Below, one piece after another: positions 1 to 64,000 of a stretch of 64,000 nucleotides of DNA (its first letter is position 1; each line of letters starts with the position of its first letter). The stretch comes from Luteibacter sp. OK325 (GTDB lineage: Bacteria > Pseudomonadota > Gammaproteobacteria > Xanthomonadales > Rhodanobacteraceae): NCBI RefSeq assembly GCF_003050935.1, contig NZ_QAOX01000004.1, forward strand, positions 248,001 to 312,000, given 5' to 3'. The notes beneath the pieces are model-generated. The model was not told the DNA's origin. It saw only the letters and a program-made list of their open reading frames with translations, and did not search any database. Made by a program: the position numbers and the translations under genes.

Positions 1-109
1 GTGGGCGACGGTCATGTCCGCCAAGGCAGCGGGTCAGTCGTTGGGTTTCGATTACGACTTCAACGGCGACACGTGCATTATTCGGGCGTTTACCATCGTG
101 CCGGGATGA
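1..109 (+). CDS. C-terminal end of a small secreted-type protein (partial)
   Basis: Reading frame 2 is open from the window edge to a TGA at 107-109 and encodes about 35 residues. The tail (SAKAAGQSLGFDYDFNGD, then TCIIRAF) matches the tail of the protein at 2582-2917 (SAKATGGKMSFEYDYNGDVC, then VIRSF) almost position for position, and more weakly the tail of the one at 3503-3811. It is therefore a third member of the same small family, whose signal peptide and first half lie outside the window. A strong terminator follows the stop. Function unknown. Confidence 0.75.
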   Translation, partial: WATVMSAKAAGQSLGFDYDFNGDTCIIRAFTIVPG

Positions 110-126
110 GCGAATCGTGTTGTTGA

Positions 127-156
127 AAGGCCGTGCATCGCTGCACGGCCTTTTTC
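127..156 (+). terminator. Rho-independent terminator
   Basis: A perfect stem (GGCCGTGCA / TGCACGGCC) with a TCGC loop is followed by a run of T. It closes the partial gene at 1-109. On the other strand the run of A also allows it to end the methyltransferase transcript coming from the right. Confidence 0.85.
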
Positions 157-209
157 TTTGGGAAAGCCTGTTGCCTTACCGCCGGCACGGCGGGACGGTC
201 ACACCGGTC

Positions 210-1172
210 TCAGTGCCTTACCGAACGCGCCAACTTCGCCATGCGCCTGAGGGGTTCAGTGATTCGCCAGGATCGCGATGCCTTAATAGCGTTTAGCTCC
301 GACGTGGCATTTTCCAGTGCCTTATGCAGCTCACCCACATCCCGACTTCCTGGTGTTCCCAGTCGGGACGCCGCGGCAGCTACTCGCTCCCAACTGGCGA
401 CAGCAGCTGGTCGGTCAGCGCTTCGACGAAGGAACACGGCGAATTCGATGGTTCCTTCCTGGGTGTCCTGGAACTCGTGGCATTCGAGATCGATCAGGTC
501 GTGCTGAACCATCGTGGCCATCAGGTTGGCGAAGCTCTCCGGCGTGAACACCCAGCAGTGGACATCGTGATAGTCCTCGGTGTGGATGGTGCTCTCGGCA
601 AGGGAAAAAGCTTGTTCAAACGTGTGTAGATTCGGGATGCGCTCAAGGGGCAGTGGCCCTTGCCATGCGGCGTTGCCGTCGACCGCCCGCACGTTCAGGA
701 CGTGGTCGAGAATGTTCCACAGCTGAGGACGCCTTGCCCGCCTCACATGTGCCTCAATGACCTCAGGCATTTCCGTAGGGCGGCGGGTGTAGTCAAAGGT
801 GAATCGTTTGTCTGGCACAACGAGGCGAATCTCACCGTTCTCGTTAAGGATCGACGAGAGTTCCTTGAGCCAGGTGATGAGGTCCGGGACATGTTCAATC
901 ACATGTGAGGCGATAACGTAATCCACCTTGCGGCCTGCGAGGCAATCGGCCAGCGAGTTCTGTCCCCAGACCGCGTCGACATCGACGATTTCCGATGGGT
1001 CAAACCCGTGTCCGACGGCGTACTTCCGCCTCAATGTCTCCGTGTCTGCGTGATCAACATAGATGACATTCGTTTCGCTTTTGCGAATGAAGGGCTTATT
1101 GAGCGCCCCAATTTCCATGATCGATATACGGTCGAACGGTAGATCCTTGCGGATGAGCTCGCGGGTGTTCAT
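210..1172 (-). CDS. Class I SAM-dependent methyltransferase, surface-glycan type
   Basis: A 320-residue protein with a class I methyltransferase core: an N-terminal motif IMEIGAL, an acidic strand (VIYVDHAD) that would hold the SAM ribose, and the motif DYVIASHVIEHVPD followed by a helix and ILNENGEIRLVVPD, typical of Methyltransf_11/23 proteins. The last 40 residues (KASRSWRITEPLRRMAK) resemble the tail found on glycosyltransferases and methyltransferases of polysaccharide clusters. ATG at 1172 is taken as the start, because the frame upstream begins with TTG. Same strand as the acyltransferase at 1223-2371, with a 50-base gap, so they may be co-transcribed and modify the same polysaccharide. 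The acceptor is unknown. Confidence 0.75.
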   Translation of the reverse strand: MNTRELIRKDLPFDRISIMEIGALNKPFIRKSETNVIYVDHADTETLRRKYAVGHGFDPSEIVDVDAVWGQNSLADCLAGRKVDYVIASHVIEHVPDLITWLKELSSILNENGEIRLVVPDKRFTFDYTRRPTEMPEVIEAHVRRARRPQLWNILDHVLNVRAVDGNAAWQGPLPLERIPNLHTFEQAFSLAESTIHTEDYHDVHCWVFTPESFANLMATMVQHDLIDLECHEFQDTQEGTIEFAVFLRRSADRPAAVASWERVAAAASRLGTPGSRDVGELHKALENATSELNAIKASRSWRITEPLRRMAKLARSVRH

Positions 1173-1222
1173 CAATGACTCGGACAGCCCCTGGAACCCG
1201 TAGAAGTATCATAGGCACGCGA

Positions 1223-2371
1223 TCACGAATGTGAATTTTTTGCGAATCCGTCCTGGACCGCCGACGTGGACGGCCTCGTGTACTTCGCACGCAGGCCAAG
1301 GAATGGTTTTTCAATCGCATAGTAGGAGAGCGCGGAGATGGCAAGCACCGCCGGGAAGACGATCAGGACGATCGTGAGGGCGACGTCGTACTTAGGGACT
1401 CCCGTCCACCGCAGCAACCATCCGCTCATCCCGATGATGATCAGGATTGAGACGTGCAGGAGATAAGTGCTGTAGCTGATCTCCCCGATGCCCGATGCGA
1501 CGGCTGAAAGAAACCTGGGGACCTTTTTCGCAACAGGAAGGTAAGTGAAGATCACCAATGCCCAGGCAACCCCTTCAATCGTCGGCCACACCCCTTTCCA
1601 GTTCGCGACGACGGGCCATCCGCCGAGCCTGTGGAATCCGTAGACGACCGCGACGATCAACGCGGCGGCCCCGACAAAGCTCCAAGTATTTGCCTTCTCA
1701 GGCGAATGGTGATCGGCGTACAACTTGGCCGCAATCATCCCGATGAGAAACTGATCGATCCGGCCCAGACTGGTCCAGTACGACACGTCCCTGATGTTTG
1801 AACCGTAAAACGTCGTGCCGTAACGAATGAGGATCGCCAAGGCGATGATGGCTAGCAAAGGGCGGATACCGCGCTCGTTCAACACACGGATCAGGAAAGG
1901 AAACACCAGGTAGAACTGAAATTCGACGGCAACCGCCCAGAACATGGACCCGACGACGCCCATGGAAGCGACTGCCGGAAAGTAGCCGGTCGGCAGAACG
2001 ATAAAAATGAGGTTCTGCAGCGTGAGCTGGGAATTGATCGCCAGCTCGACAACCACCAGGAGTATCAACAGCGGGTAGATGCGCAGGAGCCGGTTGCGTA
2101 TGAAAGGCCAGTATTCAACGTCTTTGCCCAGGGCGCTACGGGTGAAAAGGAACCCGCTCATCACGATGAACAGCGCCACGGCGGTGTGGCCTTCGAGTAG
2201 AAGGGCAAACAGAGGGTTGTGCGTGGATACGCGATCCGACTCGGCGAATCCGCTCCCATGAGCCATGAACCCGCTCATGTGCTGAAAAGAGTGATAGAGC
2301 AGGATCAGCACCGCGGCGAAGCCGCGCAGGTGATCGAAAGCGGGTTCAAAAGTCTGGTTAGGGCTCTTCAT
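1223..2371 (-). CDS. Acyltransferase family 3 (OafA/YrhL-like) membrane protein
   Basis: A 382-residue integral membrane protein that starts with the family signature FDHLRGFAAVLILLYHS, including the Arg and His used for acyl transfer. About ten hydrophobic segments follow, with a further family motif LFIVMSGFLFTRS near residues 70-80. Acyltransferase 3 proteins carry acetyl or other acyl groups across the inner membrane onto O-antigen, exopolysaccharide or peptidoglycan. This one lacks the extra SGNH domain of the longer forms. It lies just upstream of the methyltransferase on the same strand, consistent with a two-gene decoration unit. The substrate cannot be told from sequence. Confidence 0.88.
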   Translation of the reverse strand: MKSPNQTFEPAFDHLRGFAAVLILLYHSFQHMSGFMAHGSGFAESDRVSTHNPLFALLLEGHTAVALFIVMSGFLFTRSALGKDVEYWPFIRNRLLRIYPLLILLVVVELAINSQLTLQNLIFIVLPTGYFPAVASMGVVGSMFWAVAVEFQFYLVFPFLIRVLNERGIRPLLAIIALAILIRYGTTFYGSNIRDVSYWTSLGRIDQFLIGMIAAKLYADHHSPEKANTWSFVGAAALIVAVVYGFHRLGGWPVVANWKGVWPTIEGVAWALVIFTYLPVAKKVPRFLSAVASGIGEISYSTYLLHVSILIIIGMSGWLLRWTGVPKYDVALTIVLIVFPAVLAISALSYYAIEKPFLGLRAKYTRPSTSAVQDGFAKNSHS

Positions 2372-2463
2372 AGCAAAATTGTTGCATGGAGCCGGCCCGC
2401 CCGCCTATCCCGCAATTTTCCGCCATTTTCCGGCCCCGGCCGCCTGGGTCACGTGGCGATCTT

Positions 2464-2505
2464 TGTAGGGCTTGGCTTACGTCAAGTTCGGCGGGCGCCT
2501 ACAGA
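2464..2505. promoter_or_regulatory. 42-base motif, copy A, upstream of a small secreted-protein gene
   Basis: The motif starts TGTAGG and ends CCTACAGA, so its ends form an inverted repeat. An equal-length copy lies at 5402-5443 upstream of the lectin gene. Here it ends 76 bases before the ATG at 2582. It could be a regulator site or an RNA hairpin in a leader. Confidence 0.45.
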
Positions 2506-2581
2506 AATTCATGCGCCCACCTCTCCATGATGCCCGCGCCCCACCGAAAGGATGAGGGGCATGGCCATCAAGGGGAATCGA

Positions 2582-2917
2582 ATGAACAAGAAGTCCGCAC
2601 GCAAGGCTATCTGTGCCGCGTTCTGCGTAGTCGCGGCTGGTGTTAGCACTGGCGCCTTGGCCACGGCTCACCTTGAAGTTGCAGCAAACGCAATTCAGAT
2701 CCAGACCTATGGCTCTGTAAGTCCGGTCTTGTTCTACACCGGCTCGGTTTGCAGCACTCAGCACCTGAATCTCGACGACAGCTCGCCCTTGGACGTACAG
2801 AAGCTGCTCTGGGCCTCGGTACTCTCAGCGAAGGCTACGGGCGGCAAGATGAGCTTTGAGTACGACTACAACGGAGACGTATGCGTTATCCGCTCCTTCT
2901 CCGTCATGCCGAATTGA
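2582..2917 (+). CDS. Small secreted protein, family member 2
   Basis: A 111-residue protein beginning MNKKSARKAICAAFCVV and ending its signal peptide at about GALATA, so the mature protein is near 82 residues. ATG at 2582 is chosen over two upstream in-frame starts because AAGGGGAATCGA precedes it as a ribosome site and the signal peptide begins there. It has two or three cysteines (VCSTQ, then DVCVI near the end), so a disulfide is possible. The C-terminal half repeats in the partial gene at 1-109 and in the gene at 3503-3811. I do not recognise a described family. The copies lie in tandem on one strand, which suggests local duplication of a secreted factor. Confidence 0.7.
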   Translation: MNKKSARKAICAAFCVVAAGVSTGALATAHLEVAANAIQIQTYGSVSPVLFYTGSVCSTQHLNLDDSSPLDVQKLLWASVLSAKATGGKMSFEYDYNGDVCVIRSFSVMPN

Positions 2918-2928
2918 GGGGTGACGCA

Positions 2929-3474
2929 ATGATCAGAATCAAAGCTCCCCCGTTGCGTTGCAGCCGGATGGCCGCGTGGTCGTTGCTCTTATTCACTGCC
3001 TGCCTCCTCCCAGCCGTCGCAGTAGCCGATAGCACCACTGGCACGGCACTTACCGTCACCGGAACCCCCACCCCGGGGAAGCAAGTCACGGCCAACGTCG
3101 TCGTCACCGGCAAGCATCTTGTTTATGGGCCGCCACACTCCCCGGTTTCAGTACCGGGCGGCGCGGTTCAGATCTCGGTAAACGGAACGATCGTGCTTGC
3201 GGTCCAGGCCACCGGTGGGATCAACTCGAATGTCATCGACTCTGGCTGCGTCAAACCGGGCTCCTACCCTGGCACCTGTGACATCGCGAAGTACATATCC
3301 GACAACACGACCTTTTCGGCGCTCATCACTCTGCCAAAGGGCGCTTCGCAATACACCATTTCGGCAAAGTACACCGGCGATGACGATTCCCACGCGTCCA
3401 CCTCGCAGAACACGGTACTGACCGCGGTTTACCCGGGTATCGACGCAGCGATGGACCTTCTTCTTAACGACTGA
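2929..3474 (+). CDS. Secreted protein with a bacterial Ig-like domain
   Basis: A 181-residue protein with a positively charged start and a hydrophobic segment (AAWSLLLFTACLLPAVAVA) serving as signal peptide. The mature part is a single Ig-like fold of the group 3 type: VTGTPTPGKQVTANVVVTG, then GGAVQISVNGT, then QYTISAKYTGDDDSHAST, as found in adhesins and cell-surface repeat proteins. ATG at 2929 is preferred because GAGG lies 10 bases upstream and the signal peptide starts there; it begins 11 bases after the stop of the preceding gene, so the two are likely co-transcribed. Two cysteines near residues 110-120 could pair. Probably an extracellular or envelope protein; partner unknown. Confidence 0.65.
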   Translation: MIRIKAPPLRCSRMAAWSLLLFTACLLPAVAVADSTTGTALTVTGTPTPGKQVTANVVVTGKHLVYGPPHSPVSVPGGAVQISVNGTIVLAVQATGGINSNVIDSGCVKPGSYPGTCDIAKYISDNTTFSALITLPKGASQYTISAKYTGDDDSHASTSQNTVLTAVYPGIDAAMDLLLND

Positions 3475-3502
3475 TTTCGTCAATCCCTACAGGGTGAAAA
3501 CC

Positions 3503-3811
3503 ATGAAGTTCGCCAATTTCGCCATTGCTGGTCTTCTCGCGCTCGCATCCGCGCAGGCGTTTGCTGCAGAGGACGCTGGCCGCACAATCTCTGGCCTGGG
3601 TGTACAAGGAACGGGGTACGTGCAGGTCACTCAGGGATTTTCTCAGCCCTGCCAGTTCGGCACGGTCTATCTCCCCGATCTCAGCCAGTACAACGCACGC
3701 GCCATGATGGCAGTGCTGGTGGCTGCTCAGTCTCGTGGAGCCGTAGTCACCATAAGCTACGACGTCAATGCGTCGGGCATATGCACGGCTAACAAGATTT
3801 CAGCCTCTTAA
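3503..3811 (+). CDS. Small secreted protein, family member 3
   Basis: A 102-residue protein with a clear signal peptide (MKFANFAIAGLLALASAQAFA, cleavage after AFA). Its tail (LVAAQSRGAVVTISYDVNAS, then GICTANKIS) parallels the tails of the proteins at 1-109 and 2582-2917: a helix ending in S/A-K/Q-x-x-G, a beta strand with Y-D, then a Cys-containing strand. The central PCQFGTVYLPDL corresponds to VCSTQHLNLDD in the neighbour. ATG at 3503 with AGGG upstream is preferred over the GTG at 3494. The three genes at 2582, 2929 and 3503 probably form one transcript. Function unknown. Confidence 0.68.
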   Translation: MKFANFAIAGLLALASAQAFAAEDAGRTISGLGVQGTGYVQVTQGFSQPCQFGTVYLPDLSQYNARAMMAVLVAAQSRGAVVTISYDVNASGICTANKISAS

Positions 3812-3897
3812 GGCCGCAGATATCCGTGCCGCGTTCAATCTGGTTCTGAATTGATGTCCCTGCGCTCAAGGATGAGCGCATTGTCCTGCAGCTATGC

Positions 3898-4482
3898 CTA
3901 GAGCACACCCGGGATCAAGGCTTTCGTTCGTAGCCGGTATGCGGCGTAAGCATCACCAAACGCCTCACCCAACATCCGCTCTTCCATCTTCAGCTTGCGC
4001 CAGAACGAAATGAAGACGATGAGTACCGCAAAGATGCCGCGCACATCGCCGACTTTCAGCGCCGTGCCGATGAAGGCGAGCAGGATGCCCGTGTAGATGG
4101 GATGGCGAATGTATCGGTAGGGACCTGCCTCGATCAGCTCATGATCCTGCTTGATCTGGACGACGCTGCTCCAGTTTCGGCCGAGCAGATATCGGGACCA
4201 GCAGGCCAGGGCGACACCGGTCACCACGAACACCAGCGCGACCGCGAAGACCGGTACCGTGTGCGGCACGATGCCCTCGCGGAGCCAGTGGTGGCCAAAC
4301 CATTCGCCAGGGCCGAGCAGTCCGAATGCCACGGCGAGCGGTAGCCAGTAAAGCAGCAGCCGGGTGAGCCACGGCTCGCCACGTGCGGCGGACTTGTTCC
4401 CCCACGCGCTGACCAGCCACCACAGCAGCAGCACCCGCCAGGCCATGTCGATGCCGCGACTGAGCCATTCTTCCGTCGTCAT
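3898..4482 (-). CDS. Isoprenylcysteine-methyltransferase-like membrane protein
   Basis: A 194-residue protein with four to five membrane segments and the C-terminal signature of the ICMT/PEMT-like family: YRYIRHPIYTGILLAFIGTAL, followed later by EERMLGEAFGDAYAAYRLRTK, where the Glu-Glu-x-x-L and the Tyr-x-x-Y region close the SAM site. Bacterial members methylate small lipid-like or unknown substrates at the membrane. ATG at 4482 is chosen because AGGGAGG lies just upstream; longer in-frame extensions are unlikely. It is a lone gene between accessory genes. Confidence 0.8.
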   Translation of the reverse strand: MTTEEWLSRGIDMAWRVLLLWWLVSAWGNKSAARGEPWLTRLLLYWLPLAVAFGLLGPGEWFGHHWLREGIVPHTVPVFAVALVFVVTGVALACWSRYLLGRNWSSVVQIKQDHELIEAGPYRYIRHPIYTGILLAFIGTALKVGDVRGIFAVLIVFISFWRKLKMEERMLGEAFGDAYAAYRLRTKALIPGVL

Positions 4483-4561
4483 GGTTACCCTCCCTTGTCG
4501 GGCCATCGTACCGAGGGCACGATGGGGACGACACCTGCCGGAAGGCATGTCGATTGAAGCG

Positions 4562-4759
4562 TTACGCCGGGCTGCCCTTGTCGGGGCTGCGCTGGCCCTT
4601 CTGATCGGATTCGCCGCTGGTCACGTCTTCCGCGCGCTTCTGCCCCTTCTGGTCGGTTTGGGGTTTACCAGCCTTGTCCTGCCCGGGGTTTGCGGCGGGG
4701 TTGTTTGAACCGCCGACGCCATTGGCCGAATGTTGGGTGGTGCGATCTTGCTCGCTCAT
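4562..4759 (-). CDS. Small hydrophilic low-complexity protein
   Basis: A 65-residue protein rich in Gln, Lys, Asp, Gly and Ser, with two copies of a DQKGQ motif and no hydrophobic segment, so probably disordered. The start at 4759 has GGGAGAG as ribosome site. Composition recalls small stress-associated hydrophilic proteins, but I see no diagnostic motif. It is a single gene with no obvious operon partner. Confidence 0.5.
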   Translation of the reverse strand: MSEQDRTTQHSANGVGGSNNPAANPGQDKAGKPQTDQKGQKRAEDVTSGESDQKGQRSPDKGSPA

Positions 4760-4871
4760 CGTTTCTCTCCCGTGTGAGAGTCGATTGTTTGCTCCAACAT
4801 GTGATGAAATCCGCGGCTGCCGGTGATATCGGCGTCGTTTTTTATCTGGACCAGCCACGGAGCGGCATACC

Positions 4872-5156
4872 ATGCGCTATCCCATCGCGATCGAAATTGG
4901 CGACGACAGCACTGCCTATGACGTGATCGTGCCTGATCTTCCCGGATGCTTCAGCGCTGGCGACATGGCCGGGAAATCACCCAGGTACACAGAGCAGCAG
5001 ATCATCGACTACTTGGCGGCTCGGGAAATGCTGGTGGCTCGAGCTGCCGAACCGAGACCCCGGCCTACGCAGCGGGGTCCGAAGCGGAGCAGTGTCGAAC
5101 CTAACCCTCTGCTGCTAGCGCAACAGATACTCAAGGCTCGGCGGGAGGGCCGCTGA
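4872..5156 (+). pseudogene. Decayed HicB-type antitoxin
   Basis: The first 32 residues (MRYPIAIEIGDDSTAYDVIV, then PDLPGCFSAGD) are a textbook HicB amino terminus. After that the protein no longer follows the family: the usual stretch of helices is replaced by GKSPRYTEQQIIDYLAAREM and a basic Pro-rich tail, so part of the gene has been deleted or shifted. No hicA toxin gene precedes it; only 70 non-coding bases lie between it and the neighbour. It may be a relic of a toxin-antitoxin pair or an orphan DNA-binding fragment. Confidence 0.5.
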
Positions 5157-5507
5157 TATCGGTTGTCCTCCACAGTATTTCCCTGTTGTTTCGGTGCCTC
5201 CCACGCTCGCCGATCTATTCATTCGTCGACTGTAAGCGGTTGGGGCACATGCCTTTCCATGCTCGGAATCTATTCGTTAGCGTGGCGGGCTAAACTCCAT
5301 ATCTTCGCTTTAGAAATCCCTGCCTCGCACGGCGAACATGTTGCCGAGGCCAGATCCAACCTTGTCGCGAGCAAATGTGATGCCCATCCCGAATCCGCGC
5401 ATGTAGGCTTTTTCCTACATCAGACCGAGCAATCTCCTACAGACCGCGCGTTGCCGAGCTAGTCAGCATCATCGCGCCCCAGCACGGGGTACCTACAGGG
5501 AATCAAC
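5157..5507 (+). promoter_or_regulatory. Intergenic stretch holding the lectin-gene leader and motif copy B
   Basis: No convincing gene lies here; the 99-codon open frame has no family features and no ribosome site. The stretch contains the 42-base motif at 5402-5443, inside which TGTAGG and CCTACA flank a short T-rich loop as a perfect hairpin, and a second CCTACAGA 22 bases on. The gene starts 64 bases after the motif. The leader just before the start (CTACAGGG) is shared with the gene at 3503. Confidence 0.5.
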
Positions 5508-6425
5508 ATGCTCGGAAAGTTGAAGGCGATGGCAATCGCCACGGCGGCGTTGTGCGGCTTTGCCTCTATGTCAGCCTCGGCAGAGTTCTTGCGCTCCGGC
5601 CAGTCACTCAGTGTTGGCCAACATCTTGAGAGCCACGATGGCCGCTACGTGGCGATCATGCAGGGCGACGGCAACTTCGTCGTGTATCGGAACGCTGACG
5701 GCGTAGCTATATGGAACAGCGGGACCGGCGGCACGGGCGCTACGTTCGCAGTGATGCAGGGCGATGGAAACTTTGTGATCTACACCGCAGACGGAAGAGC
5801 TGTGTGGTCGACAGGAACAAGCTGGCAAGCGGGTTCTCTTCCTAACGAGTTCACGATCGACGATTACGGCCTGGCAGTCGTCGTCTCATACATTCCCGTA
5901 TGGGTCACGAACACCGTGACACCTGGGGCTCCCCCCGGCGATTCGCTCGTATTCCAGTTTGGTTACAAGTGGCCGCCGGGAGTCGTCTACAACGGTCCGA
6001 ACGGTAACCAATGGACATTCCAGACAGACGGTAATCTTGTGCTTTATCACAACGGCGCTCCTGTCTGGGCAAGCAACGTGACCAACAACAAGAGCGGAAA
6101 GGCTATCTACTCCGTGTGGGAAGGCATCCTGACGACGTGGAATGACTCAGGCGTGGTCTGGAATGGCGCGAGCAACCGGAACTATCCGCCAGGCTTCATT
6201 TGGGATGGCCCTAACGCGTCGCTGCATCTTGGTGGCGATGGTGGTCTATTCGCCATTCAGGCTGACGGCAACGCAACAGCATGGGTCGCTGCACGCAAGT
6301 GGGGTGCATCTACATATGACCCGCCAGCTGCGCCGCCCCCGCCGTCAGGCCCGCACTGCATTGGCGATCCGCACGCCTGTGCAGAAAGCGGCGGCACATA
6401 TCCAGTGATCAACTACCCGTGGTGA
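5508..6425 (+). CDS. Secreted bulb-type (mannose-binding) lectin domain protein
   Basis: A 305-residue protein with signal peptide MLGKLKAMAIATAALCGFAS, cleaved near SASA. Three beta-prism repeats carry the lectin signature Q-x-D-x-N-x-V-x-Y: QGDGNFVVY (about residue 47), QGDGNFVIY (about 83) and QTDGNLVLY (about 168), each followed by a VWxS-type strand, with a fourth degenerate copy (QADGNATAW). This is the B_lectin fold known from monocot mannose-binding lectins and bacterial bacteriocins such as LlpA. The C-terminus is Pro-rich followed by a Cys-containing tail (PHCIGDPHACAESGG) that may form a disulfide loop. It could be an adhesin or a lectin-like bacteriocin; no lysis or immunity gene is visible. 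Confidence 0.82.
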   Translation: MLGKLKAMAIATAALCGFASMSASAEFLRSGQSLSVGQHLESHDGRYVAIMQGDGNFVVYRNADGVAIWNSGTGGTGATFAVMQGDGNFVIYTADGRAVWSTGTSWQAGSLPNEFTIDDYGLAVVVSYIPVWVTNTVTPGAPPGDSLVFQFGYKWPPGVVYNGPNGNQWTFQTDGNLVLYHNGAPVWASNVTNNKSGKAIYSVWEGILTTWNDSGVVWNGASNRNYPPGFIWDGPNASLHLGGDGGLFAIQADGNATAWVAARKWGASTYDPPAAPPPPSGPHCIGDPHACAESGGTYPVINYPW

Positions 6426-6509
6426 TATCTCGTTCGCACAGGTAGACCGGGATACCATCAGATGGACACGAGGGGCTTGACTTAGGTTGGGTCTCTCGCT
6501 TCTGGGTCA

Positions 6510-6894
6510 AATTAATCCCTAGTAGGATAAGCATTTCCGGCGGGGTGAGTGATCTGATTGGACGCTTACCGATCCATGGGAACGCATACGTCTCGAACAG
6601 CCATAGAGCCTTTCCTCGCGTAGCGGCTCTTCGCTTTGCCATTGTCCGCATCCACTCTGCGCGACAGCCTCAAAGCTGTCGTCAGCAGACACTCGAGCGA
6701 ACGCCTTGTCCGGTCGCCTGACGTCTGCGGGATCGCTCCCACTGGAGACAAGGCCCGCCGAACCGATATCGCAAGCGCCAGGTCCTAGACCCGGTCGGCC
6801 GGACCTCGATGCATAGGCCGAGCATGTCCGCTACGCGAAAGACCGTAGGACGCGGCTTGAGCGAGCGAAGTTTCGTGTCAGTCGGTGCCGCCAT
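6510..6894 (-). pseudogene. Remnant of a P4-type integrase gene
   Basis: The amino terminus is intact in one frame from 6894 (TKLRSLKPRPTVFRVADMLG, then TGSRTWRLRYRFGG), matching the DUF4102 arm-binding domain of P4-like integrases. The reading then passes through a second frame and resumes in a third as ALWLFETYAFPWIGKRPIRS, then LTPPEML, the start of the core-binding domain. It breaks off there: the catalytic Arg, His and Tyr region is missing. So there are at least two frameshifts and a large 3' deletion. It lies 173 bases from a tRNA-Leu-like end at 7067, mirroring the live integrase at 19626-20846. Confidence 0.75.
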
Positions 6895-7066
6895 GTGAGT
6901 AACGTCCGAAGCGATCTCGCGATTCGCGGACTTCACTCACACGCTTACTCGCATGCTCGACTGGATGCAGGCGGACATGGGCGGACGGAAATGCGGGGGA
7001 AACCGAGCATTTGCGCCGGCTTACGCGAGTCCAGTGGACTTGTATGGATCACCTTGGAGGTGTCCT

Positions 7067-7088
7067 TGGTGCCGGAGTGGGCATCGAA
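7067..7088 (-). repeat. Degenerate tRNA-Leu 3' end, possible attachment-site relic
   Basis: TGGTGCCGGAGTGGGCATCG then AA closely follows the 3' end of the tRNA-Leu at 21031 (TGGTGCCCGGAGTGGGACTC then GAA), with one base missing and two changed, in the same orientation. Elements that enter a tRNA 3' end leave such a copy at their far end. It would make 7067-21031 one element of about 14 kb. Confidence 0.5.
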
Positions 7089-7098
7089 ATTCTAGCAA

Positions 7099-7359
7099 CT
7101 ATGCGGCCTTTCGGGCCACGCCGAGAGAAGTACCGTCAAATGTACCGTCAGTTTGCCCGAGCTTGGCGGCAATCCAGGCATGCACCTCGACGGACGACCA
7201 AGCGACAGTGCTCCGGCTCTGAGTGAGTGGGTAAGGTTGAGGGAACTGCCCGGTGCCGCACCAGCGATACAGGGTCGCCTTGCTTACGCCGACGAGGGCC
7301 AGCACTGCCGGAAGACGTAGCAAGGTTACGGACGAGGTCGGGAATGTCACGGGGTTCAT
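7099..7359 (-). CDS. AlpA-family transcriptional regulator
   Basis: An 86-residue protein with the AlpA/phage CP4-57 regulator signature: LLRLPAVLALVGVSKATLYR, a winged helix-turn-helix, followed by GQFPQPYPLTQSRSTVAWSS and VEVHAWIAAKL. AlpA proteins switch on integrase or excision genes in P4-like prophages and satellites. AGGA lies before the ATG at 7359. It sits next to the presumed left end of the island, immediately beside the tRNA-like relic. The upstream gap carries a perfect 12-base palindrome that could be its operator. Confidence 0.88.
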   Translation of the reverse strand: MNPVTFPTSSVTLLRLPAVLALVGVSKATLYRWCGTGQFPQPYPLTQSRSTVAWSSVEVHAWIAAKLGQTDGTFDGTSLGVARKAA

Positions 7360-7512
7360 GGTCTGGTCCTGATGGTTGGGGTGCGCCCGTCGGTCATCGA
7401 CGCGTGGCGCGGCCGCAGGCGTGTGGTCAAAGACACCCCCACGGGGGATGCGCGCGACCCTCGAATGTTTGTAGGGGTAACGGAAATTTCCGCCAAAAAT
7501 TTCTAGCTCGCC
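7360..7512 (-). promoter_or_regulatory. Upstream region of the AlpA regulator with palindrome
   Basis: The gap between the phage gene cluster and alpA holds a perfect palindrome CGGAAATTTCCG (7481-7492) and a G/C inverted repeat (CCCCC-A-CGGGGG) near 7436. The first may be an operator; the second could end the phage-gene transcript coming from the right. Confidence 0.4.
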
Positions 7513-8034
7513 TCAGCCCTCAATGACGTACTTGGAAACTGTGAAGGTCGGCCGATCCAGCGAGAACGTCGGCTTAGCGTATTGGCCGGCGTCGGGGATC
7601 TCTGGGATGTAGTCCCTGTACGCGTGCATGGCCGCCGATGTGCCCGATGCTGCCGCGCCCACGACGCCGCTAATCAACTGGCTGTTAATCTCAGCGGATC
7701 GGCTGCGCGCCTGCTGACGATTCTCGATCTGGCCGTTCTCGCGGTTCTTCTCAATGCGAGACACGTCACGCCCGGAATGCATGGCGATGTCGGAGAGAAT
7801 GGCATTCGTGCTGTTGCCGGACAGCCCGGACTCAGCAGACGCGGCCCGTGCGGCGGCGCGCTGTTCACGGGCGACCCTCACACGATCTTCCGTCTGCGCG
7901 CTTGCGGCTTCGTCGGTCTGCTTCTGCTGGAGCTTCAGGGCTTCCTCAGTCGCGTGCTTCTGCTGATTGGCGCCGTATACCGTGGCTGCGGCGGACATAA
8001 CCGCCATGATGATTGGCACCGCGACCGCACACAT
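7513..8034 (-). CDS. T7-type internal virion (core) protein, orphan
   Basis: A 173-residue protein starting with a hydrophobic alanine-rich segment (PIIMAVMSAAATVYGANQQK), then a long coiled helix rich in Gln, Ala and Arg (HATEEALKLQQKQTDEAAS), a GLSGNSTNAIL loop, and a second helical part ending in SGVVGAAASGTSAAM. This order is that of podovirus internal virion protein B (T7 gp14-like), which forms part of the DNA-ejection pore in the outer membrane. No other capsid or tail gene is present. Its ATG overlaps the stop of the upstream gene (TAATG), implying translational coupling. Confidence 0.65.
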   Translation of the reverse strand: MCAVAVPIIMAVMSAAATVYGANQQKHATEEALKLQQKQTDEAASAQTEDRVRVAREQRAAARAASAESGLSGNSTNAILSDIAMHSGRDVSRIEKNRENGQIENRQQARSRSAEINSQLISGVVGAAASGTSAAMHAYRDYIPEIPDAGQYAKPTFSLDRPTFTVSKYVIEG

Positions 8035-8555
8035 TACCGAGGCGCTTCACTGGAAATGGCCTCTACCGCTGATCGACGGGAAGAGGATGGCATTTGCGCC
8101 GAATGCTCGATCCGACGCGTCCGCCGGTCTAACCGGGCTTCCTTTGACGCGGGCTCCGCGCCTGACGCACGCAGGGCGGCCGCGCTGGGCGACCAGTGTT
8201 CCACTCCGTACCACGCGGCGCCTCGCTCGAACCCAAGATTGTCTCGCCGCAGGTTCAGGCTATCGCCGTCGCGTGGGCGCACACGCTTCCCGCGTGGGGC
8301 TTCGGCGACCAAGCGAGCCACCGCGACTTCCCGGTTGAATCCGTCAGGGGTGAAGGCGCTCACTGTCGGGTAACCGTTCCCTCGGCCATCCGCGTTGTAC
8401 TTCCAAGATAAGGAGAAGCCCGCTTTGGTGAGGCGGTCGAGGTCCTCTGCATAAAGAACTACGCTCAGGTCGACGTTGGACAAGGAGATATGGGCGAGTC
8501 GCTGTTCTTCAGGGTCATTAGAAAATCGCGAGGGGTGTTGTGTCTTTGCATTCAT
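8034..8555 (-). CDS. Phage protein with an HNH-like segment
   Basis: A 173-residue protein. The centre reads GRGNGYPTVSAFTPDGFNRE, then VAVARLVAEAPRGKRVRPRD and GDSLNLRRDNL; this V-x-x-L-hydrophobic, R-x-(R/H)-(D/N)-G-x-x-L-(D/N)-x-R-x-x-N-L pattern is that of phage HNH_3-type endonucleases, but the first catalytic His is not obvious, so it may be a DNA-binding relative without activity. The tail is basic and Ser/Arg-rich. ATG at 8555 is preferred to an upstream in-frame start. The gene is coupled to the virion-protein gene by a one-base overlap. Confidence 0.45.
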   Translation of the reverse strand: MNAKTQHPSRFSNDPEEQRLAHISLSNVDLSVVLYAEDLDRLTKAGFSLSWKYNADGRGNGYPTVSAFTPDGFNREVAVARLVAEAPRGKRVRPRDGDSLNLRRDNLGFERGAAWYGVEHWSPSAAALRASGAEPASKEARLDRRTRRIEHSAQMPSSSRRSAVEAISSEAPR

Positions 8556-8739
8556 ACGTTTAGGTCTCTCAGGACAATAGGTGCCCGCCACGTGCCCTGG
8601 GGGTGGCCGTGAACTGAGCATCTGGGGATCGAAGTGCTGGCGCAGGTGAGCGCCGTTCGGGACTGAAGCTGTCTGCTACAGACAACTTGTGTCTACATAG
8701 GGAGGCTGATTCCAGACAGTGGTCGCTTGGGCGCCATCG

Positions 8740-9582
8740 TCAGAAGTCAGTGGCTTCTGACGTCTCGAACTCGAATGCCTGGCGGTCTGGGCTTCCTGCC
8801 TCCATAACGGCCTCAATCTCTAACATCTGCAAGGCACGGCGAACGACTTCCGGGGTCGCCTTGTCCATCAGAGTCGCGAGCTTCTTTGCTAACTTCTCGG
8901 CTTGATGCTGCGTCATCTGTTCCATATCAATCTCGGCCCTCATGTCATGCCACCCGCCCTTACCCTCCCTGACATAACGCCATCGCGGGAATCCGGTGCC
9001 GGGGTCGTAGGCGGTCTCGCTCCACCCCTTCGGATCAACCTTGGGAAGCTGCCGCAGCATTGAGCGCACAGTGTCCTTTCCGATCCCAAAGAGCCCGGCC
9101 ATGGTCCGAAGTGACTTGCCGGACGGCAGCTCCATGGCGCCTCGGTTAGTGATCGCGGCGAGGTATTGCCAAGCGGCGTCTCGGCGCTGCTCGGCGTGCA
9201 TCTCCAGCGCTCGGTCGCCGCAATTGACCAGTTTGGACAGGATTACTGCCCGCGACATCGTCATGGTCTGCACACGGCATGGGATGGTCGAGCGGTGTGC
9301 TCTCCGGTACGCGCTAAGCCTGTGGTGCCCGTCGACGACGAGATGGACGCCGTCAACGTCAGCCACCAGAAGAGCCTCCAGCTCCACGCCCTGCCCTGCT
9401 TCCAGAACTAGGCGCATATGGCCTACGTGCTCGTCGCTTCTTGCCTCGACGCGCCCTTGGTCCCGAAAAGGCACCATGCGCATCTCCCGGGGCTGGAGGG
9501 ATTCGTGGGTCAGCAAGGTTGAGACCGGGAGGGCCTGCGGCTCCGCCGCCCTAAGGCGCGCAAGGAGCCCTTCAGTCTCCAT
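8740..9582 (-). CDS. ParB-like nuclease-domain phage protein
   Basis: A 280-residue protein with an N-terminal ParB/Srx-type domain: the second box reads VADVDGVHLVVDGHHRLSAY, close to the G-(H/E)-(H/R)-R CTP-binding motif of ParB relatives. The middle has a helix-turn-helix-like segment (LRTMAGLFGIGKDTVRSMLR) and the C-terminal part is helical and acidic. Such proteins in temperate phages act in DNA binding, regulation or replication rather than classical partition. It overlaps the upstream small gene by 11 bases. The repeat array at 9941-10525 lies just upstream of the pair and is a candidate binding target. Confidence 0.75.
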   Translation of the reverse strand: METEGLLARLRAAEPQALPVSTLLTHESLQPREMRMVPFRDQGRVEARSDEHVGHMRLVLEAGQGVELEALLVADVDGVHLVVDGHHRLSAYRRAHRSTIPCRVQTMTMSRAVILSKLVNCGDRALEMHAEQRRDAAWQYLAAITNRGAMELPSGKSLRTMAGLFGIGKDTVRSMLRQLPKVDPKGWSETAYDPGTGFPRWRYVREGKGGWHDMRAEIDMEQMTQHQAEKLAKKLATLMDKATPEVVRRALQMLEIEAVMEAGSPDRQAFEFETSEATDF

Positions 9583-9790
9583 CGCAGAGCGCCCTCACCT
9601 CGGGGTGAGTGTGTACGAGGTACTTGAGCACCTCGGCGTTCCCTGTATCGCGCTTCATGCGGCTTTCTAGCGCCCGCTGAAATGATTTCAGGCGGTCAAA
9701 GGTGGGCACGTCGAAGGCGATCGTGCGGATGTTCAATGGCTCGCTCAGGATGATTGCACGTGGGAGGGTGACGAGGTCGGTCTCATTCAT
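9572..9790 (-). CDS. Small phage protein, first gene of the minus-strand cluster
   Basis: A 72-residue soluble protein (MNETDLVTLPRAIILSEPLN...) of unknown function with a basic middle (FDRLKSFQRALESRMKRD). It overlaps the ParB-like gene by 11 bases in another frame, so the two are translationally linked. As the most upstream gene of the cluster it is the one whose promoter would fall in the repeat-bearing region to its right. Confidence 0.5.
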   Translation of the reverse strand: MNETDLVTLPRAIILSEPLNIRTIAFDVPTFDRLKSFQRALESRMKRDTGNAEVLKYLVHTHPEVRALCDGD

Positions 9791-9940
9791 GCGTCTGGGT
9801 CTCAGTGTTTGGGCGTCTGCGGATTGCGGACACGTGAGATCACCGGGGTGGCTGCTGCGCTGCCTCGGTTCTGTGGTTGGAATGGGTTCTAACTTGTCCG
9901 GGGTGGTCTAGCTAACGAGGCGCTTGGAGCATGGTTCGCC

Positions 9941-10525
9941 CTATGCTCCGTGTTTACTCAGTGTCGGGTGCGGGCACGCGGGTTAGTCCTAAGCTGCAAG
10001 GTTTATCCCACCATGCCTTCCGTGGTTTCCTCCTAAGTTCCGACTTTTACCGTCCCGCAGTTCGTTCGCGGCCGAAACGAAGGCGATGACATCTTTCCTT
10101 CTATGCTTGCGGTTTCACTATCGGCGCCCGGTTTTCCCTTTCCTGGTCGGGACTTGAGTCAACGGCAAGCGTCTTGTCACGCGACTGGCGCTGCGGAGCA
10201 CGAGACAGCTCTCTCCTTTCTAAGTTCGCGGTTTTACTCGACTCGAACCATCAGAAAGGTTGCCTATAGGCCGACTTGCGCAGGTACGGCGCAGCACCAT
10301 CGGGTATTCCCTCTTGGGCCACGTGGGTTCGCCACTGGCTGCACCCATTTCTCCTAAGCTCGCGGTTTTACCGGTCAGCGGCATTGGCTCCTTCTATGCT
10401 GTTAGCTTTATCAAGCTCGCAACGCCTCGGCTGCGCAGGTCATCTCTAAGCTGCAACTTTTATCCCACCCCAGCTCCGTACGAGCGTGGTGCGTCAGGCT
10501 TTCCCTCTAGGCTGCGGGTTTTACT
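9941..10525. repeat. Array of at least nine degenerate 18-20-base repeats
   Basis: Units follow CTAAGCT, then 4-6 variable bases, then TTTTACC (variants CTATGCT, CTAAGTT, CTAGGCT and TTTATCC, TTTCAC). First bases: 9941, 9989, 10033, 10101, 10220, 10354, 10394, 10446 and 10507. All run in the same direction and spacing is uneven (40-134 bases). Units at 9989 and 10446 share 11 bases followed later by TTTATCCCACC. No gene with family features overlaps. Candidate roles: binding sites of the ParB-like protein, an origin with iterons, phage promoters read on the minus strand, or a packaging signal. Confidence 0.7.
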
Positions 10526-10565
10526 CGCTCCTGCTAGGGGGAGCAGTGCCAGACCAGTCCTTGCT

Positions 10566-10612
10566 GGTCGCCGGGCATGAGAAGCCCGCCTCGTGGGCGG
10601 CTGCGGTAAGAT
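10566..10612 (+). promoter_or_regulatory. Shared cargo element, copy 1
   Basis: GGTCG at 10566 and GCCTCG at 10588 lie 22 bases apart with GGGCATGAG between, then TAAGAT at 10607. In this copy GCCCGCC-TCGT-GGGCGGC makes a perfect 7-base-pair hairpin. Matching copies lie at 12749 and 15331, each about 50-60 bases before a start codon. Confidence 0.6.
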
Positions 10613-10640
10613 CAGATATAGCTGAGGGAGCAGTGAACCG

Positions 10641-11534
10641 ATGAGTGACGTGCCGAAGCACCTTTACAAATACCGAGCCTTCGGTGTTAACACACTCAGC
10701 GTCCTGGTTAGCGGCGAGGTCTATTACCCCGCCCCTGCTGACTTCAACGATCCGCTCGATTGCCAACCCGCTATAAGAATGGACTTAGACCGCGAACGCG
10801 CCGAGCGGCTATTCCACGTGCTGTGTGCGGAAGTCGGTGTTGTGACGTCGCCCGACGATATGGCGAAGCTCTACAACGCACCGAGGTCGTTGATCGAGAC
10901 GTTCAGCGGCCAAGATGCTGAGTACCTATACCTACAACGTCTGGCCACAAAGATTCTGAAACTGGCGGTTGCGCGAAACGAGACTCGCGGCGTGTTTGCT
11001 CTCGCGGAGCGCTACGACTGCCCACTGATGTGGAGTCACTACGGCGACAACCATAAGGGAATCTGCCTCGAATACGACACGTCGCAACACGGCCTCATTG
11101 ACTTGAAGCAGGTCGACTATGCGTTGACCCGCGTCATCGATGCGAGCACGCTCTATGAGTGGAAAGTGCAGGGACTTCGCAGCGCCGGAAAATTAGTGGA
11201 CCGTCATTTTTTCGCCGCCAAGGCGCCGGACTGGGACTACGAGCGCGAGTGGCGTGTCGTACATCCACTCATTGGTGCCGGAGTGGCGCCGTTTGCGCTT
11301 TCAGGCATCTACTTTGGACTGCGCTGTCCCGACCCCGTCAAGACCACAATTACGAAGGTGTTTGCTGGCCGCCCGGATATTCGGTTCAGCTCGTTGTTCA
11401 CGACAGATAGTGGGTTCGGACTCTATCCGATGATTTGGAGTAACGAGGTCCGCGAGCCGCGCGAGGCGTTCGGCGTCACAACTTGGTTTCTGCAACCCGG
11501 TGCGCAATCCAGCGTGTTCATGGATGATGAGTAG
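10641..11534 (+). CDS. DUF2971 protein, probable defence-associated cargo
   Basis: A 297-residue soluble protein with the DUF2971 layout: LYKYRAFGVNTLSVLVSGEV at the start, YYPAPADFNDPLDCQ near residue 30, then CPLMWSHYGDNHKGICLEYD near 130 and DWDYEREWRVV near 200. DUF2971 proteins are common in defence islands and toxin-linked loci, but their biochemical activity is not established. ATG at 10641 follows GGGAG. It is the first plus-strand cargo gene and is preceded by the shared upstream element. The superinfection-exclusion-like gene follows 45 bases later, possibly in the same transcript. Confidence 0.8.
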   Translation: MSDVPKHLYKYRAFGVNTLSVLVSGEVYYPAPADFNDPLDCQPAIRMDLDRERAERLFHVLCAEVGVVTSPDDMAKLYNAPRSLIETFSGQDAEYLYLQRLATKILKLAVARNETRGVFALAERYDCPLMWSHYGDNHKGICLEYDTSQHGLIDLKQVDYALTRVIDASTLYEWKVQGLRSAGKLVDRHFFAAKAPDWDYEREWRVVHPLIGAGVAPFALSGIYFGLRCPDPVKTTITKVFAGRPDIRFSSLFTTDSGFGLYPMIWSNEVREPREAFGVTTWFLQPGAQSSVFMDDE

Positions 11535-11579
11535 TCGACGCGATTCCGCCGAGATTTGTAGAGCCCAAAGGAGCAAAAT

Positions 11580-11972
11580 ATGAAGAAAGTGATGACGCTG
11601 ATTGCCATTCCGTTCATCGGAGTGGCTATTGCCGGAGCCATGCCTGCATGGGCCGATGGACTGACAGGTCCTCAGGGCAATGCCGCTAGATCGGCGGAAC
11701 AGTACCTAAGCATATCGGGGTTCTCACGGGTCGGACTTATCAAGCAACTTTCATCGGCCGCTGGCGATGGCTATGACGTCGCCGACGCAACCGTGGCGGT
11801 GGACAGCCTGAATATTGACTGGAACATGGAGGCGGTGAAGTCTGCGAAGCAGTACCTCAGCATCTCGGGTTTCTCGTGCAAGGGACTAACTAACCAACTT
11901 TCGGCCAGTGCCGGTGACAGTTACACCCCGAGCCAAGCTGCCTACGGTGCAAAACAGGCGGGTGCTTGCTAA
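11580..11972 (+). CDS. Ltp-family superinfection-exclusion-like protein
   Basis: A 130-residue exported protein: signal peptide MKKVMTLIAIPFIGVAIAGA, cleaved near AWA, then two tandem helical repeats. Repeat 1 is AARSAEQYLSISGFSRVGLI, then KQLSSAAGDGYDVADATVAV; repeat 2 is AVKSAKQYLSISGFSCKGLT, then NQLSASAGDSYTPSQAAYGA. This is the Ltp fold (PF07553), whose best known member, from Streptococcus phage TP-J34, blocks injection of DNA by other phages. Here the signal lacks a lipobox cysteine, so the protein is probably periplasmic rather than lipid-anchored. AAAGGAG precedes the ATG. In an island it fits a role in keeping competing phages out. Confidence 0.82.
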   Translation: MKKVMTLIAIPFIGVAIAGAMPAWADGLTGPQGNAARSAEQYLSISGFSRVGLIKQLSSAAGDGYDVADATVAVDSLNIDWNMEAVKSAKQYLSISGFSCKGLTNQLSASAGDSYTPSQAAYGAKQAGAC

Positions 11973-12109
11973 AGGGCGAGAAACGAGGGTCGAACCTCGA
12001 CGGGACCAGCGACGTGGGCGGCGGACAGCGGTTGCCACGCCGTTGAGGGCATGGTTTGATCCGTCCGCCACGCCACTGTCAGCGTGGACGATTCGTCAAG
12101 GGGAATGGA

Positions 12110-12634
12110 ATGGCTTTGGTAAATTGCGCTGAGTGCGACGCAGAGATCAGCGATAAGGCTCTAGCCTGCCCGGCGTGCGGGGCTCCTCAGAAGAAAAGCC
12201 GCAGCGTTCTGCCCGTCCTGCTTTCCCTCATTGGCCTAGCGGTTCTTGCATTCGTCATCCTCGCCGCAGTCGGCTCCCGCCAAGCATCCACGGCGGCGGC
12301 GCGAACGTCGCCCAGCGCCAGTATTCTTGCAGACTCCGAGGTGCAGCTTGGAAACGGGGCGTATGGTTGCGCGTTTTCGGCAACCGTAGAGTCGGCAAAG
12401 AGGCATTACGAGCTTGGCGAGTATTCGGCGTGGGCATCCGAGTCCGGCGGCCCTCTCTGCTTTAATCACGCGCCCTCAGAATTAAAATGGACGGTCCTTC
12501 AGATTCGGGGAGATTTCGCGCAGGTAGGATTCGCGTCGCTTGCCCAATATGACGCGGCCCACAAGTCGGTGCCCGACATGGCAACCGAAAAGTACTGGGT
12601 ACCGCTGTCCTTCCTATTACCGGCTAGTCCTTAG
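12110..12634 (+). CDS. Zinc-ribbon membrane-anchored protein
   Basis: A 174-residue protein. The first 25 residues form a zinc ribbon (NCAECDAEISDKALACPACG, two C-x-x-C pairs), followed by a basic linker and one membrane helix (VLPVLLSLIGLAVLAFVILA). The rest is an extracytoplasmic domain with two Cys (GCAF and PLCFN) and a tail with WVPLSFLLP. ATG at 12110 is chosen for the strong AAGGGGA ribosome site; upstream starts lack one. The topology resembles zinc-ribbon sensors such as YjfP- or DUF-type accessory proteins, but I do not recognise the outer domain. It follows the Ltp-like gene by 137 bases. Confidence 0.65.
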   Translation: MALVNCAECDAEISDKALACPACGAPQKKSRSVLPVLLSLIGLAVLAFVILAAVGSRQASTAAARTSPSASILADSEVQLGNGAYGCAFSATVESAKRHYELGEYSAWASESGGPLCFNHAPSELKWTVLQIRGDFAQVGFASLAQYDAAHKSVPDMATEKYWVPLSFLLPASP

Positions 12635-12748
12635 TCGGCTGGGCGCTACGGCTCTAGGCCAACTTTTGCCACTTGAACTCGAAGACGGCGATGTCGGAGC
12701 GGAGCGGGTTTCTGCATACACAGTTGCGAGCCATGCGGGTTCCCTGCC

Positions 12749-12795
12749 GGTCGTTGGGCATGAGCAAGCCGCCTCGCGCGTGGCCGTGGTAGATT
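12749..12795 (+). promoter_or_regulatory. Shared cargo element, copy 2
   Basis: GGTCG at 12749, GCCTCG at 12771 and TAGATT at 12790 repeat the spacing of copy 1 exactly. Upstream, CCATGCGGGTTCC (12731-12743) and an earlier CTCGA...GTCGG block (12678-12697) are shared with copy 3 but not with copy 1. The start codon at 12826 lies 50 bases after GCCTCG. Confidence 0.6.
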
Positions 12796-12825
12796 CGCGG
12801 CGCATAGGAGCGCCAGGGGACAGCT

Positions 12826-13341
12826 GTGGGCCTTACGTTCGATCAGAAAGTGCAGCTTTGGAACACCATAGGCACTTGGTTCGCCGGGGTAGCGGGTGCC
12901 GGGGCAATCATCACATCGCTGTATCTCGCGACGCGCGTGAGCCGCGTGAGTCTCAGGACGCATGTAACGCTGGGCGCCCTCGTGAGCCAAGGGCGTCCGC
13001 TGGAGGACTTGGTGGAGATCAGCGTCACGAACTTGGGCGAACGGACGGTGACAATTACCGGAGTCGGCTGGCGAGTCGGCAAAGGTGCCGGCGCGCGTAA
13101 CGCTGTGCAGAACTTCTCGGCACACATGAGTGACAGCCTTCCCATAGAGCTTCCGCATGGGAAGCAAGCGGGTTACCGCATCTCAATGCAGGAGGCTACC
13201 GATTGGCCTGCGTATTTCCGCACCGAGTTCATCCGGGATGCGAAACTTTCCACCTTGCGTGCGGTTGTAAGCACATCGGTCGGACAAGAGTTCGAGATCA
13301 AGCCGAGACAAAACGTTCTAGACTTCATCGCAAAGGGATGA
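12826..13341 (+). CDS. Single-pass membrane protein of unknown function
   Basis: A 171-residue protein starting with GTG (ribosome site AGGGGA). One membrane helix (WFAGVAGAGAIITSLYLAT, residues about 18-36) is followed by a cytoplasmic or periplasmic domain rich in beta strands: LVEISVTNLGERTVTITGVG, then LPIELPHGKQAGYRISM and LRAVVSTSVGQEFEI. The pattern is that of small proteins seen in phage and defence islands that carry one anchor plus an Ig-like sheet domain. It has its own copy of the shared upstream element and is followed 104 bases later by the ATPase, so the pair may act together. No known name. Confidence 0.55.
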   Translation: MGLTFDQKVQLWNTIGTWFAGVAGAGAIITSLYLATRVSRVSLRTHVTLGALVSQGRPLEDLVEISVTNLGERTVTITGVGWRVGKGAGARNAVQNFSAHMSDSLPIELPHGKQAGYRISMQEATDWPAYFRTEFIRDAKLSTLRAVVSTSVGQEFEIKPRQNVLDFIAKG

Positions 13342-13445
13342 AGCTTGCTGCTGCCTCCTCACGACAGGGGGCAGGAACTAACGACTGCTTGTGGTCGGAA
13401 ATCGATCTGTGGTCTGCTAACCCACATCTATCATGGAGTGACGCC

Positions 13446-14738
13446 GTGCCTATTAACCCGGAACTAGGGTTCACCGCCGCCGAGATTCGTGATCCGGAGC
13501 GTTTCGTAGGCCGAACCGGGCTGCTAAAAGACTGCATTAACGCCCTCAACGCGCCGTCAGGCCTCATCGCCGTGTACGGCAAGCGCGGTGTCGGTAAGTC
13601 GTCACTTCTTAGGCAGCTGCAACAAATGGCGCTGGGCGATTACTCGCTTGTCAAAAAGGCGCAGCTCGCGCACCTAATTCCTGAGAAGCCTCGGACGTAC
13701 TTAACCGTCTTCTATTCTTGCGACTCACTGATTACCGACAGCAATGGGCTCCTTGCCCGCCTCTGTAATGATCAAAACGATGAAGACGGCCTGCTTCGCC
13801 TTGTGCCAGACGACGGGAAGGAAATCGTCGAGTTCACCCGCTCTAAAGAGGTTTCGGCAGGCGCGGATCTCAAAGTGGTTAATTGGGGAGCAAAGGGCAT
13901 AGAAGCAACTAAGTATGCCCGCGTCGTTCCAAACGACACTGTGCAGACTTTTCGGAACTTCGTGGAGGCCGTGATCTCTCACCAAGTGCGTAAGCGCATG
14001 AAACGCGATGCGCTGCTCATTATTCTCGACGAGTTCGATGTCATCCAGAACAAGGAAGGAATGGGTTCGTTGTTCAAGTCGCTCACATCCGCGGACTTGA
14101 AGTTCGCGATTTGCGGTGTCGGGCGTGATCTGAGCGATCTGGTCAACGACCATCATTCGGTTGAGCGCCTCATCGAGCAGGGCGTCCTCCCGGTGAAGCC
14201 GATGCCGAAGCCCGAGTCCGAAGCGATCATCGGCAAAGCCGTTGAACTGTTCCGAGGTGCGGTCACGTTCGAGCCGGGCATTGCTGGAAAAATTGCCGAT
14301 CTCTGTCAGGGCTATCCGTACTTCGTTCAATTGATCGGCAAGCAATGCATCAATGTGCTTAACGAGATGGGCAGCAACATCGTTGACGAGGAGGTCTACA
14401 GTCGCGTCCTAAACGAGCTGAAGACAGGGAAGGCGTTTCCGACGTTAGAGGCCGCATATCAGCGAGCGATAGGAGAGTCTAAAGACCGGCAGCTCTTGCT
14501 TCACCTCCTAGCCGACCAAGACACCAGCCACGTCTCCGCAGATGAAGTGGGACGGATCGTTCTTCGCACGGCCCGAAAGGATGCGGAAGACTTGGATGTG
14601 CAGTACATCGACCAGCTTATGCCCAGGCTCATTGAACAAAAGTATGGGCCGGTTCTGGAGCGGGTCGCTGAGAAGCAGGGCGTGTATGAGTTTGTGAACC
14701 CGGTCTTCCGGCAGTACATCTGCCTCCGAGAGTTTTAA
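13446..14738 (+). CDS. P-loop ATPase, AAA/STAND-like, defence-type
   Basis: A 430-residue protein. GTG at 13446 is taken as the start because GGAG lies 8 bases upstream and the fold begins there (AEIRDPERFVGRTGLLKDCI, a typical lead-in). Walker A is YGKRGVGKSSLLRQL near residues 44-58; Walker B is LLIILDEFDVI near 195-205; an arginine-containing sensor-like GVGRDLSDLV follows. The C-terminal 150 residues are helical and end in winged-helix style (VLERVAEKQGVYEFVNPVFR). This resembles archaeal-type MoxR/STAND ATPases used as nucleotide-driven switches in abortive defence. No nuclease domain is fused, so an effector would have to be a neighbour. The frame upstream of 13446 overlaps the previous gene and is not used. 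Confidence 0.75.
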   Translation: MPINPELGFTAAEIRDPERFVGRTGLLKDCINALNAPSGLIAVYGKRGVGKSSLLRQLQQMALGDYSLVKKAQLAHLIPEKPRTYLTVFYSCDSLITDSNGLLARLCNDQNDEDGLLRLVPDDGKEIVEFTRSKEVSAGADLKVVNWGAKGIEATKYARVVPNDTVQTFRNFVEAVISHQVRKRMKRDALLIILDEFDVIQNKEGMGSLFKSLTSADLKFAICGVGRDLSDLVNDHHSVERLIEQGVLPVKPMPKPESEAIIGKAVELFRGAVTFEPGIAGKIADLCQGYPYFVQLIGKQCINVLNEMGSNIVDEEVYSRVLNELKTGKAFPTLEAAYQRAIGESKDRQLLLHLLADQDTSHVSADEVGRIVLRTARKDAEDLDVQYIDQLMPRLIEQKYGPVLERVAEKQGVYEFVNPVFRQYICLREF

Positions 14739-14881
14739 CCAACATTTCGACGTCCGCGCCCCGCCCGCTGGCGGGAAGCGTCACCGTGCTCCTCGAAGCC
14801 CCTGGCCGCCTCCAGCAGGCCATCGAGTCCAAGTGGTCGCCAAACACTGACCGGACCGTGCGGAGCTGGCGCCACTGGGCG

Positions 14882-15085
14882 CTACAGGACCTTGACGAGA
14901 ACCGCAGCAATTGTGCCAAGCGCACCGACCGCGATAATGCCGATGGCGACCAGCGGGTAATAGCGCAGCTCCGCATTGATCTTCGAGGTCTCCGCGCCAA
15001 GCTTCATGGTCTCGGCCATGGTCTTGGTGATATTCGCGTGGATCAATTCGAGGTCGGCGGTGTTCATGGGTGTGGCTTCGGCCAA
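14882..15085 (-). CDS. Tiny membrane protein
   Basis: A 67-residue protein with a coiled or helical N-terminal half (NTADLELIHANITKTMAETM) and a single C-terminal membrane helix (LVAIGIIAVGALGTIAAVLV). Either TTG at 15085, preceded by TAGGAG, or ATG at 15067 could be the start. It runs against the neighbouring cargo genes. Small proteins of this shape occur in toxin-antitoxin and phage loci, but nothing here is diagnostic. Confidence 0.5.
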   Translation of the reverse strand: MAEATPMNTADLELIHANITKTMAETMKLGAETSKINAELRYYPLVAIGIIAVGALGTIAAVLVKVL

Positions 15086-15330
15086 GTGGACGCTCCTAGC
15101 CTATCAGGGTGTGCGGATGAGTTCCCAGCGGTGCCCCCCGGGTTCTCAAGGGGCACGGCTTGACACTCAGGCGACTCTAGCCCCGCGAGCCGTGGAAGGA
15201 ATGCTGAATCTTGACGCGGTAGGGCGGCGCCTACCTACCCGTTTATGCGGTTCGGACTCGATGGCGGCGACGTCGGGAAGGAACCGGTTCCACGTCGAGA
15301 CATTCTTCCGGGCCACGCGGGTTCCTGGTT

Positions 15331-15380
15331 GGTCGTTTGGTATGAAACAACTGCCTCGTGGTCGACCCTGATGATAGAGT
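15331..15380 (+). promoter_or_regulatory. Shared cargo element, copy 3
   Basis: GGTCG at 15331 and GCCTCG at 15353 keep the 22-base spacing; CCACGCGGGTTCC at 15313-15325 lies 18 bases before GGTCG, as in copy 2. An A/T-rich TAGAGT follows at 15375. The DUF4145 gene starts 60 bases after GCCTCG. The rest of the gap 15086-15417 shows no gene. Confidence 0.55.
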
Positions 15381-15417
15381 CTTACATAGGCGACAGAAGA
15401 CCAGGAGCGCGCCACCC

Positions 15418-16104
15418 ATGAACGGTTTGCCAACCATGCTGGTTCACTGCAACAAGTGCGGTGGGGAAACGAGACACTCGGTACTTCATAAGTATGCGAG
15501 TGAGTTCGAAGACCCCGAGACTCGACTGCGGGAGGCGCACAATTACAAGATGCTTGCCTGCCGTGGCTGTGAATCTGTGAGCCTAAAGCACAGCGTCAGG
15601 TATCAAGAAGAGTTCGACGGGGAAACTCGGTACTACCCGCCGCACGTCTACAGAAAGCCCCCAGCGTGGCTGTGGCGGGTGAGGGACGGCCATGGAAAAG
15701 ACGGTAAATACGTAAATACGCTCCTCGTCCAGATATACGAGGCGCTCGCCGTCGATGCGTTCGCTGTCGCGGCTATGGGCGTACGCGCCCTACTTGAGTA
15801 TCTGATGGTCTCCAAAGTCGGTGATCAGGGTTCATTTCAGAAGAACTTGAAGGCGTTTCACGAAGAAGGTCACGTTACCGCCCGGGAGAGGGAGCGCCTT
15901 GAAAAGACGCTCGATGTTGGAAGCGCAGCGATTCATCGGGCGTATCTCCCAGAGCACGCAGACGCAATGGTCTTGCTGGACATTGCAGAGCACGCCATAG
16001 TGTCGATGTACCTCCACGATGAGGCCGTCAACAACGTCGCGCAAAAGGTACCTGTCCGACAGGCTCGTAAGAAGCCGGAGGGCGCTCAGGACCAAAAGGC
16101 GTAG
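15418..16104 (+). CDS. DUF4145-domain protein with zinc-ribbon lead
   Basis: A 228-residue soluble protein. The start has a C-x-x-C zinc-ribbon pair (HCNKCGGETRHSVLHK) and a second one at CRGCESVSL. The C-terminal half is the DUF4145 helical bundle: YVNTLLVQIYEALAVDAFAV, then AAMGVRALLEYLM, and AAIHRAYLPEHADAMVLLDI, then AEHAIVSMYL. DUF4145 occurs alone or fused to type I restriction and other defence enzymes and is thought to be nucleic-acid linked; activity unknown. ATG at 15418 follows AGGAG. It has its own copy of the shared upstream element. Confidence 0.78.
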   Translation: MNGLPTMLVHCNKCGGETRHSVLHKYASEFEDPETRLREAHNYKMLACRGCESVSLKHSVRYQEEFDGETRYYPPHVYRKPPAWLWRVRDGHGKDGKYVNTLLVQIYEALAVDAFAVAAMGVRALLEYLMVSKVGDQGSFQKNLKAFHEEGHVTARERERLEKTLDVGSAAIHRAYLPEHADAMVLLDIAEHAIVSMYLHDEAVNNVAQKVPVRQARKKPEGAQDQKA

Positions 16105-16244
16105 ATCGTCCCGCCTTACTAGGCGAAAGAGACGTCCACCTTTCCTGCGACCGCAAACGCCATGGACGAGCTCGTCTACAAACGAAACGCGCCCGGTCAC
16201 TTTACTGATTGCCCGAGACCGTCACCGACTCGCGAGTGAGCTTG

Positions 16245-17054
16245 ATGACCGACGAAACGACTGCAACCCGTGAACCCTTGCGAGCAGCCAGTGGGTTGCT
16301 CGAAACACTTCCCAGACTCGCAAGCTCGGTCATCGGCATTACTGCGGTCGCGTACGTCATCGGGTGGCGACTCTCCAGTGTCTACTACACGGGGTTGGGC
16401 GCGCCCTGGGTCGCGCACCTGCTTACGGTCCAGCAGATGTCGGCCTCTGCAAGCTGGTTTGTCTTCGTAATCGTTTGCGCTACCGTGTTTGCCACCGTTG
16501 GTGTCATCTCTGGACAGGCCACCGCGCGCGGATTGGTGAGGTGGTCGACCATCCTGTTTGTCATCGGCTCCGTGCTTTACTCGATGTTTAATGACACATT
16601 CGGTTTTGTTAACTGGCAGCACGGCGCCCTCTTTGAATCGTTTGGCGGGATACTGTTCGCGATCTCGATTGGTCTTTCGTTGGGTGAATTGGTAGCGCTG
16701 GCAGCTGACGGGAGATCGTTGGTCACTTATCTCCCGCATTGGGTCGGACCATTACTAGTCGCGGCGCTCTTTCAAGGTCCCCAGGCGTTCGCTGGTGGTG
16801 TCGCAAAGGTGGATGGCAGCGTGCCGTCGCACTTACCGGCCGTCACGCTTGTGACGCCGGATGGACACCAGTGGATGATGATCGGTCCCGCCGGGGATCA
16901 GTTGCTTCTGATTTCGCCGAGCAATGACGTACGCGCCCGCGTTTTCCGGCTAGTGGCTCCGTCCATGATTGCGGCAATCGGAACTCCTCCCCGTAGTGAC
17001 GCCGAAGCGTCAAACCCTAATAGCGTCAAAGGGCACCCTGAGCCCCATCCGTAG
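16245..17054 (+). CDS. Four-helix membrane protein, island cargo
   Basis: A 269-residue protein with a hydrophilic N-terminus, about five hydrophobic segments (SVIGITAVAYVIGWRL, WFVFVIVCATVFATVGVISG, STILFVIGSVLYSMF, GGILFAISIGLSLGELVAL, VGPLLVAALFQGP) and a polar C-terminal domain of about 90 residues containing DGHQWMMIGPAGDQLLLISP. ATG at 16245 is preferred over a TTG start further up. I do not recognise the family; membrane proteins of this kind often serve as effectors in phage-defence cassettes, which is only a guess here. It lies between the DUF4145 gene and the inner recombinase. Confidence 0.5.
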   Translation: MTDETTATREPLRAASGLLETLPRLASSVIGITAVAYVIGWRLSSVYYTGLGAPWVAHLLTVQQMSASASWFVFVIVCATVFATVGVISGQATARGLVRWSTILFVIGSVLYSMFNDTFGFVNWQHGALFESFGGILFAISIGLSLGELVALAADGRSLVTYLPHWVGPLLVAALFQGPQAFAGGVAKVDGSVPSHLPAVTLVTPDGHQWMMIGPAGDQLLLISPSNDVRARVFRLVAPSMIAAIGTPPRSDAEASNPNSVKGHPEPHP

Positions 17055-17202
17055 GGACTGCGACGGGCCGAATACACTTCTCAGAGAGGTCGCCATTGAG
17101 CCATCGACGCCTCTGGATATTGCTGCGTGTCCGCACGTCAGGCGGCCAGCGGTACTTCGGTGCGGTCTAGGCGGCGGCTATATCCGAGTTGGCCCGACTC
17201 AA

Positions 17203-18414
17203 CTATGGAAGCAGGATCGCATCTTGGCGAAGGCGGGTGACACTCTGCGCCGCGCTTACTAGCTGCTTTGTCTGTAGGTGGGTGTAGATGTCGGTAGTAG
17301 CGATAGATGTGTGTCCAAGCCACTCCTTCACTATCTTCAGATCCGCCCCGCTCTCCAATAGGCGGCTCGCGCATGTGTGGCGCAGCGAATGGATCACGCA
17401 GTCACGATGGCCGATGCCCGCCGCAGCCCGCGCACGCCTCCAGATATCTTGCGCTCGGCGAGCGTCGAGATCCTTGAAAGGGCCGACGGCAATGCCTCTG
17501 CACGCATCAAGAGCGGTGGCACAGGTATCGGTCATTGGCACGCTGCGCTGGCGACCAGTCTTCAGGTCCTCGTGGCGGAACAGCTCGATCATTCCGGCTC
17601 TCTCGCCGCGCGAGAAGTCCAGCTCGGTCCATAGGAGCCCTAGGGCTTCGCTCAAGCGCATGCCGGACTCGACCAGCACTACGAACAATAAATGGTACCG
17701 ATACGCGTCCGGCTTTCGTGGGTGACCCCATTTAGGCTCTAGACGGATATTGTCCAGATTGAGCACGGCCTCGAAGATGGCCTGCTCGTCCGAGAAATCC
17801 ATAAAGTAGGCCCTTCCCGTCCGCTTTCTGACTCCCTTCACCTTCGGGAACACCTTAGGCGCGTCGGGCCAGTGATCATCGAGGGCTACGTTGAACATGC
17901 GGCGCAGGCAGGCCAAGTGATTATTCACCGTGGCTCCCGAGAGCGTCTGCCCAGGTCGGTTGATGCCTGGCAGCGGCTTCGATACGAGTCGACTGGTGAG
18001 CTTTTGAACCGAGTGGTAGTCGATTGCGGAAAGTTTGGTATCCGCGCCAAGTATTTCTTCTATCACGCGGCAATTCCTCGCGTACTCCGAATGAGCCTTC
18101 AGATACCGCCAGGTCGTGGGCGACCTTAGACAGCGGTCGAAGGCTTCTTTCAGCGTGAGCCCGCCGTCGGCATGTAGTTCTGCCGCACACCGGTTTGAGC
18201 CGCTTCCCCTGATTAACGCGACGAGGTCGGCTTGGGCCAGCCGAGGGTTCTTGTGAAGCGCTGCGACGATGAGACGCTCCTTGGCGAGCGCATCGACCTC
18301 ATCGTTGCTGCCTGTAGAGACAGCAACGCGGCGACCGTCCACTTGGACGCGAATCATGTAGTACCGTCGATCTCTTCCCGACGGGAGTTGCGAGCCTTTA
18401 AGTTTGAGCGGCAT
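17203..18414 (-). CDS. Tyrosine recombinase (site-specific integrase)
   Basis: A 403-residue protein with an N-terminal SAM-like core-binding domain and a C-terminal catalytic domain: ESGMRLSEALGLLWTELDFS carries the first Arg, HSLRHTCASRLLESG carries His-x-x-Arg, HTSIATTDIYTHL carries the second His and the Tyr nucleophile. All catalytic residues are in place. GGGAGG precedes the ATG. It belongs to a different group from the P4-type integrase at 19626. Its presence inside the island shows that at least one further mobile unit was inserted, or that the cargo module brought its own recombinase. Confidence 0.9.
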   Translation of the reverse strand: MPLKLKGSQLPSGRDRRYYMIRVQVDGRRVAVSTGSNDEVDALAKERLIVAALHKNPRLAQADLVALIRGSGSNRCAAELHADGGLTLKEAFDRCLRSPTTWRYLKAHSEYARNCRVIEEILGADTKLSAIDYHSVQKLTSRLVSKPLPGINRPGQTLSGATVNNHLACLRRMFNVALDDHWPDAPKVFPKVKGVRKRTGRAYFMDFSDEQAIFEAVLNLDNIRLEPKWGHPRKPDAYRYHLLFVVLVESGMRLSEALGLLWTELDFSRGERAGMIELFRHEDLKTGRQRSVPMTDTCATALDACRGIAVGPFKDLDARRAQDIWRRARAAAGIGHRDCVIHSLRHTCASRLLESGADLKIVKEWLGHTSIATTDIYTHLQTKQLVSAAQSVTRLRQDAILLP

Positions 18415-18525
18415 GACTGGCCTCCCAGGTTCGGCAGCCGCATTATTTCCTCGCTCTAGTGCTGTTACCAGTGCTTAATTGACTGCCTGCGAAGCCCGTT
18501 CAGCGCGCGGTGATGTGCAAGTTGT

Positions 18526-18940
18526 CAACGCTTGACGACTCGCAATCGAGTAGCGTCGCTCAGGCCGAGAATCGGTGGTCGTATGCTCCGGCCCTGGTTG
18601 TAGTCGCGCAGCCAGTCTTCTATCTCGGTCCGAGAATGCAGCAAGTTCGGAAACCAGTGCACGTTAAGGCATTCATCGCGCAGACGCCTGTTGAACGATT
18701 CAAGTAGCTATTTTGATTTGGTTTGCCCGGCTCGACTAGGCGCAGCTGCACACCACGCGTATGCGCCCAGGCAGCCATGGCCTTGCCACAGAACTCCTTG
18801 CCGTTGTCGCCCTGGATCACCCTCGGGAGTCCGTGGGTGCTCGCCAGCCAGCCCATGACGCGCGTCACACCGACACCTGTTATGGCTTGCTCGACCTCGA
18901 CGAAGGCAACCTCGTGGGTAGCGTCGTTGATGCCGGACAA
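18526..18940 (-). pseudogene. IS3-family transposase fragment
   Basis: The stretch codes part of the DDE catalytic domain of an IS3-family OrfB: GLPRVIQGDNGKEFCGKAMA, then WAHTRGVQLRLVEPGKPNQN. After NSYL the frame shifts; the other frame continues with ESFNRRLRDECLNVHWFPNL and a WLRDYN motif. The start of OrfB, OrfA and the terminal inverted repeats are not present, so the copy is dead. It sits between two integrase genes. Confidence 0.8.
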
Positions 18941-19017
18941 CCTATGCCGACTGAGACGGCTATGTCTTCAGAACACGGGCAGCCGTAAATTCGAGATAAC
19001 GAGGGCAGGACGTCAAA

Positions 19018-19470
19018 CTATCCGATCCATTCTTCAAATCGAACGGAGTCGATTTCCCCTCTCGCAAGCGCTCCCAAGCCCGACGAGAGATCGCCGAGCT
19101 GCCCATACGTCGACAAGAACCGTCCACGCACCATCGCCCTGGCACCTTGGAAGCCGGCACCGATTTCTTCTTGCACGAGGCTGACTTCGACTATAACTTT
19201 GTCACCTATACCGGCGCTTTTCGCACGAATCCCAATATGTTCGTCAGCTACCCTTGTATGATCGATGCGATCTAAATAGCCAAGCGAGATAACGAGCGTC
19301 TCGTCAATATCGATCGGCATCTTCGAGAAAACCTTGCTTTCCCCTTCAAGGATTCTCGGATTGAAATATGCGAGGGACTCGCCAGCAAATGCCCCTGACC
19401 TTAGCGTAACGAAAAGTCGCGGACTGTCCTCGATATCGTCATTGACGGTTGCTTCAAAGTAATTAGACAC
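19018..19470 (-). CDS. Hypothetical beta-rich protein
   Basis: A 150-residue soluble protein with alternating polar and hydrophobic residues typical of beta sheet (SPRLFVTLRSGAFAGESLAY, DKVIVEVSLVQEEIGAGF). GTG at 19470 is preferred over TTG at 19473 because GGAGG then stands five bases upstream. Base composition is richer in A and T than the core genes, consistent with recent arrival. It is downstream of the P4-type integrase on the same strand, a place where accessory cargo is often found. No family recognised. Confidence 0.5.
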   Translation of the reverse strand: MSNYFEATVNDDIEDSPRLFVTLRSGAFAGESLAYFNPRILEGESKVFSKMPIDIDETLVISLGYLDRIDHTRVADEHIGIRAKSAGIGDKVIVEVSLVQEEIGAGFQGARAMVRGRFLSTYGQLGDLSSGLGALARGEIDSVRFEEWIG

Positions 19471-19625
19471 CAATGCCTCCGTTCGTGATTTTTAGCTCGA
19501 CGTTGAGCCCAGCACCATTTGAAATGCGACCAATCGCGTGAGATCGCCGAGTGGGTAGCCAAATGTTGAACTCTGATAAAGGGGAAAACTACAGATGAGG
19601 ACAGAAACGAGCGCCTTCCGCCGCA

Positions 19626-20846
19626 TTAGCTCGCAATGCGCCTGATAGGGACAATTTGTCCGCCCACGCGCAGACCATCCAGATAGTCCGCCCAAGCCTG
19701 CATCATCCGCTTGCGCACATCGAGGTACTGCGCAGCGTGGGTGTACGCCTCGCGTACCTTGTTAGTTTCCGCATGGGCAAGCTGCCGCTCGATGGCATCG
19801 GCGTTCCAGCCCATCTCATTTAGGCGAGTGGCTGCCATGCTGCGAAATCCGTGGCCGGTCATCTCGTCTCCGGAATAACCGAGGCCACGAAGGGCTGCGT
19901 TAATCGTGTTTTCGCTCATCGGTCGAAGTGCCGACCGCAGACCAGGAAAGACAAAGCGACCTTCTCCGGAGAGCGCTCGCACGTCCCGCAGGACACTTAC
20001 CGCCTGGCTCGAAAGTGGAACCAGATGAGGCGCCTTCATTTTCATGCGGGCAGGTGGAATCCGCCACATGCCTTCATCCAGGTCGAACTCAGCCCACTCT
20101 GCCGCGCGCAACTCCCCTGGCCTCACAAATACCAAGGGTGCCAGTTGAAGCGCCTTCAGCGTCGCGAACTGTCCGGAGTAGCCATCGATCGATCGCAGCA
20201 ACGCGCCGATGCGCGCCGGGTCGGTAATCGCGGCGTGGTGCTTCTGCTTTGGCGCTTTCAACGCCCCCTTCAGCGCGGCAGTGGGGTCGGTGTCGACCAG
20301 CCCCTCAATGACCGCGTACCGGAAGACCTGGCCTACCTTGACCTTTGCCCGCCGCGCCGTTTCTAACTTACCGGACGCTTCGATCTTCCTAAGGGCATCC
20401 AACAGCATTCGAGAGGTAATGCCAGCGATTGCCTGCTCGCCCAGCTCAGGAAACAGAAACCCTTCAAGAATCCATTTGTTCTTGTTGGCGGTAACCTCGG
20501 CAATATCTTGGCGCTCCATCCATGCGCGGGCCACGGAAGCGAACGTGTTGTCCGCAGCAACGCGGGCCACGGCTCGAACGGCCTTTGCCTCTTTCCGTTC
20601 TGCGCCGGGGTCGATGTTGTTGGCAATCTTCCGTCGCGCCTCGTCGCGGCGCAGACGAGCATCGGCCAACGTCACGGTCGGATAAACACCCAGCGCTAGG
20701 GTCTTGCGCTTGTTCGCGAACCGATAGTCCAACCGCCAATACCTGCCACCGTCGGGCTTCAGAAGTAGGTACATCCCGCCACCGTCCGTGAGCTTCTGGG
20801 CGGAGGCGGAGGGTTTGGCTTTGCGGATGGCTGCGTCGGTCAGCAT
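19626..20846 (-). CDS. P4-type integrase next to tRNA-Leu
   Basis: A 406-residue integrase of the P4/CP4-57 group. The amino terminus MLTDAAIRKAKPSASAQKLT, then GRYWRLDYRFANKRKTLALG, is the DUF4102 arm-binding domain; the SAM-like domain follows, and the catalytic part has VFVRPGELRAAEWAEFDL (first Arg), MTGHGFRSMAATRLNEMGW (His-x-x-Arg) and a terminal HAETNKVREAYTHA (Tyr). Full length and without visible damage. Its start lies 185 bases from the 3' end of tRNA-Leu, the classical arrangement for an element inserted at that tRNA. It probably drives excision of the island. Confidence 0.93.
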   Translation of the reverse strand: MLTDAAIRKAKPSASAQKLTDGGGMYLLLKPDGGRYWRLDYRFANKRKTLALGVYPTVTLADARLRRDEARRKIANNIDPGAERKEAKAVRAVARVAADNTFASVARAWMERQDIAEVTANKNKWILEGFLFPELGEQAIAGITSRMLLDALRKIEASGKLETARRAKVKVGQVFRYAVIEGLVDTDPTAALKGALKAPKQKHHAAITDPARIGALLRSIDGYSGQFATLKALQLAPLVFVRPGELRAAEWAEFDLDEGMWRIPPARMKMKAPHLVPLSSQAVSVLRDVRALSGEGRFVFPGLRSALRPMSENTINAALRGLGYSGDEMTGHGFRSMAATRLNEMGWNADAIERQLAHAETNKVREAYTHAAQYLDVRKRMMQAWADYLDGLRVGGQIVPIRRIAS

Positions 20847-20960
20847 GGCGGTATCTCAGGATCGGCGAGCGCGCATCTTACATATATACCGTCAAAAATG
20901 CCGCCACATACCGCCAGCTTCCCTGACCTTCCGTGAGACACCCTGCGACCACGCAACCAC

Positions 20961-20985
20961 AAAAAAGCCCGCTGTTATGCGGGCT
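20961..20985 (-). terminator. Terminator of the tRNA transcript
   Basis: On the minus strand AGCCCGC-ATAACA-GCGGGCT is followed by a run of T. It stands downstream of tRNA-Leu. It also blocks transcription into the integrase. Confidence 0.85.
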
Positions 20986-21030
20986 GGATGGCTCATGCGA
21001 GCCTCAATGAGATTGACCGAGATCGGCTAA

Positions 21031-21117
21031 TGGTGCCCGGAGTGGGACTCGAACCCACATACCCTTGCGGATGAGGGATTTTAAGTCCCTTGCGTCTACC
21101 GATTTCGCCATCCGGGC
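21031..21117 (-). tRNA. tRNA-Leu (anticodon TAA)
   Basis: The minus strand reads GCCCGGATGGCGAAATCGGT and ends in CACTCCGGGCACCA, with an anticodon loop CTTAAAA (TAA), a variable arm and an encoded CCA; 87 bases. The acceptor stem pairs GCCCGGA with TCCGGGC. It is the attachment target of the adjoining integrase. Confidence 0.96.
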
Positions 21118-21125
21118 GGAAAGAA

Positions 21126-21157
21126 AAAAGGCGCAGCCGCGGTAACGGTTGCGCCTT
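21126..21157. terminator. Inverted repeat between tRNA-Leu and tRNA-Cys
   Basis: AAGGCGCAgCCG and CGGtTGCGCCTT form a long hairpin with an adjacent run of A (T on the minus strand). It lies inside the tRNA cluster, so it may be a processing hairpin or a weak terminator. Confidence 0.5.
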
Positions 21158-21167
21158 CGAAATGCGA

Positions 21168-21241
21168 TGGAGGCCGAGGTCGGAATCGAACCGGCGTACG
21201 CGGATTTGCAGTCCGCTGCATGACCACTCTGCCACCCGGCC
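21168..21241 (-). tRNA. tRNA-Cys (anticodon GCA)
   Basis: The minus strand begins GGCCGGGTGGCAGAGTGGTC and ends CGGCCTCCA; the anticodon loop is CTGCAAA. Arms pair correctly; 74 bases with CCA encoded. Confidence 0.96.
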
Positions 21242-21284
21242 ATCGCTTGCGCAGCGCGAGAGTAACCGCGAAGCGCTTAAAAAA

Positions 21285-21310
21285 CAAAACCTCGGAGGTC
21301 CGAGGTTTTG
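21285..21310. terminator. Inverted repeat between tRNA-Cys and tRNA-Gly
   Basis: CAAAACCTCG and CGAGGTTTTG flank GAGGTC. The arms end in A and T runs, so it could act as a terminator on either strand within the tRNA cluster, or as a processing signal. Confidence 0.5.
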
Positions 21311-21320
21311 TAGAATTACT

Positions 21321-21396
<76 letters not shown>

Positions 21397-21434
21397 GTCG
21401 TTGTCCGGCCATTTTAGATCAGATCGGAATTGTG

Positions 21435-22061
21435 TCAACCACTTTGCACCGAATTTTTTTCACTTTTTTTCACGTCCTCTGAATCTCCGCGCAAACTGGG
21501 CCACGCAGCCCTCAAATAGTCCAGTCCGGACCATATGGTGAGGATGCCGGCGAGGACCAGCAGCGCTTCGCCGATGTTGTACGAGGCCAGGGACTCGGTG
21601 TCGTGCTGAACCAGCAGCACCACCAGGGCGACCATCTGCGCCAGCGTCTTCAGCTTGCCGAGGAAGGCCACCTTCACCTTGGAGCGGGCGCCAATCTGGG
21701 CCATCCACTCGCGCAGCGCGCTGACGCTGATCTCACGGCCGACGATCACCGAGGCCGTGACGGCCAGGAGTACGCCCTGCCAGCCACCCGGATGGGACTG
21801 CACCAGCAGGAACAGCGTGACGGCTACCATGAGCTTGTCGGCCACGGGGTCGAGGAACGCGCCGAAAGCTGAAGTCAGGTTCATGCGGCGGGCCAGATAG
21901 CCATCGAGCCAGTCGGTGAACCCCGCGATCACGAACACCGCGGCGGCCCCGAGATTCGACCAGCGAAACGGCAGATAGAAGACGACGACCATGACCGGGA
22001 GCAGGAGCACGCGGAAGAGGGTCAGCCAGGTAGGCAGGTTGATTCGCATAGTCGGTCGCAT
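21435..22061 (-). CDS. pgsA: CDP-diacylglycerol--glycerol-3-phosphate 3-phosphatidyltransferase
   Basis: A 208-residue inner-membrane enzyme that makes phosphatidylglycerophosphate, the first step to phosphatidylglycerol and cardiolipin. The CDP-alcohol phosphotransferase signature D-x2-D-G-x2-A-R-x8-G-x3-D-x3-D is complete (DWLDGYLARRMN, then FGAFLDPVAD, about residues 47-70). It opens with INLPTWLTLFRVLLLPVMVV, as in the family, and the tail is charged. Either ATG at 22061 or at 22049 may be used. It begins 5 bases after uvrC ends, so the two share a transcript, an arrangement seen in many gammaproteobacteria, which then runs into the tRNA cluster. Confidence 0.95.
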   Translation of the reverse strand: MRPTMRINLPTWLTLFRVLLLPVMVVVFYLPFRWSNLGAAAVFVIAGFTDWLDGYLARRMNLTSAFGAFLDPVADKLMVAVTLFLLVQSHPGGWQGVLLAVTASVIVGREISVSALREWMAQIGARSKVKVAFLGKLKTLAQMVALVVLLVQHDTESLASYNIGEALLVLAGILTIWSGLDYLRAAWPSLRGDSEDVKKSEKNSVQSG

Positions 22062-22066
22062 GCAAC

Positions 22067-23899
22067 TTAGGGGTGAAGCATGGCATAGATGCGTTCGGCG
22101 AGACCGCGATCAATCCCCTTCACGCTCATCAATTCTTCAACGCCGGCCGCCTCGACCCCCGCCAGGCCACCAAAAGCCTTGAGCAGCGCAGCGCGGCGAC
22201 GTGCACCCACGCCCGCCACGTCTTCCAGTGTGCTCCGTTCACGTGCGGCTTCGCGACGTTTGCGGTGCCCGCTGATCGCAAAACGGTGCGCTTCGTCACG
22301 AACCGCGGCGACCAGGTGCAACGCAGGCGACGAGGTACCCGGATGCAGCGTCTTACCGCTCTCGGCAAGAACCAGCGTCTCTTCACCGGCGCGACGGCCG
22401 GGACCTTTCGCCACACCGACCACACGAATGCCTTCGACGCCCAGCTCGCGCAATACGTCCACGGCCTGCCCCACCTGACCGGAACCACCGTCGATCAGCA
22501 GGATGTCCGGCTTCGCGCCACCCTCGACGACTTTCTTGAAGCGACGCGTCAGGGCCTGGTGCATGGCGGCGTAATCGTCGCCCGGCGTGATGCCCGCGAT
22601 ATTGAAGCGGCGGTAGTGCGACTTCTCAGGGCCCTCGGGACCGAATACAACGCACGAGGCCACGGTGGCCTCGCCTCGCGTGTGACTGATATCGAAGCAC
22701 TCGATCCGTCGCGGCGGCGCCTCGAGCTCGAGCACCTTCTGCAGGTCGTCGAACCGCGCCAGCAACGTATGCCGGCTGGCCAGGCGCGAGGTGAGCGCAG
22801 CGCTGGCGTTTCGCTGGGCCATCTCGAGGAATCGCGCGCGCTCGCCGCGCACGCTGGGCTTGAGCGAGACGACATAACCGGCGTGATCGGAAAGCACCTG
22901 CGCGAGCACGTCAATGTCTTCCACCGGATCGCTCAGCACCAGCTCACGCGGCACCTGGCGCTCCAGGTAGTACTGCGCAATGAACTGCGCAAGTACATCG
23001 CTCACCGACGCATCGGTCGGCAGGCGCGGGAAGAAGTCGCGCGAACCCAGGCTCACGCCGTTGCGGAAGAACAGCACGCTCACGCAGGCCATGCCGCCTT
23101 CCAGACAGCAGGCGATCACGTCCATGTCCGCGCTGGCGCCCTGCACGAAGTGCTGGGCCTGCAGTTTACGCAGGGCAGAAACCTGGTCGCGAAGCGTGGC
23201 TGCGCGCTCGAAGTTCAGCGTCATGCTGGCCTTGTCCATCGCCACGGCCAGTTCGTCGATCACCGCACTACTGCGACCCTCGAGGAACATCTCGGCGTGA
23301 CGCACATCGTTCTGGTAGTCGGGCACGTCAATCAGGCGCACGCAGGGCGCGCTGCATCGTCCGATCTGGTGTTGCAGGCAGGGGCGCGAGCGGTTGCGGA
23401 AATAGCTGTCCTCGCACTGACGCACCTTGAACAGCTTCTGCATCAGGCCAAGGCTCTCGCGCACGGCAAAGGTGCTGGGATACGGACCGAAGTAGCGACC
23501 CGGCCCGGTCTTCGCGCCACGATGGAAGCCGAGGCGCGGATACTCCTCGCCCGCGGAGAGATAAATGTAGGGATAGCTCTTATCGTCGCGCAGCACGATG
23601 TTGTAGCGCGGCTTGAGCGACTTGATCAGCTGCGATTCGAGCAGCAGCGCTTCGCCCGCGGTACGCGTCAGGGTGACTTCGGCCCGCGCGATCTGCGACA
23701 CCATGGAGGCGATGCGCGGATCCATCGGTGGCTTGAGGAAGTAGTTGCTGACACGCTTCTTGAGGTTCGCCGCCTTGCCCACGTACAGCAACTCATCCTC
23801 CGCATCGAAATAGCGGTAGACGCCTGGCGAAGTGGTGAGGTGGCGAACGAAGGCCTTGCCGTCGAACGGATGCGACTCGGTGTGCTCCATGACCGACAT
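22067..23899 (-). CDS. uvrC: Excinuclease ABC subunit C
   Basis: A 610-residue nucleotide-excision-repair endonuclease that cuts on both sides of a lesion marked by UvrA-UvrB. Domains in order: GIY-YIG nuclease (SPGVYRYFDAEDELLYVGKA, residues about 29-48), a four-Cys cluster region (CEDSYFRNRSRPCLQHQIGR, then CSAPC), UVR UvrB-binding motif (near 205-240), RNase H-like nuclease (ECFDISHTRGEATVASCVVF and LLIDGGSGQVGQA), and tandem helix-hairpin-helix motifs at the end (VAGVGARRRAALLKAFGGLA and VKGIDRGLAERIY). Full length. Upstream is a terminator for the opposite neighbour, so uvrC probably has its own promoter in 23900-23930. Confidence 0.97.
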   Translation of the reverse strand: MSVMEHTESHPFDGKAFVRHLTTSPGVYRYFDAEDELLYVGKAANLKKRVSNYFLKPPMDPRIASMVSQIARAEVTLTRTAGEALLLESQLIKSLKPRYNIVLRDDKSYPYIYLSAGEEYPRLGFHRGAKTGPGRYFGPYPSTFAVRESLGLMQKLFKVRQCEDSYFRNRSRPCLQHQIGRCSAPCVRLIDVPDYQNDVRHAEMFLEGRSSAVIDELAVAMDKASMTLNFERAATLRDQVSALRKLQAQHFVQGASADMDVIACCLEGGMACVSVLFFRNGVSLGSRDFFPRLPTDASVSDVLAQFIAQYYLERQVPRELVLSDPVEDIDVLAQVLSDHAGYVVSLKPSVRGERARFLEMAQRNASAALTSRLASRHTLLARFDDLQKVLELEAPPRRIECFDISHTRGEATVASCVVFGPEGPEKSHYRRFNIAGITPGDDYAAMHQALTRRFKKVVEGGAKPDILLIDGGSGQVGQAVDVLRELGVEGIRVVGVAKGPGRRAGEETLVLAESGKTLHPGTSSPALHLVAAVRDEAHRFAISGHRKRREAARERSTLEDVAGVGARRRAALLKAFGGLAGVEAAGVEELMSVKGIDRGLAERIYAMLHP

Positions 23900-23926
23900 T
23901 TTAGCGTGTCGGCGCCGACCGGGCGC

Positions 23927-23962
23927 GAAAAAACGCCGGCATGGGGTGGACCATGCCGGCGC
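23927..23962 (-). terminator. Terminator downstream of kdsB
   Basis: CGCCGGCATGG and CCATGCCGGCG form an 11-base-pair stem, followed on the minus strand by a run of T. It ends the serC-pheA-hisC-aroA-kdsB transcript before uvrC. The stretch 23963-24111 shows nothing else but GC-rich spacer. Confidence 0.85.
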
Positions 23963-24111
23963 TCTGCCTTCCGTGGGCTGTCGCCGTCCTTGGGGGATGA
24001 CAGTGGCGACAGGGATAGATTAAGGGCTGGCCCTCGCGGGCGCCCCCGGCGCAGGCCGGGTCTGTGAGTAGGGCTCGCCCTCGCCACGTTGTAGGGAAAC
24101 CCTGACCCTGC

Positions 24112-24897
24112 TCAGTGGCGGCCCGAGGCCAACCAACGCTCCGCCCGGACCAGGTCGTCGGCCGTATCGATGCCCGGCGGGAAGGGTTCGGGTGTCAGCC
24201 GCACCGAGATGGCGTAGCCATGCTCCAAAGCGCGCAGCTGCTCGAGCGATTCCGCCCGCTCCAGGGGCGTCCTGGGCAGGGCTGCCAGCCGGCGGATGAA
24301 GCCCGCCCGGTAGGCGTAGATGCCGATATGACGCAGGAAGGGCACGTCCGCAGGGAGGCTGTCCCGGCTTACGGCGAAGGGATCACGCGCCCAGGGCGCC
24401 GGCGACCGGGTGAAATACAGCGCACGGCCGTTGCTGGCGCGAACCACCTTGACGATGTTCGGATCGAAGAACTCGTCCGCGTGCGTGATCGGCGTGGCCA
24501 ACGTGGCCATGGGGGCGTCGTCGCCCGCCAGCGTGGCGACCACGGCGCGGATGCCGGCCGCCGGCGCGAAGGGCTCGTCGCCCTGCAGGTTGACCACGAT
24601 GGTGTCTTCAGGCCAGCCGAAATTACTGACCGTCTCGGCGATGCGGTCGCTACCCGAGGCGTGGTCTTCGCGGGTCATGCAGACCAGGATGTCCTCTCCG
24701 CAGCCGCGCAACTCGCGGGCGACCCGGTCGTCGTCGGTGGCCACCACGACCTGCACGGCACCGGCCTGCCCTGCCCGGGTCGCCACGCGGCGAATCATCG
24801 ATATACCGTCGATCTTCAGCAGCGGCTTGCCCGGCAGGCGGGTGGAGCCGAAGCGCGCGGGCACCACGACGACGAACGGTGGGATCTTCTCGGCCAT
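24112..24897 (-). CDS. kdsB: 3-deoxy-manno-octulosonate cytidylyltransferase
   Basis: A 261-residue cytosolic enzyme that activates KDO as CMP-KDO for lipopolysaccharide inner-core synthesis. The nucleotide-binding start VVVPARFGSTRLPGKPLLKI is typical, followed by VVVATDDDRVA, HASGSDRIAE and INLQGDEPF-like VVNLQGDEPFAP, all KdsB signatures. ATG at 24897 is chosen over an upstream frame extension. It is the last gene of the aroA cluster, 57 bases after aroA, and is followed by a terminator. Confidence 0.95.
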   Translation of the reverse strand: MAEKIPPFVVVVPARFGSTRLPGKPLLKIDGISMIRRVATRAGQAGAVQVVVATDDDRVARELRGCGEDILVCMTREDHASGSDRIAETVSNFGWPEDTIVVNLQGDEPFAPAAGIRAVVATLAGDDAPMATLATPITHADEFFDPNIVKVVRASNGRALYFTRSPAPWARDPFAVSRDSLPADVPFLRHIGIYAYRAGFIRRLAALPRTPLERAESLEQLRALEHGYAISVRLTPEPFPPGIDTADDLVRAERWLASGRH

Positions 24898-24954
24898 GAC
24901 GACATCCGTAACAGGAAGGCAAGCGTAGCGCCTTCCCGATGCCGGAGCCATGTA

Positions 24955-26265
24955 TCAGCCTGCGCTTTCCAGCTGGAAACCGACGCCATTGGCCAGTTCC
25001 ACGAAGCCGGGGAACGAGGTGGCGACGTTCGCGCAGTCACCGATGGTGATCGGTGCCGACGCCACGAGACCGGCGATGGCGAAGCTCATGGCGATACGGT
25101 GGTCGCCGTGGCTGTCAATCGCACCACCGCCGATCGCACCACCCTGGATCATCGCACCGTCCGGCAATTCGTCGATCTTCACGCCGCAGGCTTGCAGGCC
25201 CGCCGCCATGCTGGCGATACGATCCGATTCCTTCACCCGAAGTTCGGCGGCACCACGAATCGTGGTCAGTCCGTCCGCCACCGCGGCGGCAACGAACAGC
25301 GCGGGAAACTCGTCGATCATGTCCGGCACGATGTCCAGTGGCAGCGCCACGCCGTGCAGACGCCGGTAGCGAACGACGAGATCACCGATATCTTCGCCGC
25401 CGCTGCTCCGCTCATTTTCCACGGCGATATCGGCACCCATCAGCTCCAGCGCGGCTAGCAGGCCGGTGCGCCGCGGATTCAGGCCCACACCTTTCAGGCG
25501 CAGCTCGGAACCGGGCACGATGCACGCGGCGACGATGAAGAACGCCGCCGAGGAAATATCCGCCGGCACGTCCACGTCGACAGCGCGCAATGTGTGACCG
25601 CCCTCGACCGTGGCTTTGCCGGGTGAATACTCGATCGGCCAGCCAAAAGCCTTGAGCATGCTTTCGGTGTAATCACGGGTAGGATGGGGCTCGATGACTT
25701 CGGTCTTGCCCTCGGCATATAGACCGGCCAGCAGCAGCGCCGACTTGATCTGCGCACTGGCCACCGGCGGGTGATAAGTGATGCCTTTGAGCCGCGCGCC
25801 ACCGTGAATACTTAGCGGCGGCTTACCGTCGTCCGTATCGATCGAAGCGCCCATGGTCGCGAGCGGATCGGTGACGCGACGCATCGGCCGGCGCGACAGC
25901 GACTCGTCGCCCACCAGCGTCGAGTCGAACGCCTGTCCGGCGAGCAGACCCGCGAGCAAACGCATGCCCGTTCCCGCGTTACCGCAATCGAGCGGCTCGG
26001 CGGTTCCGCGTAGACCATGCAGGCCCACGCCATGAACGAGGCGCTCGCCCGCGGCGGGCGTTTCGAAACGCACACCGAGCTTGCCGAGAATCGCCGCCGT
26101 GGCGCGCGTGTCCTCGCCCTCGAGAAAGCCGCGGATGTGCGACGTGCCTTCGGCCAATGCGCCGAACATCAGCGCACGATGGGACACGGATTTATCGCCA
26201 GGCACGACCACGTCGCCACGCAGGGGGCCAGCGGCGGCGCGACTGAGCCAATCCAGGCGGGTCAT
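24955..26265 (-). CDS. aroA: 3-phosphoshikimate 1-carboxyvinyltransferase (EPSP synthase)
   Basis: A 436-residue shikimate-pathway enzyme joining shikimate-3-phosphate and PEP. Signatures: VPGDKSVSHRALMFGALAEG at residues 22-41 (Lys and Ser bind substrate), LDCGNAGTGMRLLAGLLAG near 96, and RVKESDRIASMAAGL-type RVKESDRIASMAAGLQ near 345. It overlaps the upstream aminotransferase gene by 4 bases (ATGA), implying coupled translation. Confidence 0.97.
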   Translation of the reverse strand: MTRLDWLSRAAAGPLRGDVVVPGDKSVSHRALMFGALAEGTSHIRGFLEGEDTRATAAILGKLGVRFETPAAGERLVHGVGLHGLRGTAEPLDCGNAGTGMRLLAGLLAGQAFDSTLVGDESLSRRPMRRVTDPLATMGASIDTDDGKPPLSIHGGARLKGITYHPPVASAQIKSALLLAGLYAEGKTEVIEPHPTRDYTESMLKAFGWPIEYSPGKATVEGGHTLRAVDVDVPADISSAAFFIVAACIVPGSELRLKGVGLNPRRTGLLAALELMGADIAVENERSSGGEDIGDLVVRYRRLHGVALPLDIVPDMIDEFPALFVAAAVADGLTTIRGAAELRVKESDRIASMAAGLQACGVKIDELPDGAMIQGGAIGGGAIDSHGDHRIAMSFAIAGLVASAPITIGDCANVATSFPGFVELANGVGFQLESAG

Positions 26266-27374
26266 GGCAGGTTCTCCAGAAGACGTTGTAGCTCGGCACG
26301 GCTACCGATACTGATCCGCACCGTATGCGGCAGGCGATAACCCCCCATCGGACGCACGATCACACCGCGTTCGAACAGGTGCGCTTCGAAGGCAGCCGCG
26401 TCGCGACCGAGGTCGACGAGCAGGAAATTGGTTTGCGAGGGCAACACGCGCAACCCACGAGCGGTGAACTCGTCGGCCAGCCACGCGCGGTCGCGGGCGT
26501 TGGTCTCGCGGACACGCGCCCGATGTTCGTGATCGCCAAGCGACGCTTCCGCCGCGGCCAGGGCGACGCCGTTGACGTTGAACGATTCACGCAGGCGTTC
26601 GCATACGGCGGCGACCGACGCATGACTGAGCATGTAGCCGATGCGCAGGCCGGCCAGGGCATACGCCTTGGAGAACGTGCGCGTGACGATGAGGTTGGGA
26701 AAGCGGCCGAGCAGGTGCATCGCCGTGCTGAGGCCCGGCGCGTCCACGTATTCGTGATACGCCTCGTCCACCACCACCAGCGTCTGCGACGGCACCTTGC
26801 CGAGGAAATCCTCGAGCGCGGCATCGGTGAACCACGTACCGGTCGGATTGTTCGGGTTGGCGAGGTAAACCAGTCGCGTCGACAGCGTCACTGCCGCCGC
26901 GATCGCATCGAGGTCGTGCCCATACGGCGCTTCCGGGTGATCGGCAGGCAACGCCGGCACGGCGACCGATGGCGCGCCTGCCGCGGCGGCGGCAATCGGA
27001 AACACGGCAAAGCCGTACTGCGAATGCACCACCGGGTGCTCGGCGTCGGCGAAACACTGCGCCAGTAACATCAGCAGCTCGTGCGAGCCGTTACCCAGCG
27101 TGATGCCGGAGACGGGCACACCAAGTTCGCTCGATAGCCGGAGCTTCAGCGAGGCGCCGAGGGGATCGGGATAACGCCAGATCTCTTCGAGCACACGCGT
27201 AGCGGCACGCATGGCAAGCGGGCTCGGTCCGAGCGGGTTCTCGTTGGAACCGAGCTCGGACAACACGCTGCCGAACTGCCGGCGCAGCGCCGGCAGATCA
27301 TGACCGGGATCGTACGCACGTAACGCCGACGTCGCCCGGTTGGCGAGCGCGGCTGCATCGAACGCGGCGGTCAT
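26262..27374 (-). CDS. hisC: Histidinol-phosphate aminotransferase-like enzyme of the aromatic cluster
   Basis: A 370-residue PLP aminotransferase of the HisC group. The Schiff-base lysine lies in RTFSKAYALAGLRIGYML; NPNNPTGTWF and DEAYHEYVD are also present. It is the second hisC in the window: the his operon at 52526 has its own copy with rather different sequence. Lodged between pheA and aroA and overlapping each by 4 bases, it probably serves phenylalanine or tyrosine synthesis (phenylpyruvate or 4-hydroxyphenylpyruvate amination), as related HisC paralogues do elsewhere. That role is inferred from position only. Confidence 0.9.
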   Translation of the reverse strand: MTAAFDAAALANRATSALRAYDPGHDLPALRRQFGSVLSELGSNENPLGPSPLAMRAATRVLEEIWRYPDPLGASLKLRLSSELGVPVSGITLGNGSHELLMLLAQCFADAEHPVVHSQYGFAVFPIAAAAAGAPSVAVPALPADHPEAPYGHDLDAIAAAVTLSTRLVYLANPNNPTGTWFTDAALEDFLGKVPSQTLVVVDEAYHEYVDAPGLSTAMHLLGRFPNLIVTRTFSKAYALAGLRIGYMLSHASVAAVCERLRESFNVNGVALAAAEASLGDHEHRARVRETNARDRAWLADEFTARGLRVLPSQTNFLLVDLGRDAAAFEAHLFERGVIVRPMGGYRLPHTVRISIGSRAELQRLLENLP

Positions 27375-28471
27375 GGCAAAGCGACAGGGTAGGAGCCGAG
27401 CACGCGCACATCCGCGGCGGCAGGCTTCATTTCTTCGAGTGCGGCTTGCAACGCTTCATCCTCGACATGACCGGAGACATCGATGAAGAACGCGTACTGC
27501 CACTTGCCCGTATGCGCCGGACGCGATTCGATGCGGTTCATGCTGATGTCGTGACGCGCGAGCGGGCTCAGTACGTCATACAACGCACCGGGCTTGTCCT
27601 TCACCGAAACGAGCAGCGACGTGCGGTCGTTACCCGAGGGCGGAAAGATGGAACGTCCGATGACGAGGAAGCGCGTGGTGTTGTCCGAACGGTCTTCGAT
27701 CGGACCGGCAATGGTCTTCAACCCGTAGACGCGGCCGGCGGTCTCGCCGGCGATGGCGGCGGCTTCCGGAGCGAGACGCGCCATGCGTGCGGCTTCGGCA
27801 TTGCTCGACACCGGCACGCGCTCGGCGTCCGGCAGGTTCACGCGCAACCACGCCTGGCACTGCTGCAACGACTGCGGATGCGAATAGATGCGCTTGACGT
27901 CTTTCAGCTCACCGCTCAGTGAGAGCAGGTTCTGGTGGACGCGCAGCTCCACTTCGCCGCAGATGGTCGCCTTGGAGACGAGGAACATGTCCAGGGTCAT
28001 CTGGATCATGCCCTGCCCCGAATTCTCCACGGGCACCACGCCGAAATCGGCGTTGCCGGCGGCTACTTCCTGGAACACTTCCTCGATGCTGCCCAGCGGC
28101 AGGCCATACGCGGCGTGGCCGAAATGCTTGCGCACCGCCTGTTCGCTGAACGTGCCCTCGGGACCGAGGAAGCCGATCTTCAGCGGCTGCTGCTGCGAAA
28201 GGCACGACGACATGATCTCGCGGAACAGGCGCACCAGCTCGGCATTCGGCAGCGGGCCGTCGTTGCGGTCGATCACGCCGCGCAATACCTGGGCTTCCCG
28301 TTCGGGTCGGTAATACTCCACCGCCGCCTTCAACGGGCCCTTGGCCCGGCCGACCTGCTGGGCCCAACGGGCACGCTCACTGATGAGCGACTGCAGTTGC
28401 TGGTCGATGCTGTCGATGCGCGTACGTGCTTCGACGAGCGTGGCTTGTTTGTCGGCAGGGGTCTTACTCAT
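27371..28471 (-). CDS. pheA: Bifunctional chorismate mutase / prephenate dehydratase
   Basis: A 366-residue enzyme catalysing the two steps from chorismate to phenylpyruvate. Domains: AroQ chorismate mutase (residues about 10-90, IDSIDQQLQSLISERARWAQ), prephenate dehydratase (GFLGPEGTFSEQAVRKHFGH near 100, and TTRFLVIG near 275), and a C-terminal ACT domain (KDKPGALYDVLSPLARHDIS, then MNRIESRP) that gives phenylalanine feedback; the ESRP motif is intact. ATG at 28471 replaces the longer frame upstream, which lacks family sequence. Coupled to the hisC paralogue by an ATGA overlap. Confidence 0.96.
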   Translation of the reverse strand: MSKTPADKQATLVEARTRIDSIDQQLQSLISERARWAQQVGRAKGPLKAAVEYYRPEREAQVLRGVIDRNDGPLPNAELVRLFREIMSSCLSQQQPLKIGFLGPEGTFSEQAVRKHFGHAAYGLPLGSIEEVFQEVAAGNADFGVVPVENSGQGMIQMTLDMFLVSKATICGEVELRVHQNLLSLSGELKDVKRIYSHPQSLQQCQAWLRVNLPDAERVPVSSNAEAARMARLAPEAAAIAGETAGRVYGLKTIAGPIEDRSDNTTRFLVIGRSIFPPSGNDRTSLLVSVKDKPGALYDVLSPLARHDISMNRIESRPAHTGKWQYAFFIDVSGHVEDEALQAALEEMKPAAADVRVLGSYPVALP

Positions 28472-28551
28472 GGACGTCCAGGCGGCTAAGTGGTTACAAA
28501 TGAAACGGTTACCACCGCAACAGCTATGCTGCACTGCGGTGACCCCCGACT

Positions 28552-29637
28552 TTAACCGTGCTTTGCTGCAAAGTCCCGCATGAAGTTCACCAGCACATCC
28601 ACGGCCTCTTGCGGAACCGCGTTATACAGCGACGCGCGCATACCACCGACGGCCTTGTGTCCCTTTAGCGCAAGCAGTCTGGCGGCCTCGGCCTCGGCGA
28701 GAAAAACCGCATCCAGCGCGCTGTCATGCAAGGTGAACGGCACATTCATCCGCGAACGCGCGTGAACCGCGACCGGGCTGCGATAGAAACCGCCAGAGCC
28801 GTCGATCGTGTCGTAGAGCGTTTTCGCCTTGCGCGCGTTGCGTTCGCCCATGGTGACCAGGCCGCCCTGCGCTTCAAGCCATTCGAACGTAAGGCCAGCG
28901 AGATACCAGCCCCACGTATTCGGCGTATTGAGCATGGAATCGTTCGTCGCATGCTCGGCGTAGCGGAAGATCTTCGCCATCGGCCGGCCTTTGCGCGCCA
29001 GCAGGTCGTCGCGAATGATCATGACGACCAGGCCGGACGGACCGATGTTCTTCTGCGCGCCGGCGTAGATCAGGCCGAACTTCGCGACGTCCACCGGTTC
29101 GCTGAGGATGTTCGACGACATATCGGCGATAAGCGGAACATCACCCACGTCCGGCACGGTGTGGAACTCCACGCCGTGGATCGTTTCGTTCGGCGTGTAG
29201 TGAATGTACGAAGCGCGGGGATCGAGGGTCCAGCTTTCGCGCGGCGGCAGGTCAAGATAATGCGCCGCCTCCGACGTGCCGGCCACGCGCGCGTTGATGT
29301 AAGGCGCCGCTTCGCGCACAGCCTTCTCGCCCCAGTGCCCGGTGACGATGTAATCGGCGCTATCGCCTTCGGCGGCGAGATTCATCGGAATCTGGGCGAA
29401 ATGCTGCGTGGCCCCGCCCTGCAGGAACAACACCTTGTAGCCGGCCGGCACGCCAAGCAGGCCGCGCAGGCGCTCTTCCGCCTTGGCGGCCAGCTGCATG
29501 AAATGCTTGCCACGATGAGACAGCTCCATGACCGAGGCACCCGTGCCGTTCCAGTCGAGCATCTCGGCCTGTGCGCGCTTCAACACCGCTTCGGGTAGCG
29601 CCGCCGGTCCGGCGCTGAAATTCCAGGCTCTGCTCAC
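28552..29637 (-). CDS. serC: Phosphoserine aminotransferase
   Basis: A 361-residue PLP enzyme making 3-phosphoserine, and also used in pyridoxal phosphate synthesis. It starts at GTG with the family opening NFSAGPAALPEAVLKRAQAE; the Schiff-base lysine is in YAGAQKNIGPSGLVVMII, and HYTPNETIHGVEF and TPNTWGWYLAGLTFEW are typical. It is the first gene of the serC-pheA-hisC-aroA-kdsB cluster, a common arrangement in gammaproteobacteria; 80 bases separate it from pheA. Confidence 0.96.
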   Translation of the reverse strand: MSRAWNFSAGPAALPEAVLKRAQAEMLDWNGTGASVMELSHRGKHFMQLAAKAEERLRGLLGVPAGYKVLFLQGGATQHFAQIPMNLAAEGDSADYIVTGHWGEKAVREAAPYINARVAGTSEAAHYLDLPPRESWTLDPRASYIHYTPNETIHGVEFHTVPDVGDVPLIADMSSNILSEPVDVAKFGLIYAGAQKNIGPSGLVVMIIRDDLLARKGRPMAKIFRYAEHATNDSMLNTPNTWGWYLAGLTFEWLEAQGGLVTMGERNARKAKTLYDTIDGSGGFYRSPVAVHARSRMNVPFTLHDSALDAVFLAEAEAARLLALKGHKAVGGMRASLYNAVPQEAVDVLVNFMRDFAAKHG

Positions 29638-29676
29638 TTGGTCTCGTCCACGGGGAAGGTCCCCGCATTATGCCGC

Positions 29677-30447
29677 TCAGAAGTGGACGAACAGCACCAT
29701 GGCGATGCCCAAAGCGAGGATGGCCGCGGTAAGGATCAACCACCAGACTTCGCCGCGTGGGCCGGCCGCATCTTCGGGAAGCGGCTCGTCCGGCTCGGGC
29801 TCGACCATGATCACCGGTGGTTCGGCGGACCAGCCCGGCCCGTCGAGAACGAAGCGATGCGCGGCCAGGCCGATCTGATCGCCCGGCTGCAGCGAGGCAC
29901 GAACGACCTTCACCCCGTTGACGCGCACGGCATGGCGGGCGGGAACGCGCGCGCCATCGAGGATCAGCTCATCCTCGTCCCAGGCCAGCACGAGCAGGGC
30001 GGCGTCGTTGCCGGGTAACTCCAGCGGCAACGCGCCATGGGTGGCGCCCAGTTCGAGGCGATCGCCCACCGGGATCGTACGGCCGGACAAGGGGCCGGCC
30101 ACCGGGCGCAGGGCCACGGTGCAGCGGGCGTCGGTAGGCTCGGCCACGTCGCGCGCTTCGAGGTCGGCATCGTCGCGGATAAGCATGCGGCAGTCGCCCA
30201 GCGATAGGCTGTCGCCGGCACGCAGGAGAGCGCGTTCGCGCACGGGGCGTGCATTGACATAGACACGGCCGGCATCGGGCACCACCTCCAGCACCAGGCC
30301 GCGACGGTCGCGGTGGATACGGACGTGGTTGGCGGCTACCTGGCTCTCGGATACGACGAGGTCGTTATCGTCGGCGCGACCGATCGTGAGGACGGGCCGT
30401 GACCAGTGGAAATCACCGCGAGCCGAGCTGACGAATTCGATGCGCAT
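29677..30447 (-). CDS. FHA-domain membrane-anchored protein
   Basis: A 256-residue protein with an N-terminal FHA domain (LTIGRADDNDLVVSESQVAA, NHVRIHRD..., VYVNARPV) that would bind phosphothreonine peptides, a second degenerate FHA-like domain (residues about 110-205, with LELGATHGALPLELPGNDAA and VRVNGVKVV), a proline-rich acidic linker and a C-terminal membrane helix (WWLILTAAILALGIAMVLFV). ATG at 30447 is used; the longer frame lacks a family match. No kinase is adjacent. It probably anchors a phosphoprotein at the membrane. Not part of the serC operon with certainty, though on the same strand 39 bases upstream. Confidence 0.8.
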   Translation of the reverse strand: MRIEFVSSARGDFHWSRPVLTIGRADDNDLVVSESQVAANHVRIHRDRRGLVLEVVPDAGRVYVNARPVRERALLRAGDSLSLGDCRMLIRDDADLEARDVAEPTDARCTVALRPVAGPLSGRTIPVGDRLELGATHGALPLELPGNDAALLVLAWDEDELILDGARVPARHAVRVNGVKVVRASLQPGDQIGLAAHRFVLDGPGWSAEPPVIMVEPEPDEPLPEDAAGPRGEVWWLILTAAILALGIAMVLFVHF

Positions 30448-30575
30448 GGAGGAACCGGGACGTTGACGAAGCGACTTTAGCAGAGTGCGGTATCTGTTTG
30501 AACGCAAAGGTGTCGACGTCACGTGATGCACGGGCCTGATAGACTCCGGCGCTTTCCATTCGACGAGGATGAATC

Positions 30576-30851
30576 ATGGCGAAGATCGATATCCGCCGCC
30601 CGCACGGCAAGACCGTCGCCGAAGCGCGCGCCGTGGTCGAACGCGTGGCTGAGCGCATGCGCGAGAAGTTCGGCACCGAGGGTGGCTGGGAAGGCGACAC
30701 CCTCACCTTCCAGCGCTCGGGCGTGAAAGGCGCCATCGCCGTATCCCCGAGCGACGTGCACGTCACGGCCGAGCTGGGCATGCTGCTCTCGCCGCTGAAG
30801 GGCGCGATCGAAGAAGAGATCCGGAAGAAGCTCGACGAGCAGTTCGCCTGA
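30576..30851 (+). CDS. Polyhydroxyalkanoic-acid-system family protein
   Basis: A 91-residue protein of the PHA_gran_rgn type (PF09650): MAKIDIRRPHGKTVAEARAV, VVERVAERMREKFGTEGGWE, then LTFQRSGVKGAIAVSPSDVH and an amphipathic helix at the end. Members are found near PHA genes but also alone in Xanthomonadales, so a granule role is not certain; a dodecin-like steroid-folding similarity has been suggested for the group. GAGGAT precedes the ATG. Divergent from the FHA gene; infA follows 84 bases later. Confidence 0.85.
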   Translation: MAKIDIRRPHGKTVAEARAVVERVAERMREKFGTEGGWEGDTLTFQRSGVKGAIAVSPSDVHVTAELGMLLSPLKGAIEEEIRKKLDEQFA

Positions 30852-30935
30852 CCCCCCGGCTGGCTCGCAAGGGCCGGCTGTGGCATACTAATGGACTTAT
30901 GCGGCCATTCCGGCCGTTCATCCGACCCGGAACAC

Positions 30936-31154
30936 ATGGCAAAAGACGACGTCATCGAAATGGAAGGCACGGTCCAGGAGACCCTGCCCAACACCATGTT
31001 CCGCGTGCAGCTCGAGAACGGGCATGTCATCACTGCCCACATCTCCGGCCGTATGCGCAAGCATTACATCCGCATCCTGACGGGCGACAAGGTGAAGGTC
31101 GAAATGACCCCCTACGACCTGACCAAGGGTCGCATCACCTACCGCATGAAATAA
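30936..31154 (+). CDS. infA: Translation initiation factor IF-1
   Basis: A 72-residue OB-fold protein that occupies the ribosomal A site during initiation. The sequence [20 protein letters not shown], ..., [20 protein letters not shown], ..., [11 protein letters not shown] is the family almost throughout. Start set by the standard length. It lies next to clpA, a common neighbour in gammaproteobacteria, and ends at a strong terminator. Confidence 0.98.
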
Positions 31155-31177
31155 GCGAGTCTGGTGCGATGAACGAG

Positions 31178-31206
31178 AAAGGCCGCGCAGAGCGCGGCCT
31201 TTTTTC
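31178..31206 (+). terminator. Terminator of infA
   Basis: AAAGGCCGCGC-AGA-GCGCGGCCTTTTTT: a 7-8 base-pair GC stem followed by T residues, 24 bases after the infA stop. Confidence 0.88.
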
Positions 31207-31224
31207 GTGCGTTTTATAAGGTCA

Positions 31225-31250
31225 TGTGGGAGCCGCTTCAGCGGCGATGA
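31225..31250. repeat. REP-like palindrome, type A
   Basis: A single copy of GTGGGAGCCGCTTCAGCGGC followed by GATGA. The core GCCGCTTCAGCGGC is a palindrome. It lies between the infA terminator and the clpA stop codon. Confidence 0.85.
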
Positions 31251-31287
31251 CCTTTGGGGGCACCGCCACTCAAGGCCCTGACAACCC

Positions 31288-33555
<2,268 letters not shown>

Positions 33556-33633
33556 ACGGACCGTCTCCGATTAGCTGTGGGCGGCGGGGACCAGCCCCTG
33601 TCAATGCCGCATGAACACCAAATGGGGCATCGC

Positions 33634-33966
33634 CTACATCTTTTCCATAGTGCACAACAGCGGGTGCTGGTGAGACCGTGAGTATTCGTTGACCTGTGTC
33701 ACCTTCGTTTCTGCCACCTCGCGGGTGAAGACGCCGCACACGCCCTTGCCTCGGGTGTGTACGTGGAGCATCACCTGGACCGCGCGTTCCTGGTCCATGC
33801 CAAAAAAGCTGCGCAATACCTCGATCACGAAATCCATCGGGGTGAAATCGTCGTTGAGCAGCACAACCTGGAAAAGCGGCGGTCGCGCCGTCTCCGGACG
33901 CGTTGTTTCAATGGCGAGGCCGTGGCCGCGGTCGCTTTCCTGATCGTGTTCGTGTTCCTGGGACAT
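33634..33966 (-). CDS. clpS: ClpS adaptor protein
   Basis: A 110-residue adaptor that binds the ClpA amino terminus and delivers N-end-rule substrates. Signature [20 protein letters not shown] and [20 protein letters not shown], with the substrate-pocket residues (Asn-Asp, Met and His) in place; the disordered N-terminus is acidic and His-rich. clpA follows 78 bases later; clpS-clpA is a conserved pair. Confidence 0.97.
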
Positions 33967-34088
33967 TAATTAAGAACCTTCGGTACGCGATTCGATTATA
34001 TACACCGGTTTCCCGACCGCTTTGGGGTCGACATCCACAGGTAATGGCACAATATGCCTTTTACCAGAGCCCCTCCCCCATAAAGCCG

Positions 34089-34577
34089 ATGCCTTCCTCA
34101 CTCTCTCAGGCCGAAAACGTCTGGTGCCCCCGTGTCACGGTGGCATGCGTGGTCGCGCGCGCCGATCGCTTCCTGATCGTCGAGGAAGAGATTTTTGGCA
34201 AACTGGCCTACAACCAGCCCGCCGGCCACCTCGATCCGAACGAAACGCTCCAGGCCGCCGCCGTGCGTGAAACCCTGGAAGAGACCGGCCATAACATCGC
34301 CCTGGACGCCTTCCTCGGCGTTTGGCAATGGACCAGCCATGAGCACGGCGAGCAGGTGCTGCGCTTCAGTTTTGCCGGGCATGTCCTCTCCTACGACCCC
34401 GAGCGAACACTGGATGAAGGCATCCAGCGCGCCCTGTGGCTGCGCCGGGACGAGATCGAGGCCCTGGGAGCGCGCCTGCGCAGCCCACTGATCCTCCCGA
34501 CCATCGATGCCTGGCTCGACGGCCGGCGCCTGCCGCTGGATACGGTGGAAAGCCTGCTTCCCGGCGCGGCACCGTGA
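34089..34577 (+). CDS. nudJ: NUDIX hydrolase, NudJ-like phosphatase
   Basis: A 162-residue hydrolase with the full Nudix box: [20 protein letters not shown] then TGHNI (G-x5-E-x7-R-E-x2-E-E-x-G). It is the NudJ type (thiamin pyrophosphate and nucleoside di/triphosphates in E. coli). ATG at 34089 fixed by the family start. Its TGA overlaps the GTG start of mnmA (GTGA), as in the conserved nudJ-mnmA-hflD run. Divergent from clpS. Confidence 0.9.
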
Positions 34578-35692
34578 AAGTGATCCTCGGCGTCTCCGGC
34601 GGTGTGGACTCCTCGGTCGCGGCCCTCCTGCTTCAGCAGGCCGGGCACGAGGTCGAAGGCATGTTCATGCAGAACTGGGAGGAAGACGACCGATCCGGCC
34701 CCTGCACGACCGACGACGACCGCAAGGACGCCGTGGCGGTCTGCGGCCGCCTGGGCATCCCGTTTCACGCCCGCAATTTCGCCGGCGAGTACTGGGACGG
34801 CGTGTTTGCCTACTTTCTGGCCGAATACGCGGCCGGCCGCACGCCCAACCCGGACGTGCTCTGCAATCGCGAAATCAAGTTCAAGACCTTCCTTGAGCAC
34901 GCACAGGCCCTGGGCGCGGAGAAGATCGCGACGGGGCATTACGCGCGCGTGGATTTCCTGGATGAGCGTTACCGACTGCTGCGCGCGGTGGATGCCGCCA
35001 AGGACCAGAGCTACTTCCTCCACGCGCTGGGCCAGAAACAGCTCGCCGCCACGCTCTTTCCGGTCGGCGAGATCGAGAAGCCGCTGGTCCGCGAACTGGC
35101 CCGCGAGGCCCGGCTGCCGACGCATGCGAAGAAGGATTCGACCGGCATCTGCTTCATCGGCGAGCGCGACTTTCGCGCCTTCCTTGCCCAGTACCTCCCG
35201 GCGAAGCCCGGTCCGATGGTCGATCCGGACGGCCGTGTCATCGGCGAGCACCAGGGCGTGATGTATTACACGCTCGGTCAGCGCAACGGCCTGGGCATCG
35301 GTGGCCGGGCCGACGCGCCGAACGAACCCTGGTATGTCGTCGGCAAGGAGGTCGCCACGAATACGCTGATCGTTGCCCAGGGCGGCGAGAATCGGTGGCT
35401 GCAGTCATCGAGACTCACGGCTACCGATGTGACCTGGGTAGCCGGCGAAGCGCCTGCCACCTGCGTCGAGCCCTCGGGCACCGGTTTCCGCTGCACCGCC
35501 AAGACCCGTTACCGCCAGGCCGACCAGGCCTGCACCGTGGAACTGCGCGACGGTACGCTGCACGTGTCCTTCGACGAACCACAGCGCGCGGTGACACCGG
35601 GCCAGTCCGTCGTGCTCTACGACGGCGAGGTCTGTCTCGGCGGCGCGGTCATCGACGCCACCGACGCCCCTTACGGCGGCCTCGTCACATGA
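34574..35692 (+). CDS. mnmA: tRNA-specific 2-thiouridylase MnmA
   Basis: A 372-residue enzyme that thiolates U34 of Lys, Glu and Gln tRNAs. It starts at GTG with [20 protein letters not shown], the PP-loop ATPase motif SGGVDSS; the first catalytic Cys is in [12 protein letters not shown], the second in [18 protein letters not shown] and [12 protein letters not shown] are family landmarks. Overlaps nudJ by 4 bases. Sulfur comes from the TusE relay, not in this window. Confidence 0.97.
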
Positions 35693-35708
35693 GCCGATGC
35701 CGCGCCCC

Positions 35709-35820
35709 TGTGGGAGCCGATTCATCGGCGATGGGCGTTGCAGCGTCTTCGCTTCGTTGGCTTTTCGCCGCAGAAGCGGCTCCCGCATTTCCTCATTCGC
35801 CGATGAATCGGCTCCTACAA
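35709..35820. repeat. REP-like palindrome cluster between mnmA and hflD
   Basis: Three units: type B GTGGGAGCCGATTCATCGGC (35709-35733), a broken type A unit read on the other strand (35766-35787) and an inverted type B unit ending ATCGGCTCCTACA (35796-35819). The face-to-face layout could fold into one long hairpin in the nudJ-mnmA-hflD mRNA. Confidence 0.85.
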
Positions 35821-35855
35821 CAGCATGAACCCTCTTTCCCTTTTGAGCTTTATTC

Positions 35856-36482
35856 ATGAACGAAGAACGCGTCCTTGCTCTCGCCGGGGTTTTCCAGGGC
35901 GCCGCCCTGGCCCAGCAGCTGGCCACTGATGGCCGCTGCGACGAGGTGGCGTTCGAGGCCAGTCTCGCCAGCGTCTTCCGCATCGACGCCGACTCGGTGG
36001 TCTCGGTCTACGGCGGCGTGGGCGGCGTGCGCCGCGGCCTGCGTACCCTGGTCGCGCAATTCGAAGACGAAACCCGCGACGTCGCCGTGATGCGCATGGC
36101 GATCACCGTGTTGCGCCTCGAGCGCTCACTGTCGCGCAACCGTCCCGTGCTCGACCGCCTGCGTGAAGGCGTCATCGCGACGCAGCGCCAGGTCGAGCAC
36201 TTCGGCATGAACCACGCGAATGTCACCGCGCGACTGGCCGAGGTGTATGCCGCGACACTGTCGACATTGAAGCCGCGCGTGATGGTTACCGGTACCCCGG
36301 CCCATCTGCAGCAGAAGGCGAATGTGGATCGGGTGCGCTCTGCCCTGCTCGCCGCCGCGCGCTCGGCCGTGCTCTGGCATCAGCTGGGTGGGCGACAGTG
36401 GCACCTGCTGATCTATCGCAAGCAGTGCGCGATGCTGGCGCGTGGATTGCTGACGGGGTCGACGCTGGAAGGTGGCGGCTGA
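35856..36482 (+). CDS. hflD: HflD-family protein (lysogenization regulator homologue)
   Basis: A 208-residue helical cytoplasmic protein. In E. coli HflD binds phage lambda CII and blocks it, and it lies next to mnmA and purB. Here LALAGVFQGAALAQQLATDG near the start and SVYGGVGGVRRGLRTLVAQF near residue 50 match the family. It follows mnmA as in E. coli but is not followed by purB: the next gene is a LysR regulator on the other strand. Confidence 0.92.
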   Translation: MNEERVLALAGVFQGAALAQQLATDGRCDEVAFEASLASVFRIDADSVVSVYGGVGGVRRGLRTLVAQFEDETRDVAVMRMAITVLRLERSLSRNRPVLDRLREGVIATQRQVEHFGMNHANVTARLAEVYAATLSTLKPRVMVTGTPAHLQQKANVDRVRSALLAAARSAVLWHQLGGRQWHLLIYRKQCAMLARGLLTGSTLEGGG

Positions 36483-36502
36483 GACATCGCCGGCCCTCCG
36501 TT

Positions 36503-36656
36503 GGAGCCGCTTCGTGTGGAAGCCGCTTCGTGTGGAAGCCGCTTCGTGTGGGAGCCGCTTCAGCGGCGATAGCCAGTTTGCCGCAGCTCCCATCGCCGCT
36601 GAAGCGGCTCCCACAGGGCATGACGGCTCTTTGTGGGAGCCGCTTCAGCGGCGATA
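36503..36656. repeat. REP cluster with tandem half-units
   Basis: Four head-to-tail copies of a half palindrome: GGAGCCGCTTCGTGT (36503), then GGAAGCCGCTTCGTGT twice (36518, 36534), then a full type A unit GGGAGCCGCTTCAGCGGC (36550). An inverted type A unit (36590-36614) and a further direct unit (36631-36656) follow. The first three look like a 16-base tandem expansion of the left arm of the REP. They lie between hflD and the LysR stop codon. Confidence 0.85.
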
Positions 36657-36658
36657 CC

Positions 36659-37624
36659 TTATGAAGCGGCGGCATCCAGCCCCGGAATCGTCCCGGCGAG
36701 CTCCCGCAACAAAGCACCAAACCGCGCGAGATCGTCCCGCCACGGCGTAGCGCTGCGCCAGTACAACGCGATATGCCGCCCCGGCCGCGCGCCCAGCACT
36801 GCCGCCAGCACGACGTTGGGAATCGACCCCAGCCGATCGTGGGCGAGGATAGGAACCAGCGTATAGCCCCCACGCAAGGCGACCAGCGTCGCCAGGCTTT
36901 CGATACTAAGGTCCTGGATACGCTCCGGACGTGCCGCTCCCGGCATGCCCAGGTCCGACACGCCATTGCCGTGGCTTTCCGCCATCAGCGTGGCGTCGGC
37001 GGCATCCAGCTCGGTGAGGGCGATGGCGCTACGGCCGGCCAGCGCGTGGCCCGCCTGCAAGAGCAATTCATAGGGTTCGAAGAAGAGCGCCGTCGATTCA
37101 AGCCCGGTGATCGTGGCGCTCGGCGGCGCCAGCACCGCATCGAGCTCACCTTCCTGAAGGCGCCGAAGCAGCCCCCGGGGCTTGCCCTCGGAAATGGTCA
37201 GCCGGGCCCCAGGGAAGCGCAAAGGAAACGGCTCGATGAAATGCGGAAGCAGGTATGGCCCCAGCGTGGAGGGCACGCCGAGCCGCAACTCGCTGCCGAA
37301 AGCGATGTCTCCGGCCCGGGCCGCGTGCTCCAGATGTTCGGCCGCGCCCAGCACGGCCTCGATGTAGCCGAGCAGCCGCTGGCCGCTGGTGGTCGGCACG
37401 ACGCGTCGGCCGCCGCGCTCGAACAGCGGCATGCCCAGGGCCTGCTCCACCTTCTGCACCTGGTGCGAGAGGCCGGACGGACTGATGTACATGGCGCGGG
37501 CCGCGCTGTTGAAGCTGCCTTCGCGGGCCACGGCCTGGACCAGCGCGAGGTCGCGCAACGACACCGATGACAGGGCCATCGAAATCATCGAACGCTGCGT
37601 GCCATCAAATACGTTTGCGCCCAT
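36659..37624 (-). CDS. LysR-family transcriptional regulator, OxyR-like
   Basis: A 321-residue regulator: N-terminal helix-turn-helix ([20 protein letters not shown], then [20 protein letters not shown]), then a LysR substrate domain ([20 protein letters not shown]...). The start is uncertain: ATG at 37624 has GGAG at a fair distance, while 37588 and 37579 are closer to the usual N-terminus of the fold but lack a ribosome site. I see no regulatory cysteine pair like that of OxyR, so a redox role is not supported. It lies divergent from acnA, 187 bases apart, and may control that gene, as LysR regulators commonly do. Confidence 0.85.
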
Positions 37625-37811
37625 CGTCCGCCCGCTCCATCCTTTCGCCGCCGAATTCGCGCGGCATGCTGCGCCACGAACCCGCCATTCTAGCCGGACA
37701 CCGGTCTCATGGCGGTCGCAAGTGGAGGCCAGACTGCGCGATAATCGACGCTTTGGCGTCCCCCAGGGGGCGTCAGGCCTCCCCAGCTTAAGAACACGCC
37801 AGGAGTACAGC
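37625..37811. promoter_or_regulatory. Divergent promoter region LysR / acnA
   Basis: The 187-base gap between the two start codons must hold both promoters. I see no obvious LysR T-N11-A palindrome that stands out above chance, so none is claimed. Confidence 0.4.
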
Positions 37812-40562
<2,751 letters not shown>

Positions 40563-40571
40563 GCAGCCCTG

Positions 40572-40603
40572 AAAAACGCCCCGGGAAACCGGGGCGTTTT
40601 TTT
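40572..40603 (+). terminator. Terminator of acnA
   Basis: AACGCCCCGG-GAAA-CCGGGGCGTT followed by T7, ten bases after the acnA stop. A near-perfect stem with a stable GAAA tetraloop. Confidence 0.92.
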
Positions 40604-40637
40604 GTGCCTGTCTGTGTGGGCCAGGTGGGCCCGCTTT

Positions 40638-40828
40638 TTGTGGGAGCCGCTTCAGCGGCGATGGATCTTGCGACAACCTGGCCATCGCCGCTGAAGCGGC
40701 TCCCACACAGGACCTGCTTACCCCTGTGGGACCCGCTTCCCCCCTGTGGGACCTGCTTACCCCCTGTGGGACCTGCTTCCCCCTGTGGAGCCGCTAACCC
40801 CTCTGTGGGAGCCGCTTCAGCGGCGATG
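40638..40828. repeat. REP units and a 20-base tandem array
   Basis: A direct type A unit (40638-40664) and an inverted one (40683-40707) are followed by units of exactly 20 bases: CCCACACAGGACCTGCTTAC (40701), CCCCTGTGGGACCCGCTTCC (40721), CCCCTGTGGGACCTGCTTAC (40741), CCCCTGTGGGACCTGCTTCC (40761) and CCCTGTGGAGCCGCTAACCC (40781), ending in a full direct REP at 40801-40828. The array looks like a REP half-unit that has expanded by slippage. It fills the gap between acnA and the lipoprotein gene. Confidence 0.88.
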
Positions 40829-40831
40829 CTC

Positions 40832-41263
40832 TTAAAGTGCTTTTTTCCAGGAAGCGGTAAAGCAGCGCCACTCGCCGCTCTCCTTCCGCCAGCCCGTCTC
40901 CACCTGGTACGCCCCGGCGTCATCCGGCAGCACCCCCGCACCCGCCGCCAGCGTCACGGTGAATGTCGCGACCATCCGATCGCCACGCGGCTCGAGGGTC
41001 GTGGGCCCCATCAGGACGCGGATCGATTGCCCCCGTAGCGCATAAGCGCGCACGAGGTTGCCCAGCGACCGTTTGTCGAGCTGACCCGCGTCGCCATCGA
41101 AGTCGTCCGTGAGCGCTTCGACGGTGTCGCTCGCCTTGCCCGCTTCCGCCCCCGCGACCGTCGTCGCGATGGCTTTGCGCACCTGCTCCTCATCCGGCGT
41201 GTGCCGGCAGCCGGCGACCGCCGCCGTCAGCAGAAATGCCAGCGCTATCCAGGCTTTCGACAT
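40832..41263 (-). CDS. Small lipoprotein of unknown function
   Basis: A 143-residue lipoprotein: signal [19 protein letters not shown] with lipobox AVAGC, acceptor Cys at residue 19. The mature part has a helix and a five-stranded sheet pattern ([50 protein letters not shown]), compatible with a cystatin or NTF2-like fold. Divergent from fadD. Similar lipoproteins with unknown roles are common in Xanthomonadales. Confidence 0.7.
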
Positions 41264-41387
41264 CGTGTTATCCCTTGTGCTGTCTCGTTGCGTTGCGGCT
41301 TGCCGCTATACGCGCGCGTATGCTCCAATGCCGCGATCGTACGACAGGCCGCCGTACGACGGCCCTTTGAAGGAGTTCGTCCGATCC

Positions 41388-43085
41388 ATGAGCATTGAGC
41401 GTCCGTGGCTTGACCACTATCCGGCCGGCATTCCCGCCGACATCGACGTCAACGCGTACCGCTCCGTGGCGGCCGTCTTCGAAGAGTCCTTTCAGAAATT
41501 TCGTGACCGCCCTGCCTACAAGAACTTCGGCAAGGTCCTTACCTATGGGCAGATCGACGAACTGTCGACGGCTTTCGCAGGTTACCTGTCCGGCGAACTC
41601 GGCCTGAAGAAGGGCGACCGCCTCGCCATCATGCTGCCGAACCTGCTGCAGTATCCGATCGTGCTGTTCGGCGCCCTGCGCCTCGGCCTGACCGTAGTGA
41701 ACACCAATCCGCTGTACACCACGCGCGAACTGCATCACCAACTGGAAGATTCCGGTGCGAAGGCGCTCGTCGTCCTCGACAACTTCGCCGCCACCGCCGA
41801 GAAGGCGCTGGACGGCACCCAGGTGAAGAACGTCATCACCACCGCGGTGGGCGACATGATCGGGTTCCCCAAGGGGAACATCATCAACTTCGTGGTGAAG
41901 TCTGTTCGCAAGGAAGTGCCGGCCTACAAGCTTCCGATGGCCGTCCGCTTCAAGGACGCCCTCGCCCGCGGCAAGTCGCACCCGATGCCGAAGACCGACG
42001 TCGGCCACGACGATATCGCCTTCCTGCAGTACACCGGTGGCACCACCGGCGTCGCCAAGGGCGCGATGCTCACCCATCGCAACATGGTCGCCAACATGCT
42101 CCAGGCCGACGCATGGATCAGCGGCTCGGCCAAGCCCGGTGAGGAAATCATCGTCACCGCGCTGCCGCTGTATCACATCTTCTCATTGACGGCGAACGGC
42201 CTGGTCTTCACGCGCATGGGCGCGCTGAACCTGCTGATCACCAACCCGCGCGACATGAAGGGCTTCGTCAAGGAGCTCTCGAAGGAGCGCTTTACGGCCA
42301 TCACCGGCGTGAACACGCTTTTCAACGGCTTGCTCAATACACCGGGCTTCGCGGATCTCGACTTCTCCGCCCTGCACCTCTCGCTCGGTGGCGGCATGGC
42401 CGTGCAGCGCAGCGTGGCGGAGCGCTGGAAGAAGACCACGGGTATCACGCTTGCCGAGGCTTATGGCCTCACCGAGACCTCGCCGGCAGCCTGCATCAAC
42501 CCGCTGGACCTGAAGGAATACAACGGCTCGATCGGCCTGCCGATTCCCTCGACGTATGTACAGATCTGGACGGACGACGGCCAGGTGCTACCCATCGGCG
42601 AGGTGGGCGAGCTGTGCATCAAGGGCCCGCAGGTGATGAAGGGTTACTGGAACCGTCCCGAAGAAACCGCACAGGTACTCGACGCCAACGGCTGGCTGCG
42701 TACGGGTGACATCGCCCGCATGGACGAAAACGGTTACGTCTACATCGTCGACCGCAAGAAGGACATGATCCTGGTGTCGGGTTTCAACGTGTACCCGAAC
42801 GAGATCGAAGACATTGTCATGGCCCACCCCGGTGTGGCCGAAGTCGCCGCGGTCGGCGTCGATGACGAGCACTCGGGCGAAGTGGTGAAGATCTTCGTCG
42901 TCCGCAAGGATCCGGCGCTTACCGAAGAGATCCTCCGCGAGTACTGCCGCGAAAACCTCACCGGCTACAAGCGGCCGAAGCAGATCGAGTTCCGCGACAC
43001 GCTGCCGAAGACCAATGTGGGCAAGATTCTTCGACGCGAGTTGCGTGATGAGGACCGGGCGAAGCGGAAGGCTGCACAGGTTTGA
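41388..43085 (+). CDS. fadD: Long-chain-fatty-acid--CoA ligase
   Basis: A 565-residue ANL-family enzyme that activates fatty acids as acyl-CoA. P-loop [20 protein letters not shown] near residue 220; [10 protein letters not shown] near 363; [20 protein letters not shown] near 440 and [15 protein letters not shown] near the end (catalytic lysine), all in place. AAGGAG precedes the ATG at 41388, which also fits the family start. Divergent from the lipoprotein gene and followed at once by a long inverted repeat and a terminator. Confidence 0.95.
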
Positions 43086-43139
43086 TCAGGGCTGCGATGG
43101 CCTGATCAAAGGAAAAACCCCGCCTTGAGCGGGGTTTTT
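43081..43139 (+). terminator. Inverted repeat plus terminator of fadD
   Basis: TTTGATCAGG and CCTGATCAAA form a perfect 10-base inverted repeat (43081-43110) that contains the fadD stop codon. Right after it, AAAAACCCCGC-CTTGA-GCGGGGTTTTT (43113-43139) is a textbook terminator, able to act on both strands. Confidence 0.88.
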
Positions 43140-43147
43140 CTTGGACA

Positions 43148-43246
43148 CCCATCGCCGATGAATCGGCTCCCACATCGCCGATGAATCGGCTCCCACAAAA
43201 AGCGCCTGCGCAGGCCTTGTGTGGGAGCCGCTTCAGCGGCGATGGG
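43148..43246. repeat. REP-like palindromes between fadD and the PilZ gene
   Basis: Two inverted type B units in tandem (43148-43174 and 43175-43196, ATCGCCGATGAATCGGCTCC) and one direct type A unit (43218-43246). All lie between two convergent stop codons. Confidence 0.85.
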
Positions 43247-43255
43247 TGCTGGCGA

Positions 43256-43585
43256 TCACTCGTCCGTCCACGCCTCAAGCGTATCCGCGTACCCACCAAG
43301 CAGCTCCCATAACGGCGCCTGCTTGTCCTCGGGAATCAGCGTATAGGCCATCCCGATCTGACGCGCGGAAACGCGCGCCACCATCGCTTCCATATGAATA
43401 TGCAGGTCATGGCCAAACACCATGTCCAGAATCCAGGTCTGGCCGGGTTCGCCGCGCCAGCCGAGCGGGCGGCGCAACATGGCACCGGTCGCCGAGATGT
43501 CGACCAGGTCGGTGGGGTGTGCCTCGCCGCCACGGCTCATCAGCACCGCGGTCTGTACTTTCATTCGCGCGTGGCGATAGCGCAT
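43256..43585 (-). CDS. PilZ-domain protein
   Basis: A 109-residue single-domain PilZ protein. The start is set at 43585 by AAGGAG; the N-terminus MRYRHARMKVQTAVLMSRGG gives the R-x3-R motif of a c-di-GMP binder and DLVDISATGAMLRRP is the D/N-x-S-x-x-G motif. It could bind c-di-GMP. A regulatory role on motility or exopolysaccharide is only inferred. Divergent neighbour dinB runs the same way 132 bases upstream. Confidence 0.85.
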   Translation of the reverse strand: MRYRHARMKVQTAVLMSRGGEAHPTDLVDISATGAMLRRPLGWRGEPGQTWILDMVFGHDLHIHMEAMVARVSARQIGMAYTLIPEDKQAPLWELLGGYADTLEAWTDE

Positions 43586-43717
43586 GTTTGGACTCTCCTT
43601 GTCAGACATCTGCATTCCCATCCATTCCGATTCCTGCTGGACCTTATACGTCGAGTTCGGCACGACCGCACCCCGCACGACTTACCCTACGTGTCACAAA
43701 CGGACACATTAGCGCAG

Positions 43718-44905
43718 TCACTCGCTGCCGCGCGTCTTCAGTACACCCGCGCGGACCAGGGCTCCGGCGCCGAAGCGCTCGTTGATCCGGTCCTGCACGC
43801 CATCGGAGCGTTTTTCCGAGACCGGAGCGGCGAACATGTCCTGTTGTTCATCACCGTGCCGGGCATCGAACCCCGAAAGCGTCACGCCGAGCAGTCGAAG
43901 CCTCGGCCGTGGATGCTGATTCCACCAGACGTGAAGCAAGCGACGTGCCACCGCATAAATATCGGGCGTAGCGTTGCCGGGAACGGGCAATTGCGCCTGG
44001 CGGCTGTGGGTGACGAAAGGAGGCTCGCGCAGTTTTACGGACACCGTGCGCGCGTCGACGCCACGCGACCTGGCCCTCGCGCCGACCCGCTCGCACTGGC
44101 GCAGGAGCCACGCCTCGGCGATCGGCAGCTCTTCCACGTCGATGTCGAAAGTCCATTCCGAACCGATCGATACCTCCGGCGCGTCCGTCACCACGGCACG
44201 CCGGTCCTCACCGAGACACAACTGCCGCAGCTGGGCGGCATGACGTTCACCCACGGACTTGTTCAGCCGCCAGGCATCCGCGCGGATCAGGTCGCCGATG
44301 GTCCGGACGCCAACCTTGTGCAAGGCCTCCTCGGCCACCTTGCCCACGGTCCACATGCGCCCGATCGGCAGGGGATCCAGGTAGCCCTGCACTTCCTCGG
44401 GATGGATGTGCAGGAAGCCGTCCGGCTTGGACAGCTCACTGGCTAGCTTGGCCAGCAGCTTGTTATGCGCCATGCCGACCGAGGCATTCAGGCCGGTGCG
44501 CTCACGGATGGCCTCCTTGACCCTGCGGCCAATGGCCTCGATCGAATCGAACAGGCGGAGGCTGGCGGTGACATCGAGAAAGGCTTCGTCCAGCGAGAGG
44601 CCCTCGATCATCGGCGTGACCTCGCCGAACACCGTAAAGACGATCTCCGAAATTTCTGCGTAGCGCGCGTGCCGGGGGAAGATATAGATGCCGTCCGGAC
44701 AGCGGCGGCGCGCTTCCGAGGTGGGCATGGCCGAACGGACCCCGTACGTGCGGGCCACGTAGTTGCACGTGGAAACCACCCCCCGACGCCCCAGTCCGGC
44801 CACGATCACCGGCTTACCGACCAGGCTGGGATCGTCCAGTTCCTCCACGGACGCATAAAAAGCGTCCATGTCGACATGGATGATCGCGCGGGGGGCCTGC
44901 TGCAT
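43718..44905 (-). CDS. dinB: DNA polymerase IV
   Basis: A 395-residue Y-family polymerase for translesion synthesis. Start IIHVDMDAFYASVEELDDPS gives the first metal-binding Asp; GLSLDEAFLDV supplies the catalytic Asp-Glu pair; helix-hairpin-helix and little-finger domains follow. Lacks an evident C-terminal beta-clamp motif of the usual QL-x-LF kind (there is QDMFA near residue 364). No LexA box recognised upstream by eye. Confidence 0.95.
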   Translation of the reverse strand: MQQAPRAIIHVDMDAFYASVEELDDPSLVGKPVIVAGLGRRGVVSTCNYVARTYGVRSAMPTSEARRRCPDGIYIFPRHARYAEISEIVFTVFGEVTPMIEGLSLDEAFLDVTASLRLFDSIEAIGRRVKEAIRERTGLNASVGMAHNKLLAKLASELSKPDGFLHIHPEEVQGYLDPLPIGRMWTVGKVAEEALHKVGVRTIGDLIRADAWRLNKSVGERHAAQLRQLCLGEDRRAVVTDAPEVSIGSEWTFDIDVEELPIAEAWLLRQCERVGARARSRGVDARTVSVKLREPPFVTHSRQAQLPVPGNATPDIYAVARRLLHVWWNQHPRPRLRLLGVTLSGFDARHGDEQQDMFAAPVSEKRSDGVQDRINERFGAGALVRAGVLKTRGSE

Positions 44906-45220
44906 GAGCGATATTGTGCCGGAACCGCAGGGCGCCCGGCAGGCGGGCCGCTGGACTTGGGCGGGCGCAGGCGATACCCTGTGCTCAATCGGGTGAACTT
45001 ATTCGGGCGTCGCGCCCTCACCGGTCCGTGGTTTGGGACCGGCAGCGGACCGCTCCCGACGATCTTTCACAGGCGGTGACCCTCCTGGGGTGTCCAGCGG
45101 CAATGCCCTTCGCTCGTCGGCGACGATGCGTGGCATGCCGGGCGAGGTGGCGGTATAGCCGCCGGACGGCATCGATTGTTACGTTCCTGGTCGCACTCGC
45201 GACCCTTCTGACGTGTGCCG
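44906..45220. promoter_or_regulatory. Divergent gap dinB / scpA
   Basis: No gene or repeat is visible in these 315 bases apart from a GC-rich region and a degenerate hairpin around 45030-45070 (GGTCCGTGG...GGGACCGGC). It must hold the promoters of both flanking genes. Confidence 0.35.
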
Positions 45221-46105
45221 ATGACTAACGAGACAACCGAAGTTCAGGTAGTCGAAAAAGCCCAGGGTGCCTTCGCAGGTGTCCCGCAGCAGCAGGAAAT
45301 GCCCCTCGCGCTCGTGCGCGGGCAGCCTGTGCTGCAAATGCCGCAGGATCTGTACATCCCGCCGGACGCACTCGAGGTCATCCTCGAATCGTTCGAAGGG
45401 CCGCTCGACCTGCTGCTCTACCTGATTCGTCGGCAAAACCTGGACATCCTCGACATCCCTGTCGCCGAAATCACCCGGCAGTACATGGACTACATCGACA
45501 TGATGCGCGAGGTCATGCGACTGGAGCTCGCGGCGGAATACCTGCTGATGGCCGCAATCCTCGCGGAGATCAAGTCCAGGTTGCTGCTGCCCCGGCCGCC
45601 GACCGAGGAAGGATTAGAGGACGACCCGCGCGCGGAGCTGGTTCGCCGCCTGCAGGAGTACGAACGGTTCAAGCGGGCCGCGGCCGATATCGAAGAGATG
45701 CCGCGCCTGGAACGCGATACCACCGTGGTGCATGCCTTCGTCGGCGAACACAACGTGGTGCGCGTGCCGCCGCCGCTGGATCTCAAGGAGATGCTGCTCG
45801 CGCTCAAGGACGTGCTCGGTCGTGCCGACCTGTTCACGCACCATGCGATCCAGCGCGAACCGCTCAGTGTGCGCCAGCGCATGGGCGACCTGCTCGAATC
45901 CCTGGGTCGCGGCGGGTTCCACCGTTTTGAAACACTGTTCGACGTGACGGAAGGTCGACTCGGGGTCGTTGTCACCTTCCTTGCCATGCTCGAACTGGCC
46001 AAGGAAATGCTCGTCGAGATCGTCCAGGAAGAAGCCCTCGGGCCGATTTATCTGAAGACGAAGGTACTCAGTAGTGATGCCGAGCCCGAAGAGGCGCTCG
46101 CCTGA
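45221..46105 (+). CDS. scpA: Segregation and condensation protein A
   Basis: A 294-residue kleisin that links the SMC heads. The N-terminal SMC-binding segment is FEGPLDLLLYLIRRQNLDIL then DIPVAEITRQY, followed by helices (ELAAEYLLMAAILAEIKSRL, LLPRPP) and the C-terminal winged helix. ATG at 45221 is used; a GTG six bases earlier is also in frame. It begins an scpA-scpB-rluB cluster. Confidence 0.95.
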   Translation: MTNETTEVQVVEKAQGAFAGVPQQQEMPLALVRGQPVLQMPQDLYIPPDALEVILESFEGPLDLLLYLIRRQNLDILDIPVAEITRQYMDYIDMMREVMRLELAAEYLLMAAILAEIKSRLLLPRPPTEEGLEDDPRAELVRRLQEYERFKRAAADIEEMPRLERDTTVVHAFVGEHNVVRVPPPLDLKEMLLALKDVLGRADLFTHHAIQREPLSVRQRMGDLLESLGRGGFHRFETLFDVTEGRLGVVVTFLAMLELAKEMLVEIVQEEALGPIYLKTKVLSSDAEPEEALA

Positions 46106-46145
46106 AGGCCCTTGAGGGCCGCGAACATCGAACCACCGAAGGCCT

Positions 46146-46997
46146 ATGCAACCCGAACAACTGAAACCCATCGTGGAAGCGGCGCTGTTGGCGTCGACCC
46201 AGCCGATGACGATCGCGCAGTTGATGGCGATCTTCGGCGACGAGGACGAGGTCACCACGGACGACATCGTGGTCGCGCTTGCCTCCCTGACGCATGACTG
46301 CGACGGTCGCGGCGTCGAATTGATTGAAGTCGCTTCGGGCTGGCGTTACCAGGTCCGTCGGGGCGTGCATGGCTGGGTGTCGCGAATGTGGGCAGAAAAG
46401 CCCAGCCGCTATTCCCGCGCCCTGCTCGAAACGCTGGCACTCATCGCGTACCGCCAGCCCATTACCCGCCCGGAGATCGAACAGATCCGCGGCGTCGTGG
46501 TTTCCTCGAACATCATCAAGACGCTCGAGGAACGCGAATGGATCCGCGTCGTCGGCCATCGCGATGTACCGGGCAAACCGGCCCTGTTCGGCACCACGAG
46601 GGGGTTCCTCGACTACTTCAGCCTGAAGTCGCTGGACGCCCTGCCCCCACTTTCCGAGATCCGCGACCTCGAGGACATCAACCCGCAGATGCGGTTCGAT
46701 GGTGACGGCATCCCCGCGCACGCCCGCGTCGGCCTGACCCTGTCGACCGATCCGGACAACGAAAGCCCCGCGAATACCGAAGACACCGATGATGTCGTGG
46801 CCGAGGCCATGACGATCGAAGAGACACCCGCCACCGAGACCCCGTCCGCAGAGGACGACACGGTCGAGGTCGCGAACCAGCTGCCTGCCGGCGACGACGT
46901 CGCCGCGGCTTCCGCCACTGCCGAAGAGGCAGAGAACCCCGAAAGCGACGTCAATAAAGACGACGCCGAAGAAGATACCGAGGAGTCACGCGCATGA
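46146..46997 (+). CDS. scpB: Segregation and condensation protein B
   Basis: A 283-residue ScpB: two winged-helix domains in the first 190 residues (PIVEAALLASTQPMTIAQLM..., and YSRALLETLALIAYRQPITR, PEIEQIRG), then a 90-residue acidic, low-complexity tail (EDTDDVVAEAMTIEETPATE...), rich in Asp, Glu, Ala and Thr. Such tails are longer than in the E. coli-type family and are common in this group of organisms. It starts 40 bases after scpA; its stop overlaps rluB by four bases. Confidence 0.94.
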   Translation: MQPEQLKPIVEAALLASTQPMTIAQLMAIFGDEDEVTTDDIVVALASLTHDCDGRGVELIEVASGWRYQVRRGVHGWVSRMWAEKPSRYSRALLETLALIAYRQPITRPEIEQIRGVVVSSNIIKTLEEREWIRVVGHRDVPGKPALFGTTRGFLDYFSLKSLDALPPLSEIRDLEDINPQMRFDGDGIPAHARVGLTLSTDPDNESPANTEDTDDVVAEAMTIEETPATETPSAEDDTVEVANQLPAGDDVAAASATAEEAENPESDVNKDDAEEDTEESRA

Positions 46998-48625
46998 GTG
47001 CGCCGCAACGTTCCGTTCTATCCCTTAAGCGCGGCGAAGGCCGTCCCGACGATGGTGCCGTGCTCGAAGAGCGCCTGCACAAGGTCCTGGCCAACGCCGG
47101 CCTCGGCTCGCGCCGCATGCTCGAGCAGCGCATCCAGGCAGGCGAGGTCGAAGTCAACGGCACCGTCGCCACCATCGGCGCCAGCGTGCATGCCGGTGAT
47201 CGCGTGGTGCTCGACGGCAAGCAGTTCGTCGTCGCCACCGACAACCGCAACGACGCCGAGGTGATCGTCTACCACAAGCCGGAAGGCGTGGTGACCACCC
47301 GCGAAGACACCGAAGGCCGTCCCACCGTGTTCGAACAGCTGCCGCGCCTGAAGGGTGCGCGCTGGGTCGCCGTGGGTCGCCTGGATATCAACACCACCGG
47401 CCTGCTCCTGCTCACCACCGATGGCGAACTCGCCAACGCGCTGATGCATCCGAAGAGCGGCCTCGAACGCGAATACCTCTGCCGCGTCCACGGCGAAGTG
47501 CCCGACGAAACCATCGAACGCCTCAAGGCCGGTGTCGAACTCGAAGACGGCCCCGCCCGCTTCGACGAGATCGCCACCATCAGCCGCGGCGGCAGCCACA
47601 GCTGGTTCCGCGTCACCATTCGCGAGGGCCGCAATCGCGAAGTCCGTCGCCTGTGGGACTCGCAGGGCTTCCTGGTCAGCCGCCTCAAGCGCATTCGCTA
47701 TGGCACCGTGGAACTGCCGCGCGCCCTGCGCCGCGGCGACAGCGACAACCTCGACGAAGCCGCGATCAAGGAGCTGCGCACGCGCGCAGGTCTCGGCGCC
47801 CCGGGCGCGGTACTCACCCTGAGTGCCGTCGTGCACCAGCGTCGCGCCCCGCGTCATGTGACCGAATACAAGCCGGACGGCCGTCCGGCGGGAGCCTGGA
47901 GTTCGGGTCGCCACGACGAAGCACGTGAGCTCACTGCCTTCGATCGCCTGCGTGACGACAACCCGCGTGGCGGCCGTGGTGGCGCCGGCGGTGGTCGTGG
48001 TCGCGCCGGTGGTGGTGGTGGTGGCCAGGGCGCTCCGCGTCGCGAAGTGAACGGCAACGTCGCCCGTCCCGAGCGGGGCGGTGGCGGCGCGGCCGGTGGC
48101 CAGCGCTCGCGTCGTGTCGCGCCGGGCCAGGAACTGCCGTCGCCACGCACCTGGTTTGCCGGCGACAGCCGCACCGGAGGCGGGAACGCAGCGGGCGGCG
48201 CACCGGGCAACCGTGGTCCGCGTCCAGCCGGCCGCAGCGGCGGCCCGGGTGCCGGCGGCGGCAATCGCGCGTCGGGCCAGGGTGGTCCGGGCCGGGCCGA
48301 AGGAAATCGCGGTCCTCGCACGGGCGGCGCGCCCGGTGGTGGCGGCAACCGCGCCCCGGGTGGCGGTGGCGGCTTCGGCGGCAACCGCGCAGCCGGTGGT
48401 GGCGGTGGCAACCGCGCAGCCGGTGGTGGCGGTGGCAACCGCGCCAGCGGTGGTGGCGCCAACGGCAACCGTAGCGGCGGCGGTGGCAATCGCGCGCCGG
48501 GCGGCGGCGGCGGCGGCGGTGCGCGTCCGGGCGGTCGTCCCGGTGGCCGTCCCGGCGGCGGTGGCGGTGGCGGTAATCGCAGCGGTGGCGGTGGCGGTGG
48601 CGGAAACCGCGGCGGCAACCGATAA
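46994..48625 (+). CDS. rluB: Ribosomal large subunit pseudouridine synthase B with Gly/Arg-rich tail
   Basis: A 543-residue enzyme. The N-terminal S4 domain (EERLHKVLANAGLGSRRMLE) and RluB/RsuA catalytic domain (GRLDINTTGLLLLTTDGELA with catalytic Asp) cover residues 1-290; this part modifies U2605 of 23S rRNA in E. coli. After about residue 300 the sequence changes to 240 residues of Gly, Arg, Asn and Ala with repeated motifs such as GGGGNRAAGG and NRASGG, a flexible RNA-binding-like tail. ATGA overlap with scpB. Longer than E. coli RluB by about 250 residues. The repetitive codons make it prone to slippage, so tail length may vary between strains. Confidence 0.94.
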   Translation: MSAPQRSVLSLKRGEGRPDDGAVLEERLHKVLANAGLGSRRMLEQRIQAGEVEVNGTVATIGASVHAGDRVVLDGKQFVVATDNRNDAEVIVYHKPEGVVTTREDTEGRPTVFEQLPRLKGARWVAVGRLDINTTGLLLLTTDGELANALMHPKSGLEREYLCRVHGEVPDETIERLKAGVELEDGPARFDEIATISRGGSHSWFRVTIREGRNREVRRLWDSQGFLVSRLKRIRYGTVELPRALRRGDSDNLDEAAIKELRTRAGLGAPGAVLTLSAVVHQRRAPRHVTEYKPDGRPAGAWSSGRHDEARELTAFDRLRDDNPRGGRGGAGGGRGRAGGGGGGQGAPRREVNGNVARPERGGGGAAGGQRSRRVAPGQELPSPRTWFAGDSRTGGGNAAGGAPGNRGPRPAGRSGGPGAGGGNRASGQGGPGRAEGNRGPRTGGAPGGGGNRAPGGGGGFGGNRAAGGGGGNRAAGGGGGNRASGGGANGNRSGGGGNRAPGGGGGGGARPGGRPGGRPGGGGGGGNRSGGGGGGGNRGGNR

Positions 48626-48632
48626 CAAAAAA

Positions 48633-48755
48633 TGTAGGAGTCGATTCATCGGCGAATGGGTGCTGGCCGCGCGCTTGCACCCTGCCCCGCTGGTCCGCTG
48701 CCCCGCTGGTCCGCTGCCCCGCTGCCGCGGGATCGCCGATGAATCGGCTCCTACT
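48633..48755. repeat. REP-like palindromes flanking a 16-base tandem repeat
   Basis: A direct type B unit (TGTAGGAGTCGATTCATCGG at 48633) and an inverted one ending ATCGGCTCCTACT (48731-48755) bracket two perfect copies of CCCCGCTGGTCCGCTG (48685-48716) and the start of a third. Ends of rluB and hisIE are convergent here. Confidence 0.85.
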
Positions 48756-48756
48756 C

Positions 48757-49365
48757 TTAGCCGCTTGTGTGCCGGGCGGCTAGCTTCCCGGCAACGGCAT
48801 CGAATCCGATGCCGCGCGCGCGCAGCACCACCATCAGATGAAAGACCAGATCGGCGGCCTCGCCGATCAGGGCATCGTCGTCTTCGGCGACCGCGGCAAG
48901 TGCCGCCTCGACACCCTCCTCTCCCACTTTCTGTGCCATGCGGCGAATGCCGCCTTCGAACAGCTTCGTCGTGTAGCTGCCGTCCGGGCGTTCGGCATAG
49001 CGGGAGGCGACCAGCGCATCGAGTTCGGCGAGAAAACCCATCGACGGCTTGACGTCATCACCGAAGCAGCTCGACGTACCGGTATGGCAGGTCGGTCCCG
49101 CCGGAACCGCACGCACGAGGAAGGTATCGGCGTCGCAGTCCAGGCGAATGTCGACCAGGGCGAGCGAATCGCCGGAGGTCTCGCCCTTCGTCCACAAGCG
49201 CTGCTTGCTGCGGCTGAAGAATGTCACCAGGCCGCTCGCGCGCGTCTTCGCCAGCGCGGCTTCGTCCATGTAGCCGAGCATCAGCACTTCGCCCGAGCGG
49301 GCATGCTGCACGATCGCCGGCAACAGGCCATCGCCCTTGGCGAAATCCGGAATCGCGTCGTTCAT
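48757..49365 (-). CDS. hisI: Phosphoribosyl-AMP cyclohydrolase / phosphoribosyl-ATP pyrophosphatase
   Basis: A 202-residue bifunctional HisIE enzyme catalysing the second and third steps of histidine synthesis. HisI domain: [53 protein letters not shown] (zinc ligands). HisE domain from about residue 115 ([36 protein letters not shown]). Last gene of the operon, overlapping hisF by four bases. Confidence 0.96.
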
Positions 49366-50132
49366 AGCCTTACCTCGATACCCTGCGTGCGCAGTTCGCG
49401 CTTCAGCGCGGGAATGCCGATGTCACCGGTGTGGAAGACACTCGCGGCGAGCGCCGCGTCCACGTCGGCTTCGCGAAACACTTCGGCGAAATGCATCGGT
49501 GTGCCGGCGCCGCCGGAAGCCACCAGCGGCACGTGGCTGATCGCGCGCGCCGCCTTTAGTTGCTCGATGTCGTAGCCGCGACGCACGCCATCGGTGCCCA
49601 TGCAGTTCAGTACGATTTCACCTGCACCCAGCGCCTGCACTTCTTCGATCCATTCGAGCGTGCCTTTGCGCAGGGCTTTCGTGCGGGAAGGATCGCCGGT
49701 GTACTGGCGCACGCGCCACTCACCGTCGTCGTCGCGCAGGCTGTCGACGCCGACGACGACACACTGCACGCCGAAGGCATCGGCAATTTCACTGACGAGC
49801 GCCGGGCGCTCGAGGGCAGGCGAGTTGATCGAGATTTTGTCGGCGCCTGCATGCAGCACCTCGCGTGCATCGTCCACGCTGCGGATGCCGCCGGCCACGC
49901 AGAAGGGGATGTCGATCTCGCGTGCCACGCGCTCCACCCAGTCACGGTCCACGCGCCGCCCTTCCGGACTTGCCGTGATGTCGTAGAACACCAGCTCGTC
50001 GGCGCCCTCGTCGCGATAGCGAAGGGCCAGTTCGACAATCTCGCCGACGACGACGTGGTCGCGAAAGCGAACGCCCTTGACGACCTGCCCATCGCGGACA
50101 TCCAGGCAGGGAACGATACGACGGCTCAGCAT
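49362..50132 (-). CDS. hisF: Imidazole glycerol phosphate synthase cyclase subunit
   Basis: A 256-residue TIM barrel making IGP and AICAR with His[21 protein letters not shown] start (catalytic Asp11), [11 protein letters not shown] and [11 protein letters not shown]; ends GIEVRL. ATG at 50132 sets the start. Overlaps hisA by 7 bases. Confidence 0.97.
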
Positions 50133-50878
50133 GTCGCGTTGGCCTTCTCGGCAGTGGCGATGGCTTCGGGCAAGGCAAACGCACCTTCGAGCAGCGAACG
50201 CCCGAGAATGATGCCGGCCACGCCTTGCAGGGAGAGATCGGTCACGTCGCTGAGGGACTTCACCCCGCCCGAGGCCTGGACATCCAGGCCGGGTGCCAAC
50301 GTTGCCAGGTGGCGATAAAGCGCAAGGTTGGGACCGCTCATGGTGCCGTCGCGGTCGATGTCGGTGCACAGCAGGTGGCGCGCACCGGCCGCTTCGTACC
50401 AGGGCACGAGATCGTCGAGCGTATGAAGTTCATCAGCCGTCCAACCCGCGCTGGGTAGCTTCCACAAGCCGTCGCGAAAACGGGTATCCAGGGCGAGCAC
50501 GACGCGGTCGCAGCCGTAGCGGCCGATCCACGCGGCAACCGCTTCCGGGTCGCGGATAGCCACGCTGCCGACGACGACGCGCTCCACACCTGCATCGAGA
50601 AGTCGGCGCACCCCTTCTTCGTCGCGAATACCGCCACCTGCCTGCACGCGAAGGCGACCGCTCGATGCGATGCCGGCGATGGTGGACAGGTTCTCAAAAT
50701 GGCCCGAACGCGCGCCATCGAGATCGACGACATGCAGCCATGTCGCACCTTCGTCGGCGTAGCGCGCGGCCAGCACCTCGGGCTCGAAAGCGAAGGTGGT
50801 CTGTTGCGCGTAATCGCCCTTGAACAGGCGGACGACCTTTCCTTCGCGCAGGTCGATGGCTGGGATCGGTAGGGTCAT
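50126..50878 (-). CDS. hisA: ProFAR isomerase
   Basis: A 250-residue TIM-barrel isomerase: [20 protein letters not shown] (catalytic Asp near residue 8) and [20 protein letters not shown] (second Asp). ATGA overlap with hisH and a 7-base overlap with hisF. Confidence 0.97.
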
Positions 50879-51465
50879 AAGGAAAGGAAATTCCGCAGGA
50901 GCTGCGCACCCACGCCGGCCGAGCGCTCGGGGTGGAACTGCATGCCCATGAAGTTACCGGAGGCGACCACGGCCGAGAACGCTTCACCGTGCTCGCTCGC
51001 GGCCAACGTGTAGTCGCCTGTAGGGACGGCGAAGCTGTGGACGAAGTACGCCGCGTCGCCCTGACGCAGCCCCGCGGTGAGGCGATGCGCGGTGGTCACC
51101 TCAAGCGTGTTCCAGCCCATGTGCGGCACGCGCAGGCCGGGCATGTCGACGAAACGTCGTACCATGGCCGGAATGACGCCCAGGCACTCGGTGTCGCTTT
51201 CTTCCGAGCGGTCGCACAGCAGTTGCATGCCCAGGCACACCCCAAGCACGGGTTGCTTCAGCTCACGCAGCACGTCGACCAACCCGGCCTCGCGCAGCAT
51301 CCGCATGCCGGGTGCGGCAGCACCGACGCCGGGAAGGATCACGTGGCTGGCCGCGCGAATGCGCGCCGCGTCCGACGTGAGTTCGGCATCGGTGCCCAGG
51401 CGCTGCAGCGCGTAGCGTACCGAACCGATATTGGTGCCGCCCGCATCGACGAGAACCACCTTCAT
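50875..51465 (-). CDS. hisH: Imidazole glycerol phosphate synthase glutamine amidotransferase subunit
   Basis: A 196-residue class I amidotransferase supplying ammonia to HisF. Catalytic Cys in PVLGVCLGMQLLCDRSEESD and His-Glu in MGMQFHPERSAGVG. ATG at 51465 overlaps the hisB stop by one base (TGATG). Confidence 0.96.
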   Translation of the reverse strand: MKVVLVDAGGTNIGSVRYALQRLGTDAELTSDAARIRAASHVILPGVGAAAPGMRMLREAGLVDVLRELKQPVLGVCLGMQLLCDRSEESDTECLGVIPAMVRRFVDMPGLRVPHMGWNTLEVTTAHRLTAGLRQGDAAYFVHSFAVPTGDYTLAASEHGEAFSAVVASGNFMGMQFHPERSAGVGAQLLRNFLSL

Positions 51466-52529
51466 CAGAGGCTTCCCTTGGTGCTCGGCAATTCGGCGCC
51501 CTCGCGGCGAATGGCCTGGCGCAGCGTACGGGCGACGACCTTGAAGCAACCCTCGACCATGTGATGGGCATTCTCACCGTGCACCGTGAGGTGCAGGTTG
51601 GCGCCCAGGGTTTCGCAAAGCGAGCGGAAGAAGTGCGGCACGAGTTCGGTCGGTACGTCACCCACACGGTCGCGGGGGAAATGGCCATCGAAGACGAAAT
51701 ACGGCCGTCCCGAGAGGTCCAGCTCGGCACGTGCCGCACTTTCGTCCATCGGCAGGGCAAAGCCGTAGCGGCCGATGCCACGCTTGTCGCCCAGCGCCTG
51801 GCGCAGCGCCTGGCCGAGGGCGAGCGCGGAGTCCTCAATGGTGTGGTGCTCGTCGATGTGAGTGTCGCCGTCGCAGGTGAGGCTCAGCGCAAAGCCGCCG
51901 TGCTTGCCGATCTGCTCCAGCATGTGATCGAAGAATCCCAAACCCGTATGCACGTTCGGCTCGGCTACGCGGTCGAGATCCACGGACACGCGAATCGACG
52001 TTTCCTTCGTCTTGCGCAGTACCTCGGCGGTGCGCGGCGCATCGAGCAACGCGTGCGCGACCTCGGTCCAGCTCGCGCCTTCGGCACCCACGCGGAATCC
52101 GCGTACGCCGAGGTTTGCGGCGAAAGCGAGGTCGGTCTCGCGATCGCCGATCATGGCGGACTGCGCGCGGCTCCAGCCATCGTCGGCCAGCCAGTGCCTT
52201 GCGAGACCTGTCGCCGGCTTGCGCGTGTCCCGGCTCTCATGCGCGAAACTGCGATCGATCAGCTGTTCGCGGAAGGTGATGCCCTGCGAGGCGAGGATGT
52301 TCAACAACAAGGCGTGCGGACCGTCGAACGATGCCTGCGGAAACGAAGGCGTGCCGAGGCCGTCCTGGTTGGAGACCATGACCAGTTCATAGCCTGCGGC
52401 CACGCAGCGCTGCAACGCGGCGATCACCCCCGGCATCAGGGCCAGCTTCTCGTAGCTGTCGATCTGCTGGTCGGCCGGTTCTTCGATGAGACAACCGTCG
52501 CGATCGACGAAGAGGATCTTCCGACTCAT
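51465..52529 (-). CDS. hisB: Bifunctional histidinol-phosphatase / imidazoleglycerol-phosphate dehydratase
   Basis: A 354-residue fusion. The N-terminal HAD phosphatase ([20 protein letters not shown], metal-binding Asp-x-Asp) covers residues 1-165; the IGPD domain follows with [20 protein letters not shown] and [16 protein letters not shown], holding the manganese-binding His residues. This fusion is characteristic of gammaproteobacteria and gives steps 6 and 8. Its start overlaps the hisC stop by four bases. Confidence 0.97.
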
Positions 52530-53590
52530 GCGGGCGCTCCCGCGCGCAGCACGGACAGCACGCGATCGTTCTCGTTGCCGGTGCCGATGGTAATGCGCAG
52601 CGCGTCTTCCAGTCCCGGATACTTCGATACGTCGCGAACCACCACGCCGGCGGCAAGCAGGCGACGGTAGGTGCCTGCGGCATCGTCGAAACGCACCGCA
52701 AGGAAGTTGGCATACGAAGGCATCACTTCCCTCACCCCGGGCAGCTCCCGCAGGGCGACGACCATGCGAGCGCGCTCGTTGAGGATCTCGTGCAGGTGGT
52801 GACGCTGCAGGCGGCGGCCTTCATACGAAAGCGCGCCCATGGCGGCATCCACGCACGGCGACGGCAACGGATACGGCGGAATGATCCGGCGAAGCAGGCC
52901 GATGACCTCGGCACGCGCGATGCAGGCACCGACGCGCGCGCCAGCTAGCGACCAGGCCTTGGACAGCGTGCGCAGTACCGCGACATTGTCGTAGGTGTCG
53001 ATCAGTGAAGCGGCGCTGTGAAGGCCGCTGAATTCCGCGTAAGCCTCGTCGATGACCAGCAGCGCACGCCCTTCGAGTGCCTTCGCGATGCGCTCGAGGT
53101 CGCTGCGATCGACCAGGTTGCCCGTGGGGTTGTTCGGCGTACAGACGAAGACGATCCGCGTGGCGGGTGTCACCGCGCCGAGCAAGGCGTCGATATCGAG
53201 CACCCCCTGGCGGCTGAGCGGCGACTCGATCACCGCCGCGCCCTGGATGCGCGCGCAGACCGCATACATGCCAAACGTCGGCGGCGATATGAGAACGGCA
53301 TCCTGGCCGGCGCGGCAGAAGGCGCGCACGAGAAGATCGATCGACTCGTCGCTTCCCCGCGTTACAAGGACGCGATCGGGCGTGCTGCCGTAAAGCTCGG
53401 CCAGCGTTTCCACCAGGGCGGGCGGCTGCGGATCGGGATAGCGGTTGAGTCCCTCCCCGCCCGGAATATTCGGCGGCCGCGACGCCTCGTTCGCGTTGAG
53501 CAGCACGGTGCCGCCCTGGGCCTCCATGCGGGCACTGGAGTACGGCGCGAGCGCGCGGATATCGGGGCGTGCAAGATCGAGGATGCTCAT
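52526..53590 (-). CDS. hisC: Histidinol-phosphate aminotransferase
   Basis: A 354-residue PLP enzyme. The Schiff-base lysine is in [36 protein letters not shown] and [11 protein letters not shown] are conserved. ATG at 53590 is defined by the four-base overlap with hisD; the long frame beyond has no family match. Distinct from the copy in the aromatic cluster at 26262. Confidence 0.97.
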
Positions 53591-54894
53591 GCGGCGGCGT
53601 CCATGGCGGCCAGTCGCAAGGTGACGGCGCGGCGGTGGGCTTCGAGCTGCTCGGCTTCGGCAAGAATGGCCGCGCAGGGACCGATGTTGCGCAGGCCCTG
53701 CGCCGAAAGCTCCTGCACCGTGACCTGCTTCTGGAAACTGGCGACCGAGACGCCGCTGTAGCTGCGCGCATAGCCATAGGTAGGCAGCACGTGGTTGCTG
53801 CCGCTGCAGTAGTCGCCGACCGACTCCGGCGTCCATTCACCGAGGAAGACCGAACCGGCGGATGCCACGGCGTCGAGCAAGCCTCGTGGATTGGCTGTCT
53901 GGATGATGAGGTGTTCGGGGGCATAACGGTTGCTGACGTCGACCGCTTCGTCGAGATCGGCGACGAGGATCAGGCGGCTTTCGCTCAACGCTTTGGCTGC
54001 CACCTCGGCGCGCGGAAGTGCGCGGCGCTGTTGCTCGACCTCGGTTGCCACGCTATCGAGCTGCTGCGCCGAAGGGCTGACCAGGAGCACCTGCGAATCC
54101 GGACCGTGCTCGGCCTGCGACAGCAGATCGGCTGCGATGAACCGTGGATTCGCCTCGGCATCGGCGATAACGAGCACCTCGGAAGGGCCAGCCGGCATGT
54201 CGATCGCGGCACCCGCCGGATCGCCAGCGACCTGCAGCTTGGCTTCGGTGACCCAGGCATTGCCTGGGCCAAAGATCTTGTCGCAGCGTGGGACGGAAGC
54301 GGTGCCATAGGCCATCGCGGCAATCGCCTGAGCACCGCCGAGCTTGAAGACACGGTGCACGCCGGTGGCCTTCGCCGCGAACAGGACGGCGTCGTCGCAA
54401 CGGCCGTTGGCCTGTACCGGGGTGCAAAGCACCACCTCGCGGCAGCCGGCGATGGCCGCGGGGACGCCGAGCATGATCGCGGTCGAGGGCAACGGCGCGC
54501 CGCCGGCAGGTACATAGAGACCGACGCGGCCGATCGGCCGCAGCACGCGCTCGACGGTGACACCGGGCGCTGTCTCGACACTCACCGGTGTCGGCGCGGC
54601 GGCGCGATGAAAGCGTTCGATACGGGCCGCCGCTTCGAGGACGGCGGCTTTGAGTTCGAGCGGCAGGCGTGCTTCGGCGGCCGTGAATTCCGCTTCCGTC
54701 ACCGCCAGGGCGTCGAGTGCACTGCCGTCGTAGCGAGTTGTAAGTTCGATGAGGGCGACATCGCCGCGGCTGCGCACGTCCGCGACGATCGATGCGACGC
54801 CTTCGCGCAAGCTGCTTGCCCGCGATTGGGTCGGTCGTGCGAGCGCCGCGTCGCGACCGGCCTCGTCGAGGCTTTTCCAGTCGATTCGTTTCAT
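53587..54894 (-). CDS. hisD: Histidinol dehydrogenase
   Basis: A 435-residue zinc enzyme for the last two steps. [70 protein letters not shown] [14 protein letters not shown] and [20 protein letters not shown] (Asp and His ligands) are family landmarks. Overlaps hisG by four bases. Confidence 0.97.
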
Positions 54895-55784
54895 GCCAGC
54901 ATCTTCTCCACCGGCAACACCAGCATGTCGCGGGCACCGGCGCGTTTCATGTCTTCGAGCTGGCGCCAGCTCACCGAGCCGGCACACAGGGCCTGCAGCA
55001 CGACCTGGTCAGGGGAACCATCCACCGGGGTAAGCGTAGGCACAGGCAGCCCCGGCAGCAGACGCGTGATCGCCGCGAGTGCGTCGCGCGGCGCCTGCAT
55101 GAGGATCAGCCGTGAGTCACGCACCTGGATGACGCCGTCGAGGCGACGCAGGAGCAGTTCGGCGATCTCGCCACGCTCGTCCAGCGGGAGTTCGCGGCGA
55201 CCGGCCAGCACCGCTTCGCTCTCGACCACGACAACCGCTTCGCGCAACTGGTTGGCGACGAGGGTCGCGCCGCTGGAGACCAGGTCGCAGATCGCGTCGG
55301 CCGTGCCAAGACGAGGCGCGATTTCGACCGAACCGGCGAGCATGACCACCTTCGCGTCGACGCCGTTACTCCTCAGCCATTCGCCGAGGAGACCGGGGTA
55401 CGACGTGGCGATGCGCTGACCGTGAAGCTGCGCCGGACCGTCGTAGGCGTCTTCCTGGGGCACCGCGATGGACAGGCGGCAGTGACCGAAGCCGAGCGGA
55501 CGCAGCTCGTCCATGCCGTCGCCCGTCTCCGGATTGGAGAGCTGGAACTCGCGCAGCACGTTGCGGCCAACGATGCCGAGGTCACAGACGCCTTCGGCGA
55601 TCAATCCCGGGATATCGTCGTCGCGAACCAGCAGGAGGTCCACCGGCTCGCCCTCGCCGAAGCAAAACAGCTTGTCGCGGCTCTGGCGAAATTTCAGGCC
55701 GCAGCGCGCGAGCAATTCCTGAGCCGGCTCCGTCAGCCGACCGGACTTCTGCATGGCGATGCGCAGGCGATCGCGCGGCTTCAT
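54891..55784 (-). CDS. hisG: ATP phosphoribosyltransferase, long form
   Basis: A 297-residue first enzyme of histidine synthesis, feedback-inhibited by histidine. [20 protein letters not shown] start and [24 protein letters not shown]. With its C-terminal ACT-like regulatory domain (residues about 225-297, [20 protein letters not shown]) it is the hexameric long form, not HisZ-dependent. Overlaps the regulator gene upstream by four bases. Confidence 0.97.
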
Positions 55785-56098
55785 ACGGCACCTGCGGGGG
55801 CGCGGCGGGCCGCGGCAGCCATGTAACCGCCACTGCCCTGGTTGAGATAGCGCGCCACGCGGCCGATGGTGGTGATGCTTACCGAGGTGCGCTCGTGAAT
55901 CTCACGGTAGGACTTCCCTTCCAGCAGGTAAGGCACCACCCGCCAGCGGTCGACCATCACCTCGATCTCCGCCGGCGTGCAGAGATCATGCAGGAAGGCC
56001 CGCATCTCATCGACGCCTGAGAGCCCCAGGAGGGCCTCACAGAGACTGGTTTCGGCCGAGTCGGCCGGCATTTCGGGATCGAGCGTGCGACGCTTCAT
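55781..56098 (-). CDS. YerC/YecD-type TrpR-like regulator, probable histidine repressor
   Basis: A 105-residue protein of the TrpR superfamily: EALLGLSGVDEMRAFLHDLC, TPAEIEVMVDRWRVVPYLLE, GKSYREIHERTSVSITTIGR, VARYLNQG, where the middle is the helix-turn-helix. Regulators of this YerC group head his operons in several bacteria and are predicted to sense histidine. It overlaps hisG by four bases and is the first gene of the operon. A near-perfect 18-base palindrome lies 4-21 bases upstream of its start, arguing for autorepression. Confidence 0.85.
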   Translation of the reverse strand: MKRRTLDPEMPADSAETSLCEALLGLSGVDEMRAFLHDLCTPAEIEVMVDRWRVVPYLLEGKSYREIHERTSVSITTIGRVARYLNQGSGGYMAAAARRAPAGAV

Positions 56099-56101
56099 AG
56101 T

Positions 56102-56119
56102 GTACTAACGCGTTAATAC
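56102..56119. promoter_or_regulatory. Palindromic operator of the his operon
   Basis: GTACTAACG then CGTTAATAC is an 18-base palindrome with one mismatch, 3 bases upstream of the regulator start codon. Size and position suit a TrpR-type dimer. It lies between the his operon and the divergent response-regulator gene and might touch both. Confidence 0.7.
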
Positions 56120-56246
56120 GATAGTTCATCGTAACGCGGCAACTTCGGCGTGGCAAGCACCGACACGCAATTGCGCTTTTCTTCCATATACCCCGCCCGG
56201 GCCGGTCGACAAGATGGCGGCATTTCCACCGTCGCGAGCCCCTGCC

Positions 56247-56945
56247 ATGTCGAGCACCGTGATCATTGCCGACGATCATCCGGTCGTTGTCGCGGGCGTC
56301 GAGACCATCCTGAAGTCGCACCGCTACCAGGTGGTCGCGCGCGCCCACGATACCGACGCCCTCTTCGACGCCCTCGCGGATCACCCCTGCGACGTCGTCG
56401 TCACCGATTTCTCCATGCCCGAGGGAAGCCAGCCGGACGGCATGCCGATGATTCGCCGCATCCGCGCGCTCCGGCCGGACACCGGCATCGTCGTGCTCAC
56501 CATGCTGTCCAACCCGGCCATCCTGCGCACCCTGCTCGACATGGGCGTAGCGGCCATCTTCGACAAACGGACCAGCCTGCGCGATATCCCGGTAGCCGTG
56601 CACGCGGCGGATGTCGGCCGCACGTATCTCAGCCCGGCCATTCGCCGGCTGTTCCACCAGACGGATTGCGCTCACAGCGCCGACGAACTCGCCACACGGC
56701 TCTCACCGCGCGAAGTGGAGGTCCTGCGCGCCTACGCCCAGGGCTATGGACTGGTGGACATCGCCGCCTCGATGGGGCGCAGCCTGAAGACAATCAGCCG
56801 GCAGAAGCGCTCGGCCATGGTCAAGCTGGGCCTCGTCAACGACGCCCAGCTTTACCAGTATCTGGCCGGCATACGGGCCGGCACGCTCGACGACTGGTCG
56901 CCTGCCATCGAGGCGGCGGCCAGTCTGCGCTTCTTCGCGCTCTAG
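56247..56945 (+). CDS. Response regulator with LuxR-type helix-turn-helix
   Basis: A 232-residue RcsB/NarL-like regulator. The receiver (VIIADDHPVVVAGVETILKS, acidic pocket Asp-Asp; VVVTDFSMPEG with the phosphorylated Asp; LTMLSN and Lys in IFDKRTS) is complete. The C-terminal LuxR domain is LSPREVEVLRAYAQGYGLVD then IAASMGRSLKTISRQKRSAM. ATG at 56247 is used. Divergent from the his operon. No sensor kinase lies beside it, so its partner is unknown. Confidence 0.9.
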   Translation: MSSTVIIADDHPVVVAGVETILKSHRYQVVARAHDTDALFDALADHPCDVVVTDFSMPEGSQPDGMPMIRRIRALRPDTGIVVLTMLSNPAILRTLLDMGVAAIFDKRTSLRDIPVAVHAADVGRTYLSPAIRRLFHQTDCAHSADELATRLSPREVEVLRAYAQGYGLVDIAASMGRSLKTISRQKRSAMVKLGLVNDAQLYQYLAGIRAGTLDDWSPAIEAAASLRFFAL

Positions 56946-56952
56946 CGCCTGC

Positions 56953-58842
56953 TCAGGCGACCAGGCGGCCGGAGGCCACCAGTTCGCATATCAGGCGCAC
57001 CTCGCCATCCATAGCGCGGTCACGCTGCATGAAGGCGATGTGCTCGCGCAACGTGGCCAGGGCGGCACGGACAGCGACACCACCGTGGAAATCCTCGGCG
57101 CGCGCCAGCGCATCCATGAGCGCACGCACTTCGGTCTCGAAGCGGGCGTAATGCGGAGAATCGCTGCGCGGCGCGCCATTGATCTTGGCCGCCAAAGCTT
57201 CCCAGTCGCCACGGTGAGCCAGCGCGCGCGCGGCATTGAGCATGTCCTGGCGGTATTCCAGGGCCTGAGCGGCCGTGTAAAGCTCCATCGCCAGCACGTG
57301 GCCGAGGTCCTCGGTCATCTCGAGCACGTGGCGTGCCTCGTTGGCGCCCATGGACACGTGGTCCTCGGCGTTGGCGCTGGTCGGCACGGAGTAAACCGAA
57401 GCCGGGTGCGCGCGCGTGGCGAGGTCGTTGACCAGGGCCGCAGCGGTGTACTGCACGATCATGAAACCGGAATCGGTCGCGTCCTCGTTGCCGATAAGGA
57501 AGGCCGGCAGGCCGTCGTTATTGGCCGGGTCGACCAGCTTCGCCGTGCGACGCTCGGAAATCGAGGCGAGCACAGGAATCGCCGCCTTCACGTAGCTCAT
57601 CGCCAGCGCCAGCGGCATGCCGTGGAAGTGGCCGGCCGAGATCACCTGGTCTTCGATCACCTGGGCGTTCTCGGCGTCCGGGAAGACCAGCGGATTGTCG
57701 GTAACCGCATTCAGTTCGATGTCGAACACGCGGCAGGCCTGTTCCCAGGCATCGCGCACGGCGCCGTGCACCTGCGGCGCGCAACGCAGGCAATAGGCGT
57801 CCTGCGGCTGATGCTTCTTGCCGCCCTTGAACGGCAGGAAGCGCGAATAGAACGCTTCCTTGCCATGGCGCTGCGTCGCCGGCACCCAGTCCCAGCTGAT
57901 GTCGAAGCGGTACGCCTGGTCGGAGGGCTCGGACCAGGAATCCGCCAGCCACGGCTTGAAACGCGGGACCATGTGGTAGGCGATATCCGCCAGCGTCGAG
58001 CCTTCGAGGAGGCTACTGATCTGCTTCGCCGTCTCGACCTGCCCCGGATGCGGACGCAAGGCATGAACCTGCTCGGCGTAGGCACCGGTACGGCCGGCGA
58101 AGGCGTCCAGCGTCATCGCGGCGGCGAGGTCGGCCGTGCGGATCAGCATGTCCATCGTGTCCAGCGCGAGCACGCCCGTGGCGAGCATCTGCGTGGTGCC
58201 GTTGTTCAGGGCGAGGCCTTCCTTGAAGGACAGGCGCACCGGCTCGAGGCCGGCCTTGGCCAGCGCCTGGGCGCCGGGCATGCGCACGCCCTCGTAGAAC
58301 GCTTCGCCGCCACCGAGCAGGACGATGGCCAGGTGCGAGAGCGGCGCGAGATCGCCACTGGCGCCGACCGAACCCTTCTCCGGAATGACCGGGATGACGT
58401 TGCGGTTGAGCAGCTCGGCCAGGGCGCGCAGGGTCTCCACGCGGATACCCGAATGCCCCTTCATCAGCGTGTTCACGCGAATGGCGAGCATCGCGCGCAC
58501 GACGTCCTCGCCGAACGGCTTACCCACGCACACGGCATGGGTGATGATCAGGTTGTGCTGCAGCTCTTCCAGCAGCGTGCCTTCGCGCGGCTCCGGGTTG
58601 CCACCCGGCAGCTCGTCGCGCACGCGATGCGCGCCGAGCAGCTTGTCGGCGTTGCTGCCGAAGCCGGTAGTTACACCGTAGATCGGCTCACCACTGCCGA
58701 CCTTCTCGGCGAGGAAGTCCGCGGCGCGCTTCACCTTGACGAGCTGCGCCTCGTCCAGACGGATGGTGAAGCCCTTGCGAGCGATAGCGGCGACCTGGCC
58801 GCGTGTGAGGCTACGCCCGTCGAGGAGAATGCTGCTGGTCAT
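56953..58842 (-). CDS. hutH: Histidine ammonia-lyase-like enzyme, long form
   Basis: A 629-residue MIO lyase. The Ala-Ser-Gly that makes the prosthetic group is in KGSVGASGDLAPLSHLAIVL; NNGTTQML, SANAEDHVSMGANEA (with the HAL-type Glu) and THAVCVGKPFG (Thr-His at the selectivity pair) suggest histidine as substrate. It exceeds typical HutH (about 510) by 120 residues, with an extra segment around residues 280-355 (FKPWLADSWSEPSDQAYRFD, ..., RFLPFKGGKKHQPQDAY). No hutU, hutI or hutG is near, so a complete degradation operon is absent here. It lies between hisS and the response-regulator gene. An alternative is a phenylalanine or tyrosine lyase role. Confidence 0.85.
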   Translation of the reverse strand: MTSSILLDGRSLTRGQVAAIARKGFTIRLDEAQLVKVKRAADFLAEKVGSGEPIYGVTTGFGSNADKLLGAHRVRDELPGGNPEPREGTLLEELQHNLIITHAVCVGKPFGEDVVRAMLAIRVNTLMKGHSGIRVETLRALAELLNRNVIPVIPEKGSVGASGDLAPLSHLAIVLLGGGEAFYEGVRMPGAQALAKAGLEPVRLSFKEGLALNNGTTQMLATGVLALDTMDMLIRTADLAAAMTLDAFAGRTGAYAEQVHALRPHPGQVETAKQISSLLEGSTLADIAYHMVPRFKPWLADSWSEPSDQAYRFDISWDWVPATQRHGKEAFYSRFLPFKGGKKHQPQDAYCLRCAPQVHGAVRDAWEQACRVFDIELNAVTDNPLVFPDAENAQVIEDQVISAGHFHGMPLALAMSYVKAAIPVLASISERRTAKLVDPANNDGLPAFLIGNEDATDSGFMIVQYTAAALVNDLATRAHPASVYSVPTSANAEDHVSMGANEARHVLEMTEDLGHVLAMELYTAAQALEYRQDMLNAARALAHRGDWEALAAKINGAPRSDSPHYARFETEVRALMDALARAEDFHGGVAVRAALATLREHIAFMQRDRAMDGEVRLICELVASGRLVA

Positions 58843-58885
58843 GGGGACTTAGGCCGTGCAAAAGGAAGGTGGGGGATGGAACGGC

Positions 58886-60271
58886 TCAGCGACCGATGTC
58901 GGCCTGGGCCAGTTCGACGCGCAGGGTCTTGACCAGCTCCGTGCGGGCGACTTCAAACTGGTCTTCGCGGCGAAGATCTTTTACCGTGACGACGCCCTTG
59001 GCGATCTCGTCTTCGCCCAGGACGATGACGAAGCGGATACCCGCGCGATCGGCGTACTTGAACTGCTTGCCCAGCTTGCTGCCTTCGAGAACGACCTCGG
59101 TGGCGATGCCGGCATTACGCAGTTCGGTGGCGAGTGTCAGGTAGGCCGGCAGCTGGGCGGCATCCATCTGGGTGACCAGCACGTCCACGGTGCTCTGTGC
59201 GGTGGAGATCAGGCCGGCGTCGCGCAACTGCCAATACAGCCGCGTCAGGCCGATCGAAATGCCCACGCCCGGCAGGTGCGACTTGGTGTACTGGCCGGCC
59301 AGGTTCTCGTAGCGGCCGCCCGAGCAGATCGAGCCGATGCCCGGGTGATCGTTCAGCGTCGTCTCGTAGACCGTGCCGGTGTAGTAATCGAGGCCGCGGG
59401 CGATGGAAAGGTTCAGGGCGAAATGCGTCTCCGGTACGTCGAAGTCGCGAATCATCGCCAGCACTTCCTTGAGCTCGGCACGACCCTGTTCGAAGGTCTC
59501 CGAACCGCTGCCCAGGGCGTCAAGCTTGGCGAATGCGTCGTCCACCGTGGCCGAACGCACCTGGACGAACGCGAGGATCTTCTCGGCCACATCTGCCGAC
59601 AGGCCAAAGGCCTCGCCCGTGAGCGTCTCGCGCACGTAATCGGCGCCGCGCTTGTCGAGCTTGTCCACTTCGCGCAGCACCAGCATCTGCTGCTCGGCAT
59701 CGCTCACGCCGAGGTTCTCGAAGTAGCCGCGCATCAGCTTGCGGTTATTGAGCTGGATGGTGAACGCGCCGATGTTCAGTTCGCGGAACACGCTGTAGAT
59801 GACGGCCGGGATCTCGGCGTCGTAACGCACCGACAGCGAATCCTTTCCGATCACGTCGATGTCGCACTGGTAAAACTCACGGAAGCGACCGCGCTGCGCG
59901 CGCTCACCGCGATAGACGCGCTGCATCTGGTAACGGCGGAACGGGAAGCTGAGATCGTGCTCGTGCTCGGCCACGTAACGCGCCAGCGGCACGGTAAGGT
60001 CGAAACGCAGGGCCAGCTCGGGCACGCCGCCCTTCTCCGCCGCCGCGCCGAGGGCGCCGGTCGACTGGACGAAGTACACCTGGCGCTCGGTCTCACCGCC
60101 GCTCTTGGTCAGAAGCACATCGCTATACTCGATCACCGGCGTTTCGATCGGCAGGAAGCCGAATCGCTCATAGTTGCGGCGAATCGTGTCCAGCATGCGC
60201 TGGAAGGCGATCTGGTCGAGCGGAAGAAGCTCGAGGACACCGGGCATGGTGCGGGCCGGGGTGAGTGCCAT
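58886..60271 (-). CDS. hisS: Histidine--tRNA ligase
   Basis: A 461-residue class II synthetase. Motif 2 region [32 protein letters not shown], histidine-A loop [14 protein letters not shown], and motif 3-type region [12 protein letters not shown] at 60271 follows GAGGAA. It is 43 bases upstream of the ammonia-lyase start on the same strand, so the two are probably transcribed together. Confidence 0.97.
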
Positions 60272-60441
60272 GCAATTCCTCTTCGGACAGGCTAGTCGGG
60301 CGCCGCCACGCGGCAGCCGCATAGATTAGCAGATGGCCGCCGGCCGCCCCTCGCTCATGGCGCCCTGTCAGGCATTTGTAAAAAAGATGCGACGACCTGT
60401 TGCGAATCGGCAGGGTCATGGCTAATATACGCGGCTCCCGT

Positions 60442-60518
<77 letters not shown>

Positions 60519-60548
60519 ATATTCAAGTAGTTACCTCGCTTGACGATG

Positions 60549-60578
60549 AAAGGTCCGCCCTCAAAGCGGACCTTTTTT
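60549..60578 (+). terminator. Terminator of tRNA-Pro
   Basis: AAAGGTCCGC and GCGGACCTTT form a stem followed by T residues, about 30 bases downstream of the tRNA. Confidence 0.85.
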
Positions 60579-60714
60579 CGTTCTATATGGCCGGAAAATG
60601 GCCGGGGAACATCTCGGCGATATCTCCGGCATGTCTACGCGTTCGGACGAAATTTGGACGGGCTCGCCTTTGACTCCAGGTCGGCCGGCGCGCGTGTTCC
60701 ACACCGTGGAGTAG

Positions 60715-61017
60715 TCAGCCCGGCAGCTTGTCGGCCAGTACGTCGGCCTTGCGGATCTGGGGCACACTGGCGAGCAGCTCGCTCGCATTGGCCATCAACG
60801 CCGCGGCGACCTTGCCGTTCAGATGGGCGTCGCGGCCTACGTCGTCGCCGAATGCATCGAAAATCGCAAACGTGCTCTTGTCGAAACGCACGGCGAACCA
60901 AGCGGTGGTGCAGGGTTCGGCATCGACAAGACCCCTGGCGCTTTCGAGGAACGCTGCGACGTCTTCTTCGCGGCCGGGCTTCGCGTGCAGTTCGACGTAA
61001 AGGCTCTTGGTGGTCAT
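60715..61017 (-). CDS. ABM-domain (antibiotic biosynthesis monooxygenase-like) protein
   Basis: A 100-residue ferredoxin-like barrel: SLYVELHAKPGREEDVAAFL, CTTAWFAVRFDKSTFAIFDA then FGDDVGRDAHLNGKVAAAL. This fold is shared by small quinol monooxygenases and by stress-linked dimers. No cofactor partner is visible. ATG at 61017 follows GGAGAT. A single gene, convergent with tRNA-Pro. Confidence 0.85.
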   Translation of the reverse strand: MTTKSLYVELHAKPGREEDVAAFLESARGLVDAEPCTTAWFAVRFDKSTFAIFDAFGDDVGRDAHLNGKVAAALMANASELLASVPQIRKADVLADKLPG

Positions 61018-61131
61018 GGCTATCTCCGATGGCGGGTGCGGAACGATCGGATACTGCGCCGAGGACCGGCAGGGCAATGTTAAGGCGGGAAGACCGTCGC
61101 GTTGCGCGTGAGGCCGATGCCCTCTCGGTCG

Positions 61132-61533
61132 TTAGCAGGACCCTCTAAAGATCAATCCTCCCCGGGCCAGGCTGTACTCGACATAGCCCAAATCCAGCCA
61201 CAAATCCTTTTCCACAATGTCAGCCGTATCAAAGATGAAGCCAGGGTGCGCCACGTCCCCCCTCCTATCGAATGTGATCGGGATTTCAAGCTCGACTTCC
61301 TCCTCGCCCTCAACCGACATACCCGGGAGATCCACATAGTCACGATCGATTGGATCTCGAATACTCACGCTGAGATTCGCGTCGTAATGGATCTTAGCCT
61401 GAGCCGTCCAGCTTACGACCAAGCTCCCGTCAGTGATTCGAATGGCCCTGAAGTCGGACCCATCGGCTGCTGGCTCGGGGAGATATGTCCTTATCTTCGG
61501 ATACCACAAGGATGCAACGCTGCATCTCATCAC
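61132..61533 (-). pseudogene. Likely C-terminal part of the PIN-domain gene, out of frame
   Basis: This frame overlaps the PIN gene by 104 bases and reads as a beta-rich domain (DGSLVVSWTAQAKIHYDANL, EEEVELEIPITFDRRGDVAH). DUF4935 proteins have such an extra C-terminal beta domain. Taken alone it lacks a ribosome site. The simplest view is one gene of about 240 residues broken by a frameshift; an independent small gene is also possible. Confidence 0.45.
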
Positions 61534-61846
61534 CGAACGCCTCCAGCGCTAAGAGCGTCAAGGCATCAGGGAACTCGGATTTCTTCTTGCTAATGGCTGC
61601 AAAGGGCGGCAGAGAGGAAAAGTAGTCGTCTTCCGTTTTGCTCGGGAGATGAGCTCGCACCTCCCGCTCGACGACGTCAACCATGAGGAGTCGAAGTCCC
61701 GACTCCCGTATGCCTGGGCACTGAGCCAATAAGCTCTTGTCGAACGCAAAGGCGTTCTTCTCGTACGTGCTCGTGTCAATACAAATAGCGCCGATGCCAT
61801 GAGCCAGCATTTGACCGGCGAGGTCGTTACCGTCGATGAGGGGCAT
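61430..61846 (-). CDS. PIN-domain protein (DUF4935-like), probably truncated
   Basis: A 138-residue protein with the PIN start GAICIDTSTYEKNAFAFDKS (first catalytic Asp), a Glu in VDVVEREVRAHL, and KKKSEFPDALTLLALEAFGD then CILVVSEDKD, matching the DUF4935 type of RNase-like PIN domain, often in phage-defence or toxin loci. AGGA precedes the ATG. The tail after SEDKD shifts into unlike sequence, and an overlapping frame at 61132-61533 codes a plausible continuation, so the gene may be frameshifted. Confidence 0.65.
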   Translation of the reverse strand: MPLIDGNDLAGQMLAHGIGAICIDTSTYEKNAFAFDKSLLAQCPGIRESGLRLLMVDVVEREVRAHLPSKTEDDYFSSLPPFAAISKKKSEFPDALTLLALEAFGDEMQRCILVVSEDKDISPRASSRWVRLQGHSNH

Positions 61847-62190
61847 TGCCGGTGTCCTGCGAAGTCTTACAGATGCAGAGGATGCCCGATGACCGAGTTC
61901 GGCAACTAGAAAACGCTATAAGCGGAGAGGCGAGCGTCGTATGTACATAGTAGGCGCGAGACGCTCCGCGATAGCTTACTCAGCGCTTACTTTCTGGCCG
62001 TTGGGCATAGTAGACACGTCACCCAGCTTCCGAGACCAACGCTGCTCGTCTTCGACATCCCCTTTCGTGTCCCCGACGACGAGGCGTGGCGCATTGCGCT
62101 CCCCTCGGGTGAACAGCACATGTTTCCAACGCGCCATGATGCCATCCACTCTCATGTCGCCGTACGAGGTGGATGCCTTGTGAAAAAAGC
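61847..62190. other. Gap between the PIN-domain gene and the sensor kinase
   Basis: 344 bases with no confident gene. A 59-codon minus-strand frame at 61976-62155 (MRVDGIMARWKHVLFTRGER...) is hydrophilic but has only a weak ribosome site and no known family, so it is left uncalled. It is the likely 3' neighbour of the kinase. Confidence 0.35.
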
Positions 62191-64000
62191 TCAAGCGTGA
62201 GTTTCCCCCCGCTCTCGTGCATCGCGGTATTGGCGATCGACAGGATGATCTCCCGCCGGAAGCCTGCCGGCCATGACGCACATCTTGAGTAGCCGCTCGA
62301 CCATGGCGAGCAGCTCCCCGCTGCCGGCCGGCTTCAACAGAGTGGTGGTGAATGCCAGCGTCGGATCCAATGCTGTCGGACGACGTGGCGGCAGTGCCGA
62401 ATAGAGCAGCACGGGCAGTTCTGGGTGCTGCACACGTATTGCCTGCAGCAGACCCCAGCCATCCATGCCGGGCATGCTCTGGTCGGTCATTACCAGCTCT
62501 ACAGACCTTCGCTGCAGCAGTGTCAGTGCCTCATGGCCGTCCGCGGCGGCAATGCTGTGGAAGCCGCTGCCATCGAGCAGGTCGCATAGCAATTCGCGAC
62601 TCTGCAACTGGTCGTCCACCACCAGGATGACGCGGCCGGCGCCATCCACCGCGACACTGGCGAGAGCGCCGATCTCGGGCTCCAGGTCCTCTTCGGTGGC
62701 CAGCGGCAACGGCAGCGTGAAGCTGACGCGGCAACCTCCGAGTTTGGTATCGTCGATCTGCAACTGGCTGTCCATCAATTGTAGAAGCTGGGTAACAATG
62801 GACAGACCCAGTCCACTGCCGTCGTGGCGCATCGCATTGGTGCCGCGGGTATAGGGCATCAAGAGTTGCTCGCGCTCGGCCGGCACGATGCCGATACCGC
62901 TGTCGTCCACCACGACGTGCAGGCAGACGTGGCCCGGCGGCGGCGATGCCAGCGCGGACACCGTGAATACGATATGGCCGTCATGAGTGAACTTGGCCGC
63001 ATTGCCGAACAGGTTCATCAGCACCTGACGCAGGTGGCGGAAATCCGCACTGACGATCGCCGGAAGGTCCGCAGCAAGGTGGCAGGAAAGCTGGTTGCCG
63101 TTCCGCTCAGCCAGCAGTGCGGCATGCTCCACGATATCCATCAGGAAGGCATGCAGGTAGCCGGGTGCCGAGCTGAGTTCAAGGTCGGCCAGTTCTTCGC
63201 GCGAAAACTCCAGCAACTCGTCGATCAGTTCTATCTGCTGATGTACGTTGCGCTCGATCAGGTGCGCATAGTCGTGGCGGCTTTCACCCGCCTGCCACTG
63301 TCGCGCGGCGTCGACAATGCCCGTCAGTGGCGAGCGCAGGTCGTGACTGATGCGCGCCAGCAGCGTACGGCGGCCCTGTAGCGCGCGATTCAACTGCTCC
63401 GTGCGCTGCGCAACGACCTTTTCCAGACGTTCATGCTCGGAGGCTCGCTGCTGATCGAGTTCGGTGCGCGCCTGCATCTCCTGCCGGCGGCCCTTTCCGA
63501 CTTCCACGACGAGAGTCACGGACAGCATCAGAAGGTCGGGCAGCACGGTGGTCGAAAACAACCGGTTGTTGACCGAATAGCCAAACAGGTAGCTCGCGAA
63601 ATGCAACAGGAGATCCGACCATGCAAAGGCAACCAGCAGCAGTGGAAACCACGAACGCACGATCCCACGAAGCAGGCTGTGTATCGCGGCAATGGCAAGA
63701 AGCGCTTCACCGACCAGGCACAACGATAGGGCTATCCTTATGTAGTGCAGGTCGCCCAAGAGCGGGTTGAATAAGCCGACCAGCACATAACCCGCGCCGA
63801 TCACCCGAAACACCCAGCGCCACCACGCTCCGAGCCGATCCACCCCGATCGCGGCGCAACAGTAGATGTTTGTCATGAACAGCGTCATGCATGTCATCAG
63901 GCACATGGCCCAGGTGTTCAGCGCCGAACCTTCCGGCCAAAGATAAACGAAGGCGTAGTTGTCCACGATGCCCGCGTAGATACTGTGGCATAGCATGCCC
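62191..64000 (-). CDS. Membrane hybrid sensor histidine kinase (N-terminus outside window)
   Basis: The frame is open to the window edge, so this is the C-terminal 600 residues or so. The first 175 residues visible form several membrane helices (WAMCLMTCMTLFMTNIYCCA, LSLCLVGEALLAIAAIHSLL, SWFPLLLVAFAWSDLLLHFA), perhaps the end of a 7TMR-DISM-type sensor. Then: coiled linker (LDQQRASEHERLEKVVAQRT), phosphoacceptor H-box ISHDLRSPLTGIVDAARQWQ, ATP lid NLFGNAAKFTHDG, DDSGIGI and GSGLGLSIV, and a receiver with VILVVDDQLQSRE, the phospho-Asp in VMTDQSMPGMDGWG and a Lys in LLKPAGSGE. Signals may pass to the orphan LuxR regulator at 56247. Confidence 0.9.
   Translation of the reverse strand, partial: GMLCHSIYAGIVDNYAFVYLWPEGSALNTWAMCLMTCMTLFMTNIYCCAAIGVDRLGAWWRWVFRVIGAGYVLVGLFNPLLGDLHYIRIALSLCLVGEALLAIAAIHSLLRGIVRSWFPLLLVAFAWSDLLLHFASYLFGYSVNNRLFSTTVLPDLLMLSVTLVVEVGKGRRQEMQARTELDQQRASEHERLEKVVAQRTEQLNRALQGRRTLLARISHDLRSPLTGIVDAARQWQAGESRHDYAHLIERNVHQQIELIDELLEFSREELADLELSSAPGYLHAFLMDIVEHAALLAERNGNQLSCHLAADLPAIVSADFRHLRQVLMNLFGNAAKFTHDGHIVFTVSALASPPPGHVCLHVVVDDSGIGIVPAEREQLLMPYTRGTNAMRHDGSGLGLSIVTQLLQLMDSQLQIDDTKLGGCRVSFTLPLPLATEEDLEPEIGALASVAVDGAGRVILVVDDQLQSRELLCDLLDGSGFHSIAAADGHEALTLLQRRSVELVMTDQSMPGMDGWGLLQAIRVQHPELPVLLYSALPPRRPTALDPTLAFTTTLLKPAGSGELLAMVERLLKMCVMAGRLPAGDHPVDRQYRDARERGETHA

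What the first reader, a model, noticed from the sequence alone, without database searches (positions are those of the whole stretch)
10566..15380. A conserved element in front of three island cargo genes
GGTCG and GCCTCG lie exactly 22 bases apart at 10566, 12749 and 15331, with GGGCATGAG-like sequence between them. Copies 1 and 2 then have an A/T-rich hexamer exactly 14 bases further on. The start codon follows 48, 50 and 60 bases after GCCTCG (DUF2971, single-pass membrane protein, DUF4145). Copies 2 and 3 share more sequence upstream. This looks like a shared promoter or activator site, so the cargo genes may form a regulon. No clear -35 box is seen.
Basis: partly seen in the sequence, partly recalled or inferred. 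Interest (0 to 1): 0.85.

Follow-up and report, generated by a model that had tools for sequence, protein, structure and literature searches.

The report
Prophage cargo-slot scars, not a promoter
The repeated DNA in front of three island genes is best read as the leftover start of a small bacterial-virus gene and the stop signal before it, marking a place where related viruses carry swappable genes, rather than a shared switch that controls the three genes together.

Summary
In detail: three copies at the stated places, far above chance. The explanation differs. On the minus strand the element is an intrinsic-terminator hairpin, a Shine-Dalgarno sequence and the first codons of a small (~62 aa) gene of a temperate phage group of Luteibacter and Dyella. 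Eight intact copies of that gene show pN below pS in 28 of 28 pairs. In the window it survives as scars: leader only (copy 1), a broken start (copies 2, 3). Ten more junctions were found outside the window. Unrelated genes start divergently beside the hairpin, 44-61 nt away in 9 of 10 measured junctions: Mrr_cat nuclease, HNH, DUF4145 (three times), DUF2971 (PADLOC PDC-S31) and others. One relative (L047) has the element with no divergent cargo and no -10. So the element is the fixed edge of a prophage cargo slot; the cargo probably has its own promoters just outside it (5 of 10 have an extended -10 at p<0.05). A regulon is not supported, and the suggested ParB-like binder was found in none of seven element-bearing genomes or records. 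Whether three prophages decayed here or one junction was duplicated is unresolved.

The parts
10558..10608 (-). Copy 1: hairpin (about 10584-10601), T-rich tract and Shine-Dalgarno leader of the phage small gene; the coding part is gone
   Evidence: 84% identical to L047 over 50 nt, E 2e-8; hairpin -9.7 kcal/mol
12651..12791 (-). Copy 2: decayed hairpin (about 12768-12784), leader, and broken start of the small gene (start codon about 12734)
   Evidence: 80.7% identical to L047 over 140 nt, E 3e-31; protein match to residues 1-46 with two TAG inside, at 12624-12761; hairpin -6.6
15262..15373 (-). Copy 3: decayed hairpin, leader, and diverged start of the small gene (GTG about 15316); the left end is approximate
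   Evidence: 79.7% identical to L047 over 69 nt (15305-15373), E 1e-10; hairpin -5.0
10607..10612 (+). Candidate -10 (TAAGAT) of the DUF2971 gene, not preceded by TG
   Evidence: p 0.073
12787..12795 (+). Candidate extended -10 (TGGTAGATT) of the membrane-protein gene
   Evidence: 0 of 1000 shuffles as good; p 0.004
15372..15380 (+). Candidate extended -10 (TGATAGAGT) of the DUF4145 gene
   Evidence: p 0.011
10641..11534 (+). Cargo: DUF2971 protein, candidate defence family PDC-S31
   Evidence: Pfam 4e-9; PADLOC 2.5e-42
11580..11972 (+). Cargo: Lipoprotein_Ltp family
   Evidence: Pfam 5.3e-25
12110..12634 (+). Cargo: zinc-ribbon membrane protein
   Evidence: Zn_Ribbon_1 8.8e-5, just below Pfam's cut-off
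12826..13341 (+).
13338..14738 (+). Cargo: nSTAND1-like NTPase
   Evidence: Pfam 5.9e-10
15418..16104 (+). Cargo: DUF4145 protein
   Evidence: Pfam 3e-13; homologs at the same slot in G202 (44%) and L195 (38%)
14885..15085 (-). Phage backbone gene, open, on the expected side of copy 2
   Evidence: 84% DNA identity over 235 nt to L047 4993-5226
13347..13383 (-). Possible second phage terminator region
   Evidence: 81% over 37 nt to L047 6805-6841, weak, E 0.019
17203..18414 (-). Integrase of this phage group
   Evidence: 68% identical over 399 aa to the Dyella silvatica prophage integrase, 44-46% to those of L047-L049; PHROG integrase
7513..8034 (-). gp14-like internal virion protein gene of this phage group
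   Evidence: 61-69% identical to genes of the L047, L048, L049 records and of G028; Pfam T7_gp14 7e-18

Best explanation
The element is the 5' edge of a small phage gene read leftwards, with the intrinsic terminator directly before it (shown by comparison). In a group of temperate phages of Luteibacter and Dyella with T7-like virion genes, this edge is the fixed side of a cargo slot near the integrase: unrelated accessory genes, some defence-like, sit divergently right behind the terminator and differ from phage to phage (shown by comparison). In the window such prophage DNA has decayed: the small gene is broken in all three places while the cargo genes stay open (shown); that each scar is a separate prophage is inferred. 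The cargo is most likely transcribed on its own, as phage morons are, from extended -10 promoters just outside the hairpin (inferred). Where intact, the hairpin would hinder transcription running antisense through the cargo from passing into the small gene and integrase (inferred).
For: Hairpin, T run, RBS and start codon in order in intact relatives. L047 matches all three copies (E 3e-31, 1e-10, 2e-8). Small gene: 21 homologs, pN<pS in 28 of 28 pairs. Divergent unrelated genes 44-61 nt from the hairpin in 9 of 10 measured junctions. DUF4145 at the slot in three places. Element without divergent cargo in L047. Other genes of the same phages in the window: 14885-15085, gp14-like, integrase.
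Against: Small gene found in only 4 of 233 family genomes by profile, so the sample is small. Copy 1 rests on 50 nt. In L196, G028 and G040 the nearest divergent ORF is 96-150 nt away and may not be cargo (by eye). The -10 scan reached p<0.05 in only 5 of 10, with a matrix recalled from memory. gp14-like was not found in G123, G202 or G040. Termination was not measured.
Confidence: 0.8

Rival explanations
1. Shared promoter or activator site: a regulator binds the 28-nt block upstream of a promoter without a -35 box, so that the three cargo genes form a regulon.
For: The block lies at a near-constant distance from the start codons, and -10-like boxes follow it in copies 2 and 3.
Against: The block continues into a minus-strand gene and occurs in L047 without divergent cargo or -10. 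The ParB-like protein is absent from 7 of 7 element-bearing genomes or records. The copies have drifted (65-76% identity to copy 1).
Confidence: 0.06
2. One prophage junction was duplicated inside this island, by unequal recombination, and different cargo was added later, instead of three prophages arriving one after another.
For: The tree puts the three copies on one side of a branch, without good support (40/82), and a backbone gene was found beside copy 2 only.
Against: Ungapped over 51 nt every copy is nearer to L047 (42, 44, 39) than to any sister (at most 39, 39, 33). The flanks beyond the junction are not repeated.
Confidence: 0.35
3. The block is a recombination or integration site (attC-like or transposon end) at which cargo cassettes are inserted.
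For: Start codon 44-61 nt from the hairpin in 9 of 10 measured junctions with unrelated cargo.
Against: The repeat search of 6900-20900 shows three copies and none behind the last cargo. A short promoter and leader beside a terminator gives the same spacing. The hairpin is an ordinary terminator shape.
Confidence: 0.1

Closest known systems
Antiviral hotspots of P2-like phages and P4-like satellites and of other prophages near the integrase (PMC9122126; passages seen)
   Same: Small variable locus beside conserved phage genes, close to the integrase, with known or candidate defence genes
   Different: Another phage group (Luteibacter/Dyella, T7-like virion genes); one edge is a terminator plus small gene; in the window only scars of that edge remain
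Phage morons (PMC6814406, PMC12829572; passages seen)
   Same: Accessory genes in prophages, thought to be expressed from their own promoters
   Different: Here the promoters are predicted only, and the phage around the cargo has decayed
Intrinsic (rho-independent) terminators
   Same: G+C-rich hairpin followed by TTTTT in intact relatives; the half GGCGGCTTTTTCATGC is common (120 stretches before the scan hit its limit)
   Different: It stands right before the ribosome-binding site of the next gene; two of the three window copies have lost the stem

Membership tests
Prophage cargo/antiviral hotspot | Fixed position beside conserved phage genes | tested here: met
   Hairpin + small gene at one edge in 10 junctions outside the window; an integrase gene or remnant downstream of it in 9 of 10 (not in G202, where an IS-like piece follows)
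Prophage cargo/antiviral hotspot | Content varies between related phages | tested here: met
   HNH, Mrr_cat, DUF4145, unassigned proteins, or none (L047)
Prophage cargo/antiviral hotspot | Content gives defence against phages | tested here: inconclusive
   By homology only: DUF2971 = PDC-S31 (2.5e-42), Mrr_cat, HNH; the other window cargo has no convincing PADLOC match
Phage moron | Own promoter, active in the lysogen | tested here: inconclusive
   Extended -10 at p<0.05 in 5 of 10; no transcript data
Intrinsic terminator | Stable G+C-rich hairpin followed by a T run | tested here: met
   Six relatives -11.2 to -14.2 kcal/mol with T runs; window copies -9.7, -6.6, -5.0, so not met for copies 2 and 3
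Intrinsic terminator | Stops transcription | not testable with these tools
   Needs a reporter assay
Regulon operator | Conserved in front of the regulated genes and not otherwise explained | tested here: not met
   Explained by the divergent gene; present in L047 without divergent cargo
Regulon operator | Candidate regulator (ParB-like) occurs with the element | tested here: not met
   0 of 7 element-bearing genomes or records; the query finds 11 of 233 family genomes, the own included; none of 10 other loci examined has the element
Regulon operator | AlpA binds or occurs with the element | not tested
   No search was made with AlpA in the relatives
Integron-like cassette site | Site at both ends of each cassette | tested here: not met
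   No copy behind the last cargo in 6900-20900

The most novel reading that the evidence does not exclude
The island is a layered fossil of three successive prophages of one group: each arrived with its own cargo at the same terminator-bounded slot, each decayed, and each left open cargo genes with a 50-140 nt scar. The scar would then be a readable mark of how a defence island grows by prophage arrival, decay and cargo retention, and the terminator edge the anchor at which cargo is exchanged.
Probability: 0.4. Interest if true: 0.55.

Novelty: new member of a known kind. Interest (0 to 1): 0.36.

Why it matters
It replaces a tempting but unsupported regulon with a concrete, searchable object: a cargo slot in a Luteibacter/Dyella phage group whose fixed edge can be used to collect candidate defence genes. 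It is also a case in which broken phage genes stand next to cargo genes that are still open, which bears on how defence islands form.

Tried and rejected
Element with up to 1 mismatch in 197 family genomes: 11 had a hit, the own included; the other sites, printed, show no flanking similarity by eye and were taken as chance. L019, one of two viral hits, likewise.

L020 copy as a DNA query in 197 family genomes: 15 had a hit, the own included (16 places). Besides the own two, G123 and G040 proved to be the small-gene junction; the other 12 places, printed, look like ordinary terminators or unrelated matches by eye and were dropped.

Element region in GenBank phages (copy 1) and, with the L020 copy, in plasmids, phages and E. 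coli: no match.

Copies of the tRNA-Leu end inside the island: none in the window beyond the gene itself, apart from a 13-nt chance match, so prophage ends could not be placed.

Tree of 13 junctions: no starred branch. The gapped identities were set aside, since shuffled sequence also gave 0.76 under that scheme; the ungapped table is used.

Profile search with 19 small proteins missed the own relics, which a single sequence had found.

Rfam on 5000-21500: only three tRNAs. DUF2971: 6 of 233 genomes besides the own, 28-36% identical; the upstream regions printed show no element by eye. One scan of genome contigs gave one locus, the Dyella silvatica one.

Literature. 'DUF2971' with 'phage defense': 0 papers. 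'Luteibacter' with 'prophage': 14 papers, 12 listed, listing seen only. I make no claim that the slot is absent from print.
Full report
Observation. GGTCG-N17-GCCTCG occurs exactly three times in the window, at 10566, 12749 and 15331, all on +; 100 shuffles gave 0.17 on average and never three. The copies form a 51-nt repeat family. The own genome holds no other copy within one mismatch.

First clue. A scan of viral contigs with the pattern gave two hits. L019 has no similar flanks. L020 (IMGVR_UViG_3300048854_000042; the same record is L038 and L047) is similar well beyond the pattern. There the element reads on the minus strand as a hairpin (GCCGCCC..GAGGCGGC), TTTTT, CATGCCCAACGACCAGC, AAGGA, ACCCGC, ATG: terminator, Shine-Dalgarno sequence and start codon. 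The gene encodes a ~62-aa protein with 21 homologs in the protein collection; those with a named organism are from Luteibacter and Dyella. Eight intact copies have pN below pS in 28 of 28 pairs.

Window copies as scars. L047 against the window by BLASTN: copy 2 140 nt at 80.7% (E 3e-31), copy 3 69 nt at 79.7% (E 1e-10), copy 1 50 nt at 84% (E 2e-8). Copy 2 matches residues 1-46 of the small protein with two TAG inside. Copy 3 keeps leader and start and then drifts; copy 1 ends just after AAGGA (by eye). Hairpins of the window copies fold at -9.7, -6.6 and -5.0 kcal/mol, against -11.2 to -14.2 in six relatives; G202, itself decayed, gives -7.9.

The slot. Ten further junctions were read: L047, L048, L049, L194, L195, L196 (virus records) and G123, G202, G028, G040 (genomes). 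A profile scan of the whole family found 4 of 233 genomes (G123, G202, G028, G040). Downstream of the small gene an integrase gene follows within about 2 kb in L046/G028, L047, L048, L049, L194, L195 (there split over two frames) and L196, and an integrase remnant in G123 and G040; in G202 an IS-like piece stands there. On the other side of the hairpin, reading away from it: HNH in G123, an unassigned 159-aa protein in L048 and a 282-aa one in L049, Mrr_cat in L194 and DUF4145 in L195, a degenerate DUF4145 and a 93-aa ORF in G202, an 87-aa ORF and a transglutaminase-like gene in L196. L047 has phage genes of the small gene's own direction there and no divergent gene. In G028 and G040 the nearest divergent ORF is about 96 and 150 nt away (by eye) and may not be cargo. 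In the ten junctions measured by script (three in the window, seven outside) the start codon lies 44-61 nt from the 6-mer in nine, and 103 nt away in L196 (for the window copies that script's 6-mer is shifted by one base, so it prints 49, 51 and 61; the start codons of L049 and L196 are my choice). DUF4145 at the slot in three places (window copy 3; G202, 44%, with two TGA inside; L195, 38%) is the strongest single sign that the window arrangement is this slot.

More phage remains. The open gene at 14885-15085 (minus) is 84% identical over 235 nt to L047 and lies on the expected side of copy 2; a terminator-like stretch at 13347-13383 resembles L047 only weakly (81% of 37 nt, E 0.019). The gp14-like gene at 7513-8034 is 61-69% identical to genes in the L047, L048 and L049 records and in G028 (there on another contig than the small gene), and was not found in G123, G202 or G040. 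The integrase at 17203-18414 is 68% identical to that of the Dyella silvatica prophage. In two relatives (L048, L046) tRNA-Leu lies 60-100 nt beyond the integrase. G123 has a contig of the same length (4,485,268) as the Luteibacter sp. 9135 record behind P0002, so the window's genus is probably Luteibacter; this is inference.

Promoters. A scan with a -10 matrix recalled from memory found extended -10-like boxes at p<0.05 in 5 of 10 cargo genes: copy 2 (0 of 1000 shuffles), copy 3 (0.011), L195 (0.014), G123 (0.019), L194 (0.038). Copy 1 is borderline (0.073); L049 0.13, L048 0.24, G202 0.52 and L196 0.89 are not significant. L047, L046 and G040 have none (0.70, 0.55, 0.90). The five boxes begin +19 to +26 from the start of the 6-mer, so they are not in a fixed register with the block. 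I read them as cargo promoters outside the conserved block.

Regulon idea. The ParB-like protein has no match in seven element-bearing genomes or records, three of which are virus records that may be fragments. The same query finds 11 of 233 family genomes, the own included, so the search works. Of the 11 other ParB-like loci I examined 10 (L207 was left out); none has the element within the stretch held (best 4-5 mismatches of 17). AlpA was not tested.

Origin of three copies. Ungapped over 51 nt every copy is nearest to L047 (42, 44, 39 identities) and less near to its sisters (at most 39, 39, 33). The tree of 13 junctions has no starred branch; it groups the three with support 40/82, which is neither shown nor rejected. 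Three arrivals and one duplicated junction both remain open; I lean slightly to the first.

Known kinds. Hotspots of antiviral genes between conserved phage genes, some next to the integrase, are described in PMC9122126 (passages); morons in PMC6814406 and PMC12829572 (passages). The slot is a new member of that kind. DUF2971 matches PADLOC's candidate family PDC-S31 (2.5e-42); the NTPase has only a weak mad8 match (0.00096), and DUF4145 and the other window cargo tested have none.

Verdict. A real and well-spotted element; not shown to be a promoter or to define a regulon; best read as scars of a prophage cargo slot.

Noticed in passing
9941-10527 (+): Nine same-direction copies of a short repeat (CTAnGCTnnnnGTTTTA; 40-134 nt apart) between the ParB-like gene and copy 1. 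The ParB-like family has 238 homologs. Upstream of one ortholog (L208) there are 7 similar copies; L200 and L204 have 2 each; L198 shows another repeat (TTTAGTCGTCA, by eye). Possibly a binding-site array of that protein.
   Followed up: partly
19585-19614: A 30-nt block beside the second integrase is conserved, with 2-6 mismatches, in L047, L048, L049, L194 and L196, about 3-6 kb upstream of their small gene; not found in the other 6 relative loci searched.
   Followed up: partly
6409-6936 (-): Two ORFs whose translations look like pieces of a decayed integrase next to the AlpA gene (read; no search made).
   Followed up: no
19626-20846 and 21031-21117 (-): A second integrase (P4-like by memory) starts next to tRNA-Leu(taa); with the integrase at 17203-18414 the island looks composite.
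   Followed up: partly
11580-11972 (+): Lipoprotein_Ltp-family protein among the cargo; from memory, this family includes phage superinfection-exclusion lipoproteins.
   Followed up: no
L047 6860-6915; L048 and L049 just before the small gene: The terminator stands directly before the ribosome-binding site of the small gene, leaving no room for a promoter of its own; expression would need read-through or antitermination (inference).
   Followed up: no
18620-18940 (-): ORF that looks like an IS3-type transposase fragment (read, name recalled; no search made).
   Followed up: no
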